Part shown: positions 1 to 64,000 of the stretch, piece after piece
Layout: the number at the start of each line of letters is the position of its first letter
How positions within the stretch are numbered: the first letter of the stretch is position 1
Assembly (NCBI RefSeq): GCF_023657595.1
Contig: NZ_CP098323.1
Span: 2,442,001-2,506,000 of the forward strand
From: Cytobacillus firmus
GTDB taxonomy: Bacteria > Bacillota > Bacilli > Bacillales > Cytobacillaceae
DNA length: 64,000 nucleotides
Direction: 5' to 3'
Notes under the pieces: model-generated
The model's database searches: none
The model's input: the letters and a program-made list of their open reading frames with translations, nothing else
What the model was told of the DNA's origin: nothing
Translations under genes and position numbers: made by a program

Positions 1-23
1 CCATAAAATTATGGTTATCTCGT

Positions 24-467
24 ATGAAGACTCCTAAAAATGTTAAATTAAGAAGGAAAGAAAAGGGCATGCGCGCAGAAAGTATTTTACAATTAAAATA
101 TGAAATGATAGGAAGTGGATCCCACCGGATTGTCTACGACCTCCAGAATAATTATGTATTAAAAATTGTCATTTCTCGTAAGGGATTTTTTAATAATAGG
201 AATGAATATAACATTTACAATAACTGTCCTCCTGGGTTGAAAGAGCATCTATGTCCAGTTATAGAAATTGGACAAGGCTGGATTATTATGGAAAGAATGG
301 TACCGGGAATACCTATGGATGAAAAATATGCAGAGAAATTAAGCCAATTGAATAGCAAATTCTCAAATTATGGAATTACTCCTTTCGACGTAAAAAATAC
401 CAATCTAGCATTATCTCAAGAAGGAGAAATCGTTGTTATTGACTATGGGAATTTCGAAATGAAATAG
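24..467 (+). CDS. Short protein-kinase-like fold protein
   Basis: This 147-residue protein looks like a minimal kinase or phosphotransferase. There is a glycine-rich loop GSGSHRIVY at residues 30-38, a candidate ATP-binding lysine at 47 in YVLKIV, a hinge-like MERMVPG at 89-95, a catalytic-loop-like DVKNTN with D122 and N125, and a DYG metal motif at 140-142. Typical kinases are much longer, and most of the helical C-lobe is missing after DYG. The start could be ATG at 24, which has no clear ribosome binding site, or ATG at 69, which follows a purine-rich stretch ending AAAAGGGC. It is the first gene in the window, so its upstream context is unknown. Substrate is unknown and activity is not assured. 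The fold assignment rests on motifs only. Confidence 0.55.
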   Translation: MKTPKNVKLRRKEKGMRAESILQLKYEMIGSGSHRIVYDLQNNYVLKIVISRKGFFNNRNEYNIYNNCPPGLKEHLCPVIEIGQGWIIMERMVPGIPMDEKYAEKLSQLNSKFSNYGITPFDVKNTNLALSQEGEIVVIDYGNFEMK

Positions 468-584
468 GGTGCGGTATAGTATAAAGTCACTCCCCGAATA
501 AGAAGAAACTAAAAATCTTCCATATAATCAATAAGAAAGGCACGGTAATCTTCAATGATCAATAGCTTAATCACCAAAAAAAGC

Positions 585-621
585 AAAGAAGAGCTGTTTC
601 AATAGTGAACAGCTCTTCTTT
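585..621. terminator. Bidirectional Rho-independent terminator
   Basis: A long perfect stem (AAGAAGAGCTGTT pairing with AACAGCTCTTCTT) closes on an 8-nt loop between two convergent genes. An A-rich stretch lies on the left and T-rich on the right, so it can end both the kinase-like gene on the plus strand and the PHP gene on the minus strand. Confidence 0.85.
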
Positions 622-622
622 A

Positions 623-1417
623 TTATAAATCATATCCAAAATCTCCCATTAAGTGCTCTTCATTATGAAAATCGGATCCGCCTGTAATTATTTTTTTATA
701 CTTTTGGCCTACACCTTTATAACGAATGACATCTTCTGGCTGGTGTTTACGATGCCAAACTTCAATTCCATCAAAGGGAAGCTGCATTAGTTCCTCTACA
801 ATTAAATCATCTTGAATTAGCATCGGATGTGCTAAAACAGCTATTCCCCCTGTATTGTGAATTAATTTTATTCCCTCATCCGGTGTAAGGACCATTTTAT
901 CTACTGCGCATGGTTTTCCATCACCCAAATACAAATCAAAAACTTCTTGTGTATTTTTTGCATACCCTTTCTCAACTACAGCCTTTGCTATATGGGGACG
1001 CGCTATTACCTCTCCTTTACTTTGCTTTTGGACATCTTCTTCTGTGATAGTCATCCCTAATTCGCAAAATTTATTTACAATTATTTGGGCCCTGTTTTCT
1101 CGGTGGTTCCGAATTTTTTTCAAAACTGCTAATAATTCTTTTGACTCGTCGATTTGGTAGCCTAGTATATCAATGTTTTTCCCCTTATACTTAGTACTTA
1201 ACTCGATTCCTGGAATGACATTCACACCCAGTCTTTTTCCGGCTTCCATCGCTTCTTTAATCCCATTGGTTGTATCATGGTCTGTAATCGCAAGGGTGGT
1301 AATTCCTTTGGCCGCTGCCATTTCCACCACTTCTGATGGTGAAAAACTGCCATCGGATGCGGTAGTGTGCATATGGAGATCAAAATGACCCTTTTCAATT
1401 ATGCTTGTAAGATTCAT
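623..1417 (-). CDS. PHP-domain phosphoesterase (TrpH/YciV type)
   Basis: This is a 264-residue stand-alone PHP phosphoesterase, a trinuclear-metal hydrolase fold. Metal ligands are visible in DLHMHTTASDG near residues 13-23, in AITDHDT near 43-49, in PGIELS near 69-74, in VLAHP near 195, and in GGSDFH near the C-terminus. Family members of this size include 3',5'-nucleotide bisphosphate phosphatases and the RNase AM/TrpH group, acting on nucleotides or RNA 5' ends. Exact substrate cannot be read from sequence. The ATG follows a good GAAAGGAG site. The protein ends soon after the last metal motif, a little shorter than the 280 or so residues of many homologues. It appears monocistronic, closed by the terminator just downstream. 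Confidence 0.85.
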   Translation of the reverse strand: MNLTSIIEKGHFDLHMHTTASDGSFSPSEVVEMAAAKGITTLAITDHDTTNGIKEAMEAGKRLGVNVIPGIELSTKYKGKNIDILGYQIDESKELLAVLKKIRNHRENRAQIIVNKFCELGMTITEEDVQKQSKGEVIARPHIAKAVVEKGYAKNTQEVFDLYLGDGKPCAVDKMVLTPDEGIKLIHNTGGIAVLAHPMLIQDDLIVEELMQLPFDGIEVWHRKHQPEDVIRYKGVGQKYKKIITGGSDFHNEEHLMGDFGYDL

Positions 1418-1510
1418 ATATTTAACTCCTTTCTATTTGTGAATCCGCAACTATTTTCATAATTCTTTAAAAATATGGCTATGTTAAAGCTAAATGTTGA
1501 TTTTGAAGAA

Positions 1511-1553
1511 TGTTGATTGGAGTGGAATGCACGACACCCTAGCGGAAGTCAAC
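1511..1553 (+). repeat. Possible decayed intergenic repeat
   Basis: A stretch starting GTTGATTGGAGTGGAATGC resembles, from memory, a GATTGGAGCGGAAGGC-type repeat scattered through Bacillaceae intergenic regions. Only part of such an element would be present. The rest of the gene-free stretch between 1418 and 1589 shows no other signal I can support. Confidence 0.3.
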
Positions 1554-1589
1554 ACTCAAGGTTAACAGACTTAAAAAGAAATTCTTTAA

Positions 1590-1751
1590 TTACTTGAATC
1601 CCAACTGTTTTGGATACTTCCAATGCAAACTCTTTTGACTTTCGCATACAATCATTTGCAAGACTTCACCTTTATCGTATACATCAACTCTTTTTGCAGC
1701 AATAAAATCGGCAATCCCCTTCGCAGCTTTCCGTACCGTATAGATATACAT
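1590..1751 (-). CDS. Short unidentified ORF, possibly a gene remnant
   Basis: An ATG-started ORF of 53 residues beginning MYIYTVRKAAKG. A weak purine-rich site (AGGGGCAGGGA) lies upstream. The composition (mixed charge, one Cys, two Trp/Tyr clusters, ending KYPKQLGFK) looks like real protein rather than random frame. The reading frame is open a little upstream of the ATG, so this may be the tail of a decayed gene. No family recognised. Confidence 0.3.
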   Translation of the reverse strand: MYIYTVRKAAKGIADFIAAKRVDVYDKGEVLQMIVCESQKSLHWKYPKQLGFK

Positions 1752-1795
1752 CTGATTCGTCCCTGCCCCTAGCTGTCAGAGGATGCCAGCTGTTC

Positions 1796-1999
1796 CTAAG
1801 TACAATTTTTATAAAAGCTGTCTTCCAAAGTCTTCTGATCTCTCTTCACAACTAATAATAAATTTCTTAGCTCTTTATCTAAATCCTTAGATGAAATCCA
1901 TTTTTCAACCCTCAATATCCTTGTCACTGCTGTGAATCTCTCCCTTCTGCATATTTCAATTTTTATTATATGAAGGGGATAAATAATTGGCTGTCTCAT
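1796..1999 (-). CDS. Unidentified 67-residue ORF
   Basis: A small, mostly basic ORF with a helical, charged second half (KWISSKDLDKELRNLL). There is no convincing ribosome binding site and no recognised domain. It sits in a run of short minus-strand ORFs between the PHP gene and spoIISA that may be decayed sequence. It may not be a gene. Confidence 0.22.
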   Translation of the reverse strand: MRQPIIYPLHIIKIEICRRERFTAVTRILRVEKWISSKDLDKELRNLLLVVKRDQKTLEDSFYKNCT

Positions 2000-2034
2000 G
2001 GCCTAAATGAAATGAAAGAACAATTTACATAGAA

Positions 2035-2217
2035 TTACTTATCACAGCTAACACGCCAATTGACAGCAAGCATGTCTTTTTTAACCTGTGGAATCCCCTT
2101 CCCCTCCTCACACAATTCCACCGCTTTCCGGATGCTTCGATGATTGAAAAATGAAAGTTTTATAATCGCTGCAACAATAATAAATAGGTATTTCCTCATA
2201 TTTTTCATCCGGCCCAA
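2035..2217 (-). CDS. Putative small secreted or membrane protein
   Basis: About 57-60 residues, depending on whether the TTG at 2217 or the ATG at 2208 is used. A hydrophobic segment near the N-terminus (KYLFIIVAAIIKLSFF) would act as signal or anchor. It is followed by a polar part with two cysteines and an NWRVSC motif close to the end. Small exported Bacillus proteins often have this pattern. The ribosome binding site is poor. It is transcribed away from spoIISA. Function unknown. Confidence 0.4.
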   Translation of the reverse strand: MGRMKNMRKYLFIIVAAIIKLSFFNHRSIRKAVELCEEGKGIPQVKKDMLAVNWRVSCDK

Positions 2218-2245
2218 TTTATTTTCAAATTGTTGACATAATCTC

Positions 2246-2254
2246 TGTTATAAT
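2246..2254 (+). promoter_or_regulatory. Extended -10 promoter for spoIISA
   Basis: The sequence TGTTATAAT is an extended -10 element (TG-N-TATAAT) about 70 bases before the spoIISA start. A TTGACA lies at 2233-2238 but is only 10 bp away, too close to pair with it, so the extended -10 probably carries the promoter. Confidence 0.5.
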
Positions 2255-2323
2255 GTAACTATAAGGCAAATTTTGCAAATTTTCTAACCGTATTTAAATT
2301 TATTGATTGACGAGGCGATTCTA

Positions 2324-3088
2324 TTGCTCCTTTTCTTTAAGATTGCGGTTTGGATGATTGTCGCTTGTCTCGGCTTTTATGTTTTTTCTGTGTGGAGATG
2401 GGAAAAGAAAGTTAAGGAAAGAATGTTTGCGATCCGAAAGACCTGGTATATCATCTATGTACTGGGGGCGGTTATTTATTGGACCAAAGAGCCGGCTTCC
2501 ATTTTTAATGACTGGCTGAATTACCTGATTGTTGCGATTATTTTTGCGCTTGTTGATGCATTTATTTTCCTGGGCTCTTACCTGAAAAGAGTCGGCAATA
2601 ATGAACTGGCAACGGATACGATGGAATTGCTCGAAGAAAATAACGACCTTTTGAACTCTCAAATGAATAAACTGAAATCCTTTCAGTATTTGTTGAAAAA
2701 TGAGCCGATCGACGTTTATTATGGAGATATGGAAGCCTATATTGCGGGCATTGAAAAGCTTATGGCTGATTACGCGGAAAAAGTGGATATGAAAGCTTCT
2801 TTATGCAAATACACGACACAGGAAGATAAAGATTATTTGCTTGAGCACTATCCAGATAAAGCGTTAATTCACAGCCGGCTGGACCGCAAGGAAGTATATT
2901 ATGATGCTGATGAAAAATTGGCATTAATTCCTTTTTCTATACTTGAAGACTATTATGTTATTAAATTGACCTCCGATGATTTTGTCACCGAATTCGACTA
3001 CTTGTTAATCACTTCACTCATATCAATATACGACCTAATGCTCCCTGCTGAACAGGAGGACGAAGACCATGAAGGAACCAGCGGATAA
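2324..3088 (+). CDS. spoIISA: SpoIISA-family toxin, membrane-anchored
   Basis: Toxin of the SpoIIS toxin-antitoxin system. In B. subtilis, SpoIISA damages the cell envelope and kills cells or blocks sporulation when unopposed. Three membrane helices fill the first ~90 residues. The conserved RKTWY, YLIVA..FALIDAFIFL-like, NEPIDVYYG and VTEFDYLL segments are present. The cytoplasmic C-terminal domain binds the antitoxin. A TTG at 2324 is chosen because GAGG sits 8 bases before it, which gives 254 residues against about 248 in B. subtilis. An upstream TTG at 2303 has no ribosome binding site. The gene overlaps the antitoxin gene by 20 bases, so the two are translationally coupled. Confidence 0.92.
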   Translation: MLLFFKIAVWMIVACLGFYVFSVWRWEKKVKERMFAIRKTWYIIYVLGAVIYWTKEPASIFNDWLNYLIVAIIFALVDAFIFLGSYLKRVGNNELATDTMELLEENNDLLNSQMNKLKSFQYLLKNEPIDVYYGDMEAYIAGIEKLMADYAEKVDMKASLCKYTTQEDKDYLLEHYPDKALIHSRLDRKEVYYDADEKLALIPFSILEDYYVIKLTSDDFVTEFDYLLITSLISIYDLMLPAEQEDEDHEGTSG

Positions 3089-3242
3089 AGAAAAGCACAA
3101 ATTAAGTACAAAGAACACCATGAAAATCATGAAAAAGAAGTCACGGATCAGGCTCCCAGAATTTGAAGTCAGCCCGCATACAGATCGGATTATTAAAGAA
3201 AATAAAAGATTGATAAGCGTTTATACAAAAAGTAAGTCATGA
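3069..3242 (+). CDS. spoIISB: SpoIISB-family antitoxin
   Basis: A 57-residue, highly basic, probably disordered protein that neutralises SpoIISA by binding its cytoplasmic domain. The diagnostic C-terminal block VSPHTDRIIKENKRLI is close to the VSPHTxRIxKENxRLI of B. subtilis SpoIISB. The N-terminal half is Lys-rich and poorly conserved, as usual. The ATG lies inside the last codons of spoIISA and is preceded by GGAGGACGAAGACC, a strong ribosome binding site. A stem-loop terminator follows 12 bases after the stop, so the two genes form a closed unit. Confidence 0.9.
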   Translation: MKEPADKEKHKLSTKNTMKIMKKKSRIRLPEFEVSPHTDRIIKENKRLISVYTKSKS

Positions 3243-3253
3243 GCATACTATAA

Positions 3254-3284
3254 GGCGTGGAGGAATTTTTCTTCCACGCCTTTA
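3254..3284 (+). terminator. Terminator after spoIISB
   Basis: Inverted repeat with arms GGCGTGG and CCACGCC extended by a partly paired GA-rich region, followed by TTTA. It separates spoIISAB from the next small ORF. Confidence 0.75.
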
Positions 3285-3313
3285 TTCATGTTCACTTTTC
3301 AGGGACATATAAT
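3285..3313 (+). promoter_or_regulatory. Possible promoter for the SpoIISC-like ORF
   Basis: TTCATG and a perfect TATAAT are separated by 17 bases, immediately after the spoIISB terminator and 35 bases before the next start codon. The -35 is weak. The position suggests the third component has its own transcript. Confidence 0.4.
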
Positions 3314-3347
3314 AAAGAAATAAATCCTAATTAAAGGGCTGATCGAA

Positions 3348-3491
3348 ATGAAAAAGCTGACTAAAAAAGTAAAAAATATAGACTTCCCCACCTTTTCTTT
3401 ATCCCCTTATACGAAAAATCTTTCCAAAAAAACGGAAGCTGCGATTGAGAATTTAAACAAAGGGAAAAAGCTGCCCAAAAATAATGCATAA
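3348..3491 (+). CDS. SpoIISC-like second antitoxin candidate
   Basis: A 47-residue basic protein (14 lysines) with the motif FSLSPYTKNLSKKTEAAIENL. It aligns with the SpoIISB block EFEVSPHTDRIIKENKRLI, sharing the SPxT core preceded by an acidic or aromatic residue and followed by a charged helix. A third SpoIIS component, SpoIISC, resembling SpoIISB is known from Bacillus. This gene matches in size, place and motif. AAAGGG lies 10 bases before the ATG. The gene has a separate putative promoter after the spoIISB terminator. The assignment rests on a short motif, so it is less certain than spoIISA and spoIISB. Confidence 0.6.
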   Translation: MKKLTKKVKNIDFPTFSLSPYTKNLSKKTEAAIENLNKGKKLPKNNA

Positions 3492-3515
3492 TAAAACCGC
3501 CTTGCATGAAGACTG

Positions 3516-4886
3516 TTATTTTATAAAAAGCTTCACTTTTTTCAGTGCATCCTTTGTAGTCGGATACCGGAATGGCAGATCAAATCTGGTGGTTTGCTTC
3601 AGTATGCTTTTTTCATGTGAAAACACATCAAAGCTGCCCTTTCCGTGATAAGCGCCAATCCCGCTCTCCCCTACCCCTCCGAAAGGAAGATATGGTGAGC
3701 TCAAATGATAAACAGTATCATTAATGCATCCCCCTCCAAAGGAAATGCTGCTTAGAATCTGGCTTTGGACACCCTCACTTTCTGTAAAGATATATAGGGC
3801 CAAAGGTTTCGGTCGTGCTGTAACTTCTCCAATCATTTTGGACAAGTCGGCATATTCAAGCACGGGGAGAATCGGCCCGAATATTTCATCCTGCATAACC
3901 TCATCATTCCAGGTTATATTGCCGAGAACAGTCGGTTCGATGCTTAGAGCGCTTAAATCATGCCTGCCTCCGTGAATAGCAGTGCCATTGGTTAAAAATT
4001 TAGCGAGCCGGCTGAAGTGTTTTTCACTGACGATTCGCGTAAATCGGCCGGATGCAATCGGATTTTCTCCATAAAGCTCCTGTATGGCCTGCTTTAGTTC
4101 TTTAAGAAATTCTTCTTTTACTCTGCTGTGAACATAAAGATAATCAGGAGCTACACATGTCTGGCCGGCATTAATGTACTTTCCCCAGGCTATTCTCTTC
4201 GCAGCAAGCTTCAGATTAGCATCTTCATGCACTATGCATGGACTCTTCCCGCCCAGTTCCAGCGTAACAGGTGTAAGATTTTTCGAAGCCGCTTCCATAA
4301 TGATTTTTCCAACAGGGACACTGCCTGTGAAGAAAATATAGTCCAGCTTTTCATTTAAAAGAGCTGTACTTGTTTCTGCATCGCCTTCAACAACTGATAT
4401 ATATTCTTCAGGAAAATGGCTGCTGATCAACTTTGACAGCAATGCCGAAGTTTGCGGTGTTAATTCCGATGGCTTCAGGATTGCGCAGTTTCCTGCAGCG
4501 ATCGCTCCAATCAGCGGTGCGATCGCAAGCTGGAAAGGATAATTCCAGGGCGCTATGATAAGCGCAACTCCGTATGCCTCCGGATAGATATAGCTTTTTG
4601 AACCGATCTGTGCAAGCGACGACTTCACCTTTCTTGGCTTTGCCCATTTTTTCAGGTGCTTCATCGTAAAGCGGATCTCTTCAAGCAGAATTCCGATTTC
4701 GGTTAAATAGGCATCGAATTCACTTTTATTGAGATCAGCCTTTAACGCATCCATTAATTCCTGCTCATGCTGCTTAATGACCGAGCGAAGCTTGCCGAGC
4801 GCTTCCATTCGGAATGTGACATCCTTTGTTTTACCCTGGGTGAAGAAATTTCTTTGTTTTTGAATGAGATCCGCGTAGTTTTCCAT
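3516..4886 (-). CDS. Aldehyde dehydrogenase, YwdH type
   Basis: NAD(P)-dependent aldehyde dehydrogenase oxidising an aldehyde to its acid. With the ATG at 4886, preceded by GGAGGTATTCC, it has 456 residues, the length typical of the YwdH/class 3 (membrane-associated fatty aldehyde) group. A longer frame exists but lacks a ribosome binding site. Visible motifs: APWNYPFQ at 112-119, FTGSVPVG nucleotide loop at 186-193, catalytic Glu210 in ELGGKSP, catalytic Cys244 in GQTCVAP, and EIFGPILPV further on. All key residues are intact. It is monocistronic and stands apart from the dicarboxylate operon by a terminator. Substrate unknown. Confidence 0.9.
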   Translation of the reverse strand: MENYADLIQKQRNFFTQGKTKDVTFRMEALGKLRSVIKQHEQELMDALKADLNKSEFDAYLTEIGILLEEIRFTMKHLKKWAKPRKVKSSLAQIGSKSYIYPEAYGVALIIAPWNYPFQLAIAPLIGAIAAGNCAILKPSELTPQTSALLSKLISSHFPEEYISVVEGDAETSTALLNEKLDYIFFTGSVPVGKIIMEAASKNLTPVTLELGGKSPCIVHEDANLKLAAKRIAWGKYINAGQTCVAPDYLYVHSRVKEEFLKELKQAIQELYGENPIASGRFTRIVSEKHFSRLAKFLTNGTAIHGGRHDLSALSIEPTVLGNITWNDEVMQDEIFGPILPVLEYADLSKMIGEVTARPKPLALYIFTESEGVQSQILSSISFGGGCINDTVYHLSSPYLPFGGVGESGIGAYHGKGSFDVFSHEKSILKQTTRFDLPFRYPTTKDALKKVKLFIK

Positions 4887-4971
4887 GGAATACCTCCAGA
4901 TGGGTCTAAGGTTTAAGGATATATTATCATCTTGACTGGCGGAAATACATAAATAGGTATACTCCCATGGC

Positions 4972-5003
4972 AAAAAAAATGCCGGCCATAAGGTCCGGCA
5001 TTT
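4972..5003 (-). terminator. Terminator of the CoA-transferase/leuCD operon
   Basis: AATGCCGG pairs with CCGGCATT around a 9-nt loop, followed by a run of eight T on the minus strand. It ends the seven-gene operon that begins with the CoA-transferase at 11933. Confidence 0.85.
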
Positions 5004-5009
5004 GAAATA

Positions 5010-5606
5010 TTATCTCGGCAGCTTAAAGAATTCGCTGTTTTCACTATAGTTTCCTGCCAGCCTTCCAAGCGGCTGCAGTTTTTCCAAGTTCACTTTATAA
5101 TTACCGAGGTAGTAATCATCGTCAATATGATAATGTACCATTCTCCCAATAATCAGATGATCGCTTCCCAGCTTAATAATCTGTTCCAGCTTGCATTCCA
5201 TATGGATTGGTGCTTCTTTTACCCTCTTCGGGGCGACCATATGACTTTCAGCAACGGAAAGCCCTGCCGCTTCAAACTCATCAGCATTACTCGGAAGATT
5301 CTCTGCACTTTTTTGCATTTGATTTCCCAATGGTGCAGGAACCACATTGATGACAAACTCTTTTGTCGCTCGAATATTGACCAATGTATCTTTTTCTGTC
5401 CCTTCCCTGTCTCCAACGCCAGGTCCAATAGAAATACAGAGCATGGGAGGATTTCTTGAAGCAACAGTGAAAAAACTGAAAGGTGCGAGATTCAGGCCGC
5501 CATCCTCTGATACAGTGGAAACCCAGGCAATCGGTCTTGGGACGACAGATCCGGTTAATAATTTGTACACTTCTTTTTCTCCAAGTTCCGAAGGGTTAAA
5601 TTCCAA
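5010..5606 (-). CDS. Flavin reductase-like FMN-binding protein
   Basis: A split-barrel FMN-binding protein of the flavin reductase-like family, last gene of the CoA-transferase operon. The signature SVVPRPIAWVSTVSEDGGLNLAPFSFF sits at the N-terminus, followed by PPMLCISIG and a NIRATKEFVINVV strand. I choose the TTG at 5606 (198 residues) because AAGGAG lies 7 bases upstream. A GTG at 5624 would place that site inside the gene. Members reduce free flavin with NAD(P)H or act as FMN-dependent oxidoreductases. What it does in a dicarboxylate pathway is unclear. The gene is 20 bases from the MFS gene. Confidence 0.8.
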   Translation of the reverse strand: MEFNPSELGEKEVYKLLTGSVVPRPIAWVSTVSEDGGLNLAPFSFFTVASRNPPMLCISIGPGVGDREGTEKDTLVNIRATKEFVINVVPAPLGNQMQKSAENLPSNADEFEAAGLSVAESHMVAPKRVKEAPIHMECKLEQIIKLGSDHLIIGRMVHYHIDDDYYLGNYKVNLEKLQPLGRLAGNYSENSEFFKLPR

Positions 5607-5626
5607 ACGGATCACTCCTTCCACCT

Positions 5627-6880
5627 TTAAATAACATAGTTATTCTTTTTATTCATAATCGATAATGCTGTCAGTAAAGTAAAAACAATAAACATCATAC
5701 CAGTGATTAAAAACCACCCGGAAGAAAATTGACCAGTCTTATCCACGATTAAACCGAACAAGGGCGGAATGATAATGGCCCCGGCTGATCCCAGTGTGAT
5801 ACTGATCCCGCTTGAGATGCCTGCTTGTTCTCTCGGCACCAATTCACTTGCAAGATTCATCCAGATGCCATTAAAGCCTGAAGCAGCAAATCCAAACAGA
5901 GCTGTAATGGGAGCCATTACCCAAAATGGGGCTGAAGTAATGACAGCAGCTGACGTACTGGCCATTGCGGTAATTATGGTTATAATCATAAGGATCACAA
6001 CACGTTTTCCTTCAAACAGCCTATCGCTTATGATTCCCCAGGAAACCCTGCCAATGGTTCCGAATACTTCGGATATAACCAGGAGAATACCTGATAAAAA
6101 GATTGAAATCTTCAGCTGTTCATAGGCAAACAAAACAATGTACGTATTTAAACACATTTGAGTACCATTCAAACCGAGAGCACTAAAGCTTACCAGCATC
6201 AAAGCTTTATTTTTAAACATTTTAAACATTGATTTGTAAAATTGGAGCAAACTCATTCTGCTGCCTTTCGCTTGTTCCAGTTCAGGTGGATCCCGATAAA
6301 AATGATAGGAAACGAATCCGCCCGCCAATAAAAGAATGCAAGCGGTAAGAAGTACAAATCTCCAGCCAAAAGATACACTAAGCGGAAGCAGTATCAAACT
6401 GGCCAGAGCCGATCCTGCCGTGATGCCTGTTTGCTTTATTCCCATCGCGGTCCCCCGCTGTTTAAGCGGAAACCAATAAATGATGCCCCTGTTTGTTATC
6501 GGATGCATGGATCCATACCCTATTCCTCCGATGACAATCAATAACAGGACAAGCCAAAATTCATGGAGCATAGTCATGAAAAGATAGCCTAAGCCCATTA
6601 AAGCTGATGCGAGCACCAGTAATTTACGGGATCCTGCCAGGTCTGTCAGAAAGCCGGCAGGCACGGAAATAATGGCCTGGCCCAAAAACAATGCCGCCGG
6701 GAGCATGCCGATTTGTGACTTTGTCAGGGAAAGATCTTCCCCAATTAATACGCCCAGCGGACCAATACTGCGGCCGACAAATGCTACCATCAGCTGTGAG
6801 AGCAATAGAAACAATAGCATTCGCCATGGATTTTCAGTTAAGGCAAATTCTTTTTTTGCCAGTGAATTGCTCATAATCAA
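5627..6880 (-). CDS. MFS transporter, probable organic anion carrier
   Basis: A 417-residue major facilitator protein with about 12 membrane helices. The loop 2-3 motif is degenerate (GFLTDLAGSRKLL, for the usual G-x3-D-x2-GRR). A second motif is in GRVSWGIISDRLFEGKR, at the start of the C-terminal half. Its place in an operon with a CoA-transferase and leuCD suggests it carries the operon's acid substrate, or exports a product, beside the sodium symporter encoded just upstream. Such a double transporter set in one catabolic operon is unusual but not unknown. Substrate is an inference. Confidence 0.85.
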   Translation of the reverse strand: MIMSNSLAKKEFALTENPWRMLLFLLLSQLMVAFVGRSIGPLGVLIGEDLSLTKSQIGMLPAALFLGQAIISVPAGFLTDLAGSRKLLVLASALMGLGYLFMTMLHEFWLVLLLIVIGGIGYGSMHPITNRGIIYWFPLKQRGTAMGIKQTGITAGSALASLILLPLSVSFGWRFVLLTACILLLAGGFVSYHFYRDPPELEQAKGSRMSLLQFYKSMFKMFKNKALMLVSFSALGLNGTQMCLNTYIVLFAYEQLKISIFLSGILLVISEVFGTIGRVSWGIISDRLFEGKRVVILMIITIITAMASTSAAVITSAPFWVMAPITALFGFAASGFNGIWMNLASELVPREQAGISSGISITLGSAGAIIIPPLFGLIVDKTGQFSSGWFLITGMMFIVFTLLTALSIMNKKNNYVI

Positions 6881-6898
6881 TCATCTCTTTTTTGGCTC

Positions 6899-8407
6899 TT
6901 AGGCCTTTAAATTGATTGCTGATAAATCTTCCTCCAGCACTTTGCTTTTTGAAACAGCTGGAGCTAAGAGGGTTCCTGCAATACAAATTAAAAAGTTCAG
7001 CCCCAGTCCCAGAACACCGCCATGAATTCCATAGATGGTTTTGTAGCCTGTCCATGTAAGCAATCCGGCTAATATGGCTCCTGAAAGCATCCCCCAGAAG
7101 ACAGCCTTTCCTGATAAGCGCTTCCAATATAAGCCCAATACAAAAGCAGGGAAAACCTGAACCAGCAATTCGAATTTCAATACAAAAATTTCATAAAGGG
7201 TTCCCGGAGGATTCCAGGCAATCCACAGAAGAAAGATGATGGCGATAATTCCGCATACTTTCCCAACCATAACCTTCTTGTGTTCAGATGCCTGAGGATT
7301 GATGAATTTCCCATATACATCATTTGAGAGCATCGATGAAAAACTGAGCAGAACTGAATCCGCTGTTGAGATAATGGCGGCCACAATGCCCCCAAAGAAA
7401 ATGATCATAACCCAGTAGTAAAATGGATTAATGGCAGCTATTTCATTGGCCATCAAACCTACGAGCTGCTCAGAACCTGTCTTATCAAGGCCAGGAAAAA
7501 GCATGATTCCAATGATGCCCACCATAAATACAAGTCCTGTTGTAATAGGCGGCATCCATGCCATGCGGGCAAATGATTTTTTCAGTGTTTTTTCGCTTTG
7601 CGCAGAATATATTCTCTGAACAGCATGTGGATAAATACTTGCTCCAAGTCCAACCAGCAGGAGCATACTTAACCAATTAATATTCACTTCCATTGGAGGA
7701 ACTGCCGTTTTTGCAGGCTCAATCTCTGCTACATATCTTGTAACATCAGAGAAATTTCCTCCGACGAGGTACAAGCCTCCAATGAGAAAGACGATGATGC
7801 CGATCATAAGAACAATGCCCTGCATAACATCTGTGAATGCAACCGCCTTCATTCCGCCCATCCATTCATAGGCAAGCATGACAGCAACGAAGACAATAAC
7901 AGCAATCTGGTATGGAATGGTTCCGCCCGTCATTCCGGATACAGCCTGTCCGATTGCTACCAGCTGTTCTAATAGATAGTTTCCAAGCCCCCAAAGCATG
8001 AGAAAGATACTAAGCAATGTGACTGCCTTTGATTTAAAGCGGTGATCGATCCAGTCAGTAGGTGTTACAAAATTTCTTTTCTTTGCAATGACATAAAGCC
8101 TTGGTGCAAACAGTAAATAGATTCCGATAATAATTGTCATAAACGAGATGGACTGTATCCATGAGAAGCCTGTCCGATAGGCTGTCGGTGCATAGCCGAC
8201 AATAGTATTTCCGCTATATTGCGTCGCATATAGGGTGAAAAAGAGTGCAATGAAACCGAGGTTTCTTCCGGCAAGATAATATCCTGAAAGACTGTGATGA
8301 AGGTTCTTATCGCCTCTGCCGGACAGGTAACCAATTAGCAGCATGATTATGGCAAATGCTGATAAGATAATGATCCCATCTGTGCCTGCAAATGCTAAAT
8401 CATTCAT
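6899..8407 (-). CDS. Sodium:solute symporter (SSS family)
   Basis: A 502-residue Na+-coupled symporter with about 13 membrane segments. Family signatures include LAGRNLGFIALFFTLYATQYSGNTIVGYAPTAY near the N-terminus, EWMGGMKAVAFTDVMQG in the middle, and ISTADSVLLSFSSMLSNDVY in the second half. It most resembles the pantothenate/proline/monocarboxylate branch. It overlaps the preceding small membrane gene by 4 bases (ATGA), so the two are translationally coupled. In context it is the likely uptake system for the organic acid degraded by the operon. Confidence 0.92.
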   Translation of the reverse strand: MNDLAFAGTDGIIILSAFAIIMLLIGYLSGRGDKNLHHSLSGYYLAGRNLGFIALFFTLYATQYSGNTIVGYAPTAYRTGFSWIQSISFMTIIIGIYLLFAPRLYVIAKKRNFVTPTDWIDHRFKSKAVTLLSIFLMLWGLGNYLLEQLVAIGQAVSGMTGGTIPYQIAVIVFVAVMLAYEWMGGMKAVAFTDVMQGIVLMIGIIVFLIGGLYLVGGNFSDVTRYVAEIEPAKTAVPPMEVNINWLSMLLLVGLGASIYPHAVQRIYSAQSEKTLKKSFARMAWMPPITTGLVFMVGIIGIMLFPGLDKTGSEQLVGLMANEIAAINPFYYWVMIIFFGGIVAAIISTADSVLLSFSSMLSNDVYGKFINPQASEHKKVMVGKVCGIIAIIFLLWIAWNPPGTLYEIFVLKFELLVQVFPAFVLGLYWKRLSGKAVFWGMLSGAILAGLLTWTGYKTIYGIHGGVLGLGLNFLICIAGTLLAPAVSKSKVLEEDLSAINLKA

Positions 8408-8664
8408 GATTTATCCCCCTTTGCTCTTTCGGCTTCTTCCTGGTCCTCCACGATATTCCACTCATTCACACATAGCCAGCTTAAATACCCGCACATGAGA
8501 ATGGAAAAAGCTGCAGAGATAAATGCCCATAACGGAAACCCGAGAATATAAGGTTCTGCAGCAGCATCCGGAAAATACCAGGGTACTACGCCAAGTGTTA
8601 TGATGGCGAGGACTACCCAAATCCATTTCTTGCGAATAGGTTCTTTTATCGTTCTGTCTTCCAT
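8404..8664 (-). CDS. Small membrane partner of the symporter (DUF3311-like)
   Basis: An 86-residue protein with two membrane helices (WIWVVLAIITLGVVPWYF and FPLWAFISAAFSILMCGYLSWL) and an acidic C-terminus. Two-helix proteins of this type (DUF3311 or the YhdT-like group) are commonly encoded directly upstream of SSS symporters and are thought to be accessory subunits. The stop overlaps the symporter start. Family name is from pattern and context, not from an alignment. Confidence 0.7.
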   Translation of the reverse strand: MEDRTIKEPIRKKWIWVVLAIITLGVVPWYFPDAAAEPYILGFPLWAFISAAFSILMCGYLSWLCVNEWNIVEDQEEAERAKGDKS

Positions 8665-8679
8665 TCGACTGCCTCCCTA

Positions 8680-9294
8680 TTAATTAATTTCGACGCCCAG
8701 CTTGTAGTAAATCTTATGTCCTGATTCAAAGGAGTCTATATTTTGAGATGATTGAAGGGTCGCTCCAATTTCATCCAATCCTTGTAACAGCTGATCTTTT
8801 CGATAGGAGCCTATCTCGAATTCTGACATGTATCCAAAAGAATCTTCTATTCTCTGACTCTCTAAATCGACTTTAATCTGATAGCCAGGTATTTCTCTTG
8901 TTTTCCGAAAAAGAAATTCTATATCCTGATCGGGCAAAACGACTGGCAGGATCCCATTTTTGAAACAATTATTATAGAAAATATCTGCGAATGATGGAGC
9001 CAGGATTACTTTTATTCCATATTCTGCAATCGCCCATGGTGCATGCTCCCTGGATGAGCCACATCCAAAATTTTTGCGGGTCAGCAGTATAGGCGCATTT
9101 CGGTATGGTTCGCGATTTAGAATGAAATCCGGCTTTTCCCTGTCATTTCCATATCGCCATTCATAGAAAAGAAATTTGCCAAACCCTGTTCTTTCAATAC
9201 TTTTAAGAAATTGCTTCGGGATAATGGCATCTGTGTCAACATTTGCCGCATCAAGCGGAGCAACGATGCCTGTAAATCTCGTAAAAGATTTCAT
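8680..9294 (-). CDS. leuD: 3-isopropylmalate dehydratase-type small subunit
   Basis: Swivel-domain subunit of a LeuCD-type hydro-lyase, 204 residues, normal length. The family block [40 protein letters not shown] is intact. It starts inside the last codon of leuC (ATGA overlap). leuA and leuB are not nearby and the operon otherwise encodes transporters and CoA-thioester enzymes. So this pair may hydrate an unsaturated C5 diacid (citraconate type) rather than serve leucine synthesis. It could equally be the cell's only LeuCD, so the specificity is open. Confidence 0.9.
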
Positions 9295-10718
9295 TTTAAA
9301 CTGACCTCCTTTCTTTCCTTAACTGGCCACTCCCTCACATCTGTAAACCGCCCGGCAATCGCTGCAGCCGCTGCCATTACCGGGCTGACCAAATGGGTCC
9401 TGGCATTCCTTCCCTGCCTGCCTTCAAAGTTCCGGTTTGAGGTGGATGCACAGCGCTCTTCCGGAAGAACCAAATCCTCATTCATTCCCAGGCACATGCT
9501 GCAGCCCGCTTCTCTCCATTGGAAACCGGCCTCTATAAAAATCTGGTCAAGCCCTTCAGCCTCTGCCTGAATTTTTACTAGCTGTGAACCGGGAACAACC
9601 AAGGCTTCCACATGTTCCGCAACTTTAAAACCGTTTGCGATTTTAGCAGCCTTGCGGAGATCTTCAATTCGGCTGTTTGTACAGGAGCCGATAAAGACTT
9701 TGTCGATCCCTATTTCGGTGATCGGTGTTCCCGGTTCCAGACCCATATACTGCAGTGCCTTTTTTGCAGGCCGCACATGATCTTCAGACATATCTTCAAG
9801 TTTCGGGATAGTTTCTGTAATGCCGGCAACCTGGCCTGGATTCGTCCCCCAGGTAACCTGCGGGATGACTTCAGCAGCATTAAAATCAGCGGTCAAATCA
9901 AATTTTGCATCCTCATCTGTATAATATTGCTTCCACTCTTCAAGGGCTTCTTCCCATAGATTTCCTTCAGGAACCTCCTGTTTTCCTTTCAAGAACGCAA
10001 AGGTTTTGCTGTCAGGCTCAATTAGTCCAGCCCTCGCTCCCATTTCGATGCTCATATTACAGACGGTCATGCGCTCTTCCATCGTTAATTTCCGGATGGC
10101 TTCGCCGCGATATTCAACCACATATCCTGTTGCAAAATCATGTCCATATTTTCCAATGATTGAAAGAATCAGATCCTTGGCAGTAGTCCCCTGCGGCAAT
10201 TGTCCATGTATATTTATTGCCAAAGTTTTTGATTTAAATTGCTTTAATGTCTGGGTGGCAAGAACATGTTCAACTTCACTTGTACCGATGCCAAAGGCAA
10301 GTGCTCCGAACGCACCATGTGTAGAGGTATGACTGTCGCCGCATACAATCGTCATCCCTGGCTGGGTTAATCCCAGTTCAGGAGCAATGACGTGTACGAT
10401 TCCCTGATTACTGCTGTTCAAGTCAAAAAGCTGTATGCCGAAATCACTGCAGTTTTTTTCTAATGCATCGACTTGCTTCTTTGCGATTTCATCCCTGAAT
10501 GGCAATGTGCGATCTGTTGTTGGGATGCTGTGGTCCATGGTCGCAACCGTCAGCTCAGGCTTTCTTACTCTGCGATTATTGATTCTTAAGCCTTCAAAAG
10601 CCTGCGGGGATGTGACTTCATGAATTAAATGAAGATCAATGTACAAAAGGGAAGGCTGGTTCTGCTGCTCAAGCACTGCATGTTTATCCCAAATTTTTTC
10701 ATATAGAGTCCGCCCCAT
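9291..10718 (-). CDS. leuC: 3-isopropylmalate dehydratase-type large subunit
   Basis: Large subunit of an aconitase-superfamily hydro-lyase, 475 residues, close to the family norm. The [4Fe-4S] ligands are present at Cys346 (GSCTNSR) and Cys406/Cys409 (GCSMC). [12 protein letters not shown] is at 127-138 and the terminal [10 protein letters not shown] block is intact, so it should be active. It sits 12 bases after the CoA-transferase and overlaps leuD. Biosynthetic LeuC sequences look the same at this level. The reason to suspect a catabolic role is only the operon context. Confidence 0.92.
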
Positions 10719-10730
10719 GTTGAAGCCCTC

Positions 10731-11933
10731 CTAAATGATATTTTTTTTCTTCAATTCTTCTAATCTATCTTCATCGAAACCAAGGAGGCCTGAGTAGATA
10801 TCATTGTTATGCTTGCCCATCGCTTCAGGGCCGGCATGCTTCACTTCCCCTGGTGTCCTGCTTAATTTTGGAACAATGCCAGGCATTGGAAACTCCCCCA
10901 GCTGCGGATGATCAACTTTGATGATCATGTCCCGTTCTTTATAATGGGGATCTTCCAGAATATCTTTAGCTGAATAGATGAGCCCTGAAGGCACTCCTTT
11001 ATCTTCAAGGATTTTTAGCGCTTCTTTAGCCGGGAGAGTCTTAGTCCATTCTTCGATCATGGAGTCAAGAAGCTTCATGTTCTCTCCTCTTGCATGATGT
11101 GTTGAAAATCTTGGGTCCTTCGCCAATTCCGGCTGCTCCATTGCCTCACATAATCTGCTGAACACTCCATCCGCATTGGCGCCGATCACGATATATGTTT
11201 TATCCTTTGTAAAATAAATATTGGATGGCGCAACACCTGGCAGAATATTGCCCATCCTTTCCCTTATGTATCCTGCTAGAAGATAATCCGGAATAATGCT
11301 TTCCATCACAGAGAATACAGATTCATAGAGGGCTGTATCGACTACCTGCCCCTTTCCTGAACGCTCCCTCTCATGTAAAGCAACCAGGCAGCCGATCGTG
11401 GCAAAAAGTGCTGCCAGTGTATCACCAATGGATACACCTATTCGCGATGGCGGCCTGTCAGGGAAACCGGTTACATTTCTTAGCCCCCCCATTGCTTCGC
11501 CGACACTGCCGAAGCCGGCACGATGCTTATACGGCCCAGTCTGTCCATATCCGGAAGTCCGGACCATTATTAATCTGGGGTTTATCTCCGACAATGTTTC
11601 GTAGGAAAGATTCCATTTTTCCATTGTGCCCGGGCGGAAATTCTCAATGACAACATCGGCTTCTTTAACAAGTTCTCTTAAAACCTGCTGCCCTTCTTCT
11701 TCGCGCAGGTTTAATGTGATTGATTTTTTATTTCGCGATTGAATCGGCCACCATAGCCCAACTCCATCCTTTGACTTTCCCCAGTTTCTCATGGGATCTG
11801 ATTTTCCTGGAGGTTCAACCTTGATGATTTCAGCACCAAAGTCCCCAAGAAGACGTCCTGAAAATGGTCCAGCTAATAGTGTGCCAAGCTCAAGAACTCT
11901 TATATCTTGCAGTGGAAGCTGTTTTTCTGACAT
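10731..11933 (-). CDS. Class III CoA-transferase (CaiB/BaiF family)
   Basis: A 400-residue family III CoA-transferase, first gene of the operon. N-terminal block LGTLLAGPFSGRLLGDFGAEIIKVEPP with the conserved AGP, then NKKSITLNL and VRTSGYGQTGPYKHRAGFGSVGEAMGG. The expected catalytic aspartate lies in GDTLAAL (SIGDTLAALFA). Relatives move CoA from succinyl-CoA or another thioester to a carboxylic acid, and succinyl-CoA:(R)-citramalate CoA-transferase belongs here. The operon partner HMG-CoA lyase-like protein would cleave such a product. An AGGAGGG site precedes the ATG. Its promoter is built from two GntR-type palindromes. Confidence 0.88.
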   Translation of the reverse strand: MSEKQLPLQDIRVLELGTLLAGPFSGRLLGDFGAEIIKVEPPGKSDPMRNWGKSKDGVGLWWPIQSRNKKSITLNLREEEGQQVLRELVKEADVVIENFRPGTMEKWNLSYETLSEINPRLIMVRTSGYGQTGPYKHRAGFGSVGEAMGGLRNVTGFPDRPPSRIGVSIGDTLAALFATIGCLVALHERERSGKGQVVDTALYESVFSVMESIIPDYLLAGYIRERMGNILPGVAPSNIYFTKDKTYIVIGANADGVFSRLCEAMEQPELAKDPRFSTHHARGENMKLLDSMIEEWTKTLPAKEALKILEDKGVPSGLIYSAKDILEDPHYKERDMIIKVDHPQLGEFPMPGIVPKLSRTPGEVKHAGPEAMGKHNNDIYSGLLGFDEDRLEELKKKNII

Positions 11934-11988
11934 GTAATTCCCTCCTGTTATTTCTTGAATGCGCTTTTATATTTAAATTTTCTCAATC

Positions 11989-12018
11989 TTGTATACAAAT
12001 TTAATTGTTTGTATACAA
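11989..12018 (-). promoter_or_regulatory. CoA-transferase promoter made of two operators
   Basis: Two identical palindromes TTGTATACAA lie at 11989-11998 and 12009-12018, 20 bp centre to centre. Read on the minus strand, TTGTAT of the upstream copy and TATACA of the downstream copy are 17 bases apart, as -35 and -10 elements. A repressor bound to both sites would cover the whole promoter. The divergent FadR-type GntR protein is the obvious candidate. Confidence 0.7.
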
Positions 12019-12102
12019 TAAGTCAATAACAATTTTAAAATTTTCTGATATCTCTTTAAAAACATTGATTTGATTAAGTTTCAGTATAAATTTTCAGAAT
12101 AT

Positions 12103-12133
12103 TTGTTGTAATAATTTTCCCGTTTGTATACAA
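12103..12133 (+). promoter_or_regulatory. gntR promoter with third operator
   Basis: TTGTTG and TATACA are separated by 18 bases. The -10 lies inside a third exact TTGTATACAA palindrome at 12124-12133, 18 bases before the gntR start. This suggests autoregulation together with control of the divergent operon. Confidence 0.65.
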
Positions 12134-12151
12134 TTAAGTTGAGGTGTTGTT

Positions 12152-12823
12152 ATGGATGCATACGAATATATAAAAGATGCCATTATTGAAGGGAAATTTG
12201 TCCCTGGTATGCGGCTCGCTGAAGAGTCATTGGCTAAAAAGATGAATATTAGCCGCACTCCTATTAGAGAAGCAATTAGGCAGCTTGAAGCAGAAGGACT
12301 AGTTATTCCTTTAAAGCGCGGGGTCAGCGTAAGACATTTTACAAAAGATGATATTCGGCAAATTTATGACCTGCGCACCCTGCTCGAAGGATACGCTGCC
12401 AGCCAGGCGGCGATACATCGGACAGAAAGTGACCTTCTTAAAATGGAAAGTGCCAATATTTTATATGAAGAAGCAATTAGCCGGCATGTGGAATCCAATA
12501 TGGAAAGCCTGAAAGATATTGTTCAGGTAAACCAGAAATTCCATGAAGCTATTGTCGCAGCTTCCAAAAATGAGCATATTCATTTCCACATTTCCAAGGT
12601 TGTCGTCGTTCCAATTGTGTTCCGGTCCTTCTATTGGTATAACAGCTTTCAGCTAAAGCAATCACTTGAGGTACATAAAACCATCCTGGAAGCGATCAAA
12701 AATCGGGAGCCTGAACGTGCCCGCATTGCGATGCACGAACATATTTACCAGGGCCGTGATCATGTTTTGAAGCATCTGGAGCAAATCAAAAACATTCATC
12801 TGCTGAAGGAGGAAGGAAAATGA
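12152..12823 (+). CDS. GntR-family regulator, FadR/FCD subfamily
   Basis: A 223-residue transcription factor. The winged-helix DNA-binding domain covers residues 1-70, with the typical SRTPIREAIRQLEAEGLV. A helical FCD ligand domain follows (IRQIYDLRTLLEGYAA, then HEAIVAASKNEHIHFH and HEHIYQGRDHVLKHL) with histidines placed for metal or acid binding. FCD regulators usually sense organic acids. It overlaps the lyase gene by 4 bases, and three TTGTATACAA palindromes flank the divergent promoters. It most likely represses both units until the acid substrate is present. Confidence 0.9.
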   Translation: MDAYEYIKDAIIEGKFVPGMRLAEESLAKKMNISRTPIREAIRQLEAEGLVIPLKRGVSVRHFTKDDIRQIYDLRTLLEGYAASQAAIHRTESDLLKMESANILYEEAISRHVESNMESLKDIVQVNQKFHEAIVAASKNEHIHFHISKVVVVPIVFRSFYWYNSFQLKQSLEVHKTILEAIKNREPERARIAMHEHIYQGRDHVLKHLEQIKNIHLLKEEGK

Positions 12824-13704
12824 TTGAAATTTGTGAAGTTGGCCCCCGGGATGGGTTACAGAACGAGTGCAAAATGGTCTCAACGGAATCCAAAGTTGAA
12901 CTGATTACAAGATTACTTGATTCCGGCATCCGCAATATAGAAGCCGTCTCTTTTGTCAATCCGAAGGTTGTTCCTCAGATGGCCGATGCAGAAGAAGTTC
13001 TGAAATCACTGCCTAAAAGAAATGGGGTCCGCTATGGCGGCCTGGTTTTAAGCCGGTCAGGGCTTGAACGTGCACTTAAGACCGATGTGGATTTTCTTCA
13101 TGTTGTAACCACGACAAGTGATTCGTTCAATTTACGGAATGCGAAAAGGACTGTTGAGCAGGCTGTTGAAGAACTTAGTCAGGTAATTAAAGACGGTGCC
13201 TCTTCAGGCAAAGGTGTATCTGGAGTATTGGGCACCTCATTTGGATGTCCGTTTGAAGGAGAAGTTCCATTAGAAAACGTGCTGAAAGCGGCTGAAAGAT
13301 TTTTAGAAGCCGGCTGTACTGAAATCACTCTGGCTGATACAACAGGTATGGCCAATCCTGTTCAGGTCCAAAAAGTGGCAGAAACATTCTTTGATACTTT
13401 TGGAATGGATCTTTCGCTTGGACTTCACTTCCATAATACGCGCGGTTTGGGACTGGCTAATGTATTGGCGGGATATCATGCGGGTGTCCGCCGCTTTGAT
13501 TCATCCATCGCCGGATTAGGCGGATGCCCATTCGCACCAAAAGCAGTCGGGAATGTTTGTACAGAAGATATGATCAATATGTTCCACGGTATGGGTGCGG
13601 ATACTGGGACAGATCTTCCTGTTGTACTGGAAACAGCCAAGTGGATGGAAACAGTGATGGAACGGCCGCTGGATGGGATGTTAATGAAAGCAGGAATAGC
13701 TTAA
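12820..13704 (+). CDS. HMG-CoA lyase-family aldolase
   Basis: A 294-residue DRE-TIM metallolyase. Signatures: GPRDGLQNE at residues 7-15, LADTTGMANP near 170, LHFHNTRGLGLANVLAGYHAG near 205, and the active-site loop GGCPFAPKAVGN near 240 with the catalytic Cys. Classical members split 3-hydroxy-3-methylglutaryl-CoA into acetyl-CoA and acetoacetate. Close relatives split (R)-citramalyl-CoA into acetyl-CoA and pyruvate. No leucine or isovalerate degradation genes (ivd, mcc, auh) are nearby, and the partner is a class III CoA-transferase. I therefore favour a citramalyl-CoA-type lyase, but HMG-CoA lyase remains possible. Confidence 0.88.
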   Translation: MIEICEVGPRDGLQNECKMVSTESKVELITRLLDSGIRNIEAVSFVNPKVVPQMADAEEVLKSLPKRNGVRYGGLVLSRSGLERALKTDVDFLHVVTTTSDSFNLRNAKRTVEQAVEELSQVIKDGASSGKGVSGVLGTSFGCPFEGEVPLENVLKAAERFLEAGCTEITLADTTGMANPVQVQKVAETFFDTFGMDLSLGLHFHNTRGLGLANVLAGYHAGVRRFDSSIAGLGGCPFAPKAVGNVCTEDMINMFHGMGADTGTDLPVVLETAKWMETVMERPLDGMLMKAGIA

Positions 13705-13712
13705 TTTGAGGG

Positions 13713-13740
13713 AAAGCCATCTGTGGGATGGCTTTTTATT
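13713..13740 (+). terminator. Terminator after gntR-lyase operon
   Basis: AAAGCCATC and GATGGCTTT arms around a short loop, followed by TTTTTATT, eight bases after the lyase stop. Confidence 0.85.
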
Positions 13741-13765
13741 AGTCTAAAATGGCGGCTGCAGCTTT

Positions 13766-13856
13766 TGTTTGCAGGTTTTACTGATTTGTTTGCTAGTTTG
13801 GTGTTTTTCTTTGCATATTTTGTGTTCTATTTGCAAGTTTACTGTTTTATTTGCAA
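13766..13856. repeat. Degenerate 20-21 bp tandem repeat
   Basis: Five copies of a TTTGC core recur at 13768, 13789, 13810, 13830 and 13850, a 20-21 bp period, within a T-rich gene-free stretch. The flanks of each core are partly conserved (GTTTACTG-like). The remaining bases to 14120 show no coding signal I can support. Confidence 0.5.
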
Positions 13857-14120
13857 AGTTTACAATTAAGACATCAACTAGAAGCAACTCTTTTTTACCA
13901 ACGGGGATTTACTTCCAATTAAATCCGGGGACCATGATAGATCCATTAACCTTTTGGTCCAAAGTACTTAAATAAGAATTGTTACCCTGATCCGCTCTGC
14001 ATTTGTTCAATTGGGATATTGCCTTTTCTCTCCCGGATTCCATTCAGGCATTCACCTTACTATCGTTTCAAGTTTTACGATGAAGCCGGATACTCTTCTT
14101 TCCTTCTCACATTGTATATT

Positions 14121-14154
14121 AAAAAAAGAGTCTAGGTTCCTAGACCTAAACTCT
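14121..14154 (-). terminator. Terminator of the chemotaxis receptor gene
   Basis: GTCTAGG pairs with CCTAGAC around a 2-nt loop, inside a longer partial stem, followed by seven T on the minus strand just after the receptor stop codon. Confidence 0.8.
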
Positions 14155-14155
14155 A

Positions 14156-15406
14156 TTACTTAAACCTGCTGATCAACTCTTTCAAATCTTCCGCCATACC
14201 CGTAAGCTGGTCAGCGGAAAGGGATATTTCCTCCATGGATGCAGCTTGTTCTTCAGTTGATGCCAGTACACTTTGTGTAGCCATGGCGGATTCATTTGCC
14301 ACATGGGTTATCTCATCCATGGACTGGACCATTTGCCTGGAACCGACAGACATTTGCTGAATGGCTGAAGCGACTTCCTGCATTTGATTGGTCACCATGC
14401 TGACAGACTGGCGGATTTGTTTGAAGGAATCCCCTGCACCCTTCATGACTTCCATGCCCTCTGTTACTTCATGATTGACCGTATCCATGGTTTGGACAAC
14501 CTGATGGGTTTCTTCCTGGATTTTTGAGATCAGCTGGCTGATTTGCAGAGTGGATTCCGCCGATTTTTCAGCGAGATTTCGGACCTCGTTCGCTACAACG
14601 GCAAAGCCCTTGCCCTGTTCTCCTGCCCGGGCCGCTTCAATGGCAGCATTCAATGCCAGAAGATTCGTTTGAGCAGCAATTCCGGTAATTACTTCGATAA
14701 TCTTTCCGATCTCCTGTGAACGCTGGCCAAGACCTTTTACCACCTTGGATAAGTCCTGAACATTCACATGAATGGAATTCATCTGGCAGCCTGCTGTTGA
14801 AATGGATGCATCGCCATGATTTGCTTTTTCCAGTGAATCATTGATCTGTTCTGTAACCTGTTCTGAATTAGCCGCCACCTGTGTCAGTGCTTCAGACATC
14901 TGCATAATCACATTGGAGGCCGTTCCAACACCGTGGACCTGATTATCGGCGCCTGCAGCAATCTCTTCAATCACCTCAGCAATGTGGCTTGTTGCCATAT
15001 TTGTCTGCTGTGCGCCGGATGATAGCTGCTGGGCATAATGTGTGACTTCGTCCGAAGCCAGAACCACTTTATTGAGCACATCCTGCCAGGCGGAGGCTGT
15101 ATGATTCAATGCCGCAGCAATGGACCCAAGCTGGCCAACAGATTTCTCGTCCAGTCTTGAGGACATGTTTCCTTCTGCAAGTTCTTCAATGTAGGCATTA
15201 ATTTTGCTGATAGGTGCAATAAACTTGCGGTAGTTCATAAATGCGGATAATATTCCCGCCAGTGTTCCAAGGATGACAATAAACCCGATGGTCATCCAAA
15301 AAGCACTGCCTTCAAGCCCGTTACCAACACATACTGCAATGCTGATGATCAATACAGTAGGAATAATGACGAATAAAGTACGGAGAATATAGTTAAGCTG
15401 GCTCAT
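14156..15406 (-). CDS. Methyl-accepting chemotaxis protein with minimal sensor
   Basis: A 416-residue receptor. Two membrane helices within the first ~60 residues are joined by only a few residues (CVGNGLEGS), so there is practically no outside ligand domain. A HAMP segment follows ([26 protein letters not shown]), then a long coiled-coil signalling domain with the conserved hairpin tip [42 protein letters not shown]. It probably senses a membrane or cytoplasmic cue, or partners with another protein. It stands alone, closed by a strong terminator. Confidence 0.93.
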
Positions 15407-15574
15407 GTAACAGACTCCTTTATTATTATTTCACTAAAATAAATTCCAAATTCCCCCTATAATCTCATGTTATACCAATAGACAATTTGATTATAGTTGA
15501 TAAAAGGAAGATATATCAATATATTTTGTAGAATTATTTTTAAATAATTGAAATAGTTTGTCACTTTTTGCTGT

Positions 15575-15607
15575 AAAAAATGCCAGCCTCCAAAGAAGCC
15601 GGCATTT
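15575..15607 (-). terminator. Terminator of the MFS gene
   Basis: AAATGCCGGCTTC and a matching GCTGGCATTT arm (one mismatch) form a hairpin followed by TTTTTT on the minus strand, eight bases after the MFS stop. Confidence 0.8.
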
Positions 15608-15615
15608 CTACCAGA

Positions 15616-16776
15616 TTATTCTGCTGCAGCAGTCCTTGTCTCTTTTTTCGCCATGGAAAGAGCTGCTGTGCCAAGAGCAATAATGATAAAAATACTTCCT
15701 GCAGCTGCGTTGTATTCAACGGAGGTTGTCTCAATCATGATTCCGCCGATCATGCTGCCGAATGCCATTCCCATGTGAACTGCAGAATTGTTCAATGTCT
15801 GCTGAATATCCGAAGTTTCCGGTGTTACTTCAATTAAGTAGCTGTGTATGGCCGGTGTGACTGCCCAGCTGAGCATACTCCAAATGACTACTGTGAAAAG
15901 GAATACCGGCAGGGAAAAAGCTGCAAACGGCAAGGCAAAAAGCGTAATTCCGAACATGGCAACGAGCGTTAAAATAACCGATTTTGCACCGAAACGGTCT
16001 GCCAGGTGGCCGCCAAGGCCGCCACCGATTACCGCCGCAATCCCGAAAATCATGTAGACAATACTGACCCAGTTTCCATCCAGACCCATATTCATTTTCA
16101 GGAAAGGTGTCAGGTATCCGTAAAAAGCTAAGTGGCCTGTCATTAGTAAAAAGGATGTTATCTGTATGAGCGCTATTTTCCTGCTTTTCAGCGTTTTAAG
16201 CTGTACGCCAATCGGCACAGCAGGCTTTGGAGCAACCTTTCCAAGAAAGAAGTAAACCCCGGCCATTGATAAAAGTGTAAGTGCTGATATCAGTACAAAT
16301 GGGGCCCGCCAGCCAAAAGCATTTCCAAGCATTAATCCAATGGGAACACCAAGTACAAGGGATGCACTAATTCCCATAAACACGATTCCGATCGCACGTG
16401 CACGAAATTCTTCTGAAACGATGTATGATGCCATTGTCATGCACAAGGCAATAAGCAGTGAGCCGCTTGCTGCCGCCAGAATTCGGCCGACTAATAAAAC
16501 ACCGTAAAACGGACTGAATACAGCCACAATGTTCCCGGCCAAAAATACAGCCAATGATATCATCATTAAACGGCTGCGTTCCATTTTAACTGTCATTGTG
16601 AGCAGGACAGGTGCTGCGATAGCAAAGGCAAGCGAAAATACCGTAATTAACAGGCCCGCCTGCCCCAAGCTGACACCCAGATCTGAAGCGACAAGATCCA
16701 GCAGACCGCCTATAATCAATTCCACCATTCCAACGACAAATGATATGATTGCCAATAAGTAGATGCGTTTATCCAA
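15616..16776 (-). CDS. MFS transporter, AraJ/YdhP-type exporter
   Basis: A 386-residue 12-helix transporter of the drug/sugar efflux branch. Signatures include LAGNIVAVFSPFYGVLLVGRILAAASGSLL and GGHLADRFGAKSVI at the start of the second half. I take the TTG at 16776 as start because GAGAGGAAG precedes it. The longer frame to 16839 adds 21 basic residues with no ribosome binding site. The protein then begins MDKRIYLLAIISFVVGMVELIIGG, as homologues do. Substrate is unknown. Monocistronic. Confidence 0.85.
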   Translation of the reverse strand: MDKRIYLLAIISFVVGMVELIIGGLLDLVASDLGVSLGQAGLLITVFSLAFAIAAPVLLTMTVKMERSRLMMISLAVFLAGNIVAVFSPFYGVLLVGRILAAASGSLLIALCMTMASYIVSEEFRARAIGIVFMGISASLVLGVPIGLMLGNAFGWRAPFVLISALTLLSMAGVYFFLGKVAPKPAVPIGVQLKTLKSRKIALIQITSFLLMTGHLAFYGYLTPFLKMNMGLDGNWVSIVYMIFGIAAVIGGGLGGHLADRFGAKSVILTLVAMFGITLFALPFAAFSLPVFLFTVVIWSMLSWAVTPAIHSYLIEVTPETSDIQQTLNNSAVHMGMAFGSMIGGIMIETTSVEYNAAAGSIFIIIALGTAALSMAKKETRTAAAE

Positions 16777-17023
16777 GCTGAACTTCCTCTCTATTATCCT
16801 AGCGATTATCTTCATTTCAATAAAATAACATCTTAACATATCTGACCGTGCAAGCTCAAAGGATAGAATAATCTAAAAATAAAAGGTGAATTATTGTAAA
16901 TAAAAATCATTTTTTGGGAAAAAATAAAAATACTTCCCTAAGACAACTTCCATAATTTACATGTTTGAATATAACAGTAAAATAGGAATGTAATTAACAA
17001 ATACTGTAAAGGAGTTGATTCAT

Positions 17024-17188
17024 TTGTTGGACAATCAAGCAAAGAAAGGTCATACATTATCCCCTCTGACCCCACCTGGAATAGAAGAAATACAGCCGGC
17101 CGGTACAACTCCTATTGACACAAATGCCATCAAAAGCATGGAACCTGAATTCGATCTGACTGGAACCGTTTTAAACGACTATAATTAA
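17024..17188 (+). CDS. Unidentified 54-residue protein
   Basis: A small, Pro/Thr-rich acidic protein beginning MLDNQAKKGH and ending TGTVLNDYN. It has no membrane segment or cysteine. It has a strong AAGGAG site nine bases before the first of two TTG codons, and a clear terminator five bases after the stop, so it looks like a genuine gene. No family recognised. Confidence 0.6.
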   Translation: MLDNQAKKGHTLSPLTPPGIEEIQPAGTTPIDTNAIKSMEPEFDLTGTVLNDYN

Positions 17189-17193
17189 GCGAC

Positions 17194-17226
17194 AATCCCT
17201 GCGGGTCTCCAGCAGGGATTTTTTTA
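17194..17226 (+). terminator. Terminator of the 54-residue ORF
   Basis: AATCCCTGC and GCAGGGATT arms with a 9-nt loop, followed by TTTTTT. Confidence 0.88.
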
Positions 17227-17239
17227 TCGCAGTCTAACG

Positions 17240-17347
17240 GGCAGTAAGACCCCCACTTCAAGACTCAGAGGGAATAAAGGAGGATAGGCGGGGGTCAAAC
17301 TGCCCAATCTAGCTGCGGCTCCTAGGGGCTCGCTTGTCACCCCTAGG
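17240..17347. repeat. GC-rich intergenic element with nested stems
   Basis: GGCAGTAAGACCCCC at 17240-17254 pairs with GGGGGTCAAACTGCC at 17290-17304, broken only by an AA/AA internal loop. A second perfect stem, CCTAGGGG at 17321-17328 with CCCCTAGG at 17340-17347, follows. The stretch is richer in G+C than its surroundings. It resembles the structured, multicopy intergenic elements of Bacillaceae. There is no ORF in it. It could be a mobile repeat or a structured RNA. Confidence 0.5.
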
Positions 17348-17514
17348 TAAGTCGCCTCGTTTTATAATGTAAAGGCCCGAAAAAAAGAACAAAGACTAAG
17401 AACGCCACCTCCTCCCAAAAGCTGCCGCTTTCGGTCGTGCGATGTATCGCTGCCGTAGCTTTCCTTGTCCTGTGGCAACGTCTTTGTGACCCACTTTCCG
17501 TGAGCCTCAACTAA

Positions 17515-17547
17515 CAATCAGTGGGAATAAGGAAAACCCCCTGATTG
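17515..17547. repeat. Inverted repeat in the same gene-free stretch
   Basis: CAATCAGTGGG pairs with CCCCCTGATTG across an 11-nt loop. The CTGATTGAAGTTTCACTTTA sequence that follows looks like a recurrent Bacillus intergenic motif, from memory. The rest of 17348-17642 has no gene I can support. Confidence 0.4.
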
Positions 17548-17642
17548 AAGTTTCACTTTATGGAAAGTTTGTCCGAGGGGAAGCATATGCATGTAATATT
17601 CCTTGTGATTAAGCTGGGAAAATAACCAAATGGAGCAGGATT

Positions 17643-18665
17643 ATGATTTATTTATTAGTGGTTATTTTCATAATTGTTCTTGTCATGCCGTTTCTATCTG
17701 AGTTTGTGGAAAAAAATCTGGAGATGTTTTTATTTGTAATGGGGCTTTCCGCAGCACTCGCTAGCGGAGTTCTAAACAGCGGTCTTTTTGTACAAGCGGC
17801 ACAGGAGCCTGTAAAAATTACACTCGCTGTCTTTATTGCGGGCCTCTTGTTTAAGTGGTTTCAGGCAAATCTGGAAAAAAGCATCCTTTCAGTAAGCCGG
17901 CGCATGCCGTTTCGATTATTTGCAGCATTGATGGTCATTTTCCTGGGATTAATTTCAAGTGTTATTACCGCTATTATTGCTGCACTGGTTCTTGTGTTAA
18001 TTATTAGTGCCCTAAGGCTTGATAGAACCTCAGAAGTCAGGCTGACAGTACTCGCCTGTTTCTCGATTGGCCTTGGCGCAGCACTGACGCCAATTGGCGA
18101 ACCGCTTTCCACCATTGCCATCAGTAAAATGAAAGAAGACTTTTTCTTTTTGATGGATTTGGTTGGACCGCAAATTATTATTGCCCTCGTGTTTTTCGGC
18201 ATCATGGCAGCGATAGCTGTTAAACCGCCTAGTTCTGGCAAAGCTTCCTTTACCAAAAAGCCTGCCAGTGAAAACTATGAAGAAATCTTTGTCAGGGCTT
18301 TGAAGATTTACTTTTTTGTCATGGGCCTGACGATGCTTGGGGCCGGTTTTGAACCGCTGATTAATCACTTTTTAATCGGTTTAAATCCGCTTCTGTTATA
18401 TTGGATCAATATGATTTCTGCTGTACTTGACAATGCTACCCTTGCTGCAGCTGAAATCAGTCCATCTATGGACCATTTCACCGTTCAATCGATTCTTCTG
18501 GGACTCCTGATCAGCGGCGGAATGCTGATCCCCGGAAATATTCCCAATATTATTGCTGCCGGTAAACTGCAGATAACGAGTAAAGAGTGGGCCGTATTCG
18601 GAGTGCCTTTTGGATTGGTCACGATGATAGGATATTTTGTGCTTATTTTATTCAGTGGGAATTAA
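17643..18665 (+). CDS. DUF1646 family multi-spanning membrane protein
   Basis: A 340-residue protein with about nine to ten membrane helices. It has the features of the DUF1646 group, related to ion-transporter (NhaD/ArsB-like) folds: the loop LGAALTPIGEPLSTIAISKM in the first half and the matched NMISAVLDNATLAAAEISPSM in the second half, an inverted-repeat arrangement seen in cation/proton antiporters. The central loop is polar and Lys-rich. A role as a cation or anion transporter is inferred from fold only. Monocistronic, with its own terminator. Confidence 0.75.
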   Translation: MIYLLVVIFIIVLVMPFLSEFVEKNLEMFLFVMGLSAALASGVLNSGLFVQAAQEPVKITLAVFIAGLLFKWFQANLEKSILSVSRRMPFRLFAALMVIFLGLISSVITAIIAALVLVLIISALRLDRTSEVRLTVLACFSIGLGAALTPIGEPLSTIAISKMKEDFFFLMDLVGPQIIIALVFFGIMAAIAVKPPSSGKASFTKKPASENYEEIFVRALKIYFFVMGLTMLGAGFEPLINHFLIGLNPLLLYWINMISAVLDNATLAAAEISPSMDHFTVQSILLGLLISGGMLIPGNIPNIIAAGKLQITSKEWAVFGVPFGLVTMIGYFVLILFSGN

Positions 18666-18690
18666 AAGGGCTGCGTGCAGTCCTTTTTTA
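18665..18690 (+). terminator. Terminator of the DUF1646 gene
   Basis: AAAGG-CTGC and GCAG-CCTTT arms with a 2-nt loop, followed by TTTTA, starting at the stop codon. Confidence 0.7.
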
Positions 18691-18730
18691 TTTATCTTAT
18701 TTAGTTTCCATAACATTATTATTATTTACT

Positions 18731-18756
18731 AAAAAGAAGCTGCATCTCGCAGCTTC
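18731..18756 (-). terminator. Terminator of the glycerate kinase gene
   Basis: Perfect GAAGCTGCG/CGCAGCTTC-type stem with a very short loop, followed by TTTTT on the minus strand. Confidence 0.85.
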
Positions 18757-18761
18757 CAATT

Positions 18762-19898
18762 TCATATCCTATTCATTTTTATAATGGCCGCTATGTTCCT
18801 CGCTGTTCTTTCCATATGAAGTGCTGCTTTCTCAAAAGCATCCGGAAGGGTTATCACGCCAGGAACTATGCTGAAAAGTGCATCAATACCGTGGTCATGG
18901 ACGATATGGCTGTCGTCTGATAAGGAACCTGCAAGACCGAATACGGGTATTCCGTGCTTCTTTGCCGCTTTTGCCACCCCAATTGGCGTTTTTCCATAAA
19001 TCGTCTGGCTGTCAATCCTGCCTTCGCCTGTAATGACAAGGTCAGCACCTTTTACTTCCTCCTCAAAGTTAACCGCGTCAAGGACAATATCAATTCCTCT
19101 TTTTAAGTCAGCATTTAAGAATGCAAGCAGACTTCCGCCTATCCCTCCGGCCGCACCTGCCCCCTCTATATCGCGAAATGGTTTGCCGAGTGCATGTTCA
19201 ACAATATCTGCAAAATGGCCCAGATTCCGATCCAGCAGCTGTACCATTTCTTGTGTCGCCCCTTTTTGCGGCCCAAAGATAGCGGAAGCACCTTTTGGAC
19301 CAGTTAATGGGTTATCAACATCGCATGCTACTTCAATATGGATGTCCCGAAGCCGTGGGTCGAGGTTTGACATGTCGATGGCTGAAAGCTCAGCAAGCGC
19401 CACTCCGCCCGGACCGATTTCCCTGCCCGTTTTACCATAAAGCTTTCCGCCTAATGCCTGTATCATTCCCGCTCCCGCATCATTTGTCGCACTTCCTCCG
19501 ATACCAATTATGATGTGCTGAACTCCTGTGTCCGCTGCGGCAGTGATTAATTCACCTGTTCCCCTCGTTGAAGTGAGTAAGGGGTTCCGTTTTTCTGGAG
19601 GAACCAGATGCAAGCCGGATGCAGCGGCCATTTCAATGACAGCTGTCTTTCCATCCCCCATTAAGCCAAAGAATGCCTGTACCGGTTCTCCCAGCGGACC
19701 CGTGACAGTACACTCAATCATTCTTCCGTATGTTGCATCTACAAGCGATTGGACCGTTCCCTCTCCTCCGTCAGCCATCGGCATTTTTTTATATTGAGCA
19801 TCTGGAAAAATTGATTTAAACCCTCGTTCAATGGCATTCGCTGCCTCTAGTGCCGATAAACTCTCCTTAAAAGAATCCGGCGCAATAACTATTTTCAT
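18762..19898 (-). CDS. glxK: Glycerate kinase, GarK/GlxK type
   Basis: ATP-dependent D-glycerate kinase (glycerate to 2- or 3-phosphoglycerate), 378 residues. Starts MKIVIAPDSFKESLSALEAANAI, the standard family N-terminus. The ATG at 19898 is preferred because AAAGGTGAG precedes it. The GTG at 19910 overlaps that site. Conserved blocks: PMADGGEGTV, GGSATNDAGAGM near 140, ACDVDNPLTGPKGASAIFGPQKGA, and GEGRIDSQTIYGKTPIGVAK near the end. It lies in a cdaR-permease-kinase unit typical of glycerate or glucarate use. The glyoxylate made by the glycolate oxidase elsewhere in the window could also feed glycerate. Confidence 0.93.
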   Translation of the reverse strand: MKIVIAPDSFKESLSALEAANAIERGFKSIFPDAQYKKMPMADGGEGTVQSLVDATYGRMIECTVTGPLGEPVQAFFGLMGDGKTAVIEMAAASGLHLVPPEKRNPLLTSTRGTGELITAAADTGVQHIIIGIGGSATNDAGAGMIQALGGKLYGKTGREIGPGGVALAELSAIDMSNLDPRLRDIHIEVACDVDNPLTGPKGASAIFGPQKGATQEMVQLLDRNLGHFADIVEHALGKPFRDIEGAGAAGGIGGSLLAFLNADLKRGIDIVLDAVNFEEEVKGADLVITGEGRIDSQTIYGKTPIGVAKAAKKHGIPVFGLAGSLSDDSHIVHDHGIDALFSIVPGVITLPDAFEKAALHMERTARNIAAIIKMNRI

Positions 19899-19916
19899 TC
19901 CTGATCTCACCTTTCT

Positions 19917-20226
19917 TTAGCCTAATAGCTTAAAGACTCCAAATATCAGAGTTGAAATAACAGCAAGAGTTAAACCGATAAGCGACTCATATGGCATTTG
20001 CTTCAATCGTTCTTTCATATCCATATTGACGCTTCCTGCGGTTGAGTGGAAAAAACTTTCATTCGGCAAATAGTCCAGTACGGTAGCCCCAGCATGAATC
20101 ATGGCTGCTCCTGCTAAAGCTGATATTCTCGACCATTCCATAAGCAGGCGGAACTTTTTTCAAGATTAATAGTATGGCAATGACTAAAGCTGATATCGCG
20201 CCTAAAGTGCTTACAGTTACATCCAT
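19917..20226 (-). pseudogene. GntP-family permease gene with internal deletion
   Basis: The ATG at 20226 has a good GGGAGGG site and encodes MDVTVSTLGAISALVIAILLILKKVPPAYGM, a GntP-type N-terminus. After about 30 codons the frame is lost. The other frame immediately continues as the family C-terminus (ISALAGAAMIHAGATVLDYLP, then ESFFHSTAGSVNMDMKERLK and SLIGLTLAVISTLIFG). A normal permease has around 430-450 residues, so some 350 codons are missing and the junction is out of frame. Its place between cdaR and glycerate kinase fits a lost glycerate permease. A 74-residue frame from 20141 survives but is not a functional transporter. Confidence 0.85.
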
Positions 20227-20263
20227 TATGAGCCCTCCCGTGATGATTTGCTTATGTATCCAT

Positions 20264-20277
20264 TGTAAGCGTTTGCG
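20264..20277 (-). promoter_or_regulatory. Candidate cre site (CcpA) for the glycerate unit
   Basis: TGTAAGCGTTTGCG matches the catabolite-responsive element consensus (TGNAANCGNTNNCA) at all fixed positions but the last. It lies 38 bases upstream of the permease start, so carbon catabolite control of the glycerate unit is plausible. Confidence 0.5.
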
Positions 20278-20331
20278 CGTATTGTTTCATTGTGTATGCT
20301 GATGAAAAAAAGCGGTCAGAACTTTACTATA

Positions 20332-20349
20332 ATTGTGCACATGCACAAT
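20332..20349. promoter_or_regulatory. Palindrome, possible CdaR operator
   Basis: ATTGTGCACATGCACAAT, an inverted repeat at the end of cdaR and upstream of the glycerate unit. The half sequence TGCACAAT recurs at about 21500, upstream of cdaR itself. It could be an operator or a weak stem-loop. Confidence 0.4.
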
Positions 20350-21452
20350 CATTGACGCGATTTGAATAATTTCGCTACATATAGTTCAAGCATCATCTTC
20401 ACATTCCGCGGGTCTCTTCCAGTTATTTCTGTTATCTTATCCAGGCGGTATCTCAGAGTATTGCGGTGGATAAATAAGTGGTCTGCTATTTTGCCAAGAT
20501 CCCCTCCTTCTTTCATAAAAACATCAAGAGTATGTGCCAGCTCCCCTTTTTTATCCTGCTCCATGAGCCGGTCATAGAAAGAAATTGCCTCAGTGTCCTT
20601 TAGTCCAAGCGTGCATATCTCAGCTTCGAGCCAGTATTTATCATAACTGTAAAAGCCTGCGTCGGGCTGAATCCTGGGTCCAAGTTCAGTAAGCTGCCGT
20701 GCATGCCGAAAAGACGATTTTAAGCCGTTCATGTTTTCTGAAGAATTCCCTATCCCAATAACCGCTTTCCTCTTTGAAAGGCTGTCAATCCTCTTTAAAG
20801 CTGAGATCTGTTCAGACTGTCCCCCTGCCTTTAAAATTACAATTTCATTGTTGAACGTTACCCCTGTTAAATCCTGGTTTCCTAACTCAAAATGAATGGC
20901 ATTAATAAGCTTTTGATTCTCAGTACCCAGCTCTTCCGGCAGCTTCAGTACAATGGCTGTCCGCGGAATTTTAAGATCGTATCCCAAAAACCCGGCCCTC
21001 TCTTCCAGCCAGGCTTCATTTAAAGGTTCTTCAGAAATAAGCAGGTTTACAATCTCGCCCTGGAGACGCTGCTTCCACTGTACTCTTTCCAGCAAAAAAG
21101 ACTGCTCCAGAACGAGTTCTGCTGCCATTTTAACAAGCTCTGCATAATTCTGGATTTGCTCAGGTTCCCCCGTGATGCCGACTACACCAATAATTTGATT
21201 GTTAAACTGGATGGGCAAATTGATTCCCGGCTTGGCTCCTTTCAGTCCGGCAGCACTTTTTTCATCAATTACCACACTTTTGCCTTTTTTAAGGACCAAT
21301 AAAGCGCCGTCATGAACCTGGTTGATCCTTTCCTTCTCACCTGATCCGATTATAATGCCTTCCTCATTCATAACATTTATATTTTTATTAAGAATTTTCA
21401 TCGTACGCTCCACTATTTCCTGAGCGAGTTCATAGGATAAAAAGTGCACCAT
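20349..21452 (-). CDS. cdaR: CdaR-family carbohydrate diacid regulator
   Basis: A 367-residue activator of the CdaR/sugar-diacid family. The N-terminal diacid-recognition domain (SYELAQEIVERTMKILNKNINVMNEEGIIIGSG) covers about 1-135. A GGDEF-like central region follows. The C-terminal PucR-type helix-turn-helix (GGDLGKIADHLFIHRNTLRYRLDKITEITG) is at about 310-340. Members sense glycerate, galactarate or glucarate and activate the adjacent uptake and kinase genes. A GGCGGAGTGA site precedes the ATG. Because the permease next door is broken, the regulator may now control only the kinase. Confidence 0.9.
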   Translation of the reverse strand: MVHFLSYELAQEIVERTMKILNKNINVMNEEGIIIGSGEKERINQVHDGALLVLKKGKSVVIDEKSAAGLKGAKPGINLPIQFNNQIIGVVGITGEPEQIQNYAELVKMAAELVLEQSFLLERVQWKQRLQGEIVNLLISEEPLNEAWLEERAGFLGYDLKIPRTAIVLKLPEELGTENQKLINAIHFELGNQDLTGVTFNNEIVILKAGGQSEQISALKRIDSLSKRKAVIGIGNSSENMNGLKSSFRHARQLTELGPRIQPDAGFYSYDKYWLEAEICTLGLKDTEAISFYDRLMEQDKKGELAHTLDVFMKEGGDLGKIADHLFIHRNTLRYRLDKITEITGRDPRNVKMMLELYVAKLFKSRQ

Positions 21453-21511
21453 TCACTCCGCCTTCCTGATAGATTACTAACAATGTATCATAGTAAATTT
21501 GCACAATAAAC

Positions 21512-21541
21512 AAAATAAAAACCGTGTGACAAGACACGGTT
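21512..21541 (-). terminator. Terminator after sirC
   Basis: AACCGTGT and ACACGGTT arms with a 6-nt loop, followed by TTTATTTTG on the minus strand, 10 bases after the sirC stop. Confidence 0.88.
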
Positions 21542-21551
21542 AAGAAGTTGT

Positions 21552-22166
21552 TTATGCTAATGTCTGCAGGTATGCCCATTTGTGTTCCCGTTCATCCTCT
21601 GAAAGGCGGTAACGGTCATCCAGCAGTTCGGCAAGCAGCTCATTTTTTTCCGACGGAGGGATAGAAAGCTTTTTAATATAATCGCGGCAGTTTCCAAGGA
21701 ATTCTGAATATCCCGTCCAGCTCTCATCAAATTGTTCATCCAGCTGTTTTTTGAGCATCCGGGTCAGCTTTGGGCTTGCACCATTTGAGGTGACAGCGAT
21801 TTGAAGAGGACCGCGCTTTACAGCTGCCGGGAAGATTACATTTCCTTCTCCTGCTTCATCGACCACGCAAACCAGCTGATCTGAATTTAGTGATTTAGCC
21901 AGTGCATGGTTAGCTTCACGTTCATTTGTAGCCAGAATCGATAAAAAAGCATCTTTAAAATCATCTGCGGAAGCTTCCCGCTGAATGAGTTCATAGCCTC
22001 TTTGATGGGCTAAATGAAGAAGCTCATCTGTAAAATCAGGAGCAACAAATGTGATATGGGCATTTTCTCCATCTAGTGTTTTCGCCTTTCGAAAAGCAAT
22101 TCTGCCTCCGCCAGCAATAACGATTCTCTTGTTGGTTAGATCAATGAATAACGGCTGCATTCTCAT
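21552..22166 (-). CDS. sirC: Precorrin-2 dehydrogenase
   Basis: NAD-dependent dehydrogenase turning precorrin-2 into sirohydrochlorin in siroheme synthesis (YlnF type), 204 residues. The N-terminal Rossmann motif VIAGGGRIAFRKAKTL (about 16-31) and the ATNEREANHALAKS and TSNGASPKLTRMLKKQLD segments are typical. The start overlaps sirB by 26 bases. ATG at 22160 (second Met) is an alternative. Third gene of sumT-sirB-sirC, supplying siroheme for sulfite reductase, whose genes are not in this window. Confidence 0.9.
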   Translation of the reverse strand: MRMQPLFIDLTNKRIVIAGGGRIAFRKAKTLDGENAHITFVAPDFTDELLHLAHQRGYELIQREASADDFKDAFLSILATNEREANHALAKSLNSDQLVCVVDEAGEGNVIFPAAVKRGPLQIAVTSNGASPKLTRMLKKQLDEQFDESWTGYSEFLGNCRDYIKKLSIPPSEKNELLAELLDDRYRLSEDEREHKWAYLQTLA

Positions 22167-22893
22167 TCACCTCTCCATTCGCTTTTTTAGCGACCAGGTT
22201 TTGGATAGCGGTATGTTTTCCCAGTGTATCAGTAAGATTCACAGTAAAGCCTGCTTTTACTTTCTTATTTACTTCTCTTACAACTTCACTTAATAAAAGC
22301 CCTGAGAATAGTAGATATGGGATGACAATCACATTGCCGCTTGCCTTCTGGCATATGGAGTCAAGACCATCCTGGAAGGACGGAGCAGCGGCTGCCAGAT
22401 AGCAGACCTGCACATTTTTCACACGGAGACGATTGCTGATGCTGTTTTTGATAGAGTCAAAAGCTCTTAGAATGGAAGGATCACTGCTGCCTCTTCCCAC
22501 AATTAAAACAGAATCTAAAGGAGATATCGGCTGGGCATCTGCTGTAACAAGCTCTGCAATGGCGTCTAGAATAGTGTCCTGGACTCCAAAAGGGTCCGCC
22601 ATCTTTACGATGATGCCGTGATATTTTTCTATTAAAGGGGCAAGCTCTTCAGGAATATCCTTCTTGATATGGCCGGCTGCAAGTAAAAATAAAGGCACAA
22701 TGACAATTTCGGAGGCGCCTTTCCGCACACAGTATTCAAAGCCGGTTTCAATATCAGGCTCTGTTAATTCCAGAAAACAAAGCTTTTGAATGGGAGCATC
22801 GACTTTTTTCATAACACCTTCTATAAAAAGGTTTGTTTCGGCAGCTCCTTTTTTGGAACGTGTGCCATGGCCGATGTATAGGACCGCTTTCAT
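22141..22893 (-). CDS. sirB: Sirohydrochlorin ferrochelatase
   Basis: Inserts Fe2+ into sirohydrochlorin, the last step of siroheme synthesis (YlnE/CbiX type), 250 residues. The catalytic histidine is in LYIGHGTRSKKG at the N-terminus. A second family histidine follows in PLFLLAAGHIKKDIP. It is the double-domain form, about 250 residues against 120-130 in the small CbiX form. It overlaps sirC and is 33 bases after sumT, so the three are one operon. Confidence 0.92.
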   Translation of the reverse strand: MKAVLYIGHGTRSKKGAAETNLFIEGVMKKVDAPIQKLCFLELTEPDIETGFEYCVRKGASEIVIVPLFLLAAGHIKKDIPEELAPLIEKYHGIIVKMADPFGVQDTILDAIAELVTADAQPISPLDSVLIVGRGSSDPSILRAFDSIKNSISNRLRVKNVQVCYLAAAAPSFQDGLDSICQKASGNVIVIPYLLFSGLLLSEVVREVNKKVKAGFTVNLTDTLGKHTAIQNLVAKKANGEVNENAAVIH

Positions 22894-22926
22894 TATTTGG
22901 GCTCCCTCCTTTTTTAAAACCGCCGT

Positions 22927-23709
22927 TTATCCTTGCACAGCAGGCAGATTTGGTACAATTTCTTCTTCAAACCAATTAATTTTATGGTGCATGGAGACTA
23001 CATTTCCAATGACGATCATGCTTGGATTTGTGATGTTGGATTCTTTCACTTTGTTCTCAATAGTAGCAAGCGTGCCAGCAACGGTCCGCTGCTCTGAAAG
23101 GGTTCCCCAGTGAACGAGGGCAATCGGTGTTTGAGGTGATTTCCCATTTTGAATAAGGTTTTTCACAATATTAGGCAAATGGGACACACCCATATATACA
23201 CAAATCGTGTCTACTGCATGCGCCAGATGTGCCCACTGGTGCTCAGCTTCTTCGTTTCCTGCCTGGTGTCCTGTAACAAAGGCGAAACTTTTGCTTAAGG
23301 TTCGGTGTGTGACCGGAATCCCCGCATAAGCTGATGCCGCGATCCCTGCAGTGACTCCGGGCACAATTTCAAATGGCACATCATGATTGGCACACTCTTC
23401 TGCCTCTTCCCCGCCTCTGCCGAATACAAATGGATCTCCGCCTTTCAGCCGGCAGACCTGAAGACCTTTTTTCGCATATTTGACGAGCAGATGATTAATG
23501 GTTTCCTGTTTCATCACATGATGATTGGGGAGTTTGCCGCAATATACCAGCTGGGCTTCTTTTTTCGCATAATTTAATAGTTCACGGTTAACGAGACGAT
23601 CATAAAGAACGACATCTGCCTCCTGCAGGCAGCGCATTCCCTTAACAGTCATCAGGTCCGGGTCACCCGGTCCGGCACCTACTAAATAAACTTTTCCTGT
23701 CATACTCAT
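22927..23709 (-). CDS. sumT: Uroporphyrinogen-III C-methyltransferase
   Basis: SAM-dependent methyltransferase adding two methyl groups to uroporphyrinogen III to give precorrin-2, 260 residues. Family blocks: YLVGAGPGDPDLMTVKG at 8-24, YDRLVN, CRLKGGDPFVFGRGGEEAEEC near 85-105, and GVTAGIAASAYAGIPVTHR. Two start codons (23709 and 23703) share one AAAGGG site. In B. subtilis this gene continues the cysH operon. Here a strong terminator lies between cysC and sumT, so it may have its own promoter or depend on readthrough. Confidence 0.93.
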   Translation of the reverse strand: MSMTGKVYLVGAGPGDPDLMTVKGMRCLQEADVVLYDRLVNRELLNYAKKEAQLVYCGKLPNHHVMKQETINHLLVKYAKKGLQVCRLKGGDPFVFGRGGEEAEECANHDVPFEIVPGVTAGIAASAYAGIPVTHRTLSKSFAFVTGHQAGNEEAEHQWAHLAHAVDTICVYMGVSHLPNIVKNLIQNGKSPQTPIALVHWGTLSEQRTVAGTLATIENKVKESNITNPSMIVIGNVVSMHHKINWFEEEIVPNLPAVQG

Positions 23710-23825
23710 GCCCGCCCTTTCTGTATTGTCTTATAATATATGCACTTTAACGCTTTTCCTAGGCTGGTAATCTAATTGTTTTCTATAATACCATTTTTCA
23801 GGGTGAAATAGTAGGAATTATTTTT

Positions 23826-23860
23826 TTCAGAAAAGGAGTCTCCTATTAAAAGAGACTCCC
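23826..23860 (-). terminator. Terminator between cysC and sumT
   Basis: Perfect GGAGTCTC/GAGACTCC stem with a 9-nt loop, followed by TTTTCTGAAAAAAA on the minus strand, 6 bases after the cysC stop. Confidence 0.8.
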
Positions 23861-23865
23861 GGTTC

Positions 23866-24465
23866 TTATAAAATAATCTTTTCACGCAAATGTGTTAATA
23901 TTTGCCCGACTGCTTCTTCTACTGTGTACTGATCAGATCGGACCGTAATTTCAGGGCTTTCAGGTGATTCGTACGGGGAATCGATTCCTGTAAAGTCCTT
24001 AATTTCCCCGCGTCTGGCTTTTGCGTATAATTGCTTTGGATCCCGCCGTTCGCATTCTTCGAGCGGACAGTCGATAAAGACTTCAATAAATTCCCCTTCT
24101 TCAAACAGCGCCCTGACTGTTTCCCTGTCCGACCGGAAAGGAGAAATGAACGCTGTTGTAACGATCTTGCCGCTGTCCACAAACAGCTTCGCGACTTCTC
24201 CGATGCGCCTGATATTTTCATTTCTGTCTGCCTCTGAAAAGCCAAGATCTTTATTTAAGCCGTGTCTGACATTGTCACCGTCCAGGACATATTCATTGAT
24301 GCCCTGGCGGAATAGTTCGTGAGATACTGCATTTGCAATCGTTGATTTGCCTGAGCCTGATAGGCCGGTAAACCAGAGGACCACACTTCCGTGGCCGTTC
24401 TGTGCCCGCCTGTCTTCCTTCGTAATCGCCGCATCATGCCAGGTGATGTTGGTTGCCTTTGTCAT
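23866..24465 (-). CDS. cysC: Adenylylsulfate (APS) kinase
   Basis: Phosphorylates APS to PAPS in assimilatory sulfate reduction, 199 residues, normal length. The P-loop GLSGSGKST is near residue 34-42, followed by the conserved [27 protein letters not shown] and the [11 protein letters not shown] lid region. Fourth gene of the cysH-cysP-sat-cysC cluster, 13 bases after sat, and followed by a strong terminator. Confidence 0.95.
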
Positions 24466-24478
24466 GTTTACCCTCCCC

Positions 24479-25624
24479 TTATACCGTTTCTTTTTCTCTC
24501 ATGCCTTCTATTAACACTTCGACAACCTCTTTGCGGCTGAAGGTGGATGGCGGCAGCTCCCCGTTCCGGAGCATTTCCCTTACCTTTGTGCCGGATAGAA
24601 TGACGCGGTCTTCTTTGCTGTGCGGGCACGTTTTATCAGATGCCATGCCTTCACACTTATTGCAGTAGAAGCTATGCTCGAAGAACAGCGGTTTGATGCC
24701 AAGCTCTTCTTCTGTAAAATGGCTGAAAATATGCTGCGCATCATATGTGCCATAATAATTGCCGACACCGGCATGGTCTCTTCCGACGATGAAGTGTGTG
24801 CAGCCGAAGTTTTTTCTTGCAATCGCATGGAAGATCGCTTCTCGCGGCCCCGCATATCGCATCGCTGCTGGATAGACTGCCAGCTGTGTGCGCTCTTTTG
24901 GATAGTAATTTTCCAGGAGGACCCGGTAGCTCTTAAGACGGACATCTGCAGGGATGTCATCTGATTTTGTTTCACCCACAAGCGGGTTCAAAAATAGCCC
25001 ATCCACCGTTTCCAGCGCAGCTTTTTGAATGTATTCGTGTGCTCTGTGCACAGGGTTTCTAGTCTGGAAGCCAACCACTGTTTTCCAGCCCTTTTCTTCA
25101 AACAGTGCCCTTGTTTCTTTAGGCTCGAACCATACATCCTCTGCTACACCTTTGCCAGGCTTTTTAATCAGCGTTACCTCACCGGCAACATAAACCGGAC
25201 CGCGTTCAAAAAGCCTTTTTACACCGGGATGTGCCTGCTCCTCCGTTTTGTAGACTTCACGCGCCTCTTTGCTCAGGTCCGGCTCATACCATTCTGATAC
25301 CGTGATGACTCCGTATACTTCACCTTCGCGAACCAGCTTAAACTTTTCACCGGCTGCAAGCTCTTTGGCTTTTTCCGCTTGAACAGGGAGTGTAACCGGA
25401 ATGGACCAAATCGTTCCGTCTGCCAGTCTCATTTTTTCAACAACAGATTCATAGTCTGCTTTAGCAAGGAAACCTGTCAGAGGACTGAATAAGCCAACAC
25501 CTATAAGTTCCAGATCACTCAGTGCGATGGCATCTATTAAGATTTCTTTTTCAATTCCTGTCAGGTCATAATTGGGATTGTAGTTTTGAATTAATTTTCC
25601 TCCATGAGGTTTCGGCAGAGCCAT
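24479..25624 (-). CDS. sat: Sulfate adenylyltransferase
   Basis: ATP sulfurylase making APS from ATP and sulfate, 381 residues. The catalytic motifs [12 protein letters not shown] (about 195-206, with HxxH) and [12 protein letters not shown] (about 288-300) are intact. A C-terminal zinc-knuckle-like [16 protein letters not shown] is present. Cytosolic, third in the cluster, 26 bases after cysP. Confidence 0.96.
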
Positions 25625-25650
25625 TTTTGATCAACCTTTCTTTTTAAAAT

Positions 25651-26715
25651 TTACTTTTTTTCAGTTATCGGCCTTACACTGGCTGGTGCCTGATTCATTA
25701 AGAATTTCACTCCGAAAACGGAGATAAGGACACCGGCCATTGCAATCACCGGATATACATTTTGTTCAATAAGCAGCTGGATGAGCGTATAGGACAGGAC
25801 CATCGATAAAACGGGTGAGACGACCCATACGACTAATAGCTGCACAACAATGTCCTTCTTGAAGACTGACCGTCCCTGCTTCACAAAGCCGATTCCAATG
25901 ATGGAGGAAGTGGTGATTTGCGTTAAAGGAACAGGAATTCCAAAAACGGACGCAATCGTAACAATTCCGGCTCCTGTTCCTGAAATGACACAGCCTTCTT
26001 CAAGCCGGATTTTGGTAATCTTTTTGCCATTCGTCTCGAGGACTTTTTTTCCCAGCAGAACGGCTCCTATAGCGACAAACAGGCCGCCCCAGAAGATTCC
26101 GCTGCCTGTGCTCATAATGCCTGCACCAACAAGCGGGCCGACTGCATTGGCAACATTATTCATGCCTGCCGAGAATGCTTCAAACACACCCATGAAGACG
26201 ACAAGTATGGCTAAGATCGGAGTTGCTTTAGGCTTTTTAATCAGGTTCTGTATGAACTTTCTCTTTAAAAAAGCGGCTGCCGCTATGGCAATTAAAAATG
26301 CGGCAAATGGAGTAAGCAGCCAGAACATAACGATCCAGGCAAGCTTTCCGGCAAATACGGATTGGTAGACGATTCCGGCACCAACAACAGAACCTACCGT
26401 CACCTCACTGGTAGACAGCGGGATGCCGAATACATTCGCCAGAAAAAGAGATAATGCTGCAGATGCAATCACAATCAGCGCGATGGCAACCGTGAAGGTC
26501 TCTTTAGGAACAATACCGCTTCCCATCGTCTTTACCACTTCTCCTCCGCCAAGCCATGCTCCGAAGAATACGGCCAAGCCGCAAAGAATAAGAGCTATCA
26601 TACGGTTTTTCAGGACACCTGAGCCATACGCGATCCCCATGGACGCTGCTGCTCCACTTGCCCCTATATTCATGGCGAAAAATAAACCGACTGTGACCGC
26701 TATGATCGTAAGCAT
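25651..26715 (-). CDS. cysP: Sulfate permease, CysP type
   Basis: A 354-residue membrane protein of the inorganic phosphate transporter (PiT) superfamily branch known to import sulfate in B. subtilis. About 10-11 membrane helices. The duplicated PiT motif appears as GASGAAASMGIAYGSGVL near the N-terminus and GMNNVANAVGPLVGAGIMSTGSG in the middle. The position between cysH and sat supports sulfate rather than phosphate as substrate. Confidence 0.93.
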   Translation of the reverse strand: MLTIIAVTVGLFFAMNIGASGAAASMGIAYGSGVLKNRMIALILCGLAVFFGAWLGGGEVVKTMGSGIVPKETFTVAIALIVIASAALSLFLANVFGIPLSTSEVTVGSVVGAGIVYQSVFAGKLAWIVMFWLLTPFAAFLIAIAAAAFLKRKFIQNLIKKPKATPILAILVVFMGVFEAFSAGMNNVANAVGPLVGAGIMSTGSGIFWGGLFVAIGAVLLGKKVLETNGKKITKIRLEEGCVISGTGAGIVTIASVFGIPVPLTQITTSSIIGIGFVKQGRSVFKKDIVVQLLVVWVVSPVLSMVLSYTLIQLLIEQNVYPVIAMAGVLISVFGVKFLMNQAPASVRPITEKK

Positions 26716-26730
26716 GGTATCACCCTCCTT

Positions 26731-27447
26731 CTAGCTCGTATGAAGGCCGCATTCAGTTTTGCCTGTGCCAGACCAACGGCCCGCACGGGAATCGCCATTT
26801 TCATCGACTGCCTGTGTACAGGGAAAGCAGCCAATGCTTGGGTAGCCATGTTCATGCAAAGTGTTGTAAGGCAGGTCTTTTTCCTTGATGTAGGCCCAAA
26901 CCTCATCCCATGTCCAGTGAATCAGCGGGCAAATTTTGATATTCCTGAATTTTTCATCCCTGTTTAGGAATTGAGTATTCGCTCTTGTCGGCGACTGCTC
27001 CCGCCGAAGGCCGGAGATCCAGGCCTGCTTTGGTGTTAACGCTTCTCTTAACGGAATCACTTTACGGATCTGGCAGCATGAATTCGGCTCCCTTTTCCAA
27101 AGTGCAGATCCGTATTCTGCAGCCTGCTGGTCCAGCGTCAGCTTGGGCTCTTTACGCTCAATCCTGAGGCTTGGAAAGCGGGCCTCAATTTTATCAATCA
27201 CTTCATAGGTTTCCGGAAAATGAAGCCCGGTGTCCAAAAAGACAATATGGGCATCTGGCTTAATTTCCTGAATAAGATCAATCAGCACGATGGCTTCCGC
27301 TCCGAAGCTCGATGCATAGACAATTTTATCTTCAGGATAATTCTCATAAGCCCATTTCAACACTGTGCTTGCGCCTTTTAATTTGTCATCGTTTGGGAAC
27401 GAATCTGAGATTTGATTCCAATTTTTATATGTTACTGCATTGATCAT
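26731..27447 (-). CDS. cysH: (Adenosine 5'-)phosphosulfate reductase
   Basis: Thioredoxin-dependent reductase turning APS or PAPS into sulfite, 238 residues. It carries the [4Fe-4S] cysteine set (SCCQIRK near 133 and GCFPCTQ near 217) that marks the iron-sulfur form, as in B. subtilis, which accepts both APS and PAPS. The catalytic C-terminal ECGLHTS is intact. First large gene of the cluster. A GAAAGGAG site precedes the ATG. A YezD-like gene lies in its leader. Confidence 0.94.
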   Translation of the reverse strand: MINAVTYKNWNQISDSFPNDDKLKGASTVLKWAYENYPEDKIVYASSFGAEAIVLIDLIQEIKPDAHIVFLDTGLHFPETYEVIDKIEARFPSLRIERKEPKLTLDQQAAEYGSALWKREPNSCCQIRKVIPLREALTPKQAWISGLRREQSPTRANTQFLNRDEKFRNIKICPLIHWTWDEVWAYIKEKDLPYNTLHEHGYPSIGCFPCTQAVDENGDSRAGRWSGTGKTECGLHTS

Positions 27448-27547
27448 CTTGCAGTACTCCTTTCATATTCTAGAAATCTTTTAAAATCAAAAAAGGCAGT
27501 CTTCCCGCCTGAAAAAACTTCAGTTGGAAAAACCGCCTCTAGTTTGT

Positions 27548-27706
27548 CTAGTCAGCGCGCTTATTTGGTTGAAGACGAACCTTTTCGTTCTTCTCGAGTT
27601 GTATGACCTTGCCATCCTGGACGACCAGCGTGATCGATCCGAATTTAATGCTCTGAAGCATCTGCTTTAAATGAGCAGATAACTCTTCCCAGTCTGCCTG
27701 TTTCAG
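27548..27706 (-). CDS. yezD: YezD-family (DUF2292) small protein, CTG start
   Basis: A 52-residue protein with the YezD/DUF2292 pattern: a helix ending LKQMLQSI, then KFGSITLVVQDGKVIQLEKNEKVRL. Such proteins are often encoded beside sulfate assimilation genes. No ATG, GTG or TTG precedes the domain in frame. The only sensible start is CTG at 27706, nine bases after an AAGGAGG site. The frame would be missed with the usual start codons. It lies between the operon promoter and cysH, so it is probably the first gene of the cluster. Function unknown. Confidence 0.75.
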   Translation of the reverse strand: MKQADWEELSAHLKQMLQSIKFGSITLVVQDGKVIQLEKNEKVRLQPNKRAD

Positions 27707-27778
27707 TGAGGCTCGCCTCCTTTTTTTTGTTGAGGAAAGGATACGGTTTTTAGTTTGTTTTTTGTGATGTTGAGATTA

Positions 27779-27806
27779 ATCCTACCATACACATAGGAAT
27801 TGTCAA
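27779..27806 (-). promoter_or_regulatory. cys operon promoter with CymR-like box
   Basis: On the minus strand TTGACA is followed 16 bases later by TAGGAT. Between and overlapping them, the plus-strand sequence ATACACATAGGAATTGTCA resembles, as I recall it, the GGAATT-type box bound by the cysteine-metabolism repressor CymR. No S-box riboswitch was found in the leader. Confidence 0.5.
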
Positions 27807-27970
27807 CAACTTATTTAAAGAAAATTTTAAAAATCTGATAAATGGGCTTTTCTTCACTGAAAACCGTTAACCTTACTTGGTTTTTTGGTAAAGTACCAGG
27901 TTTTTTATGTACCTATTCACGTTGAATTCCCCTGAGATTTTTTGAGGATATTAGGTTTTGTAATTGGCTA

Positions 27971-28566
27971 TTATGCAAGATCTTTTGGTTTTTGTTAGTG
28001 ATGTGGTGTTCATGATGGGGTTGGTGCAGCTTCTTTTGACTTTTGCTAAAGATGTGGTGTCAAACACGCGGATTGATGCAGCTTCTTTTCCTTTTGCTGG
28101 AGAAGTGGTGTCTATCATACGGATTGATGCAGCTTCTTTTACCTTTTGCTGAAAATGTGGTGTCTAACATGCGGATTGATGCAGCTTCTTTTACCTTTTG
28201 CTGAAAATGTGGTGTCTAACATGCGGATTGATGCAGCTTCTTTTACCTTTTGCTGAAGATGCGGTATCTAACATGCAAATTGATGCAGCTTCTTTTACCT
28301 TTTGCTGAAGATGCGGTATCTAACATGCGGATTGATGCAGCTTCTTTTCCTTTTGCTAAAGATATGGTGACTATCATGGGGATTGATGCAGCTTCTTTTG
28401 ACTTTTGCTGAAGATGCGGTATCTAACATGCGGATTGATGCAGCTTCTTTTGACTTTTGCTGAAGATGCGGTATCTAACATGCGGATTGATGCAGCTTCT
28501 TTTGACTTTTGCTGAAGATGCGGTATCTAACATGCGGATTGATGCAGCTTCTTTTACCTTTTAATA
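27971..28566. repeat. 52-bp tandem repeat array, about 11-12 units
   Basis: A sharply periodic array. The core GCAGCTTCTTTT recurs at 28026, 28078, 28129, 28181, 28233, 28285, 28337, 28388, 28440, 28492 and 28544, so each unit is 51-52 bp. A degenerate unit precedes the first. The most regular units are nearly identical over 52 bp, ending ATCTAACATGCGG. A 52-bp period breaks any reading frame at each unit. No spacers are present, so it is not CRISPR. It lies between the cys promoter and the M14 peptidase terminator. Confidence 0.95.
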
Positions 28567-28647
28567 GAGATGATTTAGGTTGACACTGGTTGCTATTGCT
28601 TTGTCGAGAGATATGACATCCAGCTTTTGACGCTTAGGTTTTTTAGC

Positions 28648-28680
28648 ATAAAAAACACCCCCGGCAACTACCGGAGGTGC
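28648..28680 (-). terminator. Terminator of the M14 peptidase gene
   Basis: CACCTCCGG and CCGGGGGTG arms (one G-T) with a 6-nt loop, followed by TTTTTT on the minus strand. Confidence 0.85.
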
Positions 28681-28687
28681 ATTACTT

Positions 28688-29761
28688 TTATTCGTCCGCT
28701 TCTTCGTTTTGCCTTGTTGTCTGTTCAGGCAGTGTATCCCAGAAGCTGGTGTCAGCAGAATTGATTGAACCGTCTGCTATTGCTTTTACTGTCGCATCAA
28801 GCGTTGTGATTGTCTGTTTGATGAGATAGCCGTTGCTCTTTTGTCCAAGGGCGTATGGCTCATAATTGTGGTCGGACATTCCGCGCATTTCAAATAGAAG
28901 CGTGGAAATGTCGTAGCGGACAGCAGCGCCGTTCCGGCCAATGTTTTCACCTGTGCCGCCGACATATTTTCCAATATGGCCCCAGCCAGTATGGTGAAGC
29001 GAGTTAAACACAATTGATCCAAGCTTTTTGGATTTTTCAAGAACCTCAGGCTTTACATTGCTGTTTGTCGGATACAGAATGCTTCCTGACACAAGCTTTC
29101 CTTCAGTTTCACTTAATGTGCCCTGATGATGAAGATCAATCATGTAATCGATATTGTATTTCTTGAACACGTTTTCATGGAGAGCACGCGCTTCCGGCTC
29201 CATTTCGCTTGTTTCTTTAGCATGTTCCCGATTCAAATCCACACGATTGGCATTATAGCGGGTTAAATGGCGATCGCCATCGGCTAGATAATCATCAAGT
29301 GAGAAGTCCACATCCCCCATTGCTCCATCTGCGTTAAGCATCGGGATGACGAGAATGTTGACATCTTTAAGGACTCCGCTTGTTTTGCCGGTACCAAGGT
29401 GCTTGATAAACTCCAAGGCTCCCTCAGTTGTCAGCTGCTCATTCCCGTGCTGCTGAGTCAGAAATAGAACCGTTGGATTGTCAGGATTGGATATGTATTT
29501 TGCCATGTGAATATCACGGCCTTTTACCGTCTGGCCGATGACTTCAAGCTGCATAGCCTCCTGTTTGGCATCCTGTGTTTTCAAATAATCTGTTAAACTG
29601 GCATATGTATGCAGAATGGAAGTCTGAATGGATCCATTTCCTGTGCCAGGCCCATTCCCTACGGCACCTGCAGGCATACCAACTGCTGTAACAGCACCTA
29701 AAGCCATCAAACCTGTCAGTGATACTGATAGAACTTTTTTCTTCAATGTCATAAAATTCAT
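28688..29761 (-). CDS. Secreted M14-family zinc carboxypeptidase
   Basis: A 357-residue exported peptidase. The N-terminal signal peptide has a Lys-rich start and a hydrophobic core (VLSVSLTGLMALGAVTAVG), with probable cleavage near AGA. The zinc-binding motif HGNE (TQQHGNEQLTTEG, near 105) and the third ligand histidine in MIDLHHQG (near 217) are present, and a catalytic glutamate is in LFEMRG near the end. M14 enzymes trim C-terminal residues from peptides or peptidoglycan stems. Substrate unknown. It is monocistronic. Confidence 0.88.
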   Translation of the reverse strand: MNFMTLKKKVLSVSLTGLMALGAVTAVGMPAGAVGNGPGTGNGSIQTSILHTYASLTDYLKTQDAKQEAMQLEVIGQTVKGRDIHMAKYISNPDNPTVLFLTQQHGNEQLTTEGALEFIKHLGTGKTSGVLKDVNILVIPMLNADGAMGDVDFSLDDYLADGDRHLTRYNANRVDLNREHAKETSEMEPEARALHENVFKKYNIDYMIDLHHQGTLSETEGKLVSGSILYPTNSNVKPEVLEKSKKLGSIVFNSLHHTGWGHIGKYVGGTGENIGRNGAAVRYDISTLLFEMRGMSDHNYEPYALGQKSNGYLIKQTITTLDATVKAIADGSINSADTSFWDTLPEQTTRQNEEADE

Positions 29762-29975
29762 ACCCCCATATTAATACTTATCTTTCACTATTAATTCTAG
29801 TGAATTAATTTAAGAGTGATAATAGAGTATGATACCTATTCTTTTGACAAATTTCGCATACCGAAATAAGTATAAATAGAGGAGTTTACTAATGATTTAT
29901 CGTGTAAAAATAATCCAAAATTACCACTTCAGATACAGGGTTACAAAAAATCCCTTTTTCAGGTGTAAAAAGAAC

Positions 29976-30008
29976 TAAAAAGGATCGGATATAAAATGTC
30001 CGATCCTT
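29976..30008 (-). terminator. Terminator of the Gfo/Idh/MocA gene
   Basis: AAGGATCGGA and TCCGATCCTT arms with a 12-nt loop, followed by TTTAGTTC on the minus strand. Confidence 0.85.
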
Positions 30009-30012
30009 CGTT

Positions 30013-31005
30013 CTAATTCAGGTCTGCCGGGTAGATTACACCTATTTGCCTTCGGGCTTCTTCAATGATTTCCATTGTTATCATCGAGTTAGCGTGGGAG
30101 TTGAAATCAGATTCAGTTTTTCCAGCCTGAACCAAACGGATGAATTCTTTGGCTTCGTAATACATAGAATCACTTAATTGGTCCTGAGTGAGGTCCTCCC
30201 TCTCCCCGTTCCGATAATGCAATTCAACTTTCTCAGGTGCACTTATTCTATCTATAACGATATTTCCCTCTTCCCCTTGAATTTCTGCAGGAAGACTGGA
30301 ATCGGTTATTTTACTGTACATGATGACCGCATCCATGTCAGGGTATTTAAGGACCATGCTTCCTTCCCCATCAACTCCTGATTCCAGCATATAGCCTGCT
30401 GCTTTAATCTCCTCAGGTTTACCGAATAGGGCCACAAGCGGATAAACACAGTAAATTCCGATATCCATTAGTGAACCATTCGAAAAATCCGGATTGAATG
30501 CATTCAGCACGGTTCCCTGCCTGTAGGCATCATAACGGGAAGAGTATTGGCAATAGCTTGCAAAATATCTGCGCACCTTTCCAATTTTATGAAGATTTTC
30601 TTTTACAGCCAAAAAATTAGGCATAAAAGGAGACTTAAGGGCTTCCATAAGAAGAACATTGTTTTCCCTGGCCGCAGCTATCATAGATGTAAGCTCCTTT
30701 GTATTAGAAGCAATAGGCTTTTCGCATAAAACATGAACATTATTTTTCATAAAAAGGATGGACTGCTCTGCATGCAGGGAATTCGGGCTTGCAATATAAA
30801 CAGCGTCGATTTCGCCGCTTGCGGCCATCATCTGTAAATCAGTAAAAGTCCTCTTCACACCATATTTGCCTGCAAATTCTTTTGCTTTTTCCTCGGTGCG
30901 GGAATAAACAGCCGTCAGCTGAAAATCTTCAGCCTGCAGTGCTGCTTTTAAAAATCTTTCTGTAATCCAGTTAGTGCCTACAACGCCAAAACGAACCAAA
31001 ATCAT
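30013..31005 (-). CDS. Gfo/Idh/MocA-family oxidoreductase
   Basis: A 330-residue NAD(P)-dependent dehydrogenase, similar in kind to B. subtilis YulF. Rossmann motif GVVGTNWITERF at 7-18, the family EKP signature in VLCEKPIASNTKEL near 94, and a C-terminal GFO_IDH_MocA domain with NGSLMDIGIYCVYPLVALFG (the D-x3-Y/H catalytic region). Substrates are usually sugars, inositols or derivatives. None can be assigned here. A GGAGGAA site abuts the ATG. Confidence 0.88.
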   Translation of the reverse strand: MILVRFGVVGTNWITERFLKAALQAEDFQLTAVYSRTEEKAKEFAGKYGVKRTFTDLQMMAASGEIDAVYIASPNSLHAEQSILFMKNNVHVLCEKPIASNTKELTSMIAAARENNVLLMEALKSPFMPNFLAVKENLHKIGKVRRYFASYCQYSSRYDAYRQGTVLNAFNPDFSNGSLMDIGIYCVYPLVALFGKPEEIKAAGYMLESGVDGEGSMVLKYPDMDAVIMYSKITDSSLPAEIQGEEGNIVIDRISAPEKVELHYRNGEREDLTQDQLSDSMYYEAKEFIRLVQAGKTESDFNSHANSMITMEIIEEARRQIGVIYPADLN

Positions 31006-31151
31006 TTCCTCCAGTTTCTATTGTGGGATAATTATTCTCTCATTTTTAAGGAAAATGAAAGAAAAAGCAAGAAATAAAAATGGAAGTCTGTAATTTCCCT
31101 GACTTCCATTGTTACTCTATGTATTTGATTAATTGATTCATATTAGTGAAT

Positions 31152-31535
31152 TTAGAATATTAATGAAGCTCTTTCTATTTCGTATGGTTCATTTGTAAAT
31201 GACCGCTCCAGCGAATCTAATCGTAGGTTCTCCTTTAAAACCGTGAGTGGAACCTCATGAGGAAAACTCTACAATTTTATCGAATGGTGATGATTAAGCC
31301 AAGAAACAATTGAGGTCGCAGCCAAGAGTTCTTCCCAGTTGCCTACAAATTAGTCGTCCAATAATAAGCCCTGCACCCATTCATCATCCAGCTGCTCGTC
31401 CTGATTTTCTTCTGCTTGAAATATTATATTTCGTTCATTAATACGATAACTAATAGCTGAATGATGATATTCTTTTATTTGGATGAGTGAATAAAAGATG
31501 TCTATCAGTTTTTGCTCTCTTAAAAACATCTGCAA
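31152..31535 (-). pseudogene. Decayed ORF with two in-frame stops
   Basis: One frame can be read from 31535 to a TAA at 31152 with only two internal stops (TAA at 31350 and a TAG about 27 codons later). The segments between look like real protein: DEQLDDEWVQGLLLDD, then VGNWEELLAATSIVSWLNHH, then SFPHEVPLTVLKENLRLD and SLERSFTNEPYEIE. A better ribosome binding site (AGGGGAGAC) sits just upstream in another frame (MILIADVFKRAKTDRHLL), so a frameshift near the 5' end is likely too. No family recognised. It explains most of the gap between 31006 and 31582. Confidence 0.5.
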
Positions 31536-31582
31536 TTAGAATCATTTTGTCTCCCCTAGGTTTGTTTAATAATTTTTCAAAT

Positions 31583-32857
31583 TCAGCTTTTAACAGATTC
31601 CTTAGTGTATGGGATGGTTAATGGCCCAAGAGGCATAACGGCAATCCTTAAATCTCTTCCGTGCTTTTGCTGCAGCTCTTCCACTGTTTTTTCGATAGAG
31701 GAAGAAGGAAGGAACATGGCATTTTTAACGTCTTCGTCCGCTAGGCTTGAATATACATATACGTCAGCCCATACCTGAATGATTGCCTGTTTTTGTACTT
31801 GCCATTGATCAAAAATGGAAAAGGCGGGATCCTCGATCATGTCTAATATTTCTTGCGGTGTTGCTTTCATTTTTAGTATTTCAGCGTAATTGCCATGGTT
31901 GGGCAGGCCGTCACTGCATTCTGACGCGCAAATAATGGCACCGCCTTTTTTCACAATTTTTTGTGCAGCGCTCATCCCCTTAACAGCCTGATACAGATTC
32001 TGGTCTAAAGGATATCCGCTGTTGCTTGTAATAACTATATCGAATGGCTCTTCACACGCGACCATCGAATGTTCTCTGACATATTCACAACCAGTTCTGT
32101 GCGCCAAAATGACATCGCCTGCAAAAAAGTTTGTAATCTCTTTGTCTCCGTTAAGAGTTACATTCAGCATAAAATCCGGTTTTGCCATAAGAGCTGCTTC
32201 TGTAGCTTCTCCCTGAACCGGGTTGCCTTCAATTTTTCCCCATGTACTGTCTTTATCTCCAATCATTCTGGCATTATGAAAATGCATTATTGTATCAATC
32301 CCGGCTATTCCAGGCATGATTCCCTTGGGTCCGCCGCTGAACCCTGCAAAAAAGTGCGGTTCAATAAATCCTGTAACAATTTTAAAATCACTTTGGCAAT
32401 ATTCCTTATTAAGGTAAACCTCACCCCCATACGAGGTTGTCCCCAAGTAGGTCTGAGTGGATTGGTCAAATGCATTATTATTAATGACCCGGACTTGGTT
32501 TACAATGTCCTCTCCAAGCATTTGAATAAGCTCTTCTCTCGTGTTATCACGGTGGCTGCCAGTGCCATTAATGATGATAAATTGCTCTGCCGGAACATGT
32601 TTTAACTCCTCCATAATCCATGGAACCAACTTATGATTTGGGGTGGGTCTTGTCATATCGCTAATGACAATCGAAACAGTATCCGTGCTTTTCACCATTT
32701 CTTTTAATGGCTTTGTCCCAATTGGATTCCTCATGGCTTCAAATGCTTTTTGCTTTTCGTCATCCAGGCCAGGAATATGGACAGGTTCTATGACTGCTGT
32801 ATGCTCGGGAAGATTGACAAGAAGTCCTTCTTTCCCATATGCCAATTTGATTTCCAA
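31583..32857 (-). CDS. LarA-like nickel-dependent 2-hydroxyacid racemase
   Basis: A 424-residue LarA-family protein. In Lactobacillus, LarA interconverts D- and L-lactate with a nickel-pincer (NPN) cofactor. Family blocks here: VISDMTRPTPNHKLVPWIMEEL near 65-85, NGTGSHRDNTREELIQMLG near 100, GFIEPHFFAGFSGGPKGIMPGIAG near 165-190 and the later NSGYPLDQNLYQAVKGMSAA. Many LarA homologues racemise other 2-hydroxyacids. The cofactor genes larB, larC and larE are not in the window. TTG start with GGAGGAAATATACC before it. It is 23 bases after the ABC ATPase gene, so the two are probably co-transcribed. Confidence 0.82.
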   Translation of the reverse strand: MEIKLAYGKEGLLVNLPEHTAVIEPVHIPGLDDEKQKAFEAMRNPIGTKPLKEMVKSTDTVSIVISDMTRPTPNHKLVPWIMEELKHVPAEQFIIINGTGSHRDNTREELIQMLGEDIVNQVRVINNNAFDQSTQTYLGTTSYGGEVYLNKEYCQSDFKIVTGFIEPHFFAGFSGGPKGIMPGIAGIDTIMHFHNARMIGDKDSTWGKIEGNPVQGEATEAALMAKPDFMLNVTLNGDKEITNFFAGDVILAHRTGCEYVREHSMVACEEPFDIVITSNSGYPLDQNLYQAVKGMSAAQKIVKKGGAIICASECSDGLPNHGNYAEILKMKATPQEILDMIEDPAFSIFDQWQVQKQAIIQVWADVYVYSSLADEDVKNAMFLPSSSIEKTVEELQQKHGRDLRIAVMPLGPLTIPYTKESVKS

Positions 32858-32880
32858 GGTATATTTCCTCCTTATGCTGA

Positions 32881-33714
32881 TTACTTGCCTGCGCCTATGA
32901 TTGATTGCGATGATTTTACGCGAATCCAGGGACGGCTATTTTCCCACTCCACAGACAAAGGAACACAAAATGTTTCTTCCAGTCTCCTGTCTGTAACGAT
33001 TGTTTTTTTCTCTCCTTGTGCAACAACTTTTCCGGACTTCAGAAGCATTACATGGGAAATGGATGGAACAATTTCTTCAATATAATGGGTCACATATATG
33101 ATGGTAGGACCATCTGGAATGGCCATCATCTTTTCAATAGATGCCAGCAATTCTTCTTTGGAAAATATGTCAAGTCCATTACATGGTTCATCCAATATTA
33201 GTAGCCGCGGTGAAGACATTAGCGCCCTCGCAATCATTGCCTTTCGTTTCTCGCCCTGAGAAAGCGATGTAAGTGTCTGGTTTTCTACATGGCTGATGCC
33301 AAATTGCTTCATTAAGTCTTTTGCGTGATCTAAATCATGCTGCGTAATGTCCTCGTACAAACCAATAGATGCAAATTTACCGCTTAATACAATCTCAAGC
33401 GCCGTATCAGCAGGACGAAACTGAAATTTATCATCCAGGGAGGTGCTGACCCATCCAATAGACCTTCTAAGATCAGGAATATTGGTTTTGCCGAAGACAT
33501 TTCCCAATACCGAAACATGTCCCCCGTTAGGCCATTTATAGCCGGTAATCATATTAAGAATTGTTGTTTTTCCAGATCCGTTTAATCCTAGGAGGGCCCA
33601 ATGCTCCCCTTTTTGTACATCCCAGGATACATGATCCAGAATTTTCTTTCCATTTCTTTTCCAGATAATTTGATCCAGAGAGATGACACTGCTGCATTGT
33701 ATATGACTCATCAT
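32881..33714 (-). CDS. Stand-alone ABC ATPase (YlmA/ModF-like)
   Basis: A 277-residue ABC ATP-binding protein with intact Walker A (GLNGSGKTT near 42-50), signature LSQGEKRK near 153, Walker B LLILDEPCNGLD near 174-185 and H-loop YVTHYIEE. No permease gene is adjacent. This YlmA-like group has the typical N-terminus ISLDQIIWKRNGKKILDHVSWDVQKGEHWALLG and is of uncertain function. Linked to the larA-like gene by a short gap. Start at the first or second ATG. Confidence 0.85.
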   Translation of the reverse strand: MMSHIQCSSVISLDQIIWKRNGKKILDHVSWDVQKGEHWALLGLNGSGKTTILNMITGYKWPNGGHVSVLGNVFGKTNIPDLRRSIGWVSTSLDDKFQFRPADTALEIVLSGKFASIGLYEDITQHDLDHAKDLMKQFGISHVENQTLTSLSQGEKRKAMIARALMSSPRLLILDEPCNGLDIFSKEELLASIEKMMAIPDGPTIIYVTHYIEEIVPSISHVMLLKSGKVVAQGEKKTIVTDRRLEETFCVPLSVEWENSRPWIRVKSSQSIIGAGK

Positions 33715-33765
33715 GATTCTCCTTTTGTTATAAAATGAATCTATCTAATAGTCTTAAATCAAAAG

Positions 33766-33827
33766 AGAGCTGAAGACACTATAAATTGATTTCCATAAGG
33801 GATGAAGGAAATCCTGTGTCTCAGCTC
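33766..33827 (-). terminator. Terminator of the tct/gamma-CA operon
   Basis: GAGCTGA-GACAC pairs with GTGTCTTCAGCTC around a second inner hairpin (ATTTCC/GGAAAT), followed by TCTTTTG on the minus strand. It separates the CoA-transferase/tct operon from the ABC-larA unit. Confidence 0.7.
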
Positions 33828-33857
33828 AATATTTTCAGATTTCAGCGAATTATCTGT

Positions 33858-34394
33858 CTAAACAGAGCTGGTGAGCTCAGAAACGATGCCGTTTCGGCGG
33901 AATTTTACCCCGTTTTTCTGGTAAAATTTTGCCCCTTCCATGATGCGTACTTTCAGTTCCTCATTAACTGGCTTTAATGGCTTTGCAGGGACACCCGCAG
34001 CAAGTGTATTTTTTTCGATTACTTTATTTTCTCCTACAACAGCACCAGCGGCGACAACAGCACCTTCTTTAATATGTGCTCCGTTTAAGACAATGGCTCC
34101 CATGCCTATAAGAGCTCCATCGTCAATTGTGCACCCATGAATAACACAGTTATGTCCGATCGTTACGTTTTTGCCTATGCTGACGGGATACCCTTCATCA
34201 ACATGAATCATGGTTCCCTCCTGAACATTTGTACCGCTTCCAATTTTAATAGAGTCATTATCCCCTCTAAGTACTGTATTGAACCATATGGATACATCAG
34301 CTTCCAGCTTAACATTTCCAATCACATACGTATTTGGTGCTAAAAATACCGATTCATGGACAGCAGGCGTCATGCCTTCAAAATTATATATCAA
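33858..34394 (-). CDS. Gamma-carbonic-anhydrase-fold protein (CaiE/PaaY/YtoA-like)
   Basis: A 178-residue left-handed beta-helix protein with hexapeptide repeats (VIGNVKLEADVSIWFNTVLRG, then VTIGHNCVIHGCTIDDGALIGMGAIVLNGAHI). The metal-binding histidines sit at HVDEG, IGHNCVIHG. Relatives are gamma-carbonic anhydrases, the thioesterase PaaY and the carnitine-pathway protein CaiE. It is the last gene of the CoA-transferase/crotonase/tct operon, 21 bases after tctA. The likeness to caiB-caiD-caiE makes a CoA-pathway role (thioesterase or repair) reasonable. TTG start, AGGAG nine bases upstream. Confidence 0.82.
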   Translation of the reverse strand: MIYNFEGMTPAVHESVFLAPNTYVIGNVKLEADVSIWFNTVLRGDNDSIKIGSGTNVQEGTMIHVDEGYPVSIGKNVTIGHNCVIHGCTIDDGALIGMGAIVLNGAHIKEGAVVAAGAVVGENKVIEKNTLAAGVPAKPLKPVNEELKVRIMEGAKFYQKNGVKFRRNGIVSELTSSV

Positions 34395-34415
34395 TTAGAA
34401 CATCTCCTATTCTAT

Positions 34416-35927
34416 TTATGAGGCGATTGTATTGCCGGAGTTATTTAATCGGTTTTTCCTGTTCTTAATCCATTTATTTAGAAGCGGGTACAAAATACTG
34501 ATGATTGAAAGGATGATAAAGGTTAATGCGATAGGCCTTGTGAAGAAGATCGAAATATCATTGTTGGACATTTGCATCGCTCTTCTAAATTGATCTTCGG
34601 CAATCGGGCCAAGTACCACTCCTAAAACAATTGGAGCCAAAGGGAATTTAGCATTTTCCAAGTAGTAGCCAATAATGCCAAACAAAAGCATCATGCCAAC
34701 ATCAAAGATGGAGTTTCGAACAGCAAAGGTTCCCACAATACAAAAGAGCACAATTAACGGGCCAATCACTGTATATGGAACCTGGAGAATCTTAGAGAAG
34801 ACAGATATAAACGGTTTTGCAATAACAATGATTAATAGATTGGCGACAAGAAGTCCCATTAAAATTGTGTAAATCAAGGATCCCTGCGTCGAGAACATTA
34901 GAGGTCCTGGCTGTATTCCGTGAAGAATAAAAGCACCCAGCAAGATGGCGGTTGTAGCACTCCCAGGGATACCAAGAGACAGCAATGGAACCATGGCGCC
35001 CATAGCAGCTGCATTATTGGCTGATTCAGGTGCTGCAATCCCCTCTGGAATGCCAGTTCCAAATTCCTTGGAATTTTTTGACCAGCGTGCAGCTTCACTG
35101 TAGCTGAGCATGGCAGCAGTCGTTGCACCAATACCCGGCAATATTCCGATGAATACACCTAATAATGATGAACGGCCAATGACACCTGAAATTCGTTTCA
35201 TAACATTCCAGTTTGGCAGCTCAGACCTTACTTTTTGTTTTGAATTCACCTTGTGGACTTGCTGAACCCGTCGCAATACTTCAGAAATGGCGAATAATCC
35301 TATCAGGACAGGAATGAAATCTATTCCTGACATTAATTGGCCTGAGCCGAAGGTAAATCGCGGAACCCCTGTCATTGTATCGATTCCGATCGTAGCAATA
35401 AATAAACCAAATGAAACGCCAATGAACCCTTTTACAAGATTTCCAGCACTCAGCGAAGCCACAACGGTAAGCCCCATAAGCGCCAGAGCAAAGTACTCGG
35501 GAGAAGAGAACTTAAGCGCAAAAGATGCGAGAAGAGGTGTTAAAAAAATTAAGACAATAGTTCCAAATACACCTCCAGTAGCAGAGCTGAATATGGATAT
35601 ACCGAGTGCTTTTCCCCCTTCCCCTTTTCTGGCCATGGGATATCCGTCAAATATGGTGGCCACAGCTTCAGGTGTCCCAGGGGTCCGGAATAAAATGGCG
35701 CTGATGGAACCGGAAAATACCGAGGTAGCATATATGGAAGTTAACAGCAAGAAGGCAGCTGTCGGGTCCATCGCATAGCTAACCGGCAGAAGAATAATGA
35801 CCAGCATGGTTCCGCTTATTCCCGGTATACCTCCGCCAATAAATCCAAGCAGGACACCGACCAATAATACGAACATATTGAATGGTTCAAAAAGATTCCC
35901 AAAACCGCCGAAAAGTCCTTCAATCAA
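34416..35927 (-). CDS. tctA: Tripartite tricarboxylate transporter, large subunit TctA
   Basis: A 503-residue membrane protein with about 12 helices. The TctA signatures GFIGGGIPGISGTMLVIILLPVSYAMDP near the N-terminus and GVFIGILPGIGATTAAMLSYSEA in the second half are both present, as is GIPGSATTAILLGAFILHG. Together with TctB and the lipoprotein TctC it forms a solute-binding-protein dependent, ion-driven carrier for tri- or dicarboxylates and related acids. TTG start after GAGGTG. Part of the CoA-transferase operon. Confidence 0.94.
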   Translation of the reverse strand: MIEGLFGGFGNLFEPFNMFVLLVGVLLGFIGGGIPGISGTMLVIILLPVSYAMDPTAAFLLLTSIYATSVFSGSISAILFRTPGTPEAVATIFDGYPMARKGEGGKALGISIFSSATGGVFGTIVLIFLTPLLASFALKFSSPEYFALALMGLTVVASLSAGNLVKGFIGVSFGLFIATIGIDTMTGVPRFTFGSGQLMSGIDFIPVLIGLFAISEVLRRVQQVHKVNSKQKVRSELPNWNVMKRISGVIGRSSLLGVFIGILPGIGATTAAMLSYSEAARWSKNSKEFGTGIPEGIAAPESANNAAAMGAMVPLLSLGIPGSATTAILLGAFILHGIQPGPLMFSTQGSLIYTILMGLLVANLLIIVIAKPFISVFSKILQVPYTVIGPLIVLFCIVGTFAVRNSIFDVGMMLLFGIIGYYLENAKFPLAPIVLGVVLGPIAEDQFRRAMQMSNNDISIFFTRPIALTFIILSIISILYPLLNKWIKNRKNRLNNSGNTIAS

Positions 35928-35958
35928 TGTGTTTCACCTCTTTTATTAGAATTGGCTA

Positions 35959-36468
35959 TTAATAAAACAGTAAACTGAACATCTGGAAAATTCCTACTCC
36001 CCTTGGGAAGGGCAAGTTCAACAGAATAGGGAATAATACAATAGACCCGGCTGTTGATAATATGCCAGTTAAAAGTGCACGCACCCAGCTCTTCATGCCA
36101 AAGAGAAATGCCAGAACAAAAATCCCGAGAATAGTAGCAGCAATAAAACCAACATATCCCAGAATGAATGTATAGATGGCTAAAGTCCCCAGCAGCAGGA
36201 TAAACCTTTTTGGGTAAACCAGTTTTTCCTCATCCGCTTCACTTGCATCACTTTCCGGCCCTTTATTCTGTAAATTCTGACTATTTTTGTTCTTAAATGT
36301 CCTAATCAATAAGAAGACAGATAAAATGAGCATTAATATCATAAGAGCAGCAGGCCAGGTTCCCGGTGCAATAATATTTCCTGTCCTATTTTCAATTTGT
36401 AAGGACATGACCAGAAAAAAAGAAGAAAATACAATCATTATGATCGAAAGATTACGTTCCAGAAGCAT
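35959..36468 (-). CDS. tctB: Tripartite tricarboxylate transporter, small subunit TctB
   Basis: A 169-residue protein with four membrane helices and a charged cytoplasmic loop (KNKNSQNLQNKGPESDASEADEEKL) between helices 2 and 3, the usual TctB layout. The family proline-rich turn FPRGVGIFQM closes it. It lies between tctC and tctA, with 31 bases to tctA. Confidence 0.9.
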   Translation of the reverse strand: MLLERNLSIIMIVFSSFFLVMSLQIENRTGNIIAPGTWPAALMILMLILSVFLLIRTFKNKNSQNLQNKGPESDASEADEEKLVYPKRFILLLGTLAIYTFILGYVGFIAATILGIFVLAFLFGMKSWVRALLTGILSTAGSIVLFPILLNLPFPRGVGIFQMFSLLFY

Positions 36469-36531
36469 CTTTTACCCCCCTGACTTTTATAAAATCATCG
36501 AGAGAAAGAATTCTCCCGATGACTTGTTATA

Positions 36532-37521
36532 CTAAAGGCCTTCAACAATTGATTGGTACGTTTTAATGTTCTTCTCAAGATTCTTTTTGAAGTCCTCCCC
36601 GCTCAGCCAGCCGTCACGTAAATGAAGATAACTGTCTTTCTCATACCTCTTATACTCTTCACTGTCTTTCGCTTTCTCCAATGCCTTCTGGAGAGCCTCA
36701 ACGATTTCATCAGGTGTGTCGGCGTGCACCAGCAATCCTCGTTCCTGTCCATCAGTCAGATCAATTCCTTCTTCAGTTGAAATCGGAGTCTCTTCGAAAC
36801 CTTCCAATTTCTTGTCTGTGAATGCCAGGAGCATCTCAACGGAGCCGTCTTCAATTTGGGCAATGCTAGGACCGATTTCTTCTAGCATGCCATCAATATG
36901 TCCGCCTAACAGGGCTGCATGCATTTCACCGGCATCTTCATAGGAAATATAATTAAGCTTGATTCCGGCCTTTTCTTCAAATTGTCGGAGGACTAATTCA
37001 TCAAAGCCTACAGCCCCAGTGCCTCCTACAGATATTTTGCCTGGGTTATCTTTAGCCTGTTTTATAAAATCTTCATAGTCAGTGAATTTTTTCCCTTTAA
37101 GAACTTGAAGGGACATGGTATCCTGCTGCACCCTTCCAATCGCTGTATATTTGCTCAAATCATGCGGAGTGGTATTACGTGCAACGTTAATGGGATAGTT
37201 AGATGAAATCGCCCAGATCGTATAACCATCTGCAGGCTGTCTGGCTGTATGGTCTCCTGCATTTGCACCGGAGGCACCAGGTAAATTGACCACATTAATG
37301 TTAACACCTAATGTATCGCTCATTTCTTTGGCGATTGAACGGGCAAAGGTATCTGTACCTCCTCCAGCACCCCATCCAACAACGATTTCAATATCTCTTT
37401 CGGGATAACTGCCTGCGCCATTCTTTGAATCTGATTTTGCACTTGTCCCGGAACTGCAGCCTTGCAGGACCAAAAGCAGTATGATTAGCAGCGATAATAG
37501 TGAGAACTTGTTAAATTTCAT
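36532..37521 (-). CDS. tctC: TctC solute-binding lipoprotein
   Basis: A 329-residue extracytoplasmic receptor. Signal peptide with lipobox LQGC puts the anchored cysteine near residue 22. The Bug/TctC pattern follows: YPERDIEIVVGWGAGGGTDTFARSIAKEMSDTLG, then NLPGASGANAGDHTA and GGTGAVGFDELVLRQFEEKAG. The Asp residues of the ligand pocket (GAGGGTD) fit a carboxylate ligand. Encoded with TctB and TctA downstream and an acyl-CoA pathway upstream, so it should bind the acid that becomes the CoA thioester. It has a second paralogue at 40754-41749. Confidence 0.92.
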   Translation of the reverse strand: MKFNKFSLLSLLIILLLVLQGCSSGTSAKSDSKNGAGSYPERDIEIVVGWGAGGGTDTFARSIAKEMSDTLGVNINVVNLPGASGANAGDHTARQPADGYTIWAISSNYPINVARNTTPHDLSKYTAIGRVQQDTMSLQVLKGKKFTDYEDFIKQAKDNPGKISVGGTGAVGFDELVLRQFEEKAGIKLNYISYEDAGEMHAALLGGHIDGMLEEIGPSIAQIEDGSVEMLLAFTDKKLEGFEETPISTEEGIDLTDGQERGLLVHADTPDEIVEALQKALEKAKDSEEYKRYEKDSYLHLRDGWLSGEDFKKNLEKNIKTYQSIVEGL

Positions 37522-37630
37522 TTATTCTCCGTCCTTTTTTATTAGTAGGAAACAATGGTAGTTCCTCAATAAATGTCTTACGCCGCCCTTATGACTTGAT
37601 GCACCTCACAGAAAGTAAAGGGTTGCTTTT

Positions 37631-38452
37631 CTATGAATATTTGAAATTTGGTTTCCGTTTTTCCAGGAAAGAATGGACACCTTCTTTATAATCGTCTGAG
37701 AGGAAGGATTCGATGATAAGCTTTGATGCTTCGGGTGAATCCTCCTCGGCCCCTGACAGTACTTCATTTATAATTTTCTTGGATCCTCTGACTGAGGCTT
37801 GAGCATTCTTGCAAATTAACTCAGCATACGCCAGAGTTTCTTCTTTAATGGAAACCGCCGGGATAATCCGGTCAATGAGACCGATCCGAAAAGCTTCTTC
37901 AGTATCCAGCAATCGTCCGGTAAAAAGAATATCCTTTGCTTTAGATGGTCCTAATAGGTCTACAACATTTTTGGTTCCTGGTGTATTGTATACAAGTCCG
38001 AGCTTCGCAGGGGTAATTCCAAACTTCCCATTCTCATCTGAGAATCTGAAATCACAGGCAACAGCAATTTCGCAGCCTCCACCTACACAAAATCCTTGAA
38101 TCATGGCAATAGTTGGCTTGGAGGCATTCATTATGGCTTTTTCTGCTACCATTGTAGCTTCGTTGTATTTTTCGGCACCTTCAGCGGTATATCTAAGCGT
38201 CTTAAATTCACTGATATCTGCTCCTGCAGAAAAGGCAACTGATCCTTCCCCTTTAAAGATGATCACTTTTATTTTGGAGTCGAGTTCACATTCTTCTATA
38301 AGTTCAGGAATTTTCGTCCAAATATCATAGCTTAGGGCATTCCGTTTTTCCGGACGGTTAAAGCAAATGTATGCGATTTCACCTGCTCTTTCCAAAAAAA
38401 CCGGATCGCGGCAAGTTTTTTCATCATTTATTGCTTCAAGATTTTTAGACAT
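37631..38452 (-). CDS. Crotonase-family (enoyl-CoA hydratase/isomerase) protein
   Basis: A 273-residue crotonase. The oxyanion-hole segments SAGADISEF near 76 and GFCVGGGCEIAVACDFRFSDE near 121-141 are present, keeping the first catalytic glutamate (GGGCE). The segment that carries the second glutamate in hydratases (PEIxLG) reads ITPAKLGLVYNTPGT here, so that residue seems absent and the reaction may be an isomerisation, decarboxylation or other crotonase reaction. It follows the CoA-transferase by 18 bases. Its substrate should be that enzyme's product. Confidence 0.85.
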   Translation of the reverse strand: MSKNLEAINDEKTCRDPVFLERAGEIAYICFNRPEKRNALSYDIWTKIPELIEECELDSKIKVIIFKGEGSVAFSAGADISEFKTLRYTAEGAEKYNEATMVAEKAIMNASKPTIAMIQGFCVGGGCEIAVACDFRFSDENGKFGITPAKLGLVYNTPGTKNVVDLLGPSKAKDILFTGRLLDTEEAFRIGLIDRIIPAVSIKEETLAYAELICKNAQASVRGSKKIINEVLSGAEEDSPEASKLIIESFLSDDYKEGVHSFLEKRKPNFKYS

Positions 38453-38470
38453 TATTTCTCAACCTTTCTC

Positions 38471-39691
38471 TTAATTTTTCTTCAATAAATTACTTTCTTC
38501 CAAAGCTTTCACCGCACCTGATTCTGAAAGCTTTGCAATATATTCCTGATCGTAGCCCAGGTTTTTCAGCACGGCCGCGGTATCCTGTCCGAAAAGCGGA
38601 GAGGCAGTTCTTACTTTACCTGGTGTTTTAGAGAATTTAGTTGGTATGCCGATCATTTTCATTTTTCCAATAACAGGATGCTCAACTTCTTCGATCATCC
38701 CTCTTGCCTGATAGTGTGGGTCCTGCACAGCTTCCGCAAAATTATTGATTGGCCCGGCAGGAACTCCTGCTTTTTCGCAGCGATCAATCCAAAACTTTGT
38801 TTCGTGAAGCATTAATACATCTTCAATATCTTCTTCGAGTTCAATAACATGCTTATTTCTTAATAAGTTTGTTTCATATCGCGGATCAGTAATCCATTCA
38901 GGCTTTTCGATAACTTCAGTGCAAAACCTTTCCCATGTTCTTTGATTTGCGCATCCGAGCATCATATAACCTGATTTTGTTTTAACAGCCTGATAGGGAG
39001 CGGAAACTCTATGGCGCCAGCCAGTTGCCTGCGGAATCGTCCCTTCTGCAAAATAGGCACCTGCTTCCCATGTAAACCAAGGCAGTCCAATTTCTGCAAG
39101 AGCGATATCCAAATGCTGTCCATCACCTGTTTTCATTTTATGAATATAAGCAGCAAGAATGGAGTAAGCAGCTGTGATGCCTGCACCAATATCATAAACT
39201 GCAATGCCTGATTTCATTGGCCTCATCCCTTTTTCCCCTGTCATGCTCATTAAGCCTGTCATTCCCTGGGCAACAAGATCGAAACCGCCTTTATGAGAAT
39301 ATGGACCAGTCTGTCCATAGCCTGATATTGAGCAATAGACAAGACCAGGATTGATTTTCTTTAAGCTTTCATAATCGATCCCGAGCGATTTAGTCACCCC
39401 GGGACGGTAGTTTTCTACAACTACATCCGCTTCCTTTGCGAGCTTATAGAAAATCTCCTTGCCTTCTTCATTTTTAAGATTAAGGGCAATGCTTTGTTTG
39501 TTTCGGTTAATTTGAAAGAAACAAGTGGATTCCCCATTCACATATGGTCCCATTTGCCGGGAGTCATCACCGCCGTTGACTTTTTCAACTTTCATTACAT
39601 CTGCGCCTAAATCAGCTAAAACCATCGTACAATATGGCCCAGCCATTATTTGAGAAGCATCAAGGACTTTCATTCCTTGTAAAGGTCCCAT
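38471..39691 (-). CDS. Class III CoA-transferase (CaiB/BaiF family)
   Basis: A 406-residue CoA-transferase from the ATG at 39691 (MGPLQGMKVLDASQIMAGPYCTMVLADLGADVMKVEK). A longer frame adds 16 residues with no ribosome binding site. Motifs AGPYC, NKQSIALNLKNEEGK and SISGYGQTGPYSHKGGFDLVAQG are present. The catalytic Asp is likely in AVYDIGAGITAAYSILAAY. First gene of a CoA-transferase/crotonase/TctCBA/gamma-CA operon, behind a GntR gene. The two CoA-transferases of this window are not adjacent copies and seem to belong to separate pathways. Confidence 0.88.
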   Translation of the reverse strand: MGPLQGMKVLDASQIMAGPYCTMVLADLGADVMKVEKVNGGDDSRQMGPYVNGESTCFFQINRNKQSIALNLKNEEGKEIFYKLAKEADVVVENYRPGVTKSLGIDYESLKKINPGLVYCSISGYGQTGPYSHKGGFDLVAQGMTGLMSMTGEKGMRPMKSGIAVYDIGAGITAAYSILAAYIHKMKTGDGQHLDIALAEIGLPWFTWEAGAYFAEGTIPQATGWRHRVSAPYQAVKTKSGYMMLGCANQRTWERFCTEVIEKPEWITDPRYETNLLRNKHVIELEEDIEDVLMLHETKFWIDRCEKAGVPAGPINNFAEAVQDPHYQARGMIEEVEHPVIGKMKMIGIPTKFSKTPGKVRTASPLFGQDTAAVLKNLGYDQEYIAKLSESGAVKALEESNLLKKN

Positions 39692-39782
39692 TTCAAACAC
39701 CCCATCTAAAATTTGTGTGTCAGAAGCGAGCCCGATCATACCGGCAGTTGTTCATTTCTATACAATTTTTATCTTTATATGG

Positions 39783-39857
39783 TATAATTAAGGTCGATTT
39801 ATTTATTAAGGGTGGAACATTTCTATTTTGGCGAGTGGAGATGTTCCCCTTTTTTTT
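39783..39857 (+). ncRNA. Possible short RNA between gntR and CoA-transferase genes
   Basis: On the plus strand an extended -10 (TGGTATAAT, ending 39788) is followed about 25 bases later by a hairpin with arms GGAACAT (39814-39820) and ATGTTCC (39841-39847) and then TTTTTTTT at 39850-39857. Both neighbours are on the minus strand, so this terminator serves neither. Together they would make an RNA of about 60 nt. It may alternatively be a stray structure. The -35 is weak. Confidence 0.35.
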
Positions 39858-40509
39858 ATTCACGAATCATATTGGTTCCACGTTCCAAATCATTCCGAAG
39901 ATGATTTTCCACGTTTTGTATAACCGCTGCCTCGTCGCGAGCTTTTAGAGCATTAAGGATTTGGCGATGTTCCTTAAGGATCTCTCTGTTATGCTCATTA
40001 TTTTTCAGGATATTGGCCCGGTAAAGCAATAGAAATGAACGTACCTGCTGAAGCAAGTGTAATGCCCGTTTATTCGGACTGGCTTCCAAAAGCCAATCAT
40101 GGAATTGTGCATTAAGCTCTAATAATTGCAGAAGATTTCCCTCTTTAAATGCGCTCTCTGCTTTCAGGAGTACCTTCTCAATCTCCTCCAATTCCTCATT
40201 TGCGACCGTTTTCAAAATTAGGCCCATGATTTTGGGCTCCAGCATCAGCCGGCATTCGTATAAATCCTTAAAATCAGTTTCTTCCAGCTTGACGACACTT
40301 AGCCCCAGATGATCCTGGACCAGTAACCCCTCAATTTGCAGCTGGCGCAGAGCTTCTCTTAACGGGGTCCGGCTGATGTTATACTTCTCTGCTAACTGTG
40401 AAACATTGACTTTCTCTCCTGGTTTCAATTCACCTGCCAGGATTGAACTTTTGATAATGTCATATATTTGCTGATAAAGCGGCTGTGAAAATTGCAGGCT
40501 TTGCACCAT
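39856..40509 (-). CDS. GntR-family regulator, FCD subfamily
   Basis: A 217-residue regulator from the ATG at 40509, with AGGAGG nine bases before it. A longer frame reaches 40644 but adds sequence without a ribosome binding site. The winged-helix domain (KYNISRTPLREALRQLQIEGLL near 43-64) precedes a helical FCD domain (ECRLMLEPKIMGLILKT, HDWLLEASPNKRALHL, LKEHRQILNALKARDEAAV). It lies 165 bases upstream of the CoA-transferase and probably controls it in response to the acid substrate. A strong promoter with an inverted repeat at the start point suggests autorepression. Confidence 0.9.
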   Translation of the reverse strand: MVQSLQFSQPLYQQIYDIIKSSILAGELKPGEKVNVSQLAEKYNISRTPLREALRQLQIEGLLVQDHLGLSVVKLEETDFKDLYECRLMLEPKIMGLILKTVANEELEEIEKVLLKAESAFKEGNLLQLLELNAQFHDWLLEASPNKRALHLLQQVRSFLLLYRANILKNNEHNREILKEHRQILNALKARDEAAVIQNVENHLRNDLERGTNMIRE

Positions 40510-40566
40510 AATTCTTTTCCTCCTTTCTAACTCCGTAAATATCACAACGGGGTTGAATGCTGAATG

Positions 40567-40623
40567 CTGTATCCAGTATACAGTGTCTATGTTGATAATA
40601 ATTAATATTCTGAAAAGTGTCAA
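40567..40623 (-). promoter_or_regulatory. gntR promoter with downstream operator
   Basis: Minus-strand TTGACA (40618-40623) and TATTAT (40595-40600) are 17 bases apart, a strong sigma-A promoter. An inverted repeat CTGTAT-N5-ATACAG spans 40567-40583, just after the -10 and over the start point, so a bound regulator would block transcription. Confidence 0.65.
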
Positions 40624-40709
40624 TATTTTAAATAAATTTTTCACAGTTATGTAAAACTAGTCAAAATTCGACACAATGCCGTTCAGCCTAAGCATGTAAA
40701 TTCCAATAA

Positions 40710-40746
40710 AAATAGACAGAAAGGCAAAATTTCCTGCCTTTCTGCT
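40710..40746 (-). terminator. Terminator of the orphan tctC gene
   Basis: CAGAAAGGCA and TGCCTTTCTG arms around an 8-nt loop, followed by TCTATTTTTATT on the minus strand, 8 bases after the stop. Confidence 0.85.
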
Positions 40747-40753
40747 TTTATGA

Positions 40754-41749
40754 TTACTTCATATCTTTTAAAAGAGTACCGTAAGTATCAATCAGATTTT
40801 CAAATTCAGCATTATAGTCCTCCGCATTTAACCAGCCATCACGCAGATGCAAGTAACTTGCTTTTTCATATTCTTTATAACCTGCCTGGTCTTTTGCCTC
40901 TTTAAGCGCATTTTCCAGCACCTCTATTATTTCAGGAGGCGTATCCGCATGAACCATGAATCCCCTTCCCTGGCCATCCGTTACATCGATTCCCATCTCA
41001 GTTGAAATTGGAACATCTTCAAAACCTTCCACCTTTTCTTCGGTAAATGCAATAAGCATCTTGATATCTCCGCTCTCCAGCTGGGCAATGGAAGGTCCCG
41101 GCTCCTCTGCAATTACATCAATATGTCCACCGAGAAGGGCTGCTGTCATTTCCCCGGAACCTTCAAAAGAGATATAATTGAATTTGGTTCCAGTTGCTTT
41201 TTCAAATTGTTTGATCACCAGTTCATCAAAGCCTGCAGAACCTGTACCGCCAATCGTTATTTCTCCAGGCTTTTCTTTCGCCTGCGCAATTAAGTCTTCG
41301 ATGTCTTTAAACTTCCCGTCGCTTTTAACTTGAAGCGTCATGGTGTCATTTTGAACCCTGCCAACCGCAGTTAATTTGCTCAAGTCATTTTTTTCAGCAC
41401 CTGCCGCAATATTTACCGGGTGATTGGATGTAGCAGACCATATTGTGTAGCCATCAGCCGGCTGTCTTGCTACATGGTCAGCAGAGTTGATCCCAGATGC
41501 TCCAGGCATGTTCACAACATTAATATTCACGCCTAGTATGTCTTTAAGCTCTTTGGCTATGGCTCTTGCAAAATTATCACTGCCTCCGCCTGCACCAAAT
41601 CCTACAACAATTTCAATTTGCCTTTCAGGATAATTACTGCCGCTTTTCTTTTCTTCCGAGCTTGCTTCTTGAGGTGAAGAACTACATGCCTGCAAAATGA
41701 ATACTAATGCAATTACAAGAGACAAAAACGAAAACCTCTTTAATTTCAT
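40754..41749 (-). CDS. Second TctC solute-binding lipoprotein
   Basis: A 331-residue receptor very like the TctC at 36532-37521, with lipobox LQAC (Cys near 22), the block YPERQIEIVVGFGAGGGSDNFARAIAKELKDILGVNINVVNMPGASG and HLRDGWLNAEDY. It has no TctA or TctB of its own and could share the nearby TctAB. A sigma-54 promoter about 170 bases upstream, of the same type as that of the aminotransferase, ties it to the glycolate/glyoxylate regulon. It may feed a different ligand into the same carrier. Confidence 0.88.
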   Translation of the reverse strand: MKLKRFSFLSLVIALVFILQACSSSPQEASSEEKKSGSNYPERQIEIVVGFGAGGGSDNFARAIAKELKDILGVNINVVNMPGASGINSADHVARQPADGYTIWSATSNHPVNIAAGAEKNDLSKLTAVGRVQNDTMTLQVKSDGKFKDIEDLIAQAKEKPGEITIGGTGSAGFDELVIKQFEKATGTKFNYISFEGSGEMTAALLGGHIDVIAEEPGPSIAQLESGDIKMLIAFTEEKVEGFEDVPISTEMGIDVTDGQGRGFMVHADTPPEIIEVLENALKEAKDQAGYKEYEKASYLHLRDGWLNAEDYNAEFENLIDTYGTLLKDMK

Positions 41750-41918
41750 CTTAATTTTCCCCCATATTAAGAAAAATTTTAAAATTTCTGAAAATTAATC
41801 TTACTAGTAAGTATTCACTTTTACACAACAAATAGGTTATGGAACCCTTCCTATTCTCTTACACCGCTGCAGCAGTATTGTCACCCCCCTGTATGTGTCA
41901 TGTTTCATATTTCAAAGA

Positions 41919-41933
41919 TGCAATTTTTGTGCC
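41919..41933 (-). promoter_or_regulatory. Sigma-54 promoter upstream of orphan tctC
   Basis: GGCACAAAAATTGCA on the minus strand matches the -24/-12 consensus (TGGCAC-N5-TTGCW) with exact 12-bp GG-to-GC spacing. Start point would be near 41908, giving a leader of about 160 bases. The stretch 41750-42124 otherwise holds no gene. Confidence 0.75.
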
Positions 41934-42077
41934 GAATGGCTAAAAATGCACTAAGAAATTGTGAAATTTTCTCTTTAAACCAATTGAATGTAAGCCTTTT
42001 CAAAGAAACTCGTACATACATTGTTTTATTTGGTTTGGAACACCATTACATTTTGAATAGTGGTTCATTTGTTTTTA

Positions 42078-42125
42078 GTTCTATTTTGAAACAAAATATC
42101 CATCTATCCCGTTCCATTTTGAAAC
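42078..42125 (-). promoter_or_regulatory. Paired upstream activator sites
   Basis: GTTTCAAAATGGAAC (42111-42125) and GTTTCAAAATAGAAC (42078-42092) are two copies of GTTYC-N5-GRAAC, 33 bp apart (three helical turns) and 150-200 bases upstream of the sigma-54 promoter. The first one overlaps the glcF stop codon. They are likely binding sites of the sigma-54 activator encoded at 44948-46846. Confidence 0.65.
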
Positions 42126-43480
42126 TATTTATTTGCAGCTTCAGCTTCTGCCCTTTCAATGGAATCCATCAGGTAGTCAACCACATGTTTTGTTTCAATC
42201 TCTTCTTCCATGCCTTCCCGGTAAACACCAAGTTTCATTTGAAGATAGCACCCTGGATTGGCTGTAATTAGCACAGCTGATTCAGTTTCTTTCACCTTCT
42301 TCATTTTTTTATCCAATATTTCATTAGCAAGCTTCGGCTGCAATAAATTATAAATACCGGCAGAACCGCAGCAATATTTTTTCTCAGGAAGCTCTACATA
42401 TTCCGAGTTCGGAATTTGTTTAACCAATTTCGCAGGTGCATCCTTAACTTTCATCACATATTGCAGATGGCAGGAAGGCTGATAGGTTACTCTTTCTCCT
42501 CTTCCTGACACGGCAGGCATTTCACCTTTTTCATAAATGATTTCACTGATATCTTTTATTTTGGCGGAGAAGGTTTTTGCCCGTTCCAGCCAATCTGGAT
42601 CATCACGAAACAAGTCTGCATATTCAGCAAGTGCAGCACCGCAGCCGCCCGCATTTGTAATAATATAGTCCACAGCTGCTTCTTCAAAAGCCTGTATATT
42701 CGCCTTTGCCAATTCGATGGTTTTGTCTTTTTTCCCGCTATGATGATGCAGGGCTCCGCAGCACATCTGAGCTCTGGGAGTGACAACATCAAACCCGGCC
42801 TTTGACAGCAGTTTAATAGAATTATCATTGGTTTCTCTGAACATAACATCCATGATGCATCCATGGAAAAAGGCTACACGTCCTTTGGCCTTCTTTTCTT
42901 CATATGCGCTTGGTGTAAACTCCTGATGATATTTACGCTTTGAAGGAGGCAAAATCGCAGGTGTAATTCGTTCCATCTGGCTCATCTGTTCAGGGAAAAA
43001 TTTTAATATGCCCAGCCCCCTTGTAAGGGATTGAAGTCCGCTTTTTTGATAAAACCAAAGTAGATTGCCCACCGAATTAAGCCTTTTTTGATTCGCGAGA
43101 ATATGATCAAAAAAGTAGTCCTTAAAAGTGCGTGCCGTATAGGCTTGTTTTTTAATATCCGTTTGAACAGGCGGCGCAGCCTGCACAGGTGTTTCAACAG
43201 CTGCTGCTATTCGCTCCTTGGCGAGCATGACAATATCCGGGACCTGAACATCTATAGGGCATGCATCCACACATGCAGAGCAAAGCAGGCATCGATCCAG
43301 CTGATCTTTAATCTCCTGGTTTACAGGAATATCTCCTTCAAGCAGACTCCTTGCCATTAATACTCTTCCCCTTGGGCCGTCAGCTTCCCTTCCCGTGATA
43401 TTTAATGTTGGGCATACATTGCGGCAGGCTCCGCATCGCACACACGTTCGCATAGATTCTTCCGCGGTAAGAAGTTTCAA
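42125..43480 (-). CDS. glcF: Glycolate oxidase iron-sulfur subunit
   Basis: A 451-residue GlcF/YsfD-type protein. Two ferredoxin-type [4Fe-4S] sites at the N-terminus (CVRCGACRNVCP at 13-24 and CLLCSACVDACP near 63-74) and two CCG heterodisulfide-type domains (CCGALHHHSGK and CCGSAGIYN) follow. With GlcD it oxidises glycolate to glyoxylate, passing electrons to the respiratory chain. It is 18 bases after glcD and ends the regulator-glcD-glcF operon. No GlcE is present, as in B. subtilis YsfCD. Confidence 0.92.
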   Translation of the reverse strand: MKLLTAEESMRTCVRCGACRNVCPTLNITGREADGPRGRVLMARSLLEGDIPVNQEIKDQLDRCLLCSACVDACPIDVQVPDIVMLAKERIAAAVETPVQAAPPVQTDIKKQAYTARTFKDYFFDHILANQKRLNSVGNLLWFYQKSGLQSLTRGLGILKFFPEQMSQMERITPAILPPSKRKYHQEFTPSAYEEKKAKGRVAFFHGCIMDVMFRETNDNSIKLLSKAGFDVVTPRAQMCCGALHHHSGKKDKTIELAKANIQAFEEAAVDYIITNAGGCGAALAEYADLFRDDPDWLERAKTFSAKIKDISEIIYEKGEMPAVSGRGERVTYQPSCHLQYVMKVKDAPAKLVKQIPNSEYVELPEKKYCCGSAGIYNLLQPKLANEILDKKMKKVKETESAVLITANPGCYLQMKLGVYREGMEEEIETKHVVDYLMDSIERAEAEAANK

Positions 43481-43498
43481 CTACTCGTCACCTCCATC

Positions 43499-44935
43499 CT
43501 AGTTTGGCAGTGCCATTTTGCCTGGATTCAATATATTGTTTGGATCCAGAGTCCGTTTAATCGCCCTCATTACTTCCATTGCGGGTCCGTGTTCAACATC
43601 CATATACTTTGCCCTGACAATTCCTACTCCATGTTCCGCTGTCGTTGTTCCTTCCATTTTGATTGCAAGCTCATGGATATCGTCGATCATTTTTTGCACA
43701 TTTTCCATTTCAATTTGATTATTCATATTAACTACTGGACCTGTGTGCATATTCCCATCGCCCACATGGCCATATATTCCGCAGATGATGTCATATCGAT
43801 CAGCAATATTATGAATTTCCCGCAAAGTTTCCGGAAGCCTTGAAATTGGCACACATATATCTTCTCCGCCATATACCCTGAACCCGCCATGTTTTAATAG
43901 GCCGACAGCGGCACCAACAAGCTTTCTGGCCTGCCAGAGCTTTTCGCATTCCTCCGGTTCATCGCTAAACTTTATATAATTTGTATACTTTTCAACCACA
44001 GTTTTTAATCGGTTAACTTGTGAGGTAACCTCCTCCTTGGCTCCATCCACTTCAAACACGAGAATAGCTTCATTATCCAGCGGAAGACGAAGCTCGGGCT
44101 TCATCATATTGACAGCTTTTGTACAGTTAAAGTCCATAATTTCGATGGCAGATGGCTGCAGGCCAGAAGAGAAAACGGCATTAACAGCCTCACCGGCTTC
44201 TTCCAGCCGTTCAAATGAACATAAAACAATCCCTCTTGTAACTGGCAGAGGCAATAATTTCAGGCGAAGACGGGTGATAATACCAAGGGTTCCCTCAGAT
44301 CCTATCATTAAATGAGCGAGATCATAGCCAGAAACCGACTTAAGTGCTTTCGATTTAGCTCCGCCAGTAACAATTACTTCACCAGTAGGGAGCACAACTT
44401 CCATGCCGAGTACATAATGGCGGGTGACTCCATATTTGACTGCCCTTAGACCGCTCGAATTGTTCGATACCATTCCTCCAACTGTGCACATATTTGCGCT
44501 GCCAGGATCAGGCGGAAACCTCAATCCATAAGGTTTTAAAGCCTCATTTAGATCATTTTGGATTACACCTGGCTCTATAATGACCTGCATATTCCGATGG
44601 TCAATATCCAGGATTCGGTTCATTTTTGATAAATCCATCATGATGCCGCCTTTAACCGGAACAGCTCCGCCTGTCTGGCCAGTTGCTGCTCCTCTTGGAT
44701 ATAAAGGGATGCTGTATTTATTGGCAAGCTTAACACAAGAACTTACCTCTTCAGTGGATAAGGCAATCACAGCCACTTGAGGCTGTTTTGGACTAATCTG
44801 TGTTTCAAAGGAAGCATCATAAGAATATGTCATCATGTCGGTGTTATTGGTTAAAATCCGGTCTTCTCCGAAGATATCCCTTAATTGAGATATGATGTTT
44901 TCATCCAACGGAGGGGGCGCCTTTGTTTCATTCAT
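43499..44935 (-). CDS. glcD: Glycolate oxidase FAD-linked subunit
   Basis: A 478-residue FAD-dependent 2-hydroxyacid dehydrogenase (GlcD/YsfC type). The FAD_binding_4 domain shows PLYPRGAATGQTGGAVPVKGGIMMDLSKMN near 75-105 and GSANMCTVGGMVSNNSSGLRAVKYGVTRHYV near 140-170. The C-terminal oxidase domain ends with GHVGDGNMHTG and TTAEHGVGIVRAKYM, carrying substrate-binding histidines. D-lactate dehydrogenases look similar, but the pairing with GlcF and a nearby glyoxylate aminotransferase favours glycolate. It is 12 bases after the activator gene. Confidence 0.92.
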   Translation of the reverse strand: MNETKAPPPLDENIISQLRDIFGEDRILTNNTDMMTYSYDASFETQISPKQPQVAVIALSTEEVSSCVKLANKYSIPLYPRGAATGQTGGAVPVKGGIMMDLSKMNRILDIDHRNMQVIIEPGVIQNDLNEALKPYGLRFPPDPGSANMCTVGGMVSNNSSGLRAVKYGVTRHYVLGMEVVLPTGEVIVTGGAKSKALKSVSGYDLAHLMIGSEGTLGIITRLRLKLLPLPVTRGIVLCSFERLEEAGEAVNAVFSSGLQPSAIEIMDFNCTKAVNMMKPELRLPLDNEAILVFEVDGAKEEVTSQVNRLKTVVEKYTNYIKFSDEPEECEKLWQARKLVGAAVGLLKHGGFRVYGGEDICVPISRLPETLREIHNIADRYDIICGIYGHVGDGNMHTGPVVNMNNQIEMENVQKMIDDIHELAIKMEGTTTAEHGVGIVRAKYMDVEHGPAMEVMRAIKRTLDPNNILNPGKMALPN

Positions 44936-44947
44936 TTTATCTCCTCC

Positions 44948-46846
44948 TCACATACTATTAATTTTTCGCCATAGGGTCGTCCTGCCGATCCCAAGTATCT
45001 TTGCCGCTTCTGTTTTATTGCCGTTTACCTGTTTGAGCACATTCAAAATATATTCTTTCTCAAGGTGATAAAGCTTTGTTTCATCACCTTCATCATCTTT
45101 TTCATGATGTGCCTTGAGTTCTTGCATACCTAGAAAGTCTTTTCCCCCAGCAGCTAAAACAGTATCAGAATCAATCACCTTATCGGGAGAAAGAATCATA
45201 GCTCTTTCAACAATGTTTCTGAGCTGACGGATATTTCCTGGCCAATGATAGTTTTGCAGGATTTTCATCGCATCAGCAGTAAATCCTCTAATATTTCTCC
45301 GGATTCCAGGCTCCAGTTCTTCTATAAAAAAATTGCATAACAGCGGTATATCAGCAATCCGTTCACGCAATGACGGGATAGGAATATCAAGGATATTAAG
45401 GCGATAGTACAAATCGGCCCGGAAACGTCCTTCTTCTACCATCTTTTCGAAATCCCGGTTTGAAGCAGCGATCACACGTATATTAATAGGGATGACCCTT
45501 TCATCTCCGAGCCGCATCACCTCTCCCTCCTGAAGGACCCTCAGAAGCTGAGCCTGAAGAGATTCAGCCAGTTCGCCGATTTCATCCAGGAAAATGGTCC
45601 CCTGGTGTGCTAATTCGAACAAACCCGTTTTCCCGCCCTTTTTAGCCCCGGTGAAGGCTCCTTCAACATACCCGAATAATTCGCTTTCCAGTAAGTTTTC
45701 AGGGATAGCTGCACAGTTCACTGCAACAAATGGCCCTTCCGACCGCTTGCTGAAGCTGTGGATCAAATGGGCAAACACCTCTTTTCCCACACCCGTTTCC
45801 CCTGTAAGGAGAATGGTCGAATCCACTTGTGAGTACTTCTTCACCTTTTGAATCGCTTTTTTGTACATGTCACTCTCACCGACGATATTATGTAAACTAT
45901 ATTTCGTTACATGGCCCCGGTGAAGCAGCTTTTTGCGGATCTCCTGTTCCTGCTGCTGAATTCTATTAATCTCCTGAAATGTACAGACTGCTCCAAGCAC
46001 CTTTTGCTCGTGCCGAATGGGAATTCGGTTTGCGACTACTTTCACCCCATTTTCATCCTGGATGCGGTTCAGCTCTTCCTTGCCAGTCGAAAGAACTTTG
46101 CTCATTCGCGAATGCACGAGAATATCATCTATGGACTTGCCGATTACTGAATCATAGGGAAGGTTTAGTATGCTGTAGACGGAAGGATTGCAAACTGTGA
46201 TCACCCCTTTTTCATCCACTGCTATCACACCATCTGCAATAAAATCAAGAATTGCCTGAAGTTCCTTTGTTCTTTTTATTTCTGAGCGCCTCACATTGAT
46301 TAGGCTTCTTGCCTCGTTGATTGCCTGAATGACCGATTCCACACCGGACGTTAATATGACTGTTCTAATCGTTTCTTTTTTTACTTTGTTGGTAAAAATG
46401 CTTTTGCCTATCAGCACATCTATTTGTTTTTTGCAGAGTGACTCCACAGCTGCTTCAGCTTCCTCCGGCATTGATACACAGTGCTTTTCAATCGATAAGC
46501 CCAGCACAGATTCAATTGTTTCGATTCCCTGTAAGATTTCTTCGTTGTCTGCAATCCCAATTTTTTCTCCGAGCTTCTGTGCTTCCTTGATTGTTCGAAG
46601 CAAGTCATATCCAGTTATGGGAATCTGTACAACAGGTAAATTGATGTCAGATTCTAACAGCTTTAATCCCAAGGTCCCTCTGCTAATGATTACTTCTGTA
46701 CCGTTTTTTTCAAATTCCTTTGCCGCTTCGACCGCATTCCGAAAACTCACTTTCTTTACTGTAACTTCTTCTCCTGTTTTTTTCGCGGCTTCCCTTGAAA
46801 CCTGTATCAGCCCGTCAATTGGAGTCAGAATTGCAATTTCAGACAT
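44948..46846 (-). CDS. Sigma-54 activator with PrpR-type sensor and PAS domain
   Basis: A 632-residue enhancer-binding protein. Residues 1-170 match the PrpR_N/propionate activator sensor. A PAS domain follows at about 195-300 (LDFIADGVIAVDEKGVITVCNPSV). The AAA+ domain has Walker A LTGETGVGKE near 351, the sigma-54 contact ELFGYVEGAFTGAKKGG, Walker B TIFLDEIGE and the arginine-finger region. A Fis-type helix-turn-helix ends the protein (NGNKTEAAKILGIGRTTLWRKINSM). ATG at 46846 has GAGGTG five bases upstream. It is co-transcribed with glcD-glcF. It should act with RpoN (SigL) on the two -24/-12 promoters found nearby. Confidence 0.92.
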   Translation of the reverse strand: MSEIAILTPIDGLIQVSREAAKKTGEEVTVKKVSFRNAVEAAKEFEKNGTEVIISRGTLGLKLLESDINLPVVQIPITGYDLLRTIKEAQKLGEKIGIADNEEILQGIETIESVLGLSIEKHCVSMPEEAEAAVESLCKKQIDVLIGKSIFTNKVKKETIRTVILTSGVESVIQAINEARSLINVRRSEIKRTKELQAILDFIADGVIAVDEKGVITVCNPSVYSILNLPYDSVIGKSIDDILVHSRMSKVLSTGKEELNRIQDENGVKVVANRIPIRHEQKVLGAVCTFQEINRIQQQEQEIRKKLLHRGHVTKYSLHNIVGESDMYKKAIQKVKKYSQVDSTILLTGETGVGKEVFAHLIHSFSKRSEGPFVAVNCAAIPENLLESELFGYVEGAFTGAKKGGKTGLFELAHQGTIFLDEIGELAESLQAQLLRVLQEGEVMRLGDERVIPINIRVIAASNRDFEKMVEEGRFRADLYYRLNILDIPIPSLRERIADIPLLCNFFIEELEPGIRRNIRGFTADAMKILQNYHWPGNIRQLRNIVERAMILSPDKVIDSDTVLAAGGKDFLGMQELKAHHEKDDEGDETKLYHLEKEYILNVLKQVNGNKTEAAKILGIGRTTLWRKINSM

Positions 46847-46964
46847 CACATCACCTCATATAGCTTTTTCTCTTGGACAATTTTAATTTTATTTTAAATT
46901 AATCTTAACAAATGCCAAGAGAAATTTCGGTGAATTTTCATAATCATCAGTTTTTTGGTCCTGG

Positions 46965-47648
46965 TTACAATTTTATTTTAATCGCGCTTTCAACCTGGCC
47001 CAATGGCCCTTCTGCCGAGATTAACCCAACTGCAGCGCCGGACAGCTGAAAAAAGTATGATAGATTCTTTCGATCCTGAATATTTAACTGATCTAGAACC
47101 ACTCCTCCTAAAATCACTGCATTGCCTATTAAGCTGTCATTAAATGAATCGAGCAGATAACTGCAGAGTGTTTCCCCGGTATATTGCTTACTTAATGGTC
47201 CGTTAATTTCAATATACATGGTGTCGGGTATAACCAGGCTAAATGATGAAGTTGCCAGACAATCCGCCATCGCAGCTGGTGAAATCACAATTGCGATGGC
47301 TCCGTTTCCTCCCATGCACTTAATTTGCTGGTCAATCCCCGCAAGTACTGTACCATTCTGCTTGAAGCCTTCTTTTCGAAAATAATCTTCAGGCTCACAA
47401 TCTATTAACTTGATGCCTTTTTCTTTACAGAATTTAAGGGTGGTTTCCTCTTCTGTTCCCGTAACTGAAAAGAAGGTTTTGGCTGGATTTGTCACTTTTT
47501 CATAGCCTTGGTTCCAATATGCTTTAAAGACAGAATGTGAACTTTTCCCGCTGATGAGTTTCCAATCCGGTGTCAATTCAATTTTATCTCCAGGAGAAAC
47601 TGAAGGAAGATTTGCCACTTCGGCGATTCGCTTTTCAATAATATTCAC
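46965..47648 (-). CDS. Truncated, catalytically stripped aconitase-family protein
   Basis: A 227-residue protein aligning by eye with domains 1-3 of LeuC/homoaconitase. GDKIELTPDWKLISGKSSHSVFKAYWNQG and YEKVTNPAK match the family N-terminus, and GNGAIAIVISPAAMADCLATSSFSLVIPDTMYIEINGPL matches the segment around [21 protein letters not shown] in LeuC. The GDSHTST block reads GIDQQIKCM, the substrate-base histidine region is changed, and the C-terminal half with all [4Fe-4S] cysteines is missing. It cannot be a normal hydratase. The reading frame is intact and has a family-like end, so it is not an obvious pseudogene. Lies 30 bases after the aminotransferase. Function unknown. Confidence 0.65.
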   Translation of the reverse strand: MNIIEKRIAEVANLPSVSPGDKIELTPDWKLISGKSSHSVFKAYWNQGYEKVTNPAKTFFSVTGTEEETTLKFCKEKGIKLIDCEPEDYFRKEGFKQNGTVLAGIDQQIKCMGGNGAIAIVISPAAMADCLATSSFSLVIPDTMYIEINGPLSKQYTGETLCSYLLDSFNDSLIGNAVILGGVVLDQLNIQDRKNLSYFFQLSGAAVGLISAEGPLGQVESAIKIKL

Positions 47649-47678
47649 TCTGGCTCACGTCTCCTTTGAACCAGTAAT

Positions 47679-48845
47679 TTAACAGTTCGGATTTTCGAGC
47701 CAATGCCGCTGTGCCGCAGAAACTCCAGCACCTAGTTCCACTTCGTATCCGGTCTTCTTTAAAGCAAGCTCCATCGCAGCAAACATTTTCAGCATGTCAG
47801 CAGCATCTGTATATCCCATATGTCCCAGGCGCAGAATCTGATTCTTCACCTTTCCGAGACCGCCACCCAATGCGATATGAAATTCTTCCCGCATCATCCT
47901 TCTGAATTCATCGGCATTTTTTAATTTTACAGCTGTCAGGGTTGGGCTGGCTGCCGAATCATCCACCAGCAATTCTAGACCTAATGCCCGCACTCCAGCT
48001 CTAGTCATATCCCGAAGTGCAGCATGCCTTTTGAATTCAGCTTCTATTCCTCCGCTTTTTTCTATCATATTGCAGGCTTCAAGAAGCCCGCAAACAAGTG
48101 ATATATTCGGTGTATAAGGTGTGCCGGCCCCTGATTCCAATCCTTTTTTATAGAGCTTAAGGTCAAAGTAAAAGGATGGGCACTGATGCTTATTCACAGT
48201 GTTCCAGGCTTTTTCACTTAATGTAATTAACGCAAGGCCAGGCGGCAGCATTAATGCTTTCTGACCTCCGGTTGCCACAATATCAATGCCCCATTCGTCC
48301 ATGTATAGAGGCGTGCCGACAATCGAGCTGACCGCATCAACGAGGAATATGGCATCTGATTCTTTTACAACTGCTGCAATCTCTTGAATGTTGTTGATTG
48401 CAGAGGTGGATGTTTCACAGTGTGTCGCAAAAACAGCTTTTGCCTCAGGATTTTCCTTCAATGCTTTTCTCACATCTTCAGGATCGACAATATTTCCCCA
48501 TTCAGCATCGACGCGGACGGTTTTGCAGCCGATATGGTCTGTAATTCCCTGAAGGTACTCACCAAAATAGCCGACTACACAAAGAATGATCGTATCGTTG
48601 GGACCAACCGTATTAATAATAGCTGTTTCAAGAGCGGATGCTCCGCTTGAGGTAAGTGGGATCACCAGGTTTTCAGTCTGGAATATCATTTTAGACTTTT
48701 CAGTCGTTTCCTGAAGTACATCCTGGAAGGCTGGATTCCGGTAATCCATCATGGGATGATCGAAACTCCTTAGCATGGCACGCTGTATTTCTTTTGGAAC
48801 CTGAACTGGTCCCGGCAATCTTAAATCCAATTTTTCTTCAAACAT
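47679..48845 (-). CDS. Class V aminotransferase, alanine-glyoxylate/serine-pyruvate type
   Basis: A 388-residue PLP enzyme of the AGXT/PucG group. LPGPVQVPKEIQRAMLRSFDHPMMDYRNPAF at the N-terminus is the family start. PLP-lysine is in VATGGQKALMLPPGLALI (near 205-222) and the aspartate that binds the PLP nitrogen is in FLVDAVSSIVGTPL. Beside glycolate oxidase it most likely aminates glyoxylate to glycine from alanine, serine or a ureide-pathway donor. First gene of its transcript, with a strong AAGGGGAGG site and a sigma-54 promoter 50 bases upstream. Confidence 0.88.
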   Translation of the reverse strand: MFEEKLDLRLPGPVQVPKEIQRAMLRSFDHPMMDYRNPAFQDVLQETTEKSKMIFQTENLVIPLTSSGASALETAIINTVGPNDTIILCVVGYFGEYLQGITDHIGCKTVRVDAEWGNIVDPEDVRKALKENPEAKAVFATHCETSTSAINNIQEIAAVVKESDAIFLVDAVSSIVGTPLYMDEWGIDIVATGGQKALMLPPGLALITLSEKAWNTVNKHQCPSFYFDLKLYKKGLESGAGTPYTPNISLVCGLLEACNMIEKSGGIEAEFKRHAALRDMTRAGVRALGLELLVDDSAASPTLTAVKLKNADEFRRMMREEFHIALGGGLGKVKNQILRLGHMGYTDAADMLKMFAAMELALKKTGYEVELGAGVSAAQRHWLENPNC

Positions 48846-48894
48846 AGCTTCCTCCCCTTATCGTTTCGATTTATATCTTGCTAATGAATTATTT

Positions 48895-48911
48895 TGCAAT
48901 TTTTGTGCCAA
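48895..48911 (-). promoter_or_regulatory. Sigma-54 promoter of the aminotransferase gene
   Basis: TTGGCACAAAAATTGCA on the minus strand is a perfect -24/-12 promoter. Its core, GGCACAAAAATTGCA, is identical to that upstream of the orphan tctC. Confidence 0.88.
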
Positions 48912-48961
48912 GGTTGATTGCCTTTTGTACAAAGGTTTTGTTGTTTGGGGAGTGTTTCAGT

Positions 48962-48976
48962 GTTTCGTTATGAAAC
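48962..48976 (-). promoter_or_regulatory. Upstream activator palindrome
   Basis: GTTTCGTTATGAAAC is a perfect GTTTC-N5-GAAAC inverted repeat about 50 bases upstream of the -24 element. Further GGAAC and GAAAC half sites follow at 48982-48998. Same pattern as the sites at 42078-42125. Confidence 0.65.
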
Positions 48977-49044
48977 GAAATGGAACAAATTGATGAAACA
49001 GATTGTGGCGGATAGCGGAAAGGTGTTGAATTGGGATTAGGAGT

Positions 49045-49354
49045 TATGAAGGCGGTTTTTTTGGCTGCTCGAGGTTGTTGGCTTTGTGAAGCCTTTTATG
49101 ACGACTATTTTCTTTTTTTGCCCGAGGTTTTGGGCTTTTTGGAGCCTCTATGACGACGGTTTCTTTGGCTGCCCTGGATTTTGGGTTTTATGAAGCTTCT
49201 ATGAGGACAATTCCTTTCCACTTCACTGGATTTTGGTCTTCATGAAGCCTTTATTGGCGACTATTTTCTTTGGCTTTCTGGATTTCGGGATTATGAGGCT
49301 TCTATGACAACGATTTTTGTTTTGATCCACTTGGTTTTTGGCTGCAAGTCGAGC
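49045..49354. repeat. Degenerate 51-52 bp tandem array
   Basis: The motif TATGANGNC (TATTGG in one copy) recurs at 49045, 49097, 49149, 49200, 49252 and 49303, a 51-52 bp period, about six units. Each ends with a TGAAGCTTC/CCT-like segment. The unit sequence is unrelated to that of the array at 27971-28566, but the period is the same. No reading frame runs through it. It fills most of the gap between the sigma-54 region and the IDEAL gene. Confidence 0.8.
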
Positions 49355-49374
49355 ATATGATTTTTCAAACAACA

Positions 49375-49413
49375 AAAGACAGCCCCGTTCTTTCGAACAG
49401 GCTGCCTTTTTAA
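49375..49413 (-). terminator. Terminator of the IDEAL gene
   Basis: AAAAGGCAGCCTGTTC and GAACGGGGCTGTCTTTT arms with a 4-nt loop, on the minus strand 21 bases after the stop. Confidence 0.8.
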
Positions 49414-49434
49414 CATAAGTATTATTTGCTTTGC

Positions 49435-49632
49435 TTAAGAGATTTTTTTTAATTCATCCGTAAGGCGCATGAATTCTTTTTGGTTCCGGCTAGTGAGAGC
49501 TTCATCAATTTTTTCGCGAAGCTTTTCAATTCGATATTCCTTAAGAGCTTGATTTAGGACTTGTTCTGCTAACAATGACACGTTTTCCTCAGACTGTTGC
49601 GGCGAGTTAAGTAGACGTTTTTCCATTTGCAA
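49435..49632 (-). CDS. IDEAL-domain protein
   Basis: A 65-residue protein carrying the Bacillus IDEAL domain, with LLAEQVLNQALKEYRIEKLREKIDEALTSRNQKEFMRLTDEL filling residues 20-61. The literal IDEAL is in KIDEAL. IDEAL domains occur alone or fused to regulators such as ComK-related proteins and often bind adaptor or protease complexes. The function of this one is not known. Monocistronic with a good terminator. Confidence 0.85.
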   Translation of the reverse strand: MQMEKRLLNSPQQSEENVSLLAEQVLNQALKEYRIEKLREKIDEALTSRNQKEFMRLTDELKKIS

Positions 49633-49770
49633 TCAACCCCTTGACCTTTTTTCTATTGTAACAGAAATTTTCAGATTATTCAAATCATTATTTGCTGGAA
49701 ATTTTGTTAGCAGCTGCTAAGCTTGTTAACTACAATGTACCCGATATTGAAACCGTTTAAACAATATACA

Positions 49771-49812
49771 AAAAAGCTGACTCATGAGAAGGGTTATTCC
49801 CTCACAAGTCAG
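49771..49812 (-). terminator. Terminator of the eut operon
   Basis: GGCTGACTTGTGAG pairs with CTCATGAGTCAGC around a loop, followed by TTTTTTGT on the minus strand, just after mdh. It marks the end of the microcompartment transcript. Confidence 0.82.
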
Positions 49813-49817
49813 CCCTC

Positions 49818-50768
49818 TTATGCTTTGGCCGTTTCAAGTATGCTCATTACATTTTGTACAGACTTAACAGATTGATCGAGTGCTTCCTTCTCATCGGCAG
49901 TCAATGGAATTTCAATGACACTTTCTATTCCATTTCCGCCCAGAATTGTTGGAACTCCCAAGTAGATGTTACTGTATCCATACTCACCTTCCAAATAGGC
50001 AATTGAAGGAAGGATGCGTTTTTTATCTTTCAGAATCGCTTCAGCCATCTCAACCATTGAAGCTGCAGGAGCATAATAGGCACTTCCCTGACCAAGCAGA
50101 TTGACAATTTCTCCTCCGCCTTTTCTGGTTCTTTTCACAATCGCTTCGATTCGGTCTGCAGGGAGAATTTTCTCCAGAGGAATACCGCCAGCATATGAAT
50201 ATCTAACGAGAGGAACCATGTCATCTCCATGACCACCCAGGACAAAACCTGAAATATCTTCAATCGAAACTCCCAGCTCTTGCGCCACAAACGTATTGAA
50301 TCGGGCTGTATCCAAAACTCCTGATTGGCCGATTACCCTATTTTTCGGAAAACCGGTCGTTTTGTAGCAAACATAGGTCATGGCATCAACAGGATTGCTT
50401 AATACAATAATATAGCTTGCCGGGGCGTATGTTTTTATATTTTGAGAAACCTCAATCATTATCTTCTCATTTACAGCAACCAGATCATCCCGGCTCATTC
50501 CCGGTTTTCTTGGCATTCCTGCTGTAATCAAAACTAAATCTGCATCTTGAATGTCTTCATAGCTTGAAGTTCCGGTTATGCTGGCATTAAAGCGCTGAAC
50601 CGGTCCAGCTTCCAGCATATCAAGGGCCTTGCCTTTTGTTGGGTTTGTCTGTGAAGGTATGTCAACTAAGATTATGTCTCCCAATTCTTTTTGGGCGAGC
50701 ATCAGTGCTGCCGTCGCACCAGTAAAGCCTGACCCGATAACGGCAATCTTTCTTCTCTTAAAAGTCAT
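49818..50768 (-). CDS. mdh: Malate dehydrogenase (LDH-like, MDH3 type)
   Basis: A 316-residue NAD-dependent malate dehydrogenase. Rossmann motif [15 protein letters not shown] at 13-27, the malate-specific [13 protein letters not shown] (substrate arginines) near 83-95, NPVDAMTY and the catalytic histidine in GGHGDDMVP near 177-185. The residues fit malate rather than lactate. Here it is the last gene of the eut operon, 36 bases after a BMC shell gene. No encapsulation helix is seen at either end. The chromosome probably has the usual citZ-icd-mdh copy elsewhere, so this looks like a second, locus-specific copy. Confidence 0.93.
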
Positions 50769-50804
50769 CGCTGTTCCTCCATTTCATCATCCAGTTGGAG
50801 TACA

Positions 50805-51191
50805 TTATTGATCTTCACGGTTATCTTGCTCCGCAGCTGGTATCTGTTTCTTTTTGCTTCCTCCCTTTTTTACGGGGGGTGGTTCAGGAACTGCCTCTTG
50901 TCTCATTTCCTTTGGTTTCCTGTCATCCAACAAAGCTTTCTTGATTTCTTCATCAGGATGAGGTATAACATGCGCTGACACAAGTTCACCCACTCTGGCA
51001 GCTGCTTCCTTTCCTGCATCCACAGCAGCCTGAACAGCACTTACATCACCTTGAACCAAAACCGTTACTAGGGCGGCGTCCACTTTTTCCTGCTTCACCA
51101 GCATAACATCGGCAGCTTTCAGCATCGCATCTGCTGCTTCAATGGACCCAATCAGCCCTCTTGTTTCAATCATGCCGAGTGCTCTTGCCAT
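50805..51191 (-). CDS. BMC-H shell protein with basic C-terminal tail
   Basis: A 128-residue hexameric microcompartment shell protein of EutM/PduA type. The BMC fold fills residues 1-90 (ALGMIETRGLIGSIEAADAMLKAADVMLV, then VTVLVQGDVSAVQAAVDAG and HVIPHPDEEI). It then has a 38-residue Pro/Lys-rich tail (ending in VKKGGSKKKQIPAAEQDNRED) not found in the compact EutM. The tail could face the lumen or cytosol and bind cargo or nucleic acid. It lies 1 base after eutN. Confidence 0.92.
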   Translation of the reverse strand: MARALGMIETRGLIGSIEAADAMLKAADVMLVKQEKVDAALVTVLVQGDVSAVQAAVDAGKEAAARVGELVSAHVIPHPDEEIKKALLDDRKPKEMRQEAVPEPPPVKKGGSKKKQIPAAEQDNREDQ

Positions 51192-51192
51192 A

Positions 51193-51465
51193 CTATTTCA
51201 CCTCTTTCTTTTCAACGTCAACAGAATCAATGATTCCGATAATCAATGCATCAATTGGCAATTTGAAATCCCCGGACATGTTTGAAGCCGAACTTCCACG
51301 TGTAACGAGAACCTGATCACCGACTCCCGCGCCAATTCGATCAACTGCAACGAATGATTTTTCTGCTGAAATTCCATGAGGCTCGACAACCAAAAATTTC
51401 AGGCCAGTTAAATTATCCTCTTTTCTTGTGGCCCATACATTGCCGATTACCGTTCCCATTTCCAT
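51193..51465 (-). CDS. eutN: EutN/CcmL-type pentameric vertex protein
   Basis: A 90-residue BMC-P protein that caps the vertices of the microcompartment shell. Family pattern MGTVIGNVWATRKEDNLTGLKFLVVEP, VAVDRIGAGVGDQVLVTRGSSA and DALIIGIIDSV. It overlaps the preceding gene by 19 bases and is followed by a BMC-H gene. Confidence 0.93.
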   Translation of the reverse strand: MEMGTVIGNVWATRKEDNLTGLKFLVVEPHGISAEKSFVAVDRIGAGVGDQVLVTRGSSASNMSGDFKLPIDALIIGIIDSVDVEKKEVK

Positions 51466-52121
51466 GTGCTTTCAGCCCCTTTTGTATCCATTACAACAAT
51501 GCTTTTTCCCAATTCGCGTGCAGCATCACGTGCCAAAGGTGTTATAATGGTCTCTTTATCTACCAGGATTTCATTCTTTTTGCATTCTTGAACATCTCTT
51601 TGAGTTATCAGCTTCTTTACGTCTGGCTGATCTGAACTGAAAGGCTTTGGCGCAGCAAAGTCGTCCAGACTGTTGATTTCAACCCCGAACTTTAACAGCT
51701 TTTCTTTATACTCCATTAAACTTAAAAAATACTCCCCATTTGTTTTTTTCTCTCCATTGAGGATTTTATAGAGATTTGTTTTCGGAATTAAGGTAACAGG
51801 GACATAATCAATAATACAGGCTGAGAGAAGCTCGCTTTCCGGTGTATCGCAAATGCCCAGTGCCCCTTTGACAAACAAGTCCTGGGAAGCACCAAGAAAA
51901 ATAACTTTCATAACAGTATGCAGCTGGGGATTTTCACTGGAGTCATAGGGAAGGATATTCCAATTCGCTTCTAACACTTCTAATAAAGCTGGGTCAATTC
52001 GATTCAAATCCCCTACAGCCAGCAGATTATGCTTCATTTTAGGATTGGGAGCTGATGTGGCACCCAATAGATTTTTCACAACTTCTTCTACAATTTGTTC
52101 AATCATATGCCTGTCAATCAT
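51447..52121 (-). CDS. Microcompartment-associated protein with EutQ-like tail
   Basis: A 224-residue protein, typical of firmicute eut operons and of unknown activity. Residues 5-18 (HMIEQIVEEVVKNLLG) form an amphipathic encapsulation helix. A Rossmann-like flavoprotein-type core follows (HNLLAVGDLNRIDPALLEVLEANWNILPYDSS, GICDTPESELLSACIIDYVPVTLIP). The last 50 residues, KKLITQRDVQECKK and EILVDKETIITPLARDAARELG, match the N-terminal start of EutQ. Overlaps pduL by 4 bases. It may be an organising or cofactor protein inside the shell. Confidence 0.6.
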   Translation of the reverse strand: MIDRHMIEQIVEEVVKNLLGATSAPNPKMKHNLLAVGDLNRIDPALLEVLEANWNILPYDSSENPQLHTVMKVIFLGASQDLFVKGALGICDTPESELLSACIIDYVPVTLIPKTNLYKILNGEKKTNGEYFLSLMEYKEKLLKFGVEINSLDDFAAPKPFSSDQPDVKKLITQRDVQECKKNEILVDKETIITPLARDAARELGKSIVVMDTKGAESTWKWER

Positions 52122-52771
52122 AAGCTATCCTCTTGCCTTACCAGCCTGCCGGCTGTTTTCCCGGCAATCAGCCCTGCATTGGCTTCATCAGTATCAATAT
52201 GCATTTCAAGCCTGTACCGGGGAGAGATTCTAATTAACACATTTCCAAAGGATATTGGACGTTCTCCCGCTGCCTCAACTTTGACGCATTCCCCATTTTT
52301 CACTCCGAAAGCTTTAGCATCTTCTGGAGTCATATGAATGTGTGCCTGTGCAATAATTAAACCTTCTTTTTTGTATAGGCTCCCCTTTGGCCCTATCAGA
52401 GTAACGGGAGAAGAACCTTCTATATTCCCGGATTCGCGAAGCGGAGGCTTCAACCCGAGCTTGATCGAATCTGTACGGCTGACTTCTACCTGGGTTATAT
52501 GGCGCGCAGGACCTAGAATGCGCACTTTTTCAATGCTTCCTCTAGGTCCTGCGATGGTAATGATTTCATTAGCAGCAAATTGGCCAGGCTGAGATAATTC
52601 AGCTTTTTTGGTAAGCTGATAGCCTGTTCCAAAAAGAACTTCCAGATCACTTTGACTTAAGTGACAATGCCGGGCAGAGACAGCCATTGGAATTGAATGT
52701 TTTTTTACTGAGGACCCCTTAAGCCTTAAGACTATTTCCTCGACAATCGAATGAATGGCTTGCTCGTTCAT
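52118..52771 (-). CDS. pduL: Phosphate acyltransferase, PduL type
   Basis: A 217-residue PduL (EutD-like) enzyme, converting acetyl-CoA to acetyl phosphate and freeing CoA inside the microcompartment. Residues 1-20 (NEQAIHSIVEEIVLRLKG) are the encapsulation helix. The two PduL zinc-binding barrels show IPMAVSARHCHLSQSDLEVLFG near 28-49 and IIAQAHIHMTPEDAKAFGVKNGE near 142-164, and the final LEMHIDTDEANAG is intact. It lies 30 bases after a BMC-H gene. Confidence 0.93.
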   Translation of the reverse strand: MNEQAIHSIVEEIVLRLKGSSVKKHSIPMAVSARHCHLSQSDLEVLFGTGYQLTKKAELSQPGQFAANEIITIAGPRGSIEKVRILGPARHITQVEVSRTDSIKLGLKPPLRESGNIEGSSPVTLIGPKGSLYKKEGLIIAQAHIHMTPEDAKAFGVKNGECVKVEAAGERPISFGNVLIRISPRYRLEMHIDTDEANAGLIAGKTAGRLVRQEDSL

Positions 52772-52801
52772 GGTTTATGCTCCTAACGTAGTATTCTTGT
52801 A

Positions 52802-53095
52802 TTAAAGCTCAACATCAATTTTTGGAAGAATGCTTTCCAATTCGTTATGAGGACGTGGAATGACATGAACAGATTTCAATTCTCCAACACGCTGTGCTGC
52901 TGCAGCACCCGCATCAGTTGCTGCTTTAACTGCACCTACATCTCCCCTGACAAGAACCGTTACAATTCCGCCTCCAACATGCACCTTACCAACTAAATGA
53001 ACATTCGCAGCCTTTACCATGGCATCAGCTGCTTCCACTGAAGCAACCAAACCTTTAGTTTCAATCATTCCTAATGCAGTTAATTCTCTAGCCAT
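52802..53095 (-). CDS. eutM: BMC-H shell protein, EutM type
   Basis: A compact 97-residue hexameric shell protein ([57 protein letters not shown], ending [17 protein letters not shown]). It is the canonical EutM form, unlike the tailed paralogue at 50805. The central pore region GGG is present. Confidence 0.94.
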
Positions 53096-53111
53096 TTTTA
53101 TTTCCTCCTAA

Positions 53112-54650
53112 TTAGTTAGTTTGATATTTTTTCATTACTTGATTGACCATTTCAGCAATCATGCTTGCATCCACATTGCCATCAGGCGATACTTGCTGAA
53201 GCACCTGGCTGACAATATGATCAACATCCCAGCTGCCGGCTTGTTTTTTTTCATCTATAGAAGAGGATGCTGCCGGTTTTGGGATGGTGACTTCTTTCGT
53301 TCCATAAGCCATTCTTTTAATATTGATCAGGTGGCGTGCTGTTACATTATCAGAGGTAATGTTGCCGCCGAATGAACCGCATCCCAGAGTCAGAGAAGGC
53401 ATCAAACCGGTTGTCGCCCCCACGGCCCCAATGGATGAAAGCGTGTTAACCATCATTCTCGAAACAGGCATTTCCAAGGCAAAATCCCTGGCCACTGCGT
53501 CGTCATTTGTATGGATGGAAAGGCTATGTCCTCTTCCGCCCAAATTGAGCAGCTGCAGGCATATGTCTTTTGCCTCCTGCAAGCTTTCCGCAGTATAAAG
53601 TGCAAAGACCGGAGATAATTTTTCAATAGAAAATGGTATGTCTTTGCCTATCTCAGTTTCTTCAGCAATTAATACCCTCGTATCTTCAGGGACTTGAATC
53701 CCCGCCATGGATGCGATTTTAACAGCACTTTGACCGACGATATCCGGATTCAGCTTTCCAAGTGAAGGTGAAATGACTTTTTCCAACGCAGCTTTTTCAT
53801 GCTTATTTAATAGATAAGCCCCATTATTCCTGAGCTCTCTCATAGTCATTTCTTTGATGTTGCGATCAACGACGATTGATTGTTCAGTAGCGCAAATCGT
53901 TCCATTATCAAAAGATTTACTGTCAATAATCATCTTCACCGATTGGGCCACTTTAGCAGTCTTTTCAATATAGCAAGGCACATTTCCGGGTCCTACTCCA
54001 TATGCTGGCTTGCCTGAACTGTACGCCGCCCTGACCAGTCCGCCGCCACCTGTTGCTAATATGAGATTGATATCACGATGCTTCATTAAATCATTTGTTG
54101 CACCCATCGACGGCGTTGAAATCCATCCAATCAACCCTGCAGGTGCACCAGCTTGTATGGCTGCATCATTGACGATTTTCAGCGCTTCAACTGTGCATTT
54201 TACAGCCCTTGGATGAGGGCTCACAACAATGGCATTTCTTGTTTTTAGAGCAATCAGTGCTTTAAATATGGCTGTTGAAGTAGGGTTGGTTGTTGGAATT
54301 ATGCCTGCAATGACACCGTAAGGATAGGCAATGTCCGTTACTTTATTTACACGGTCTTCACTTATAATGCCCACTGTCTTTTCATCTTTGATTGATTCAT
54401 AGACAGCCTTGGAGCCGACTTCGTTTTTTATTTTTTTGTGCTCGACTATGCCCATACCTGTTTCCTCTACCGCCATCCGGGCAAGATAAAGTGACTTTGC
54501 ATAAGCAGCATCAGCGGCTTTTTTGACGATTTCGTCGACCTGCTCCTGTGTAAAGGCCATATACTTTAACTGCGCTTCTTTGGCCAGCTTTACAGCATTC
54601 CGCATTTCCTGCATGGATTGAAGATCATGATCAAATTGCAAGATTCCCAC
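53112..54650 (-). CDS. eutE: Acetylating acetaldehyde dehydrogenase
   Basis: A 512-residue CoA-acylating aldehyde dehydrogenase, turning the acetaldehyde released by EutBC into acetyl-CoA with NAD+. Catalytic cysteine in SFDNGTICATEQ (near 265), nucleotide-loop ATGGGGLVRAAYSSGKP near 206. The last 45 residues (HIVSQVLQQVSPDGNVDASMIAEMVNQVMKKY) carry helix segments typical of encapsulation peptides at a linker. Related to the AdhE/EutE group. Substrate acetaldehyde is inferred from locus. Confidence 0.93.
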   Translation of the reverse strand: MGILQFDHDLQSMQEMRNAVKLAKEAQLKYMAFTQEQVDEIVKKAADAAYAKSLYLARMAVEETGMGIVEHKKIKNEVGSKAVYESIKDEKTVGIISEDRVNKVTDIAYPYGVIAGIIPTTNPTSTAIFKALIALKTRNAIVVSPHPRAVKCTVEALKIVNDAAIQAGAPAGLIGWISTPSMGATNDLMKHRDINLILATGGGGLVRAAYSSGKPAYGVGPGNVPCYIEKTAKVAQSVKMIIDSKSFDNGTICATEQSIVVDRNIKEMTMRELRNNGAYLLNKHEKAALEKVISPSLGKLNPDIVGQSAVKIASMAGIQVPEDTRVLIAEETEIGKDIPFSIEKLSPVFALYTAESLQEAKDICLQLLNLGGRGHSLSIHTNDDAVARDFALEMPVSRMMVNTLSSIGAVGATTGLMPSLTLGCGSFGGNITSDNVTARHLINIKRMAYGTKEVTIPKPAASSSIDEKKQAGSWDVDHIVSQVLQQVSPDGNVDASMIAEMVNQVMKKYQTN

Positions 54651-54676
54651 ACTCCTTTCAGGATATTTTGAAAGAC

Positions 54677-55330
54677 TTAGTATTTAATTGGGTTCTGAGA
54701 AATTTCCAAAATGGCATCCCGGAAAGCATCAGCAGCTGCCTGGCAGGCTGATTGAGAGCCGCTCAAAAGGCCTCCGCCAAAATTGGTTTCCGAAGGCGGA
54801 CCAAAGAATTTAACCATTTCCACATCCGCTGCCTTTAGAGCAGCGTCAAGTCCATAAACGGCTTCCAATGGAGGGGCTATCAGATAGGCAATAGGCTCTC
54901 CGATATTGATGCCTGCTTCTTTTGACAAATAGGAGCCTGTTCTGGAAACAACATGTGCGTAAATGGCATGAGATTTTTCCTGATCAAGTGCTTCAAAAAA
55001 AGCGTCTGATTCTGCAGTCTGGAAAACAGCTTCCATGCCGCTTTTAACTTCATCTGGAGACGGTCCGGCGATGATACCAATCATTTCACCAGACAGCGGT
55101 CCGGAAGCATGAGCGGCACCGGCATAAAAAGACCTCGCATAAACGACTTCCACATCTGCTCTTTTAGTAGCTTCATCAAGTGCTGTATATCCCACATCAT
55201 CGATGGTAGAGGTGAATATCGCCAAACTTCTATGGTGAGGCTTCAGATCAAATTGCTTTGCAAGATCCGGATCCACATTAGGGATGACCCTGACAGCCAC
55301 TATATCAGCGTGAATGCGTTCTAATCCCAT
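54677..55330 (-). CDS. eutL: EutL trimeric shell protein
   Basis: A 217-residue BMC-T tandem-domain shell protein, typical of eut compartments and able to gate a larger pore. Family segments: RVIPNVDPDLAKQFDLKPHHRSLAIFTSTIDDVGYTALDEATKRADVEVVYARSFYAGAAHASGPLSGEMIGIIAGPSPDEV and LLSGSQSACQAAADAF. It lies 13 bases after eutC. Confidence 0.95.
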   Translation of the reverse strand: MGLERIHADIVAVRVIPNVDPDLAKQFDLKPHHRSLAIFTSTIDDVGYTALDEATKRADVEVVYARSFYAGAAHASGPLSGEMIGIIAGPSPDEVKSGMEAVFQTAESDAFFEALDQEKSHAIYAHVVSRTGSYLSKEAGINIGEPIAYLIAPPLEAVYGLDAALKAADVEMVKFFGPPSETNFGGGLLSGSQSACQAAADAFRDAILEISQNPIKY

Positions 55331-55342
55331 TCCTTTCGCCTC

Positions 55343-56359
55343 CTACCCTTCTTTTTTTACCAGCGATACACCACTTGCTTCATATTTAATAACTTTTTGG
55401 ATAACCGTCCCGAGATAGGCTCCAGCCTCTGCGGGAGGAATTCCGCCTTTATGTATATTGGAAATTACCATCCGGTCAGCTTCAATCGTTCCTTTTCGGG
55501 GTTCATAGCATAGGTAGGCACTCAGTGATTCAGCACTGACCAGACCAGGACGTTCGCCTATTAATAGCACAACCACTTTGGGTTTTAGAAGCTCCCCTAC
55601 TTCATCCATAACAGCCACCCTTCCCTTTTCAATATAAAAAGGGGTTCCCATATCGAGTCCTAAACTTTTTAGAGATTGCTTAAGGGATAAATACACATCC
55701 TCTGCATTTTCTTCAATGGCACTTGAGCTCAGTCCGTCAGACAGAATGATTTGAACAGCCGGTTCCTTTTCACATTTAGTTAGAATGATTTTCTTGGCTT
55801 CTTCTGATAGCTTTCTGCCATAATCTGGCCTGCGGATGTAAACTTCTTTTTCATTCACCATTGTGTTGACTTTAAAAAGTCCGAGACGGGTTATAAGCTC
55901 GTCATTTACATCTCCATAGACAGCATCGACTGCCGCTGCATGGTCGAAGCGGAATTTCAGCCATGTGTCTGTCTTCGGTCTTGAACCTGCTCTTCCCACC
56001 CCGATTCTAGCTGGTGTTTTGCTGATTAGGGACTGCAGTTCAACTGGATCAGCAGGATTGTCAATCCCGCTCCTTTCACTAAAGGGGTCCACTTTAAATT
56101 GACTGGATTGATGCGACGGAGCCTTTTTTGAATCTTTCGTTCTCTGATAGCTTTTAATTTTTATAAGTTCGCCTGCATCCTGTTTGTCCGTTTCAACTAT
56201 CACGCTTGGCGACATGGATTTTTCTTTGCTTTGATTAGAAGTATGGTCCCAAAACTTCACTCCTGTGCTGCTGTATTGTGCTTGGTCAACAGCATCATGC
56301 TGGGATTGAAGTTTTTCCACCACTAGGCGTGTTACTTTTTCAATCAGTTCAGGATTCAT
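55343..56359 (-). CDS. eutC: Ethanolamine ammonia-lyase small subunit
   Basis: Small subunit of the adenosylcobalamin-dependent lyase that splits ethanolamine to acetaldehyde and ammonia, 338 residues from the ATG at 56359 (AGGAG nine bases before). An upstream TTG directly abuts that site and is rejected. Residues 1-20 (MNPELIEKVTRLVVEKLQSQ) form the encapsulation helix. A Lys/Ser-rich linker of about 100 residues separates it from the conserved core (PARIGVGRAGSRPKTDTWLKFRFDHAAAVDAVYGDV). The core ends SNIHKGGIPPAEAGAYLG. The linker is longer than in enteric EutC, which has about 295 residues. Confidence 0.94.
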   Translation of the reverse strand: MNPELIEKVTRLVVEKLQSQHDAVDQAQYSSTGVKFWDHTSNQSKEKSMSPSVIVETDKQDAGELIKIKSYQRTKDSKKAPSHQSSQFKVDPFSERSGIDNPADPVELQSLISKTPARIGVGRAGSRPKTDTWLKFRFDHAAAVDAVYGDVNDELITRLGLFKVNTMVNEKEVYIRRPDYGRKLSEEAKKIILTKCEKEPAVQIILSDGLSSSAIEENAEDVYLSLKQSLKSLGLDMGTPFYIEKGRVAVMDEVGELLKPKVVVLLIGERPGLVSAESLSAYLCYEPRKGTIEADRMVISNIHKGGIPPAEAGAYLGTVIQKVIKYEASGVSLVKKEG

Positions 56360-56371
56360 TATTTTCAACTC

Positions 56372-57736
56372 CTATCGTGAAAAAATGGTCGGATCGCCTG
56401 CGATTTTGCTCAGCTTTCCATTTTCGAAGATTCCCATTTTCTCAAGCCAATCCCTGAATATCGGAGATGGCTGCTTATTCATTGTCTGCCTAAGGGTGGC
56501 AACGTCATGATAGCTCATGGATTGGTAATTGAGCATGCAATCATCCCCCATTGGGGCAGCAATAATAAAATTCACTCCAGCTGCTGTCAGCAGCACGCCA
56601 AGGTCTTCGATATCATTTTGATCGGCCTTAATATGGTTTGTGTAGCAGATGTCAACACCCATTGGGATGCCGTGCATTTTCCCCATAAAATGGTCCTCAA
56701 GCCCAGCCCTGATGACCTGTTTATTATTGTACAAATACTCGGGACCAATGAAACCTACCACTGTATTTACTATGTAAGGGTCATAATGCCGGGCAAAGCC
56801 GTAATTTCTCGATTCAAGTGTCATCTGATCCATTCCAAAATGGGCTTCAGCGGAAAGCTCTGAACCTTGGCCCGTTTCAAAATATAAACGCTGAGGCCCG
56901 GTGCCGGTGCCGAGAGTTTTTGCCATGTCATTTGCTTCCTCAAGCAGTGAGGCCGTAATTCCGAATGACCGGTTGGCAGCCTCTGTTCCAGCTATGCTTT
57001 GGAAGATCATATCAGCAGGTGCACCCTGTTCGATTGCCTTCATTTGAGCTGTTACATGCGCAAGCACACAGTTTTGTGTTGGTATTTCCCAGTCCTTAAT
57101 AAAAGAATGTGTGGCATGGAGCAACCTCTTTACACTCTCAACCGAATCGTCCACAGGATTAATTCCAATCACTGCATCCCCTATGCCGTAGGATAAACCT
57201 TCTTTTAAAGAAGCGATCATGCCATCCACATTATCGGTTGGATGATTAGGCTGCAGACGGGAAGCCAGGGTTCCTTTATATCCAATCGTTATATTGCATT
57301 TCGTTAGGATTTCGATTTTATTGGCCGCATGAACAAGATCAAGATTAGACATGATTTTTGCGGCGGCAGCAATCATTTCACTGTTTAATCCCCTGCTGAT
57401 TCTTTTTAAATCTTCACCTGTCGTGTCTTCGTCCAGGATATATTCACGAAGTTCAGCAACGGACCAATTTTTTATGCTCTGATAGACGGGTTCATTCATC
57501 CCGCCTTCTATAATTCTCGAAACCTCATCCTCTTCAGGCGAAAGCATAGGATTTTCGCGGATATCAGATAGAGTTAAATGACTTAGAACCAATTTTGCTG
57601 CGATTCTTTCCTGGACGGTTTCCGCTGCAATTCCCGCGAGGCGGTCCCCTGACTTTTCTTCATTTGCTTTAGCGAATAAATCTTTCAGATTATGAAACTG
57701 GTATACATTTCCTAAATGACTGGTTTTTAGTTTCAT
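56372..57736 (-). CDS. eutB: Ethanolamine ammonia-lyase large subunit
   Basis: Catalytic large subunit, 454 residues, the usual length. Conserved ends LKTSHLGNVYQFHNLKDLFAKANEEKSGDRLAGIAA at the start, and ITKCNITIGYKGTLASRLQPNHPTDNVDGM, FETGQGSELSAEAHFGMDQMTLESRNYGFARHYDPYIVNTVVGFIGPEYLYN and CYTNHIKADQND later. It works with EutC, cobalamin and the EutA reactivator. No adenosyltransferase gene (eutT) is in this window. Confidence 0.96.
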   Translation of the reverse strand: MKLKTSHLGNVYQFHNLKDLFAKANEEKSGDRLAGIAAETVQERIAAKLVLSHLTLSDIRENPMLSPEEDEVSRIIEGGMNEPVYQSIKNWSVAELREYILDEDTTGEDLKRISRGLNSEMIAAAAKIMSNLDLVHAANKIEILTKCNITIGYKGTLASRLQPNHPTDNVDGMIASLKEGLSYGIGDAVIGINPVDDSVESVKRLLHATHSFIKDWEIPTQNCVLAHVTAQMKAIEQGAPADMIFQSIAGTEAANRSFGITASLLEEANDMAKTLGTGTGPQRLYFETGQGSELSAEAHFGMDQMTLESRNYGFARHYDPYIVNTVVGFIGPEYLYNNKQVIRAGLEDHFMGKMHGIPMGVDICYTNHIKADQNDIEDLGVLLTAAGVNFIIAAPMGDDCMLNYQSMSYHDVATLRQTMNKQPSPIFRDWLEKMGIFENGKLSKIAGDPTIFSR

Positions 57737-57753
57737 TTACAATCCCTCCTTCC

Positions 57754-59202
57754 TTATTGATGGAATGTCAATGTTTTAATGACAACAGGTACTACATTGG
57801 TTTGAAGAAGGCTGCCGATATCTATGTAATCGCCATGCTCTACCATAATTTGGTCAATGCATACGATACTTTGCTTTGATTCCTGAACTTTTATCGTCTG
57901 GCCAAGGACTTTGGCATGGTCACTTTCTAATACCACAATAAGCGGCTGTTCTGGTTTAGGCTTTGCTTGTATGGATTTCAGCAAGACTGAAGATAACTCT
58001 TGAATATCACGAAAACCCAAATAGGGAAGTGCAGTTAAATACAGCGCAAAATTCTGTCCCTCCTTCTGGGGGTCATACATTTCAACCGCCTTTTTAACTG
58101 ACTCTTGAATCAGATGGAGTCCCTTTTCCAAATCGTGATTAAAATTGATCTGATATACTGGCAAGTTGCGAATGGGCAACTCATGACCTTCAACATGAAT
58201 GGTAGCCCCGCTGATTTCAGTCGTTTGTGTGCCTGCTCCGAGTACTGTTGCCCTGACCGTTTCTTCCGGTTCCTCCCAACTCCAGAATGCCAGATCCCCG
58301 CAATTCCTCAGTGACTGGGCCAGCACTTCGCCTATATCTTCATACTGTGCAGGTGAGGAACCTGCTTTTTCATATTTGTACAGGCATTCACTGATTCCGC
58401 CAGAAAACATGATGAATTCGATATTCTCTATCCAATTCGGCTCATGTCCCAGAAGCAGAGGCATATCATTCTCCCGAAGCTCTCTCCTTAGCATTCGTCC
58501 TATTACTTCAGCCATGTAGTTTGTCAGTTTTTTAATGATCGGGTCATTTCGGGTGTCCCCTATTTTTAAATCAGCACCCCATTGACGAAGTATTTTTTGA
58601 ACGGGAGGAGAAATACTTTTTATCTTGCCATCAGCAAATTCAATCAATCTCCCGCCGATATGCAGGGTACATGTCCCGCATAGCCTTCCGGAACGATAGA
58701 CTGCTGCATTGGCAGTGCCTCCGCCAATATCAATATTAGCTATCGTTTTTCCTGTCCTTTTTGAAAATTCATAAGCCCCTGATCCTTTTGCAGCGATGAT
58801 TCCTTCCAAATCCGGGCCCGCTGTTGCCACCAGAAAATCTCCGGCGTGGTCAGATAAGTAATGGACCATTTCTTCTGCATTTTGTTTTGTGGCCGTTTCA
58901 CCTGTAATAATGACAGCTCCTGTTTTAATATCACCCGGCACAATTCCCGCAGATTCATATTCTGCTCTTACAAGCCTCTCTACAGCTTCGATATCAATAG
59001 ATGAGGCAGTCAGGAGAGGAGTCCGGTAAATCGGGCTTTGGTAGAGCACATCTTTTTCTATTATCTCGATTCGCGGCATATGGGTTCCGCCTGCCATATT
59101 CATGAGAGAAAATCTGCTGATGACGAGTTTTGTCGTACTCGTTCCGATGTCAATTCCAGCGCTGATGATATTCTCTTTTTGTGGATCGTAACGCTTCAAC
59201 AT
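57754..59202 (-). CDS. eutA: EutA reactivating factor
   Basis: ATP-dependent chaperone that swaps damaged cobalamin from EutBC, 482 residues. Actin/Hsp70-type nucleotide site: SAGIDIGTSTTKLVISRF at 14-31, ITGETATKQNAEEMVHYLSD near 100 and ANIDIGGGTANAAVYRSG near 155-172, GAGTQTTEISGA near 315. A leader with a regulated terminator precedes it. It is 18 bases before eutB. Confidence 0.94.
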   Translation of the reverse strand: MLKRYDPQKENIISAGIDIGTSTTKLVISRFSLMNMAGGTHMPRIEIIEKDVLYQSPIYRTPLLTASSIDIEAVERLVRAEYESAGIVPGDIKTGAVIITGETATKQNAEEMVHYLSDHAGDFLVATAGPDLEGIIAAKGSGAYEFSKRTGKTIANIDIGGGTANAAVYRSGRLCGTCTLHIGGRLIEFADGKIKSISPPVQKILRQWGADLKIGDTRNDPIIKKLTNYMAEVIGRMLRRELRENDMPLLLGHEPNWIENIEFIMFSGGISECLYKYEKAGSSPAQYEDIGEVLAQSLRNCGDLAFWSWEEPEETVRATVLGAGTQTTEISGATIHVEGHELPIRNLPVYQINFNHDLEKGLHLIQESVKKAVEMYDPQKEGQNFALYLTALPYLGFRDIQELSSVLLKSIQAKPKPEQPLIVVLESDHAKVLGQTIKVQESKQSIVCIDQIMVEHGDYIDIGSLLQTNVVPVVIKTLTFHQ

Positions 59203-59244
59203 GATCCCCGCCTTACTAAAACAAATTATCTGATTTGCAGGTAA

Positions 59245-59306
59245 ATAAAAAAAGGCACCCTATATGAGCAATCATGAATTGATTGTTCATACAAGGCGCC
59301 TTTGCC
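59245..59306 (-). terminator. ANTAR-regulated terminator before eutA
   Basis: AAGGCGCC pairs with GGGTGCCTT (one G-T), then TTTTTTT on the minus strand. The left arm overlaps a smaller hairpin AGGC-AAAGGC-GCCT (59294-59307) with a hexaloop having A at 1 and G at 4, as in EutV-type ANTAR target hairpins. The two are mutually exclusive. The first (P1) hairpin could not be placed firmly. Confidence 0.6.
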
Positions 59307-59364
59307 TGATTTATTCTTTTGTATAATTAGAATATATTCTATTATCTTAATTTTGTAAAGGGTT

Positions 59365-59865
59365 TCATTTGAAAATTACGACATTTTCCGGCAATGAATC
59401 TGCATAATCTTTCATTTCTTGAAGAGAATGGCATTTCACCAGGCAGCGTATTTCTTCTATTCCTTTTCCGGAAATAGAGGAGGTAATCACAATAGGTCCA
59501 TTTGGGACTGCAATTCTAAGCTGCCTGATTGCCGAGTTTACATCCGATTGATCAGAATCGCTTTTTGTCACGACTCCAATTGCAAGCTTATTAAACCCAT
59601 TGCTGAAACCTGGCGGAAAAATAGTTTTCCGCTTTGTAGAATCCTGCAAATATAGTACATGGGTCACTTCGAGTGCCGTAGCCATGATATTTTTATAGAA
59701 AAATGGATTTTCTGTGTATTCCCCCGGTGTATCCACAATCCAGTCATAATAGTTCAGTGCCTGTGTTTTAACCGCTTCCGCTTTGCGGCCTAGAAGGGCA
59801 TTTGTTAGAGTCGACTTTCCAGCCCCGATTGAACCGATTAGCATTGCTCTGTTCATTTTGGACAT
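59365..59865 (-). CDS. eutP: EutP/PduV-family GTPase
   Basis: A 166-residue P-loop protein. Walker A GSIGAGKST at 11-19, switch DTPGEYTENPFFYK near 45-58 and the TKSD guanine motif near 112-115. EutP is an ethanolamine-locus protein reported as an acetate kinase in some work, and PduV links compartments to filaments. Cytosolic or shell-linked. It lies between eutS and eutA, 163 bases from eutA owing to the leader. Confidence 0.9.
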   Translation of the reverse strand: MSKMNRAMLIGSIGAGKSTLTNALLGRKAEAVKTQALNYYDWIVDTPGEYTENPFFYKNIMATALEVTHVLYLQDSTKRKTIFPPGFSNGFNKLAIGVVTKSDSDQSDVNSAIRQLRIAVPNGPIVITSSISGKGIEEIRCLVKCHSLQEMKDYADSLPENVVIFK

Positions 59866-59878
59866 TCTATACAGCTCC

Positions 59879-60220
59879 TTATGATTTAGTTATTTCCGAA
59901 GGAGTGTACCTCAGTGTTTCAGATAAAAAGCGGTTGATTTCCTCCATGGCCATTTGCACAGCCGATACGGTTCCTACAATGACAAGACTGCCAGTGAACC
60001 GGTCCAGGAACCCGATCTGCACGTCTGCAGCTTTTGTCGCCAAATCTCCTGCAATAATAACCGTTTCACTTGGTGTCAGTGTTAAAATCCCCAACGCTCC
60101 TGCCTGCTGGATCCCCAGTTTTTCAAACATATCCGGATCAGGATTTGCGATTAAATGGCTGAGTGTTACTTGCTTTCCCGGCACAAATTCCTGTATAAAT
60201 CGTTGTTTTTCCTCATTCAT
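59879..60220 (-). CDS. eutS: EutS shell protein
   Basis: A 113-residue circularly permuted BMC-H shell protein with the EutS start [32 protein letters not shown] and the BMC strands [59 protein letters not shown]. It is bent in known structures and probably sits at shell edges. First shell gene in the transcript. Good GGGAGG site. Confidence 0.94.
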
Positions 60221-60247
60221 TGCTTTGGCCTCCCAGGTGACTGCTGC

Positions 60248-61510
60248 TTAGATTGCTTTTTTTACTTTTTCTTCTTTCGTTAAATATTCATCTTTTCCGA
60301 TAATGCCAGCTTCGCGGTCTTTTTTCTCCAATTCCAGAGCTTTTGGTACAGATAACCAGTACGCTAATCCAATCCCTATGACTCCAGCAGAAATTTTTCC
60401 GGCTATAATAGGCAGAATTAATGTAGGCTGGAAATTTGCTGTAAAAGATAAATGATCGCCAAGCAAAAAGGCCGCACAGACTGCAAAGGAAATATTAATG
60501 ACTTTATCTTTAGGCGGCATTGTTCTGACCAATTTAAACATGGCAAGGATGTTCGCTATTGTAGCAACTATCCCTGCGCTGCCTTCCTTGCTTAACCCGA
60601 CTTTACGGCCTAGAGCCTCCAGCGGTCCGCCGGCATACTTTTGGAGAAGATAAACCATCGGAAATGCACCGGCAAGCATGATCCCAATATAACCTGCAGT
60701 CTCAAGTGCCCGGAATTGATCCTCCGAATCCGCCATGATAGGGTGGAAGCCCCAGCCTCCAAATACAGTTGAGAACAATCCGGTAAAAATTTCCACGATG
60801 GAAAAGACTAAAACAAGCTTAATGCCCGCATCTAAAATACGTCCAAACCACATAAACCCATTGATCATTAAATCGGGCAGGAAATATAAACCCAGTGCAA
60901 TCAACACTACAAAGATTAAAAGCGGACTTAAATTCAATAAAATTTGTCCTAATCCGAGTGCGAACTGATATTTTGCCTCCCCTGACGTGGAAATGAAATC
61001 CCTGAAACTTGAGCTTGAAACCGCAATAATCACACTTGAAATGAAAGCGCCGATTGGAATGGTCAGAACGCCTGACATCACACCAAGAGCCATATATTTA
61101 TGGTCTCTCTTATCAAGCATAGCCAGGCCCATCGGTATGGAGAAAACAATGGTTGCACCCGCCATAAAACCGACAATCATCGCCATGATCCAGCCTTCCT
61201 GTGTTTGCTTTAACACTTCAGCTAACTGGTAGCCGCCCATATCGGTTGCCAATATGGCAGTTGCAGCTATGGCAGGATCTGCCCCGATCGCAGCAAAAAA
61301 TGGACCGCAGACCTTATCAATAAACCACGATAAATACGGAATGGATGCCATTATGCCGGCAGCCGGAACAAAGATATGGCCGACTGCATGAAGCCCCTCC
61401 ATAAATTGTTTTCCTAATCCTTCATCACTGTTGCGGATGGCAGCAAAGGCCCCAGCTACGGCACAAGCCATGATAATGTAAATAACAACTTTACCTACCA
61501 TTTCCATCAT
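60248..61510 (-). CDS. eutH: Ethanolamine permease EutH
   Basis: A 420-residue membrane protein with about ten to eleven helices, the EutH ethanolamine uptake carrier. Typical segments: AGAFAAIRNSDEGLGKQFMEGLHAVGHIFVPAAGIMASIPYLSWFIDKVCGPFFAAIGADPAIAATAILATDMGGYQLAE. The C-terminus is Lys-rich. First gene after the EutV-controlled terminator. Two ATG codons at 61510/61507 both follow GGAGGGATCT. Confidence 0.93.
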   Translation of the reverse strand: MMEMVGKVVIYIIMACAVAGAFAAIRNSDEGLGKQFMEGLHAVGHIFVPAAGIMASIPYLSWFIDKVCGPFFAAIGADPAIAATAILATDMGGYQLAEVLKQTQEGWIMAMIVGFMAGATIVFSIPMGLAMLDKRDHKYMALGVMSGVLTIPIGAFISSVIIAVSSSSFRDFISTSGEAKYQFALGLGQILLNLSPLLIFVVLIALGLYFLPDLMINGFMWFGRILDAGIKLVLVFSIVEIFTGLFSTVFGGWGFHPIMADSEDQFRALETAGYIGIMLAGAFPMVYLLQKYAGGPLEALGRKVGLSKEGSAGIVATIANILAMFKLVRTMPPKDKVINISFAVCAAFLLGDHLSFTANFQPTLILPIIAGKISAGVIGIGLAYWLSVPKALELEKKDREAGIIGKDEYLTKEEKVKKAI

Positions 61511-61613
61511 AGATCCCTCCCTAAAAGTTTTTATATGTTAACGGAATCCTGCAGCTTTTTTACAAGAAAATAGGATAAAATAGGAGTTCGATAGTATAAG
61601 AATAAGTAAAAAG

Positions 61614-61663
61614 ACAAAAAGGTGCCGTACGTCAGCTATTTGCAGACGCATGGCACCTTTGCC
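61614..61663 (-). terminator. ANTAR-regulated terminator before eutH
   Basis: AAGGTGCC (61652-61659 in complement) pairs with GGCACCTT (61619-61626) over an inner CGTC/GACG stem, then TTTTTGT on the minus strand. Its left arm overlaps GGC-AAAGGT-GCC, a hexaloop hairpin with A1 and G4, as seen again before eutA. This fits the EutV-bound antiterminator of firmicute eut operons. The terminator stops transcription between eutV and eutH unless EutV is active. Confidence 0.65.
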
Positions 61664-61688
61664 CGTTCTATCCACTTGTAAAAGAATA

Positions 61689-62261
61689 TTAAGCGTTATA
61701 TTTTACAATTATACGCTTTGCCACATTTTCCAGTGTAACCTGTTTATTCATGCTGATCTTACGCATTTTCCTAAAGGCATCTTCTTCCGGCATATTAAAC
61801 TTTTGCATTAAAATGCCTTTTGCTTTTTCCACTATTTTTCTATCATTTAACTTCTGATTCATGGTTTCCACTTGTTCCCGGATTGCCTTGGCATTCTCTG
61901 CCTGTCTGAGCGCGATCTCAACCGCTGGAATCAGACTGGCTTCATTAACCGGCTTAACAAGGTAGCCGAGTATATTTGCCTTTTTGGCTTTATCGATATA
62001 TTCCCGCTGACTATATGCTGTAAGGAGCAGGATGGGCGTATTGATTTTATTGGAAATGATTTCACTTGCTTTAAGTCCATTGAGATTAGGCATCTTGATA
62101 TCCATAAGAATTAAATCAGGTTTTAATGAAAAAGCTAGCTCAACCGCCCTTTCACCATCGCCTGCCTCTGCAACTACTTCGTAGCCGGCATCCTTTAGCA
62201 TCAAGCTTAAGTCCATGCGGAAGATTGATTCATCCTCCACAACCATAATTCTTTTTTTCAC
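61689..62261 (-). CDS. eutV: EutV ANTAR response regulator
   Basis: A 190-residue response regulator that binds RNA. Receiver domain residues 1-120 with D10, phosphoacceptor D54 in LILMDIKMP, and K in YLVKPVN. The ANTAR domain covers about 134-190 (LNDRKIVEKAKGILMQKFNMPEEDAFRKMRKISMNKQVTLENVAKRII). When phosphorylated by EutW in response to ethanolamine it binds the nascent hairpins and prevents termination. It is 2 bases after eutW. Confidence 0.95.
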   Translation of the reverse strand: MKKRIMVVEDESIFRMDLSLMLKDAGYEVVAEAGDGERAVELAFSLKPDLILMDIKMPNLNGLKASEIISNKINTPILLLTAYSQREYIDKAKKANILGYLVKPVNEASLIPAVEIALRQAENAKAIREQVETMNQKLNDRKIVEKAKGILMQKFNMPEEDAFRKMRKISMNKQVTLENVAKRIIVKYNA

Positions 62262-62263
62262 GG

Positions 62264-63688
62264 CTATTCCGCCTTCCTTTCAAAGGGAAATTGCACAGCT
62301 GCAATGGTCCCTGTTTCAGCCCGTTCGATTAAAAAATGGCCGGATAGATCGTGCTCGACCATCATTTTCACAATATCCAAGCCTAGAGAAGGTTTTGCTT
62401 CCGGGGAATACCCTTCACCGTTATCAATGACTTCAACCTTGATTTCATCATTGGAATATTCAAAACAGACATCGACTATCCCTTCATGCATATGTTTAAA
62501 TGCGTGCTTTACACAATTCTGTATAAGTTCATTGATTACCAGAGACAGAGAAACCGCTTTTTCAGAGTCGATCAAAAGTTTTGGTCCCCTGTATTGAATA
62601 TGTATCTTTTTTTGCTCGTGTTTTGCTTCATGGACGAGCATATTGCCAATTTTCTCTATTAAGCTGTAAATATCCACTTCATCCACACTTGAGCTTGAAA
62701 GAATAATTTCATACACCGAAGCAATACTTGAGATGCGGTTTAGGCTTTCCACGAAGTGCACCCTGCTTTCTTCCGGCACACCCCTTCTCATCTGAAGCCT
62801 CAAAAGGCTGGCAACTGTCTGCAGGTTATTTTTAACTCGGTGATGGATTTCCCGTATGGCAACAGATTTAACGGCAATTTCACGTTCTTTTTCCCTGAGT
62901 TCAGTCAGATCTTTAAGGATGATAAAGGCTCCATTCGATTTACCTTCTACTTGAAGACGAATTTTTTTTACGCGGAAAACCTTATTCATCATTTTCAGTT
63001 CTCTAACAAGAAGTTCTTCCGGTTCGTTCAATATCTTTTGAATGCATGGAAAGCAATCAATAAGAGGTATGCCCGGCCTGCAATCTTCCTTCCCGATTTC
63101 GTGAATGAGATTCGTAGCCGATGGATTGTTATAGACTACCTTATTTTCATGATCAATAAAGAACAATGCTTCCTCAATCACCTCTGGAATAATCGGCCGA
63201 TCTTCTGCCATTCCAATGAGTATCCCGCTTAAAGTTTTTGTTGCTTCTGATAGCGCTTCCAATTTCCGCTGCCGCTGAAGCTTCTCACTGATGTCCTTTT
63301 CCATAATCAGTGCACCTATAACCCGATCCTCCGATCCCATAATCGGCACAACACTTTGTTCAACCGTCTTGCCTTCCTGGGTCAGTGCCCGATTGAGAAA
63401 CATATTTTTCCCGGTCCTCAGGGTATACAAAACGGCGGGTTCAAATGCTTCATAAGCGAACTTGCCTGCGACTGGCTTCTGGTAAACAGAATTAGCGGTA
63501 CTTGGGGCTGCTTCAGCAACCACAATCGCATGTTTTCCTTCTTTAGTAAGACAGTCTACAAAAACATTTGCCTGGTTCAGGTCTGCAATTAATGAAAGAT
63601 TGGCAGAGACCTCTTTAATTTTTTTGACTTCTATTTTTGATAGACTTGTATGAAGAGTGCATAGCTCTTCTGCTGAGAGGTTTGTCAT
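62264..63688 (-). CDS. eutW: EutW sensor histidine kinase
   Basis: A 474-residue soluble kinase from the ATG at 63688 (MTNLSAEELCTLHTSLSK), with GGGAG 10 bases upstream. A longer frame to 63769 adds 27 residues without a site. N-terminal sensor region (about 1-150) and a PAS-like part (EEALFFIDHENKVVYNNPSATNLIHE near 200) precede the HisKA_2 domain with the phospho-histidine in REIHHRVKNNLQTVASLLRLQ. The HATPase domain follows (INELIQNCVKHAFKHM, VIDNGEGYSPEAKPSLGLDIVKMMVEHDL). It starts the eut transcript and senses ethanolamine. Confidence 0.93.
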   Translation of the reverse strand: MTNLSAEELCTLHTSLSKIEVKKIKEVSANLSLIADLNQANVFVDCLTKEGKHAIVVAEAAPSTANSVYQKPVAGKFAYEAFEPAVLYTLRTGKNMFLNRALTQEGKTVEQSVVPIMGSEDRVIGALIMEKDISEKLQRQRKLEALSEATKTLSGILIGMAEDRPIIPEVIEEALFFIDHENKVVYNNPSATNLIHEIGKEDCRPGIPLIDCFPCIQKILNEPEELLVRELKMMNKVFRVKKIRLQVEGKSNGAFIILKDLTELREKEREIAVKSVAIREIHHRVKNNLQTVASLLRLQMRRGVPEESRVHFVESLNRISSIASVYEIILSSSSVDEVDIYSLIEKIGNMLVHEAKHEQKKIHIQYRGPKLLIDSEKAVSLSLVINELIQNCVKHAFKHMHEGIVDVCFEYSNDEIKVEVIDNGEGYSPEAKPSLGLDIVKMMVEHDLSGHFLIERAETGTIAAVQFPFERKAE

Positions 63689-63828
63689 AGGGTGTGTTCT
63701 CCCGAATCTATAGTTGGAAATGTCAGAATATATAAAAATATTATAGGGAATATAGTAGATTGTCAACATGCTTTTTAATAGTTTGATAGGGAATTTGATT
63801 CAGTTTTGAGATTATACTGGATATTGAA

Positions 63829-63866
63829 AAGAGGCAGCCATGAGAAAAGTTCATTCCTGCTGCCTT
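63829..63866 (-). terminator. Terminator after the partial second eutC
   Basis: AGGCAGC and GCTGCCT arms with a loop of about 23 nt, followed by CTTTTC on the minus strand, just past the stop of the partial EutC frame. The poly-T run is weak. Confidence 0.5.
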
Positions 63867-63872
63867 CTTCAA

Positions 63873-64000
63873 CTATTTGAGCTGAGATAATTTTACACCG
63901 CTTGCTTTGTGTTTTAATATGTCCTCTATTAAATCTGCCAGATGGGCTCCTGCTTCAACCGGGGGAACCCCCCCTTCGTGAATATTGCTGATTACCGTGC
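63873..64000 (-). CDS. Second EutC small subunit, 3' end only
   Basis: The last 42 codons of a minus-strand gene: [27 protein letters not shown], then [14 protein letters not shown] and TAG. It aligns with the end of the EutC in this window (MVISNIHKGGIPPAEAGAYLGTVIQKVIKYEASGVSLVKKEG), over 60% the same by eye. It is therefore a second ethanolamine ammonia-lyase small subunit, with its eutB presumably past the window edge. It lies upstream of eutW and has its own possible terminator, so it is a separate unit. Confidence 0.85.

Follow-up and report, generated by a model that had tools for sequence, protein, structure and literature searches.

How might one regulator control two divergent promoters through a short palindrome that recurs between them without change? 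This question is raised by the intergenic region between gntR and a CoA-transferase gene of Cytobacillus firmus, located within a 64 kb stretch of DNA that is referred to here as the window. A preliminary description had proposed that the palindromes are operator and promoter element at once. The region was compared with its counterparts in related bacteria, covering the palindromes, their presumed regulator, the two promoters and the distances between them.

Gene neighbourhood and predicted pathway

The genes on either side of the intergenic region are as follows.

6899 to 8407, minus strand: sodium:solute symporter
8680 to 9294, minus strand: LeuD-like dehydratase small subunit
9291 to 10718, minus strand: LeuC-like dehydratase large subunit, a paralogue
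10731 to 11933, minus strand: CaiB/BaiF-type CoA-transferase, first gene of the divergent operon
12152 to 12823, plus strand: gntR, encoding a VanR-like FCD regulator of 223 aa, a presumed repressor
12820 to 13704, plus strand: HMG-CoA-lyase-like gene, overlapping the gntR stop

The CoA-transferase gene is divergent to gntR in 33/33 named loci, the HMG-CoA-lyase-like gene adjoins gntR in 31 of the 33, and the symporter is present in 29. The lyase-like gene would form the downstream arm of the gntR transcript, and synteny suggests that the symporter belongs to the divergent operon. The LeuC-like protein is regarded as a paralogue because a second, better-scoring LeuC is encoded elsewhere in the genome. 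Within the stretches examined, the LeuC and LeuD pair occurs in 17 of the 33 named loci, while the CoA-transferase, gntR and the lyase stay; at one locus (L042), only a LeuC fragment was matched. The LeuC/LeuD hydratase seems to be an optional module of the pathway. The CoA-transferase itself scores under every NCBIfam equivalog cut-off. We infer that the operon serves the catabolism of a branched C5-C6 dicarboxylate of the citramalate, mesaconate or 3-hydroxy-3-methylglutarate type; literature searches for this operon or its pathway showed no such paper among the matches listed.

Carbon catabolite control of the operon seems likely in some relatives. The cre consensus is TGWAANCGNTNWCA, and cre-like boxes with at most two mismatches were identified in 14 of 21 representative intergenic regions, compared with 4.5 expected from mononucleotide shuffles. 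Examples lie at -83 (L024), -124 (L030) and -124 (L058) from gntR, and the intergenic region of the window contains a cre-like match only with two mismatches.

Copies and local enrichment of the palindrome

Three sites carry the palindrome between the CoA-transferase gene and gntR.

11989 to 11998: site 1, predicted operator palindrome TTGTATACAA, beginning on the final base of the CoA-transferase -10 and covering the predicted transcription start
12009 to 12018: site 2, predicted operator palindrome, between the -35 and -10 of the CoA-transferase promoter, in the 17-bp spacer
12124 to 12133: site 3, predicted operator palindrome, holding most of the gntR -10 TACAAT

The palindrome is exact at all three positions, which span 145 bp, as had been claimed; the arithmetic of two copies 20 bp apart, leaving a 17-bp gap from TTGTAT to TATACA, is likewise correct. 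The window contains four exact copies versus 0.05 expected, and none of 100 dinucleotide shuffles of the window reached four. Over the whole genome (4.98 Mb), eight copies were counted, and the reversed control occurred six times. Enrichment of the word is thus local and does not extend to the genome as a whole; three of the eight copies fall inside these 145 bp. The three palindromes are real and far above local chance.

The fourth exact copy in the window (37986 to 37995, L006) lies inside an ORF beside a second CaiB-type CoA-transferase and is probably due to chance. The five genomic copies other than sites 1 to 3 were considered as regulon members and left uncounted: L002, L006 and L007 all fall within ORFs, L001 is upstream of a decarboxylase-like gene, and L008 is at a gnt-like operon.

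The adjacent GntR protein

The product of gntR comprises a GntR winged helix (PF00392) and an FCD domain (PF07729), both scoring above cut-off, and is 99% identical to the GntR of C. firmus NBRC 15306. A single-chain structure model (pLDDT 84.4) displays no extra helix after the linker. The model has seven helical segments compared with the six expected for VanR; we take two of them, 141-149 and 153-161, to be a single helix with a break. In the fold search, the top ranks went to VanR members: Atu1419 was first by E-value (TM 0.66-0.71), and other members scored higher TM, AlkR reaching 0.80. The sequence search placed PmiR (7XP0/7XP1) first and Atu1419 second. Residues N127, H131, H175 and H197 are invariant in 17 aligned sequences and align with Asn137, His141, His192 and His214 of Atu1419, a putative metal site. 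Furthermore, the arrangement TTGT-AT-ACAA matches the operator rule of the FadR subfamily, in which GT and AC boxes stand 2-3 nt apart (consensus from PMC4494728).

Conservation and specificity of the probable operators

The preliminary description had advised looking for the same pattern near homologous operons. Among 103 distinct regions upstream of gntR in related bacteria, 100 contain at least two palindromes with at most one mismatch. The three regions with fewer than two (L034, L125 and L127) were left out, giving 100 usable regions, as was L166, which represents the same place as a locus already included. Within these related regions, conservation is concentrated in the promoter and operator columns, the background being variable. 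A second copy with at most one mismatch, sought 15-30 bp from site 2, was spaced at 20 bp in 39/100 regions and at 21 bp in 8/100, and never otherwise. This spacing of sites 1 and 2 fits dimers on one helix face, in agreement with the earlier suggestion that 20 bp suits side-by-side dimers (47/100 regions).

A cassette pattern, in which TTGAY, site 2 and TA---T keep fixed distances, was used to search 397 genomes of the order. It yielded 28 matches in 27 genomes, with zero matches for reversed-control columns, and 26 of the 28 are at this operon. One of the other two (L078, in a Peribacillus cavernae genome) is upstream of an unlinked MFS transporter and is accompanied, 20 bp away, by a site 1 with one mismatch; in the stretch examined, the same genome has no symporter beside the operon. 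Such a cassette is what a trans-acting regulator would be expected to leave as its mark, and a transporter swap within one regulon is possible. The second non-operon match (L071) precedes an ORF of 149 aa for which Pfam gave no match.

Judged from these sequence patterns, it is very probable that the TTGTATACAA palindromes serve the adjacent GntR (FCD family, VanR-like) as operators, and we consider it highly likely that this protein acts through them on both promoters. A literature search by the letters of the palindrome showed no paper on this operator among the matches listed. The sites might instead belong to another regulator, such as the gluconate-type GntR that this genome also encodes and whose operator shares the 10-bp core: at L008 (genome positions 4901350-4904359), which we take to be probably a gluconate operon, this core stands just after TATAAT before another FCD-like gntR. 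The flanks there differ (ATAC-core-GTAT), and the sites described here accompany this gntR and its operon from genome to genome; no gluconate operon is present at them, their neighbours being the CoA-transferase and the HMG-CoA-lyase-like gene. Control by another regulator is accordingly most improbable. With the same core at L008 and at the present sites, the flanks would have to separate the two regulators.

Predicted architecture of the two promoters

The predicted promoter elements and the ribosome-binding site are listed below.

11998 to 12003, minus strand: predicted -10 TAAATT of the CoA-transferase operon, from promoter scan and conservation
12021 to 12026, minus strand: predicted -35 TTGACT of the CoA-transferase operon, TTGA being 90-100% conserved per position in 21 representatives
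12106 to 12111, plus strand: predicted -35 TTGTAA of gntR, 17 bp upstream of TACAAT
12129 to 12134, plus strand: predicted -10 TACAAT of gntR, mostly inside site 3
12141 to 12146, plus strand: Shine-Dalgarno GAGGTG of gntR, the surrounding positions being 83-94% conserved each

On the gntR side, the proposal that the third palindrome holds the -10 is borne out. Of 43 regions, 38 contain TTGTATACAAT and with it the -10 TACAAT, as do 89/100 of the wider set; TTG precedes TACAAT by 17 bp in 37 of the 38, and in 81/100 of the wider set. In the window, the register is TACAAT with TTGTAA 17 bp upstream. If TACAAT is the -10, the gntR transcript would start at about 12141, with GAGGTG at its extreme 5' end. 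The distance from site 3 to the gntR ATG is 28 bp in 51/100 regions.

On the CoA-transferase side, the preliminary description had taken sites 2 and 1 themselves as the -35 and -10, making operator and promoter one on both sides. The 17-bp gap produced by their spacing is in keeping with that reading, as is the position of the gntR -10 within a palindrome, yet its hexamers, TTGTAT and TATACA, match TTGACA and TATAAT at only 3/6 and 4/6 positions. A promoter scan identified TTGACT (12026-12021), a 17-bp spacer and TAAATT (12003-11998) instead, a 9/12 consensus match. With the spacer fixed at 17 bp, TTGAC-17-TAAATT averaged 8.0/12 compared with 6.2/12 for the earlier hexamers over 42 distinct regions, and scored better in 37 and equally in 5, a comparison in which site 2 was chosen by its best neighbouring -35, a choice that favours TTGAC-17-TAAATT. 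These 42 regions came from 43 examined, L034 being excluded for having no palindrome. The fixed-spacer result is preferable to a comparison over 100 regions, whose outcome of 91:8:1 is biased because the alternative -10 was the best of three spacers and the earlier -10 was held to one position.

Conservation points the same way. In 21 representatives, the six bases before TTGA are 38-71% conserved versus 90-100% for TTGA. Additionally, 53/100 regions have no good site 1, and many of these keep TTGA-17-TA---T; among such regions obtained by protein search, L027, L031, L032, L060, L062, L128 and L134, for example, retain a TTGA or TTGC -35 with TA---T 17 bp on. Speaking against this promoter, Geomicrobium regions show neither site 1 nor a clear -10 at 17 bp, and the CoA-transferase promoter hexamers are weak in several more distant regions. 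Where the sites are 21 bp apart, the -10 tends to move with site 1 and the spacer becomes 18 bp. Sites 2 and 1 are very unlikely to be the -35 and -10 themselves. The anatomy of this promoter is corrected as follows: its operator appears to be interleaved with the promoter and not identical to it, a merger being unsupported here. The merging of operator and promoter holds for gntR, with TACAAT in site 3, and lacks support for the CoA-transferase operon.

Helical phasing of sites 2 and 3

Across relatives, the distance between site 2 and site 3 ranges from 42 to 200 bp and clusters at whole helical turns, with values including 52, 63, 72, 83, 94, 103-106, 113-117, 123-125 and 134-135 bp. In this genome it is 115 bp, corresponding to 11 turns. 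The periodicity was first spotted by eye in the initial regions and tested afterwards. At 10.5 bp, the resultant length R was 0.67 for the 100 regions, and 0.65 (n = 77), 0.59 (n = 54) and 0.40 (n = 31) after thinning at 95, 85 and 75% identity, respectively; the best-fitting period was 10.2-10.4 bp. A control distance, measured from site 2 to where the CoA-transferase gene starts, gave R of 0.20, 0.13, 0.10 and 0.20 in the same series. Unthinned, the control distances had R of 0.20 and 0.19 with kernel P values of 0.024 and 0.029, and this significance was gone after thinning.

Phylogenetic contrasts, which were non-overlapping and comprised differences of at least 5 bp, gave a mean cosine of 0.50 (n = 27, P about 6e-5), consistent with operators on one helix face as a looping repressor would have them, compared with -0.05 (n = 26) and -0.14 (n = 30) for the control distances. 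Restriction to exact palindromes gave 0.45 (n = 20, P = 0.0015), and restriction to GntR identity of at least 60% gave 0.69 (n = 20, P = 2e-5); below 60% identity, six contrasts revealed no phasing (mean cosine -0.50) and no one-face arrangement. Under a harsher block-jitter null, P was 0.0065. Twenty later regions, for which the phase had been fixed beforehand, gave R of 0.77 and a V-test u of 4.8, and held only five independent contrasts (P = 0.007).

An extra palindrome lies between sites 2 and 3 in 11/100 regions and is mostly in phase with both neighbours, at distances such as 62-63 and 42 bp, with exceptions such as 35, 39 and 60 bp. In L117, L149, L151, L156 and L159-L161, it is exactly 42 bp, or four helical turns, from site 3 and off both promoters. 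The phase could be set by the promoters instead of the operators; the extra palindromes, being mostly in phase, favour the operators. Some in-phase distances (42, 62 and 63 bp) leave little DNA for a free loop.

The phasing might also be a remnant of shared ancestry, with separate dimers at each promoter and no contact between site 3 and sites 1 and 2. Such independence is in line with the distant relatives that lack phasing, and the available portion of Suvorova et al. (PMC4494728) is counted in its support. Nevertheless, contrasts of at least 5 bp cluster near multiples of 10.5 bp whereas the two control distances do not, and the extra palindromes are mostly in phase too; we regard independent operators as rather unlikely. 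The helical phasing of sites 2 and 3 suggests one repressor complex bridging both promoters, and given the conserved register between the operators, such a bridging complex is the best single explanation.

Proposed mechanism

We infer GntR binding, repression, an inducer and a loop, arranged as follows. GntR dimers on sites 1 and 2 would flank the -10 of the CoA-transferase promoter, and on the gntR-lyase side the -10 would be covered by a dimer on site 3. As long as inducer is absent, RNA polymerase would be kept from both promoters. The bound dimers would unite, and the simplest form of the resulting complex would be a tetramer that holds the DNA in a loop, of 115 bp or 11 turns here. The inducer, probably a pathway carboxylate, would bind at the metal site, and both pathway arms would be switched together with the regulator.

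We assign a probability of roughly 75% to this explanation as a whole, namely that the palindromes are operators of a VanR-like FCD repressor whose dimers sit on both promoters and are joined in one complex. That sites 2 and 3 take part in a loop or another phase-dependent complex is, on the strength of their spacing, likely on balance. Slightly better than an even bet is the fullest version, in which a VanR-group GntR would hold both divergent branched-dicarboxylate promoters in a phased loop and the register would have been selected across many genera of Bacilli. This version would have the spacer grow or shrink by whole turns, in a GntR family long described as acting by simple dimers, and would amount to an evolutionary footprint of loop-based repression.

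Comparison with known systems

In Bacillus, the gnt (gluconate) operator of GntR is ATACTTGTATACAAGTAT. It shares the identical 10-bp core, and the copy at L008 adjoins TATAAT in a manner resembling site 1 and its -10; it differs in being a single extended palindrome with other flanks and in another operon. LacI and GalR are loop-forming repressors with phased operators. The helical phase dependence of paired operators is common to them and the present locus, although the protein families are unrelated.

A close parallel is offered by Atu1419 from Agrobacterium fabrum, an FCD/GntR repressor in the VanR group (PDB 6Z74, 6ZA0, 6ZA3 and 6ZA7), as far as the accessible part of its report describes it (PMC7797058). 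Its target promoters contain three identical 10-bp palindromes, ATGTATACAT, one overlapping the -10 and another between the -35 and -10, and it shares a divergent autoregulated locus and an Asn-His-His-His metal site. Identity to the window GntR is about 26% over the fold alignment, and Atu1419 governs hydroxycinnamate degradation through a core with other flanks. It is reported there to be a tetramer that loops DNA between palindromes 190 bp apart, whereas the window GntR is known here from sequence and a single-chain model; phasing across many genomes does not feature in that part of the report. In the available portion of their survey of FadR-subfamily divergons, Suvorova et al. (2015; PMC4494728) describe TKGT/ACMA boxes, a 2-nt GT-AC gap as for GntR, HypR, PrpR and UxuR, and double sites located between divergently transcribed operons, the regulator gene being among their genes, all of which resemble the present operators. 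Unlike our analysis, that portion sorts site pairs into constant and length-dependent spacing and gives no helical periodicity.

An uncharacterised GntR is thereby linked to a conserved operon that would act on a branched dicarboxylate, and the locus offers a testable example of phase-dependent action at a distance being indicated by nothing but the comparison of genomes. Should the loop be real, tetrameric looping as reported for Atu1419 may be widespread among VanR-group regulators, and further cases could be sought through helical phasing across genomes. Autoregulated VanR-like repressors with operators overlapping divergent promoters are of a kind already known; what is new is the evolutionary evidence, drawn from operator spacing, for a putative phase-locked co-repression in this operon.

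Follow-up and report, generated by a model that had tools for sequence, protein, structure and literature searches.

Aconitases are known to moonlight, as do the RNA-binding IRP1 and bacterial aconitases, while staying complete proteins. Among relatives of these enzymes, the archaeal-type large subunits of 3-isopropylmalate dehydratase/homoaconitase (TIGR01343 and TIGR02086; MJ0499 and MJ1003) share their domain 1/2 fold with nearly the whole of the protein described here, which differs from them in being without domain 3, the three cluster cysteines, the catalytic residues and a nearby small-subunit gene. The next-best full-length relatives of its profile are presumed dimethylmaleate hydratases (DmdA) of nicotinate fermentation clusters; these differ from it in being complete hydratases that possess the GADSH motif and the Fe-S cysteines and have a small subunit of the LeuD type. 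Aconitase X (AcnX) is a member of the superfamily with altered domain content (PMC8184944). Our literature search returned nothing on point for inactive or truncated aconitases, nor for an operon such as the one described below.

The gene under study lies in a 64,000-nucleotide stretch of the Cytobacillus firmus chromosome, hereafter termed the window, and encodes a protein of 227 amino acids for which we use the working name ACNX. As the initial annotation had stated, its reading frame (46965-47648, minus strand, GTG start) is intact and begins 30 bases after an aminotransferase gene, counted from the stop codon of the class-V aminotransferase gene (AGT; 47679-48845, minus strand); a gap of 115 bases separates it from the gene of a PrpR-type activator downstream. 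The HMM search proposed by that annotation returned significant matches, yet under the curated family cut-offs, to Pfam Aconitase (E 3.1e-6, below the gathering score) and to NCBIfam TIGR01343 hacA_fam (E 2.9e-10, residues 3-214 of 227 aligning with model positions 2-227 of 412), and the profile of the ACNX family matches PDB 4nqy at E 8e-21. An AlphaFold model built from orthologues aligned with distant full-length relatives (pLDDT 91.9, pTM 0.87) was superposed on residues 3-269 of MJ0499, an isopropylmalate isomerase large subunit, with Z 22.5, rmsd 2.3 and 25% identity over 225 residues, whereas the next unrelated structures scored Z below 5; the suggested comparison with LeuC thus ended in a predicted aconitase fold. 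A distant member of the family, from genome G196, was modelled with the same order of elements (pLDDT 91.5). Since the alignments held full-length aconitases, which favours an aconitase fold, these two models are not wholly independent of the homology claim. The resemblance to aconitase domains 1-3 that had been noticed by eye is therefore real homology but reaches less far than proposed: because the model matches MJ0499 residues 3-269, ACNX is predicted to consist of domains 1 and 2 only and to end where domain 3 starts. Judged by profile similarity and by the predicted domain 1/2 fold, ACNX belongs to the aconitase superfamily by descent. A family-specific new C-terminal motif, SPxGPxGQVExxIKxK, closes domain 2, and the polar residues D28, E147, D171 and K224 are invariant across the family. 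Similarity to AcnX, an active Fe-S dehydratase unlike ACNX, is remote and far weaker than that to the hacA family; we ruled out that ACNX is an Aconitase X on the basis of its Z score (7.6, as against 22.5 for MJ0499) and of the absence of the AcnX family from its Pfam matches up to E 1.

The fate of the active site was followed with a residue table in mitochondrial aconitase numbering. The loop carrying D100 and H101 is deleted, and the positions of H147 (E, S or P in the family), S166 (Q or E), H167 (Q or D) and N258 (Y) are all replaced and mostly variable. E262 is replaced by L in the copies of the genus and retained as E in the G196 copy; D165 corresponds to a variable position and was not counted as lost. 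The cluster cysteines (358, 421 and 424) and two arginines, R447 and R452, are missing along with domain 3. Three observations of the initial annotation were borne out by this comparison, namely the replacement of GDSHTST by GIDQQIKCM, the loss of the DH catalytic block, which corresponds to the deleted loop, and the lack of the C-terminal half with the [4Fe-4S] cysteines, ACNX stopping at the domain 2/3 boundary. Nor is a small subunit (swivel domain 4) encoded alongside, the AGT-ACNX-PrpR-GlcD-GlcF operon being devoid of a LeuD-type gene. As nearly all catalytic residues of domains 1 and 2, the cluster cysteines and domain 3 are absent and the operon holds no small-subunit gene, an aconitase-type hydratase reaction would not be expected of ACNX. 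Sensing of a glyoxylate-derived acid in the old cleft, which had been suggested, is not specially supported, because the ligand-binding residues of that half are gone.

The operon opens with AGT (Pfam Aminotran_5, E 2.5e-27), whose best NCBIfam match is BhcA, at 267 bits against a cut-off of 650, and whose PDB relatives are serine-glyoxylate and alanine-glyoxylate aminotransferases. The sigma-54 promoter previously attributed to the operon was confirmed as an exact site, TGGCACAAAAATTGCA (48895-48910, minus strand), 49 bases upstream of the AGT start; it is the sole exact match to the sigma-54 pattern within the window. All loci of the genus examined, as well as genome G116, have a site at the equivalent place, and G196 has one near the start. 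Directly downstream of ACNX, on the same strand, follow the PrpR/PrdR-type activator with PrpR_N, PAS and sigma-54 activation domains (44948-46849; PrpR_N E 1.5e-41, Sigma54_activat E 2.7e-69; under both the PrdR and the PrpR equivalog cut-offs), a GlcD-type FAD 2-hydroxyacid dehydrogenase (43499-44935; TIGR00387, 403 bits against a cut-off of 568; nearest solved structure glycolate oxidase, 9qgz) and a GlcF-type iron-sulfur subunit recognised by Pfam and NCBIfam family matches (42125-43480). A second sigma-54-like site with one mismatch (41919-41934, minus strand) lies about 170 bases upstream of a TctC-type solute-binding protein gene (40754-41749, minus strand), and in genomes G019 and G002 its counterpart, about 174 bases before TctC, is an exact site; the TctC gene probably belongs to the same regulon as the AGT-ACNX operon. 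GlcD, GlcF and AGT all score under the curated NCBIfam equivalog cut-offs, and the operon probably burns small hydroxyacids. Glyoxylate or glycolate would be a plausible substrate given the nearest solved structures of GlcD and AGT, and the nickel-dependent LarA-family racemase encoded downstream in the same island, which passes its NCBIfam cut-off, is likewise compatible with a 2-hydroxyacid being racemised and oxidised.

Several neighbouring regions deserve mention in their own right. The downstream island (31583-41749) comprises the LarA-type racemase, a TctABC transporter, a CaiB CoA-transferase and an enoyl-CoA hydratase, and counterparts of the last three flank the AGT operon in G116. 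On the other side, a Eut cluster (49818-63769) carries EutABC, EutP, EutH, BMC shell genes and PduL and ends with a malate dehydrogenase gene, unusual among Eut genes; between this malate dehydrogenase gene and the sigma-54 promoter lies the gene of a 63-amino-acid IDEAL-domain protein (49435-49626, minus strand). A second LeuC/LeuD pair, separate from the other LeuC of the genome, is located at 8680-13704 together with a CaiB-type CoA-transferase, a GntR regulator and an HMG-CoA-lyase-like gene, and this region is possibly a catabolic hydroxyacid pathway.

ACNX was found in 12 of the 36 genomes (species) of the genus, and an AGT orthologue of 95-97% identity occurs in the same 12. The order AGT-ACNX-PrpR-GlcD-GlcF is constant across the genus. 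Ten of the 12 carriers hold intact copies of 225-227 amino acids with 55-71% identity to the query. One further short member, of 231 amino acids and 30% identity, is present in a different bacterial family (G196), where the same five genes stand in the same order without a Eut microcompartment and are followed by a TRAP transporter; a role tied to the adjoining ethanolamine microcompartment was ruled out by this arrangement. G196 apart, no short member was detected in the order, class and phylum samples (239, 399 and 398 genomes), so that the family appears narrow, comprising one genus plus one of the about 1,000 genomes to which the profile was applied. A search of plasmids likewise yielded no short member, its sole match (Halomarina) being a full-length large subunit accompanied by a small subunit, and a search of genome contigs for ACNX relatives recovered the copy of a sister species only. 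In G116 the operon reads AGT-PrpR-GlcD-GlcF, its first two genes standing about 22 bases apart, which makes ACNX an optional component of such operons. To the question raised earlier, whether ACNX always travels with the aminotransferase and the PrpR-type regulator, the answer is thus divided: the association is strict within the genus, but the two other genes also occur together without ACNX.

Purifying selection acts on ACNX and is weaker than on its neighbours. The median dN/dS is about 0.28 for ACNX as compared to 0.03 for AGT, 0.04 for GlcD and 0.07 for PrpR, the bootstrap intervals in five species pairs span 0.10-0.53 (all below 0.6), and ACNX evolves roughly 4-9 times faster than the neighbouring genes. 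In simulations, a neutral reading frame of this length stayed free of stop codons in about 0.3% of cases at 0.3 substitutions per site. The two remaining copies of the genus are broken, that of G011 by a frameshift of one base at a T run, that of G035 within a locus where five genes show breaks; the one-base difference at a T run and the number of broken genes in G035 resemble sequencing error, and both defects could be of this origin. Nonetheless, an operon without ACNX in G116, a copy with a single-base frameshift and a copy in a badly broken locus indicate that ACNX is dispensable in places. Another of the findings that the initial annotation had named as counting against it, that the homologues are simply N-terminal fragments of frameshifted LeuC genes, is not what we observed either: a frameshifted or truncated LeuC pseudogene is ruled out by the 115-base gap followed directly by PrpR, by the ten intact orthologues of the same length and by the dN/dS ratio, and the 30%-identical relative elsewhere also speaks against it.

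The best full-length matches of the ACNX family profile are proteins of Clostridia. The genes of one group cluster with those of a LeuD-type small subunit, a PrpF-family isomerase and a protein resembling B12-dependent mutases; judging from these neighbours, the group is presumably the DmdA of nicotinate fermentation. The other, nearer to ACNX and here named the GADGH clade (12 genomes; loci L053, L060-L062 and L133-L140), consists of full-length large subunits that carry GADGH instead of GADSH (S166 to G) and for which family models give no closer annotation than aconitase/3-isopropylmalate dehydratase large subunit-like. Like ACNX, they reside in PrpR-linked loci (a PrpR-type regulator within 20 kb in 11 of 12), no small-subunit gene being found in the fetched neighbourhoods of the 12 loci; unlike ACNX, they are of full length and have kept the cluster cysteines and most catalytic residues. 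Their neighbours usually include subunits of a 2-oxoacid:ferredoxin oxidoreductase together with a transporter of the MatC or GntP kind; in several loci GlcD/GlcF are present too. The nearest full-length relative of ACNX, from G819 (profile E 1.7e-37), shares its locus with PrpR, a GntG-type aldolase, a GntP permease and a BhcA-like aminotransferase. In a phylogenetic tree, LeuC and DmdA grouped together (88/93), apart from ACNX, the G819 protein and the GADGH clade; the exact position of ACNX in this tree is unsure owing to its long branch.

Taken together, these data are best explained if ACNX is a pseudoenzyme made of the first two large-subunit domains, free of a cluster and selected for a non-catalytic task in a sigma-54-controlled 2-hydroxyacid operon, a reading to which we assign a probability of about 0.62; ACNX would most likely be a helper or regulator rather than an enzyme. 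Homology, predicted fold, the loss of residues and cluster, the fixed gene slot, the strict co-occurrence with AGT in the genus, purifying selection, the new C-terminal motif and the lack of a separate domain 3 in the carriers all support it. That ACNX might instead be a slowly decaying relic, which has lost its function along with its C-terminal half and whose frame survives by chance or through polar constraints of the operon, would accord with its fast change relative to its neighbours, its narrow distribution, the broken copies in G011 and G035 and the G116 operon that does without it. We hold this to be improbable, as the dN/dS intervals lie well below 1 in all five pairs, 10 of the 12 species retain an intact frame, the domain boundary is clean and followed by a new conserved motif, a divergent copy is held in the same slot in another family (G196), and the G011 and G035 breaks look like sequencing error. 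Hardly more probable is the explanation favoured by the initial annotation, a sensor whose domain 1/2 cleft binds a hydroxyacid or oxoacid of the pathway and reports to the activator. ACNX does directly precede the PrpR_N/PAS activator gene, its relatives bind hydroxy-di- and tricarboxylates and four polar residues are invariant, but in this half the residues that contact the substrate have been lost and vary within the family, PrpR_N activators normally detect their ligand directly, and G116 possesses the activator without ACNX.

Catalytic alternatives appear less probable still. A new cluster-independent enzyme acting on an operon intermediate through a re-invented active site, suggested by the position of ACNX among enzyme genes and by some invariant cysteine, acidic and basic residues, is very unlikely, since ACNX changes far faster than the enzymes encoded next to it and its old cleft shows no conserved set of catalytic-type residues. 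We give the least credit to ACNX being half of a split aconitase that works with a large subunit or domain 3 from elsewhere, for example the second LeuC (9291-10718), even though the window holds this LeuC/LeuD pair at a distance of about 36 kb and the pair recurs in several carriers. A profile search of 11 carriers and G116 detected domain 3 only in frames of at least 419 amino acids and no stand-alone domain 3, G002 and G019 each showing a single match in an ordinary LeuC-sized frame elsewhere; moreover, the domain 1-2 catalytic residues that ACNX would have to supply are lost. A split enzyme with a separate domain 3, or with domain 3 supplied in trans, was rejected on this frame-length evidence as unlikely.

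Returning to the pseudoenzyme, its ancestor may have stood near the GADGH clade of partnerless full-length large subunits in PrpR-controlled hydroxyacid loci. The protein would then have been cut cleanly at the domain 2/3 boundary and the rest lost, the two-domain core staying on as a partner-binding protein, putatively co-transcribed with AGT and co-induced with the enzymes of the operon. Given this presumed co-transcription and the constant slot between AGT and the activator, ACNX might bind a product of its own operon and tune the activity of that partner, the mechanism that we favour, if tentatively; the PrpR-type activator is the leading candidate and the GlcD/GlcF dehydrogenase the next, both named from gene order. 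IRP1-type RNA contacts, for their part, lie largely in the domains missing from ACNX. It is doubtful, though conceivable, that ACNX typifies a new class of aconitase without enzymatic function, derived from a lineage of partnerless large subunits, reduced to two domains and free of the cluster, and devoted to co-regulating the PrpR-type sigma-54 activators of hydroxyacid catabolism.

The observation itself is real, selected and unusual. The analysis also reveals the GADGH clade as a widespread, apparently uncharacterised group in Clostridia, whose full-length large subunits are encoded in PrpR-controlled loci with no gene for a small subunit. If the pseudoenzyme reading is true, a stand-alone half-aconitase, stripped of cluster and active site, has been kept by selection in a fixed operon slot, which would mean that the aconitase core can be converted into a purely non-catalytic part.
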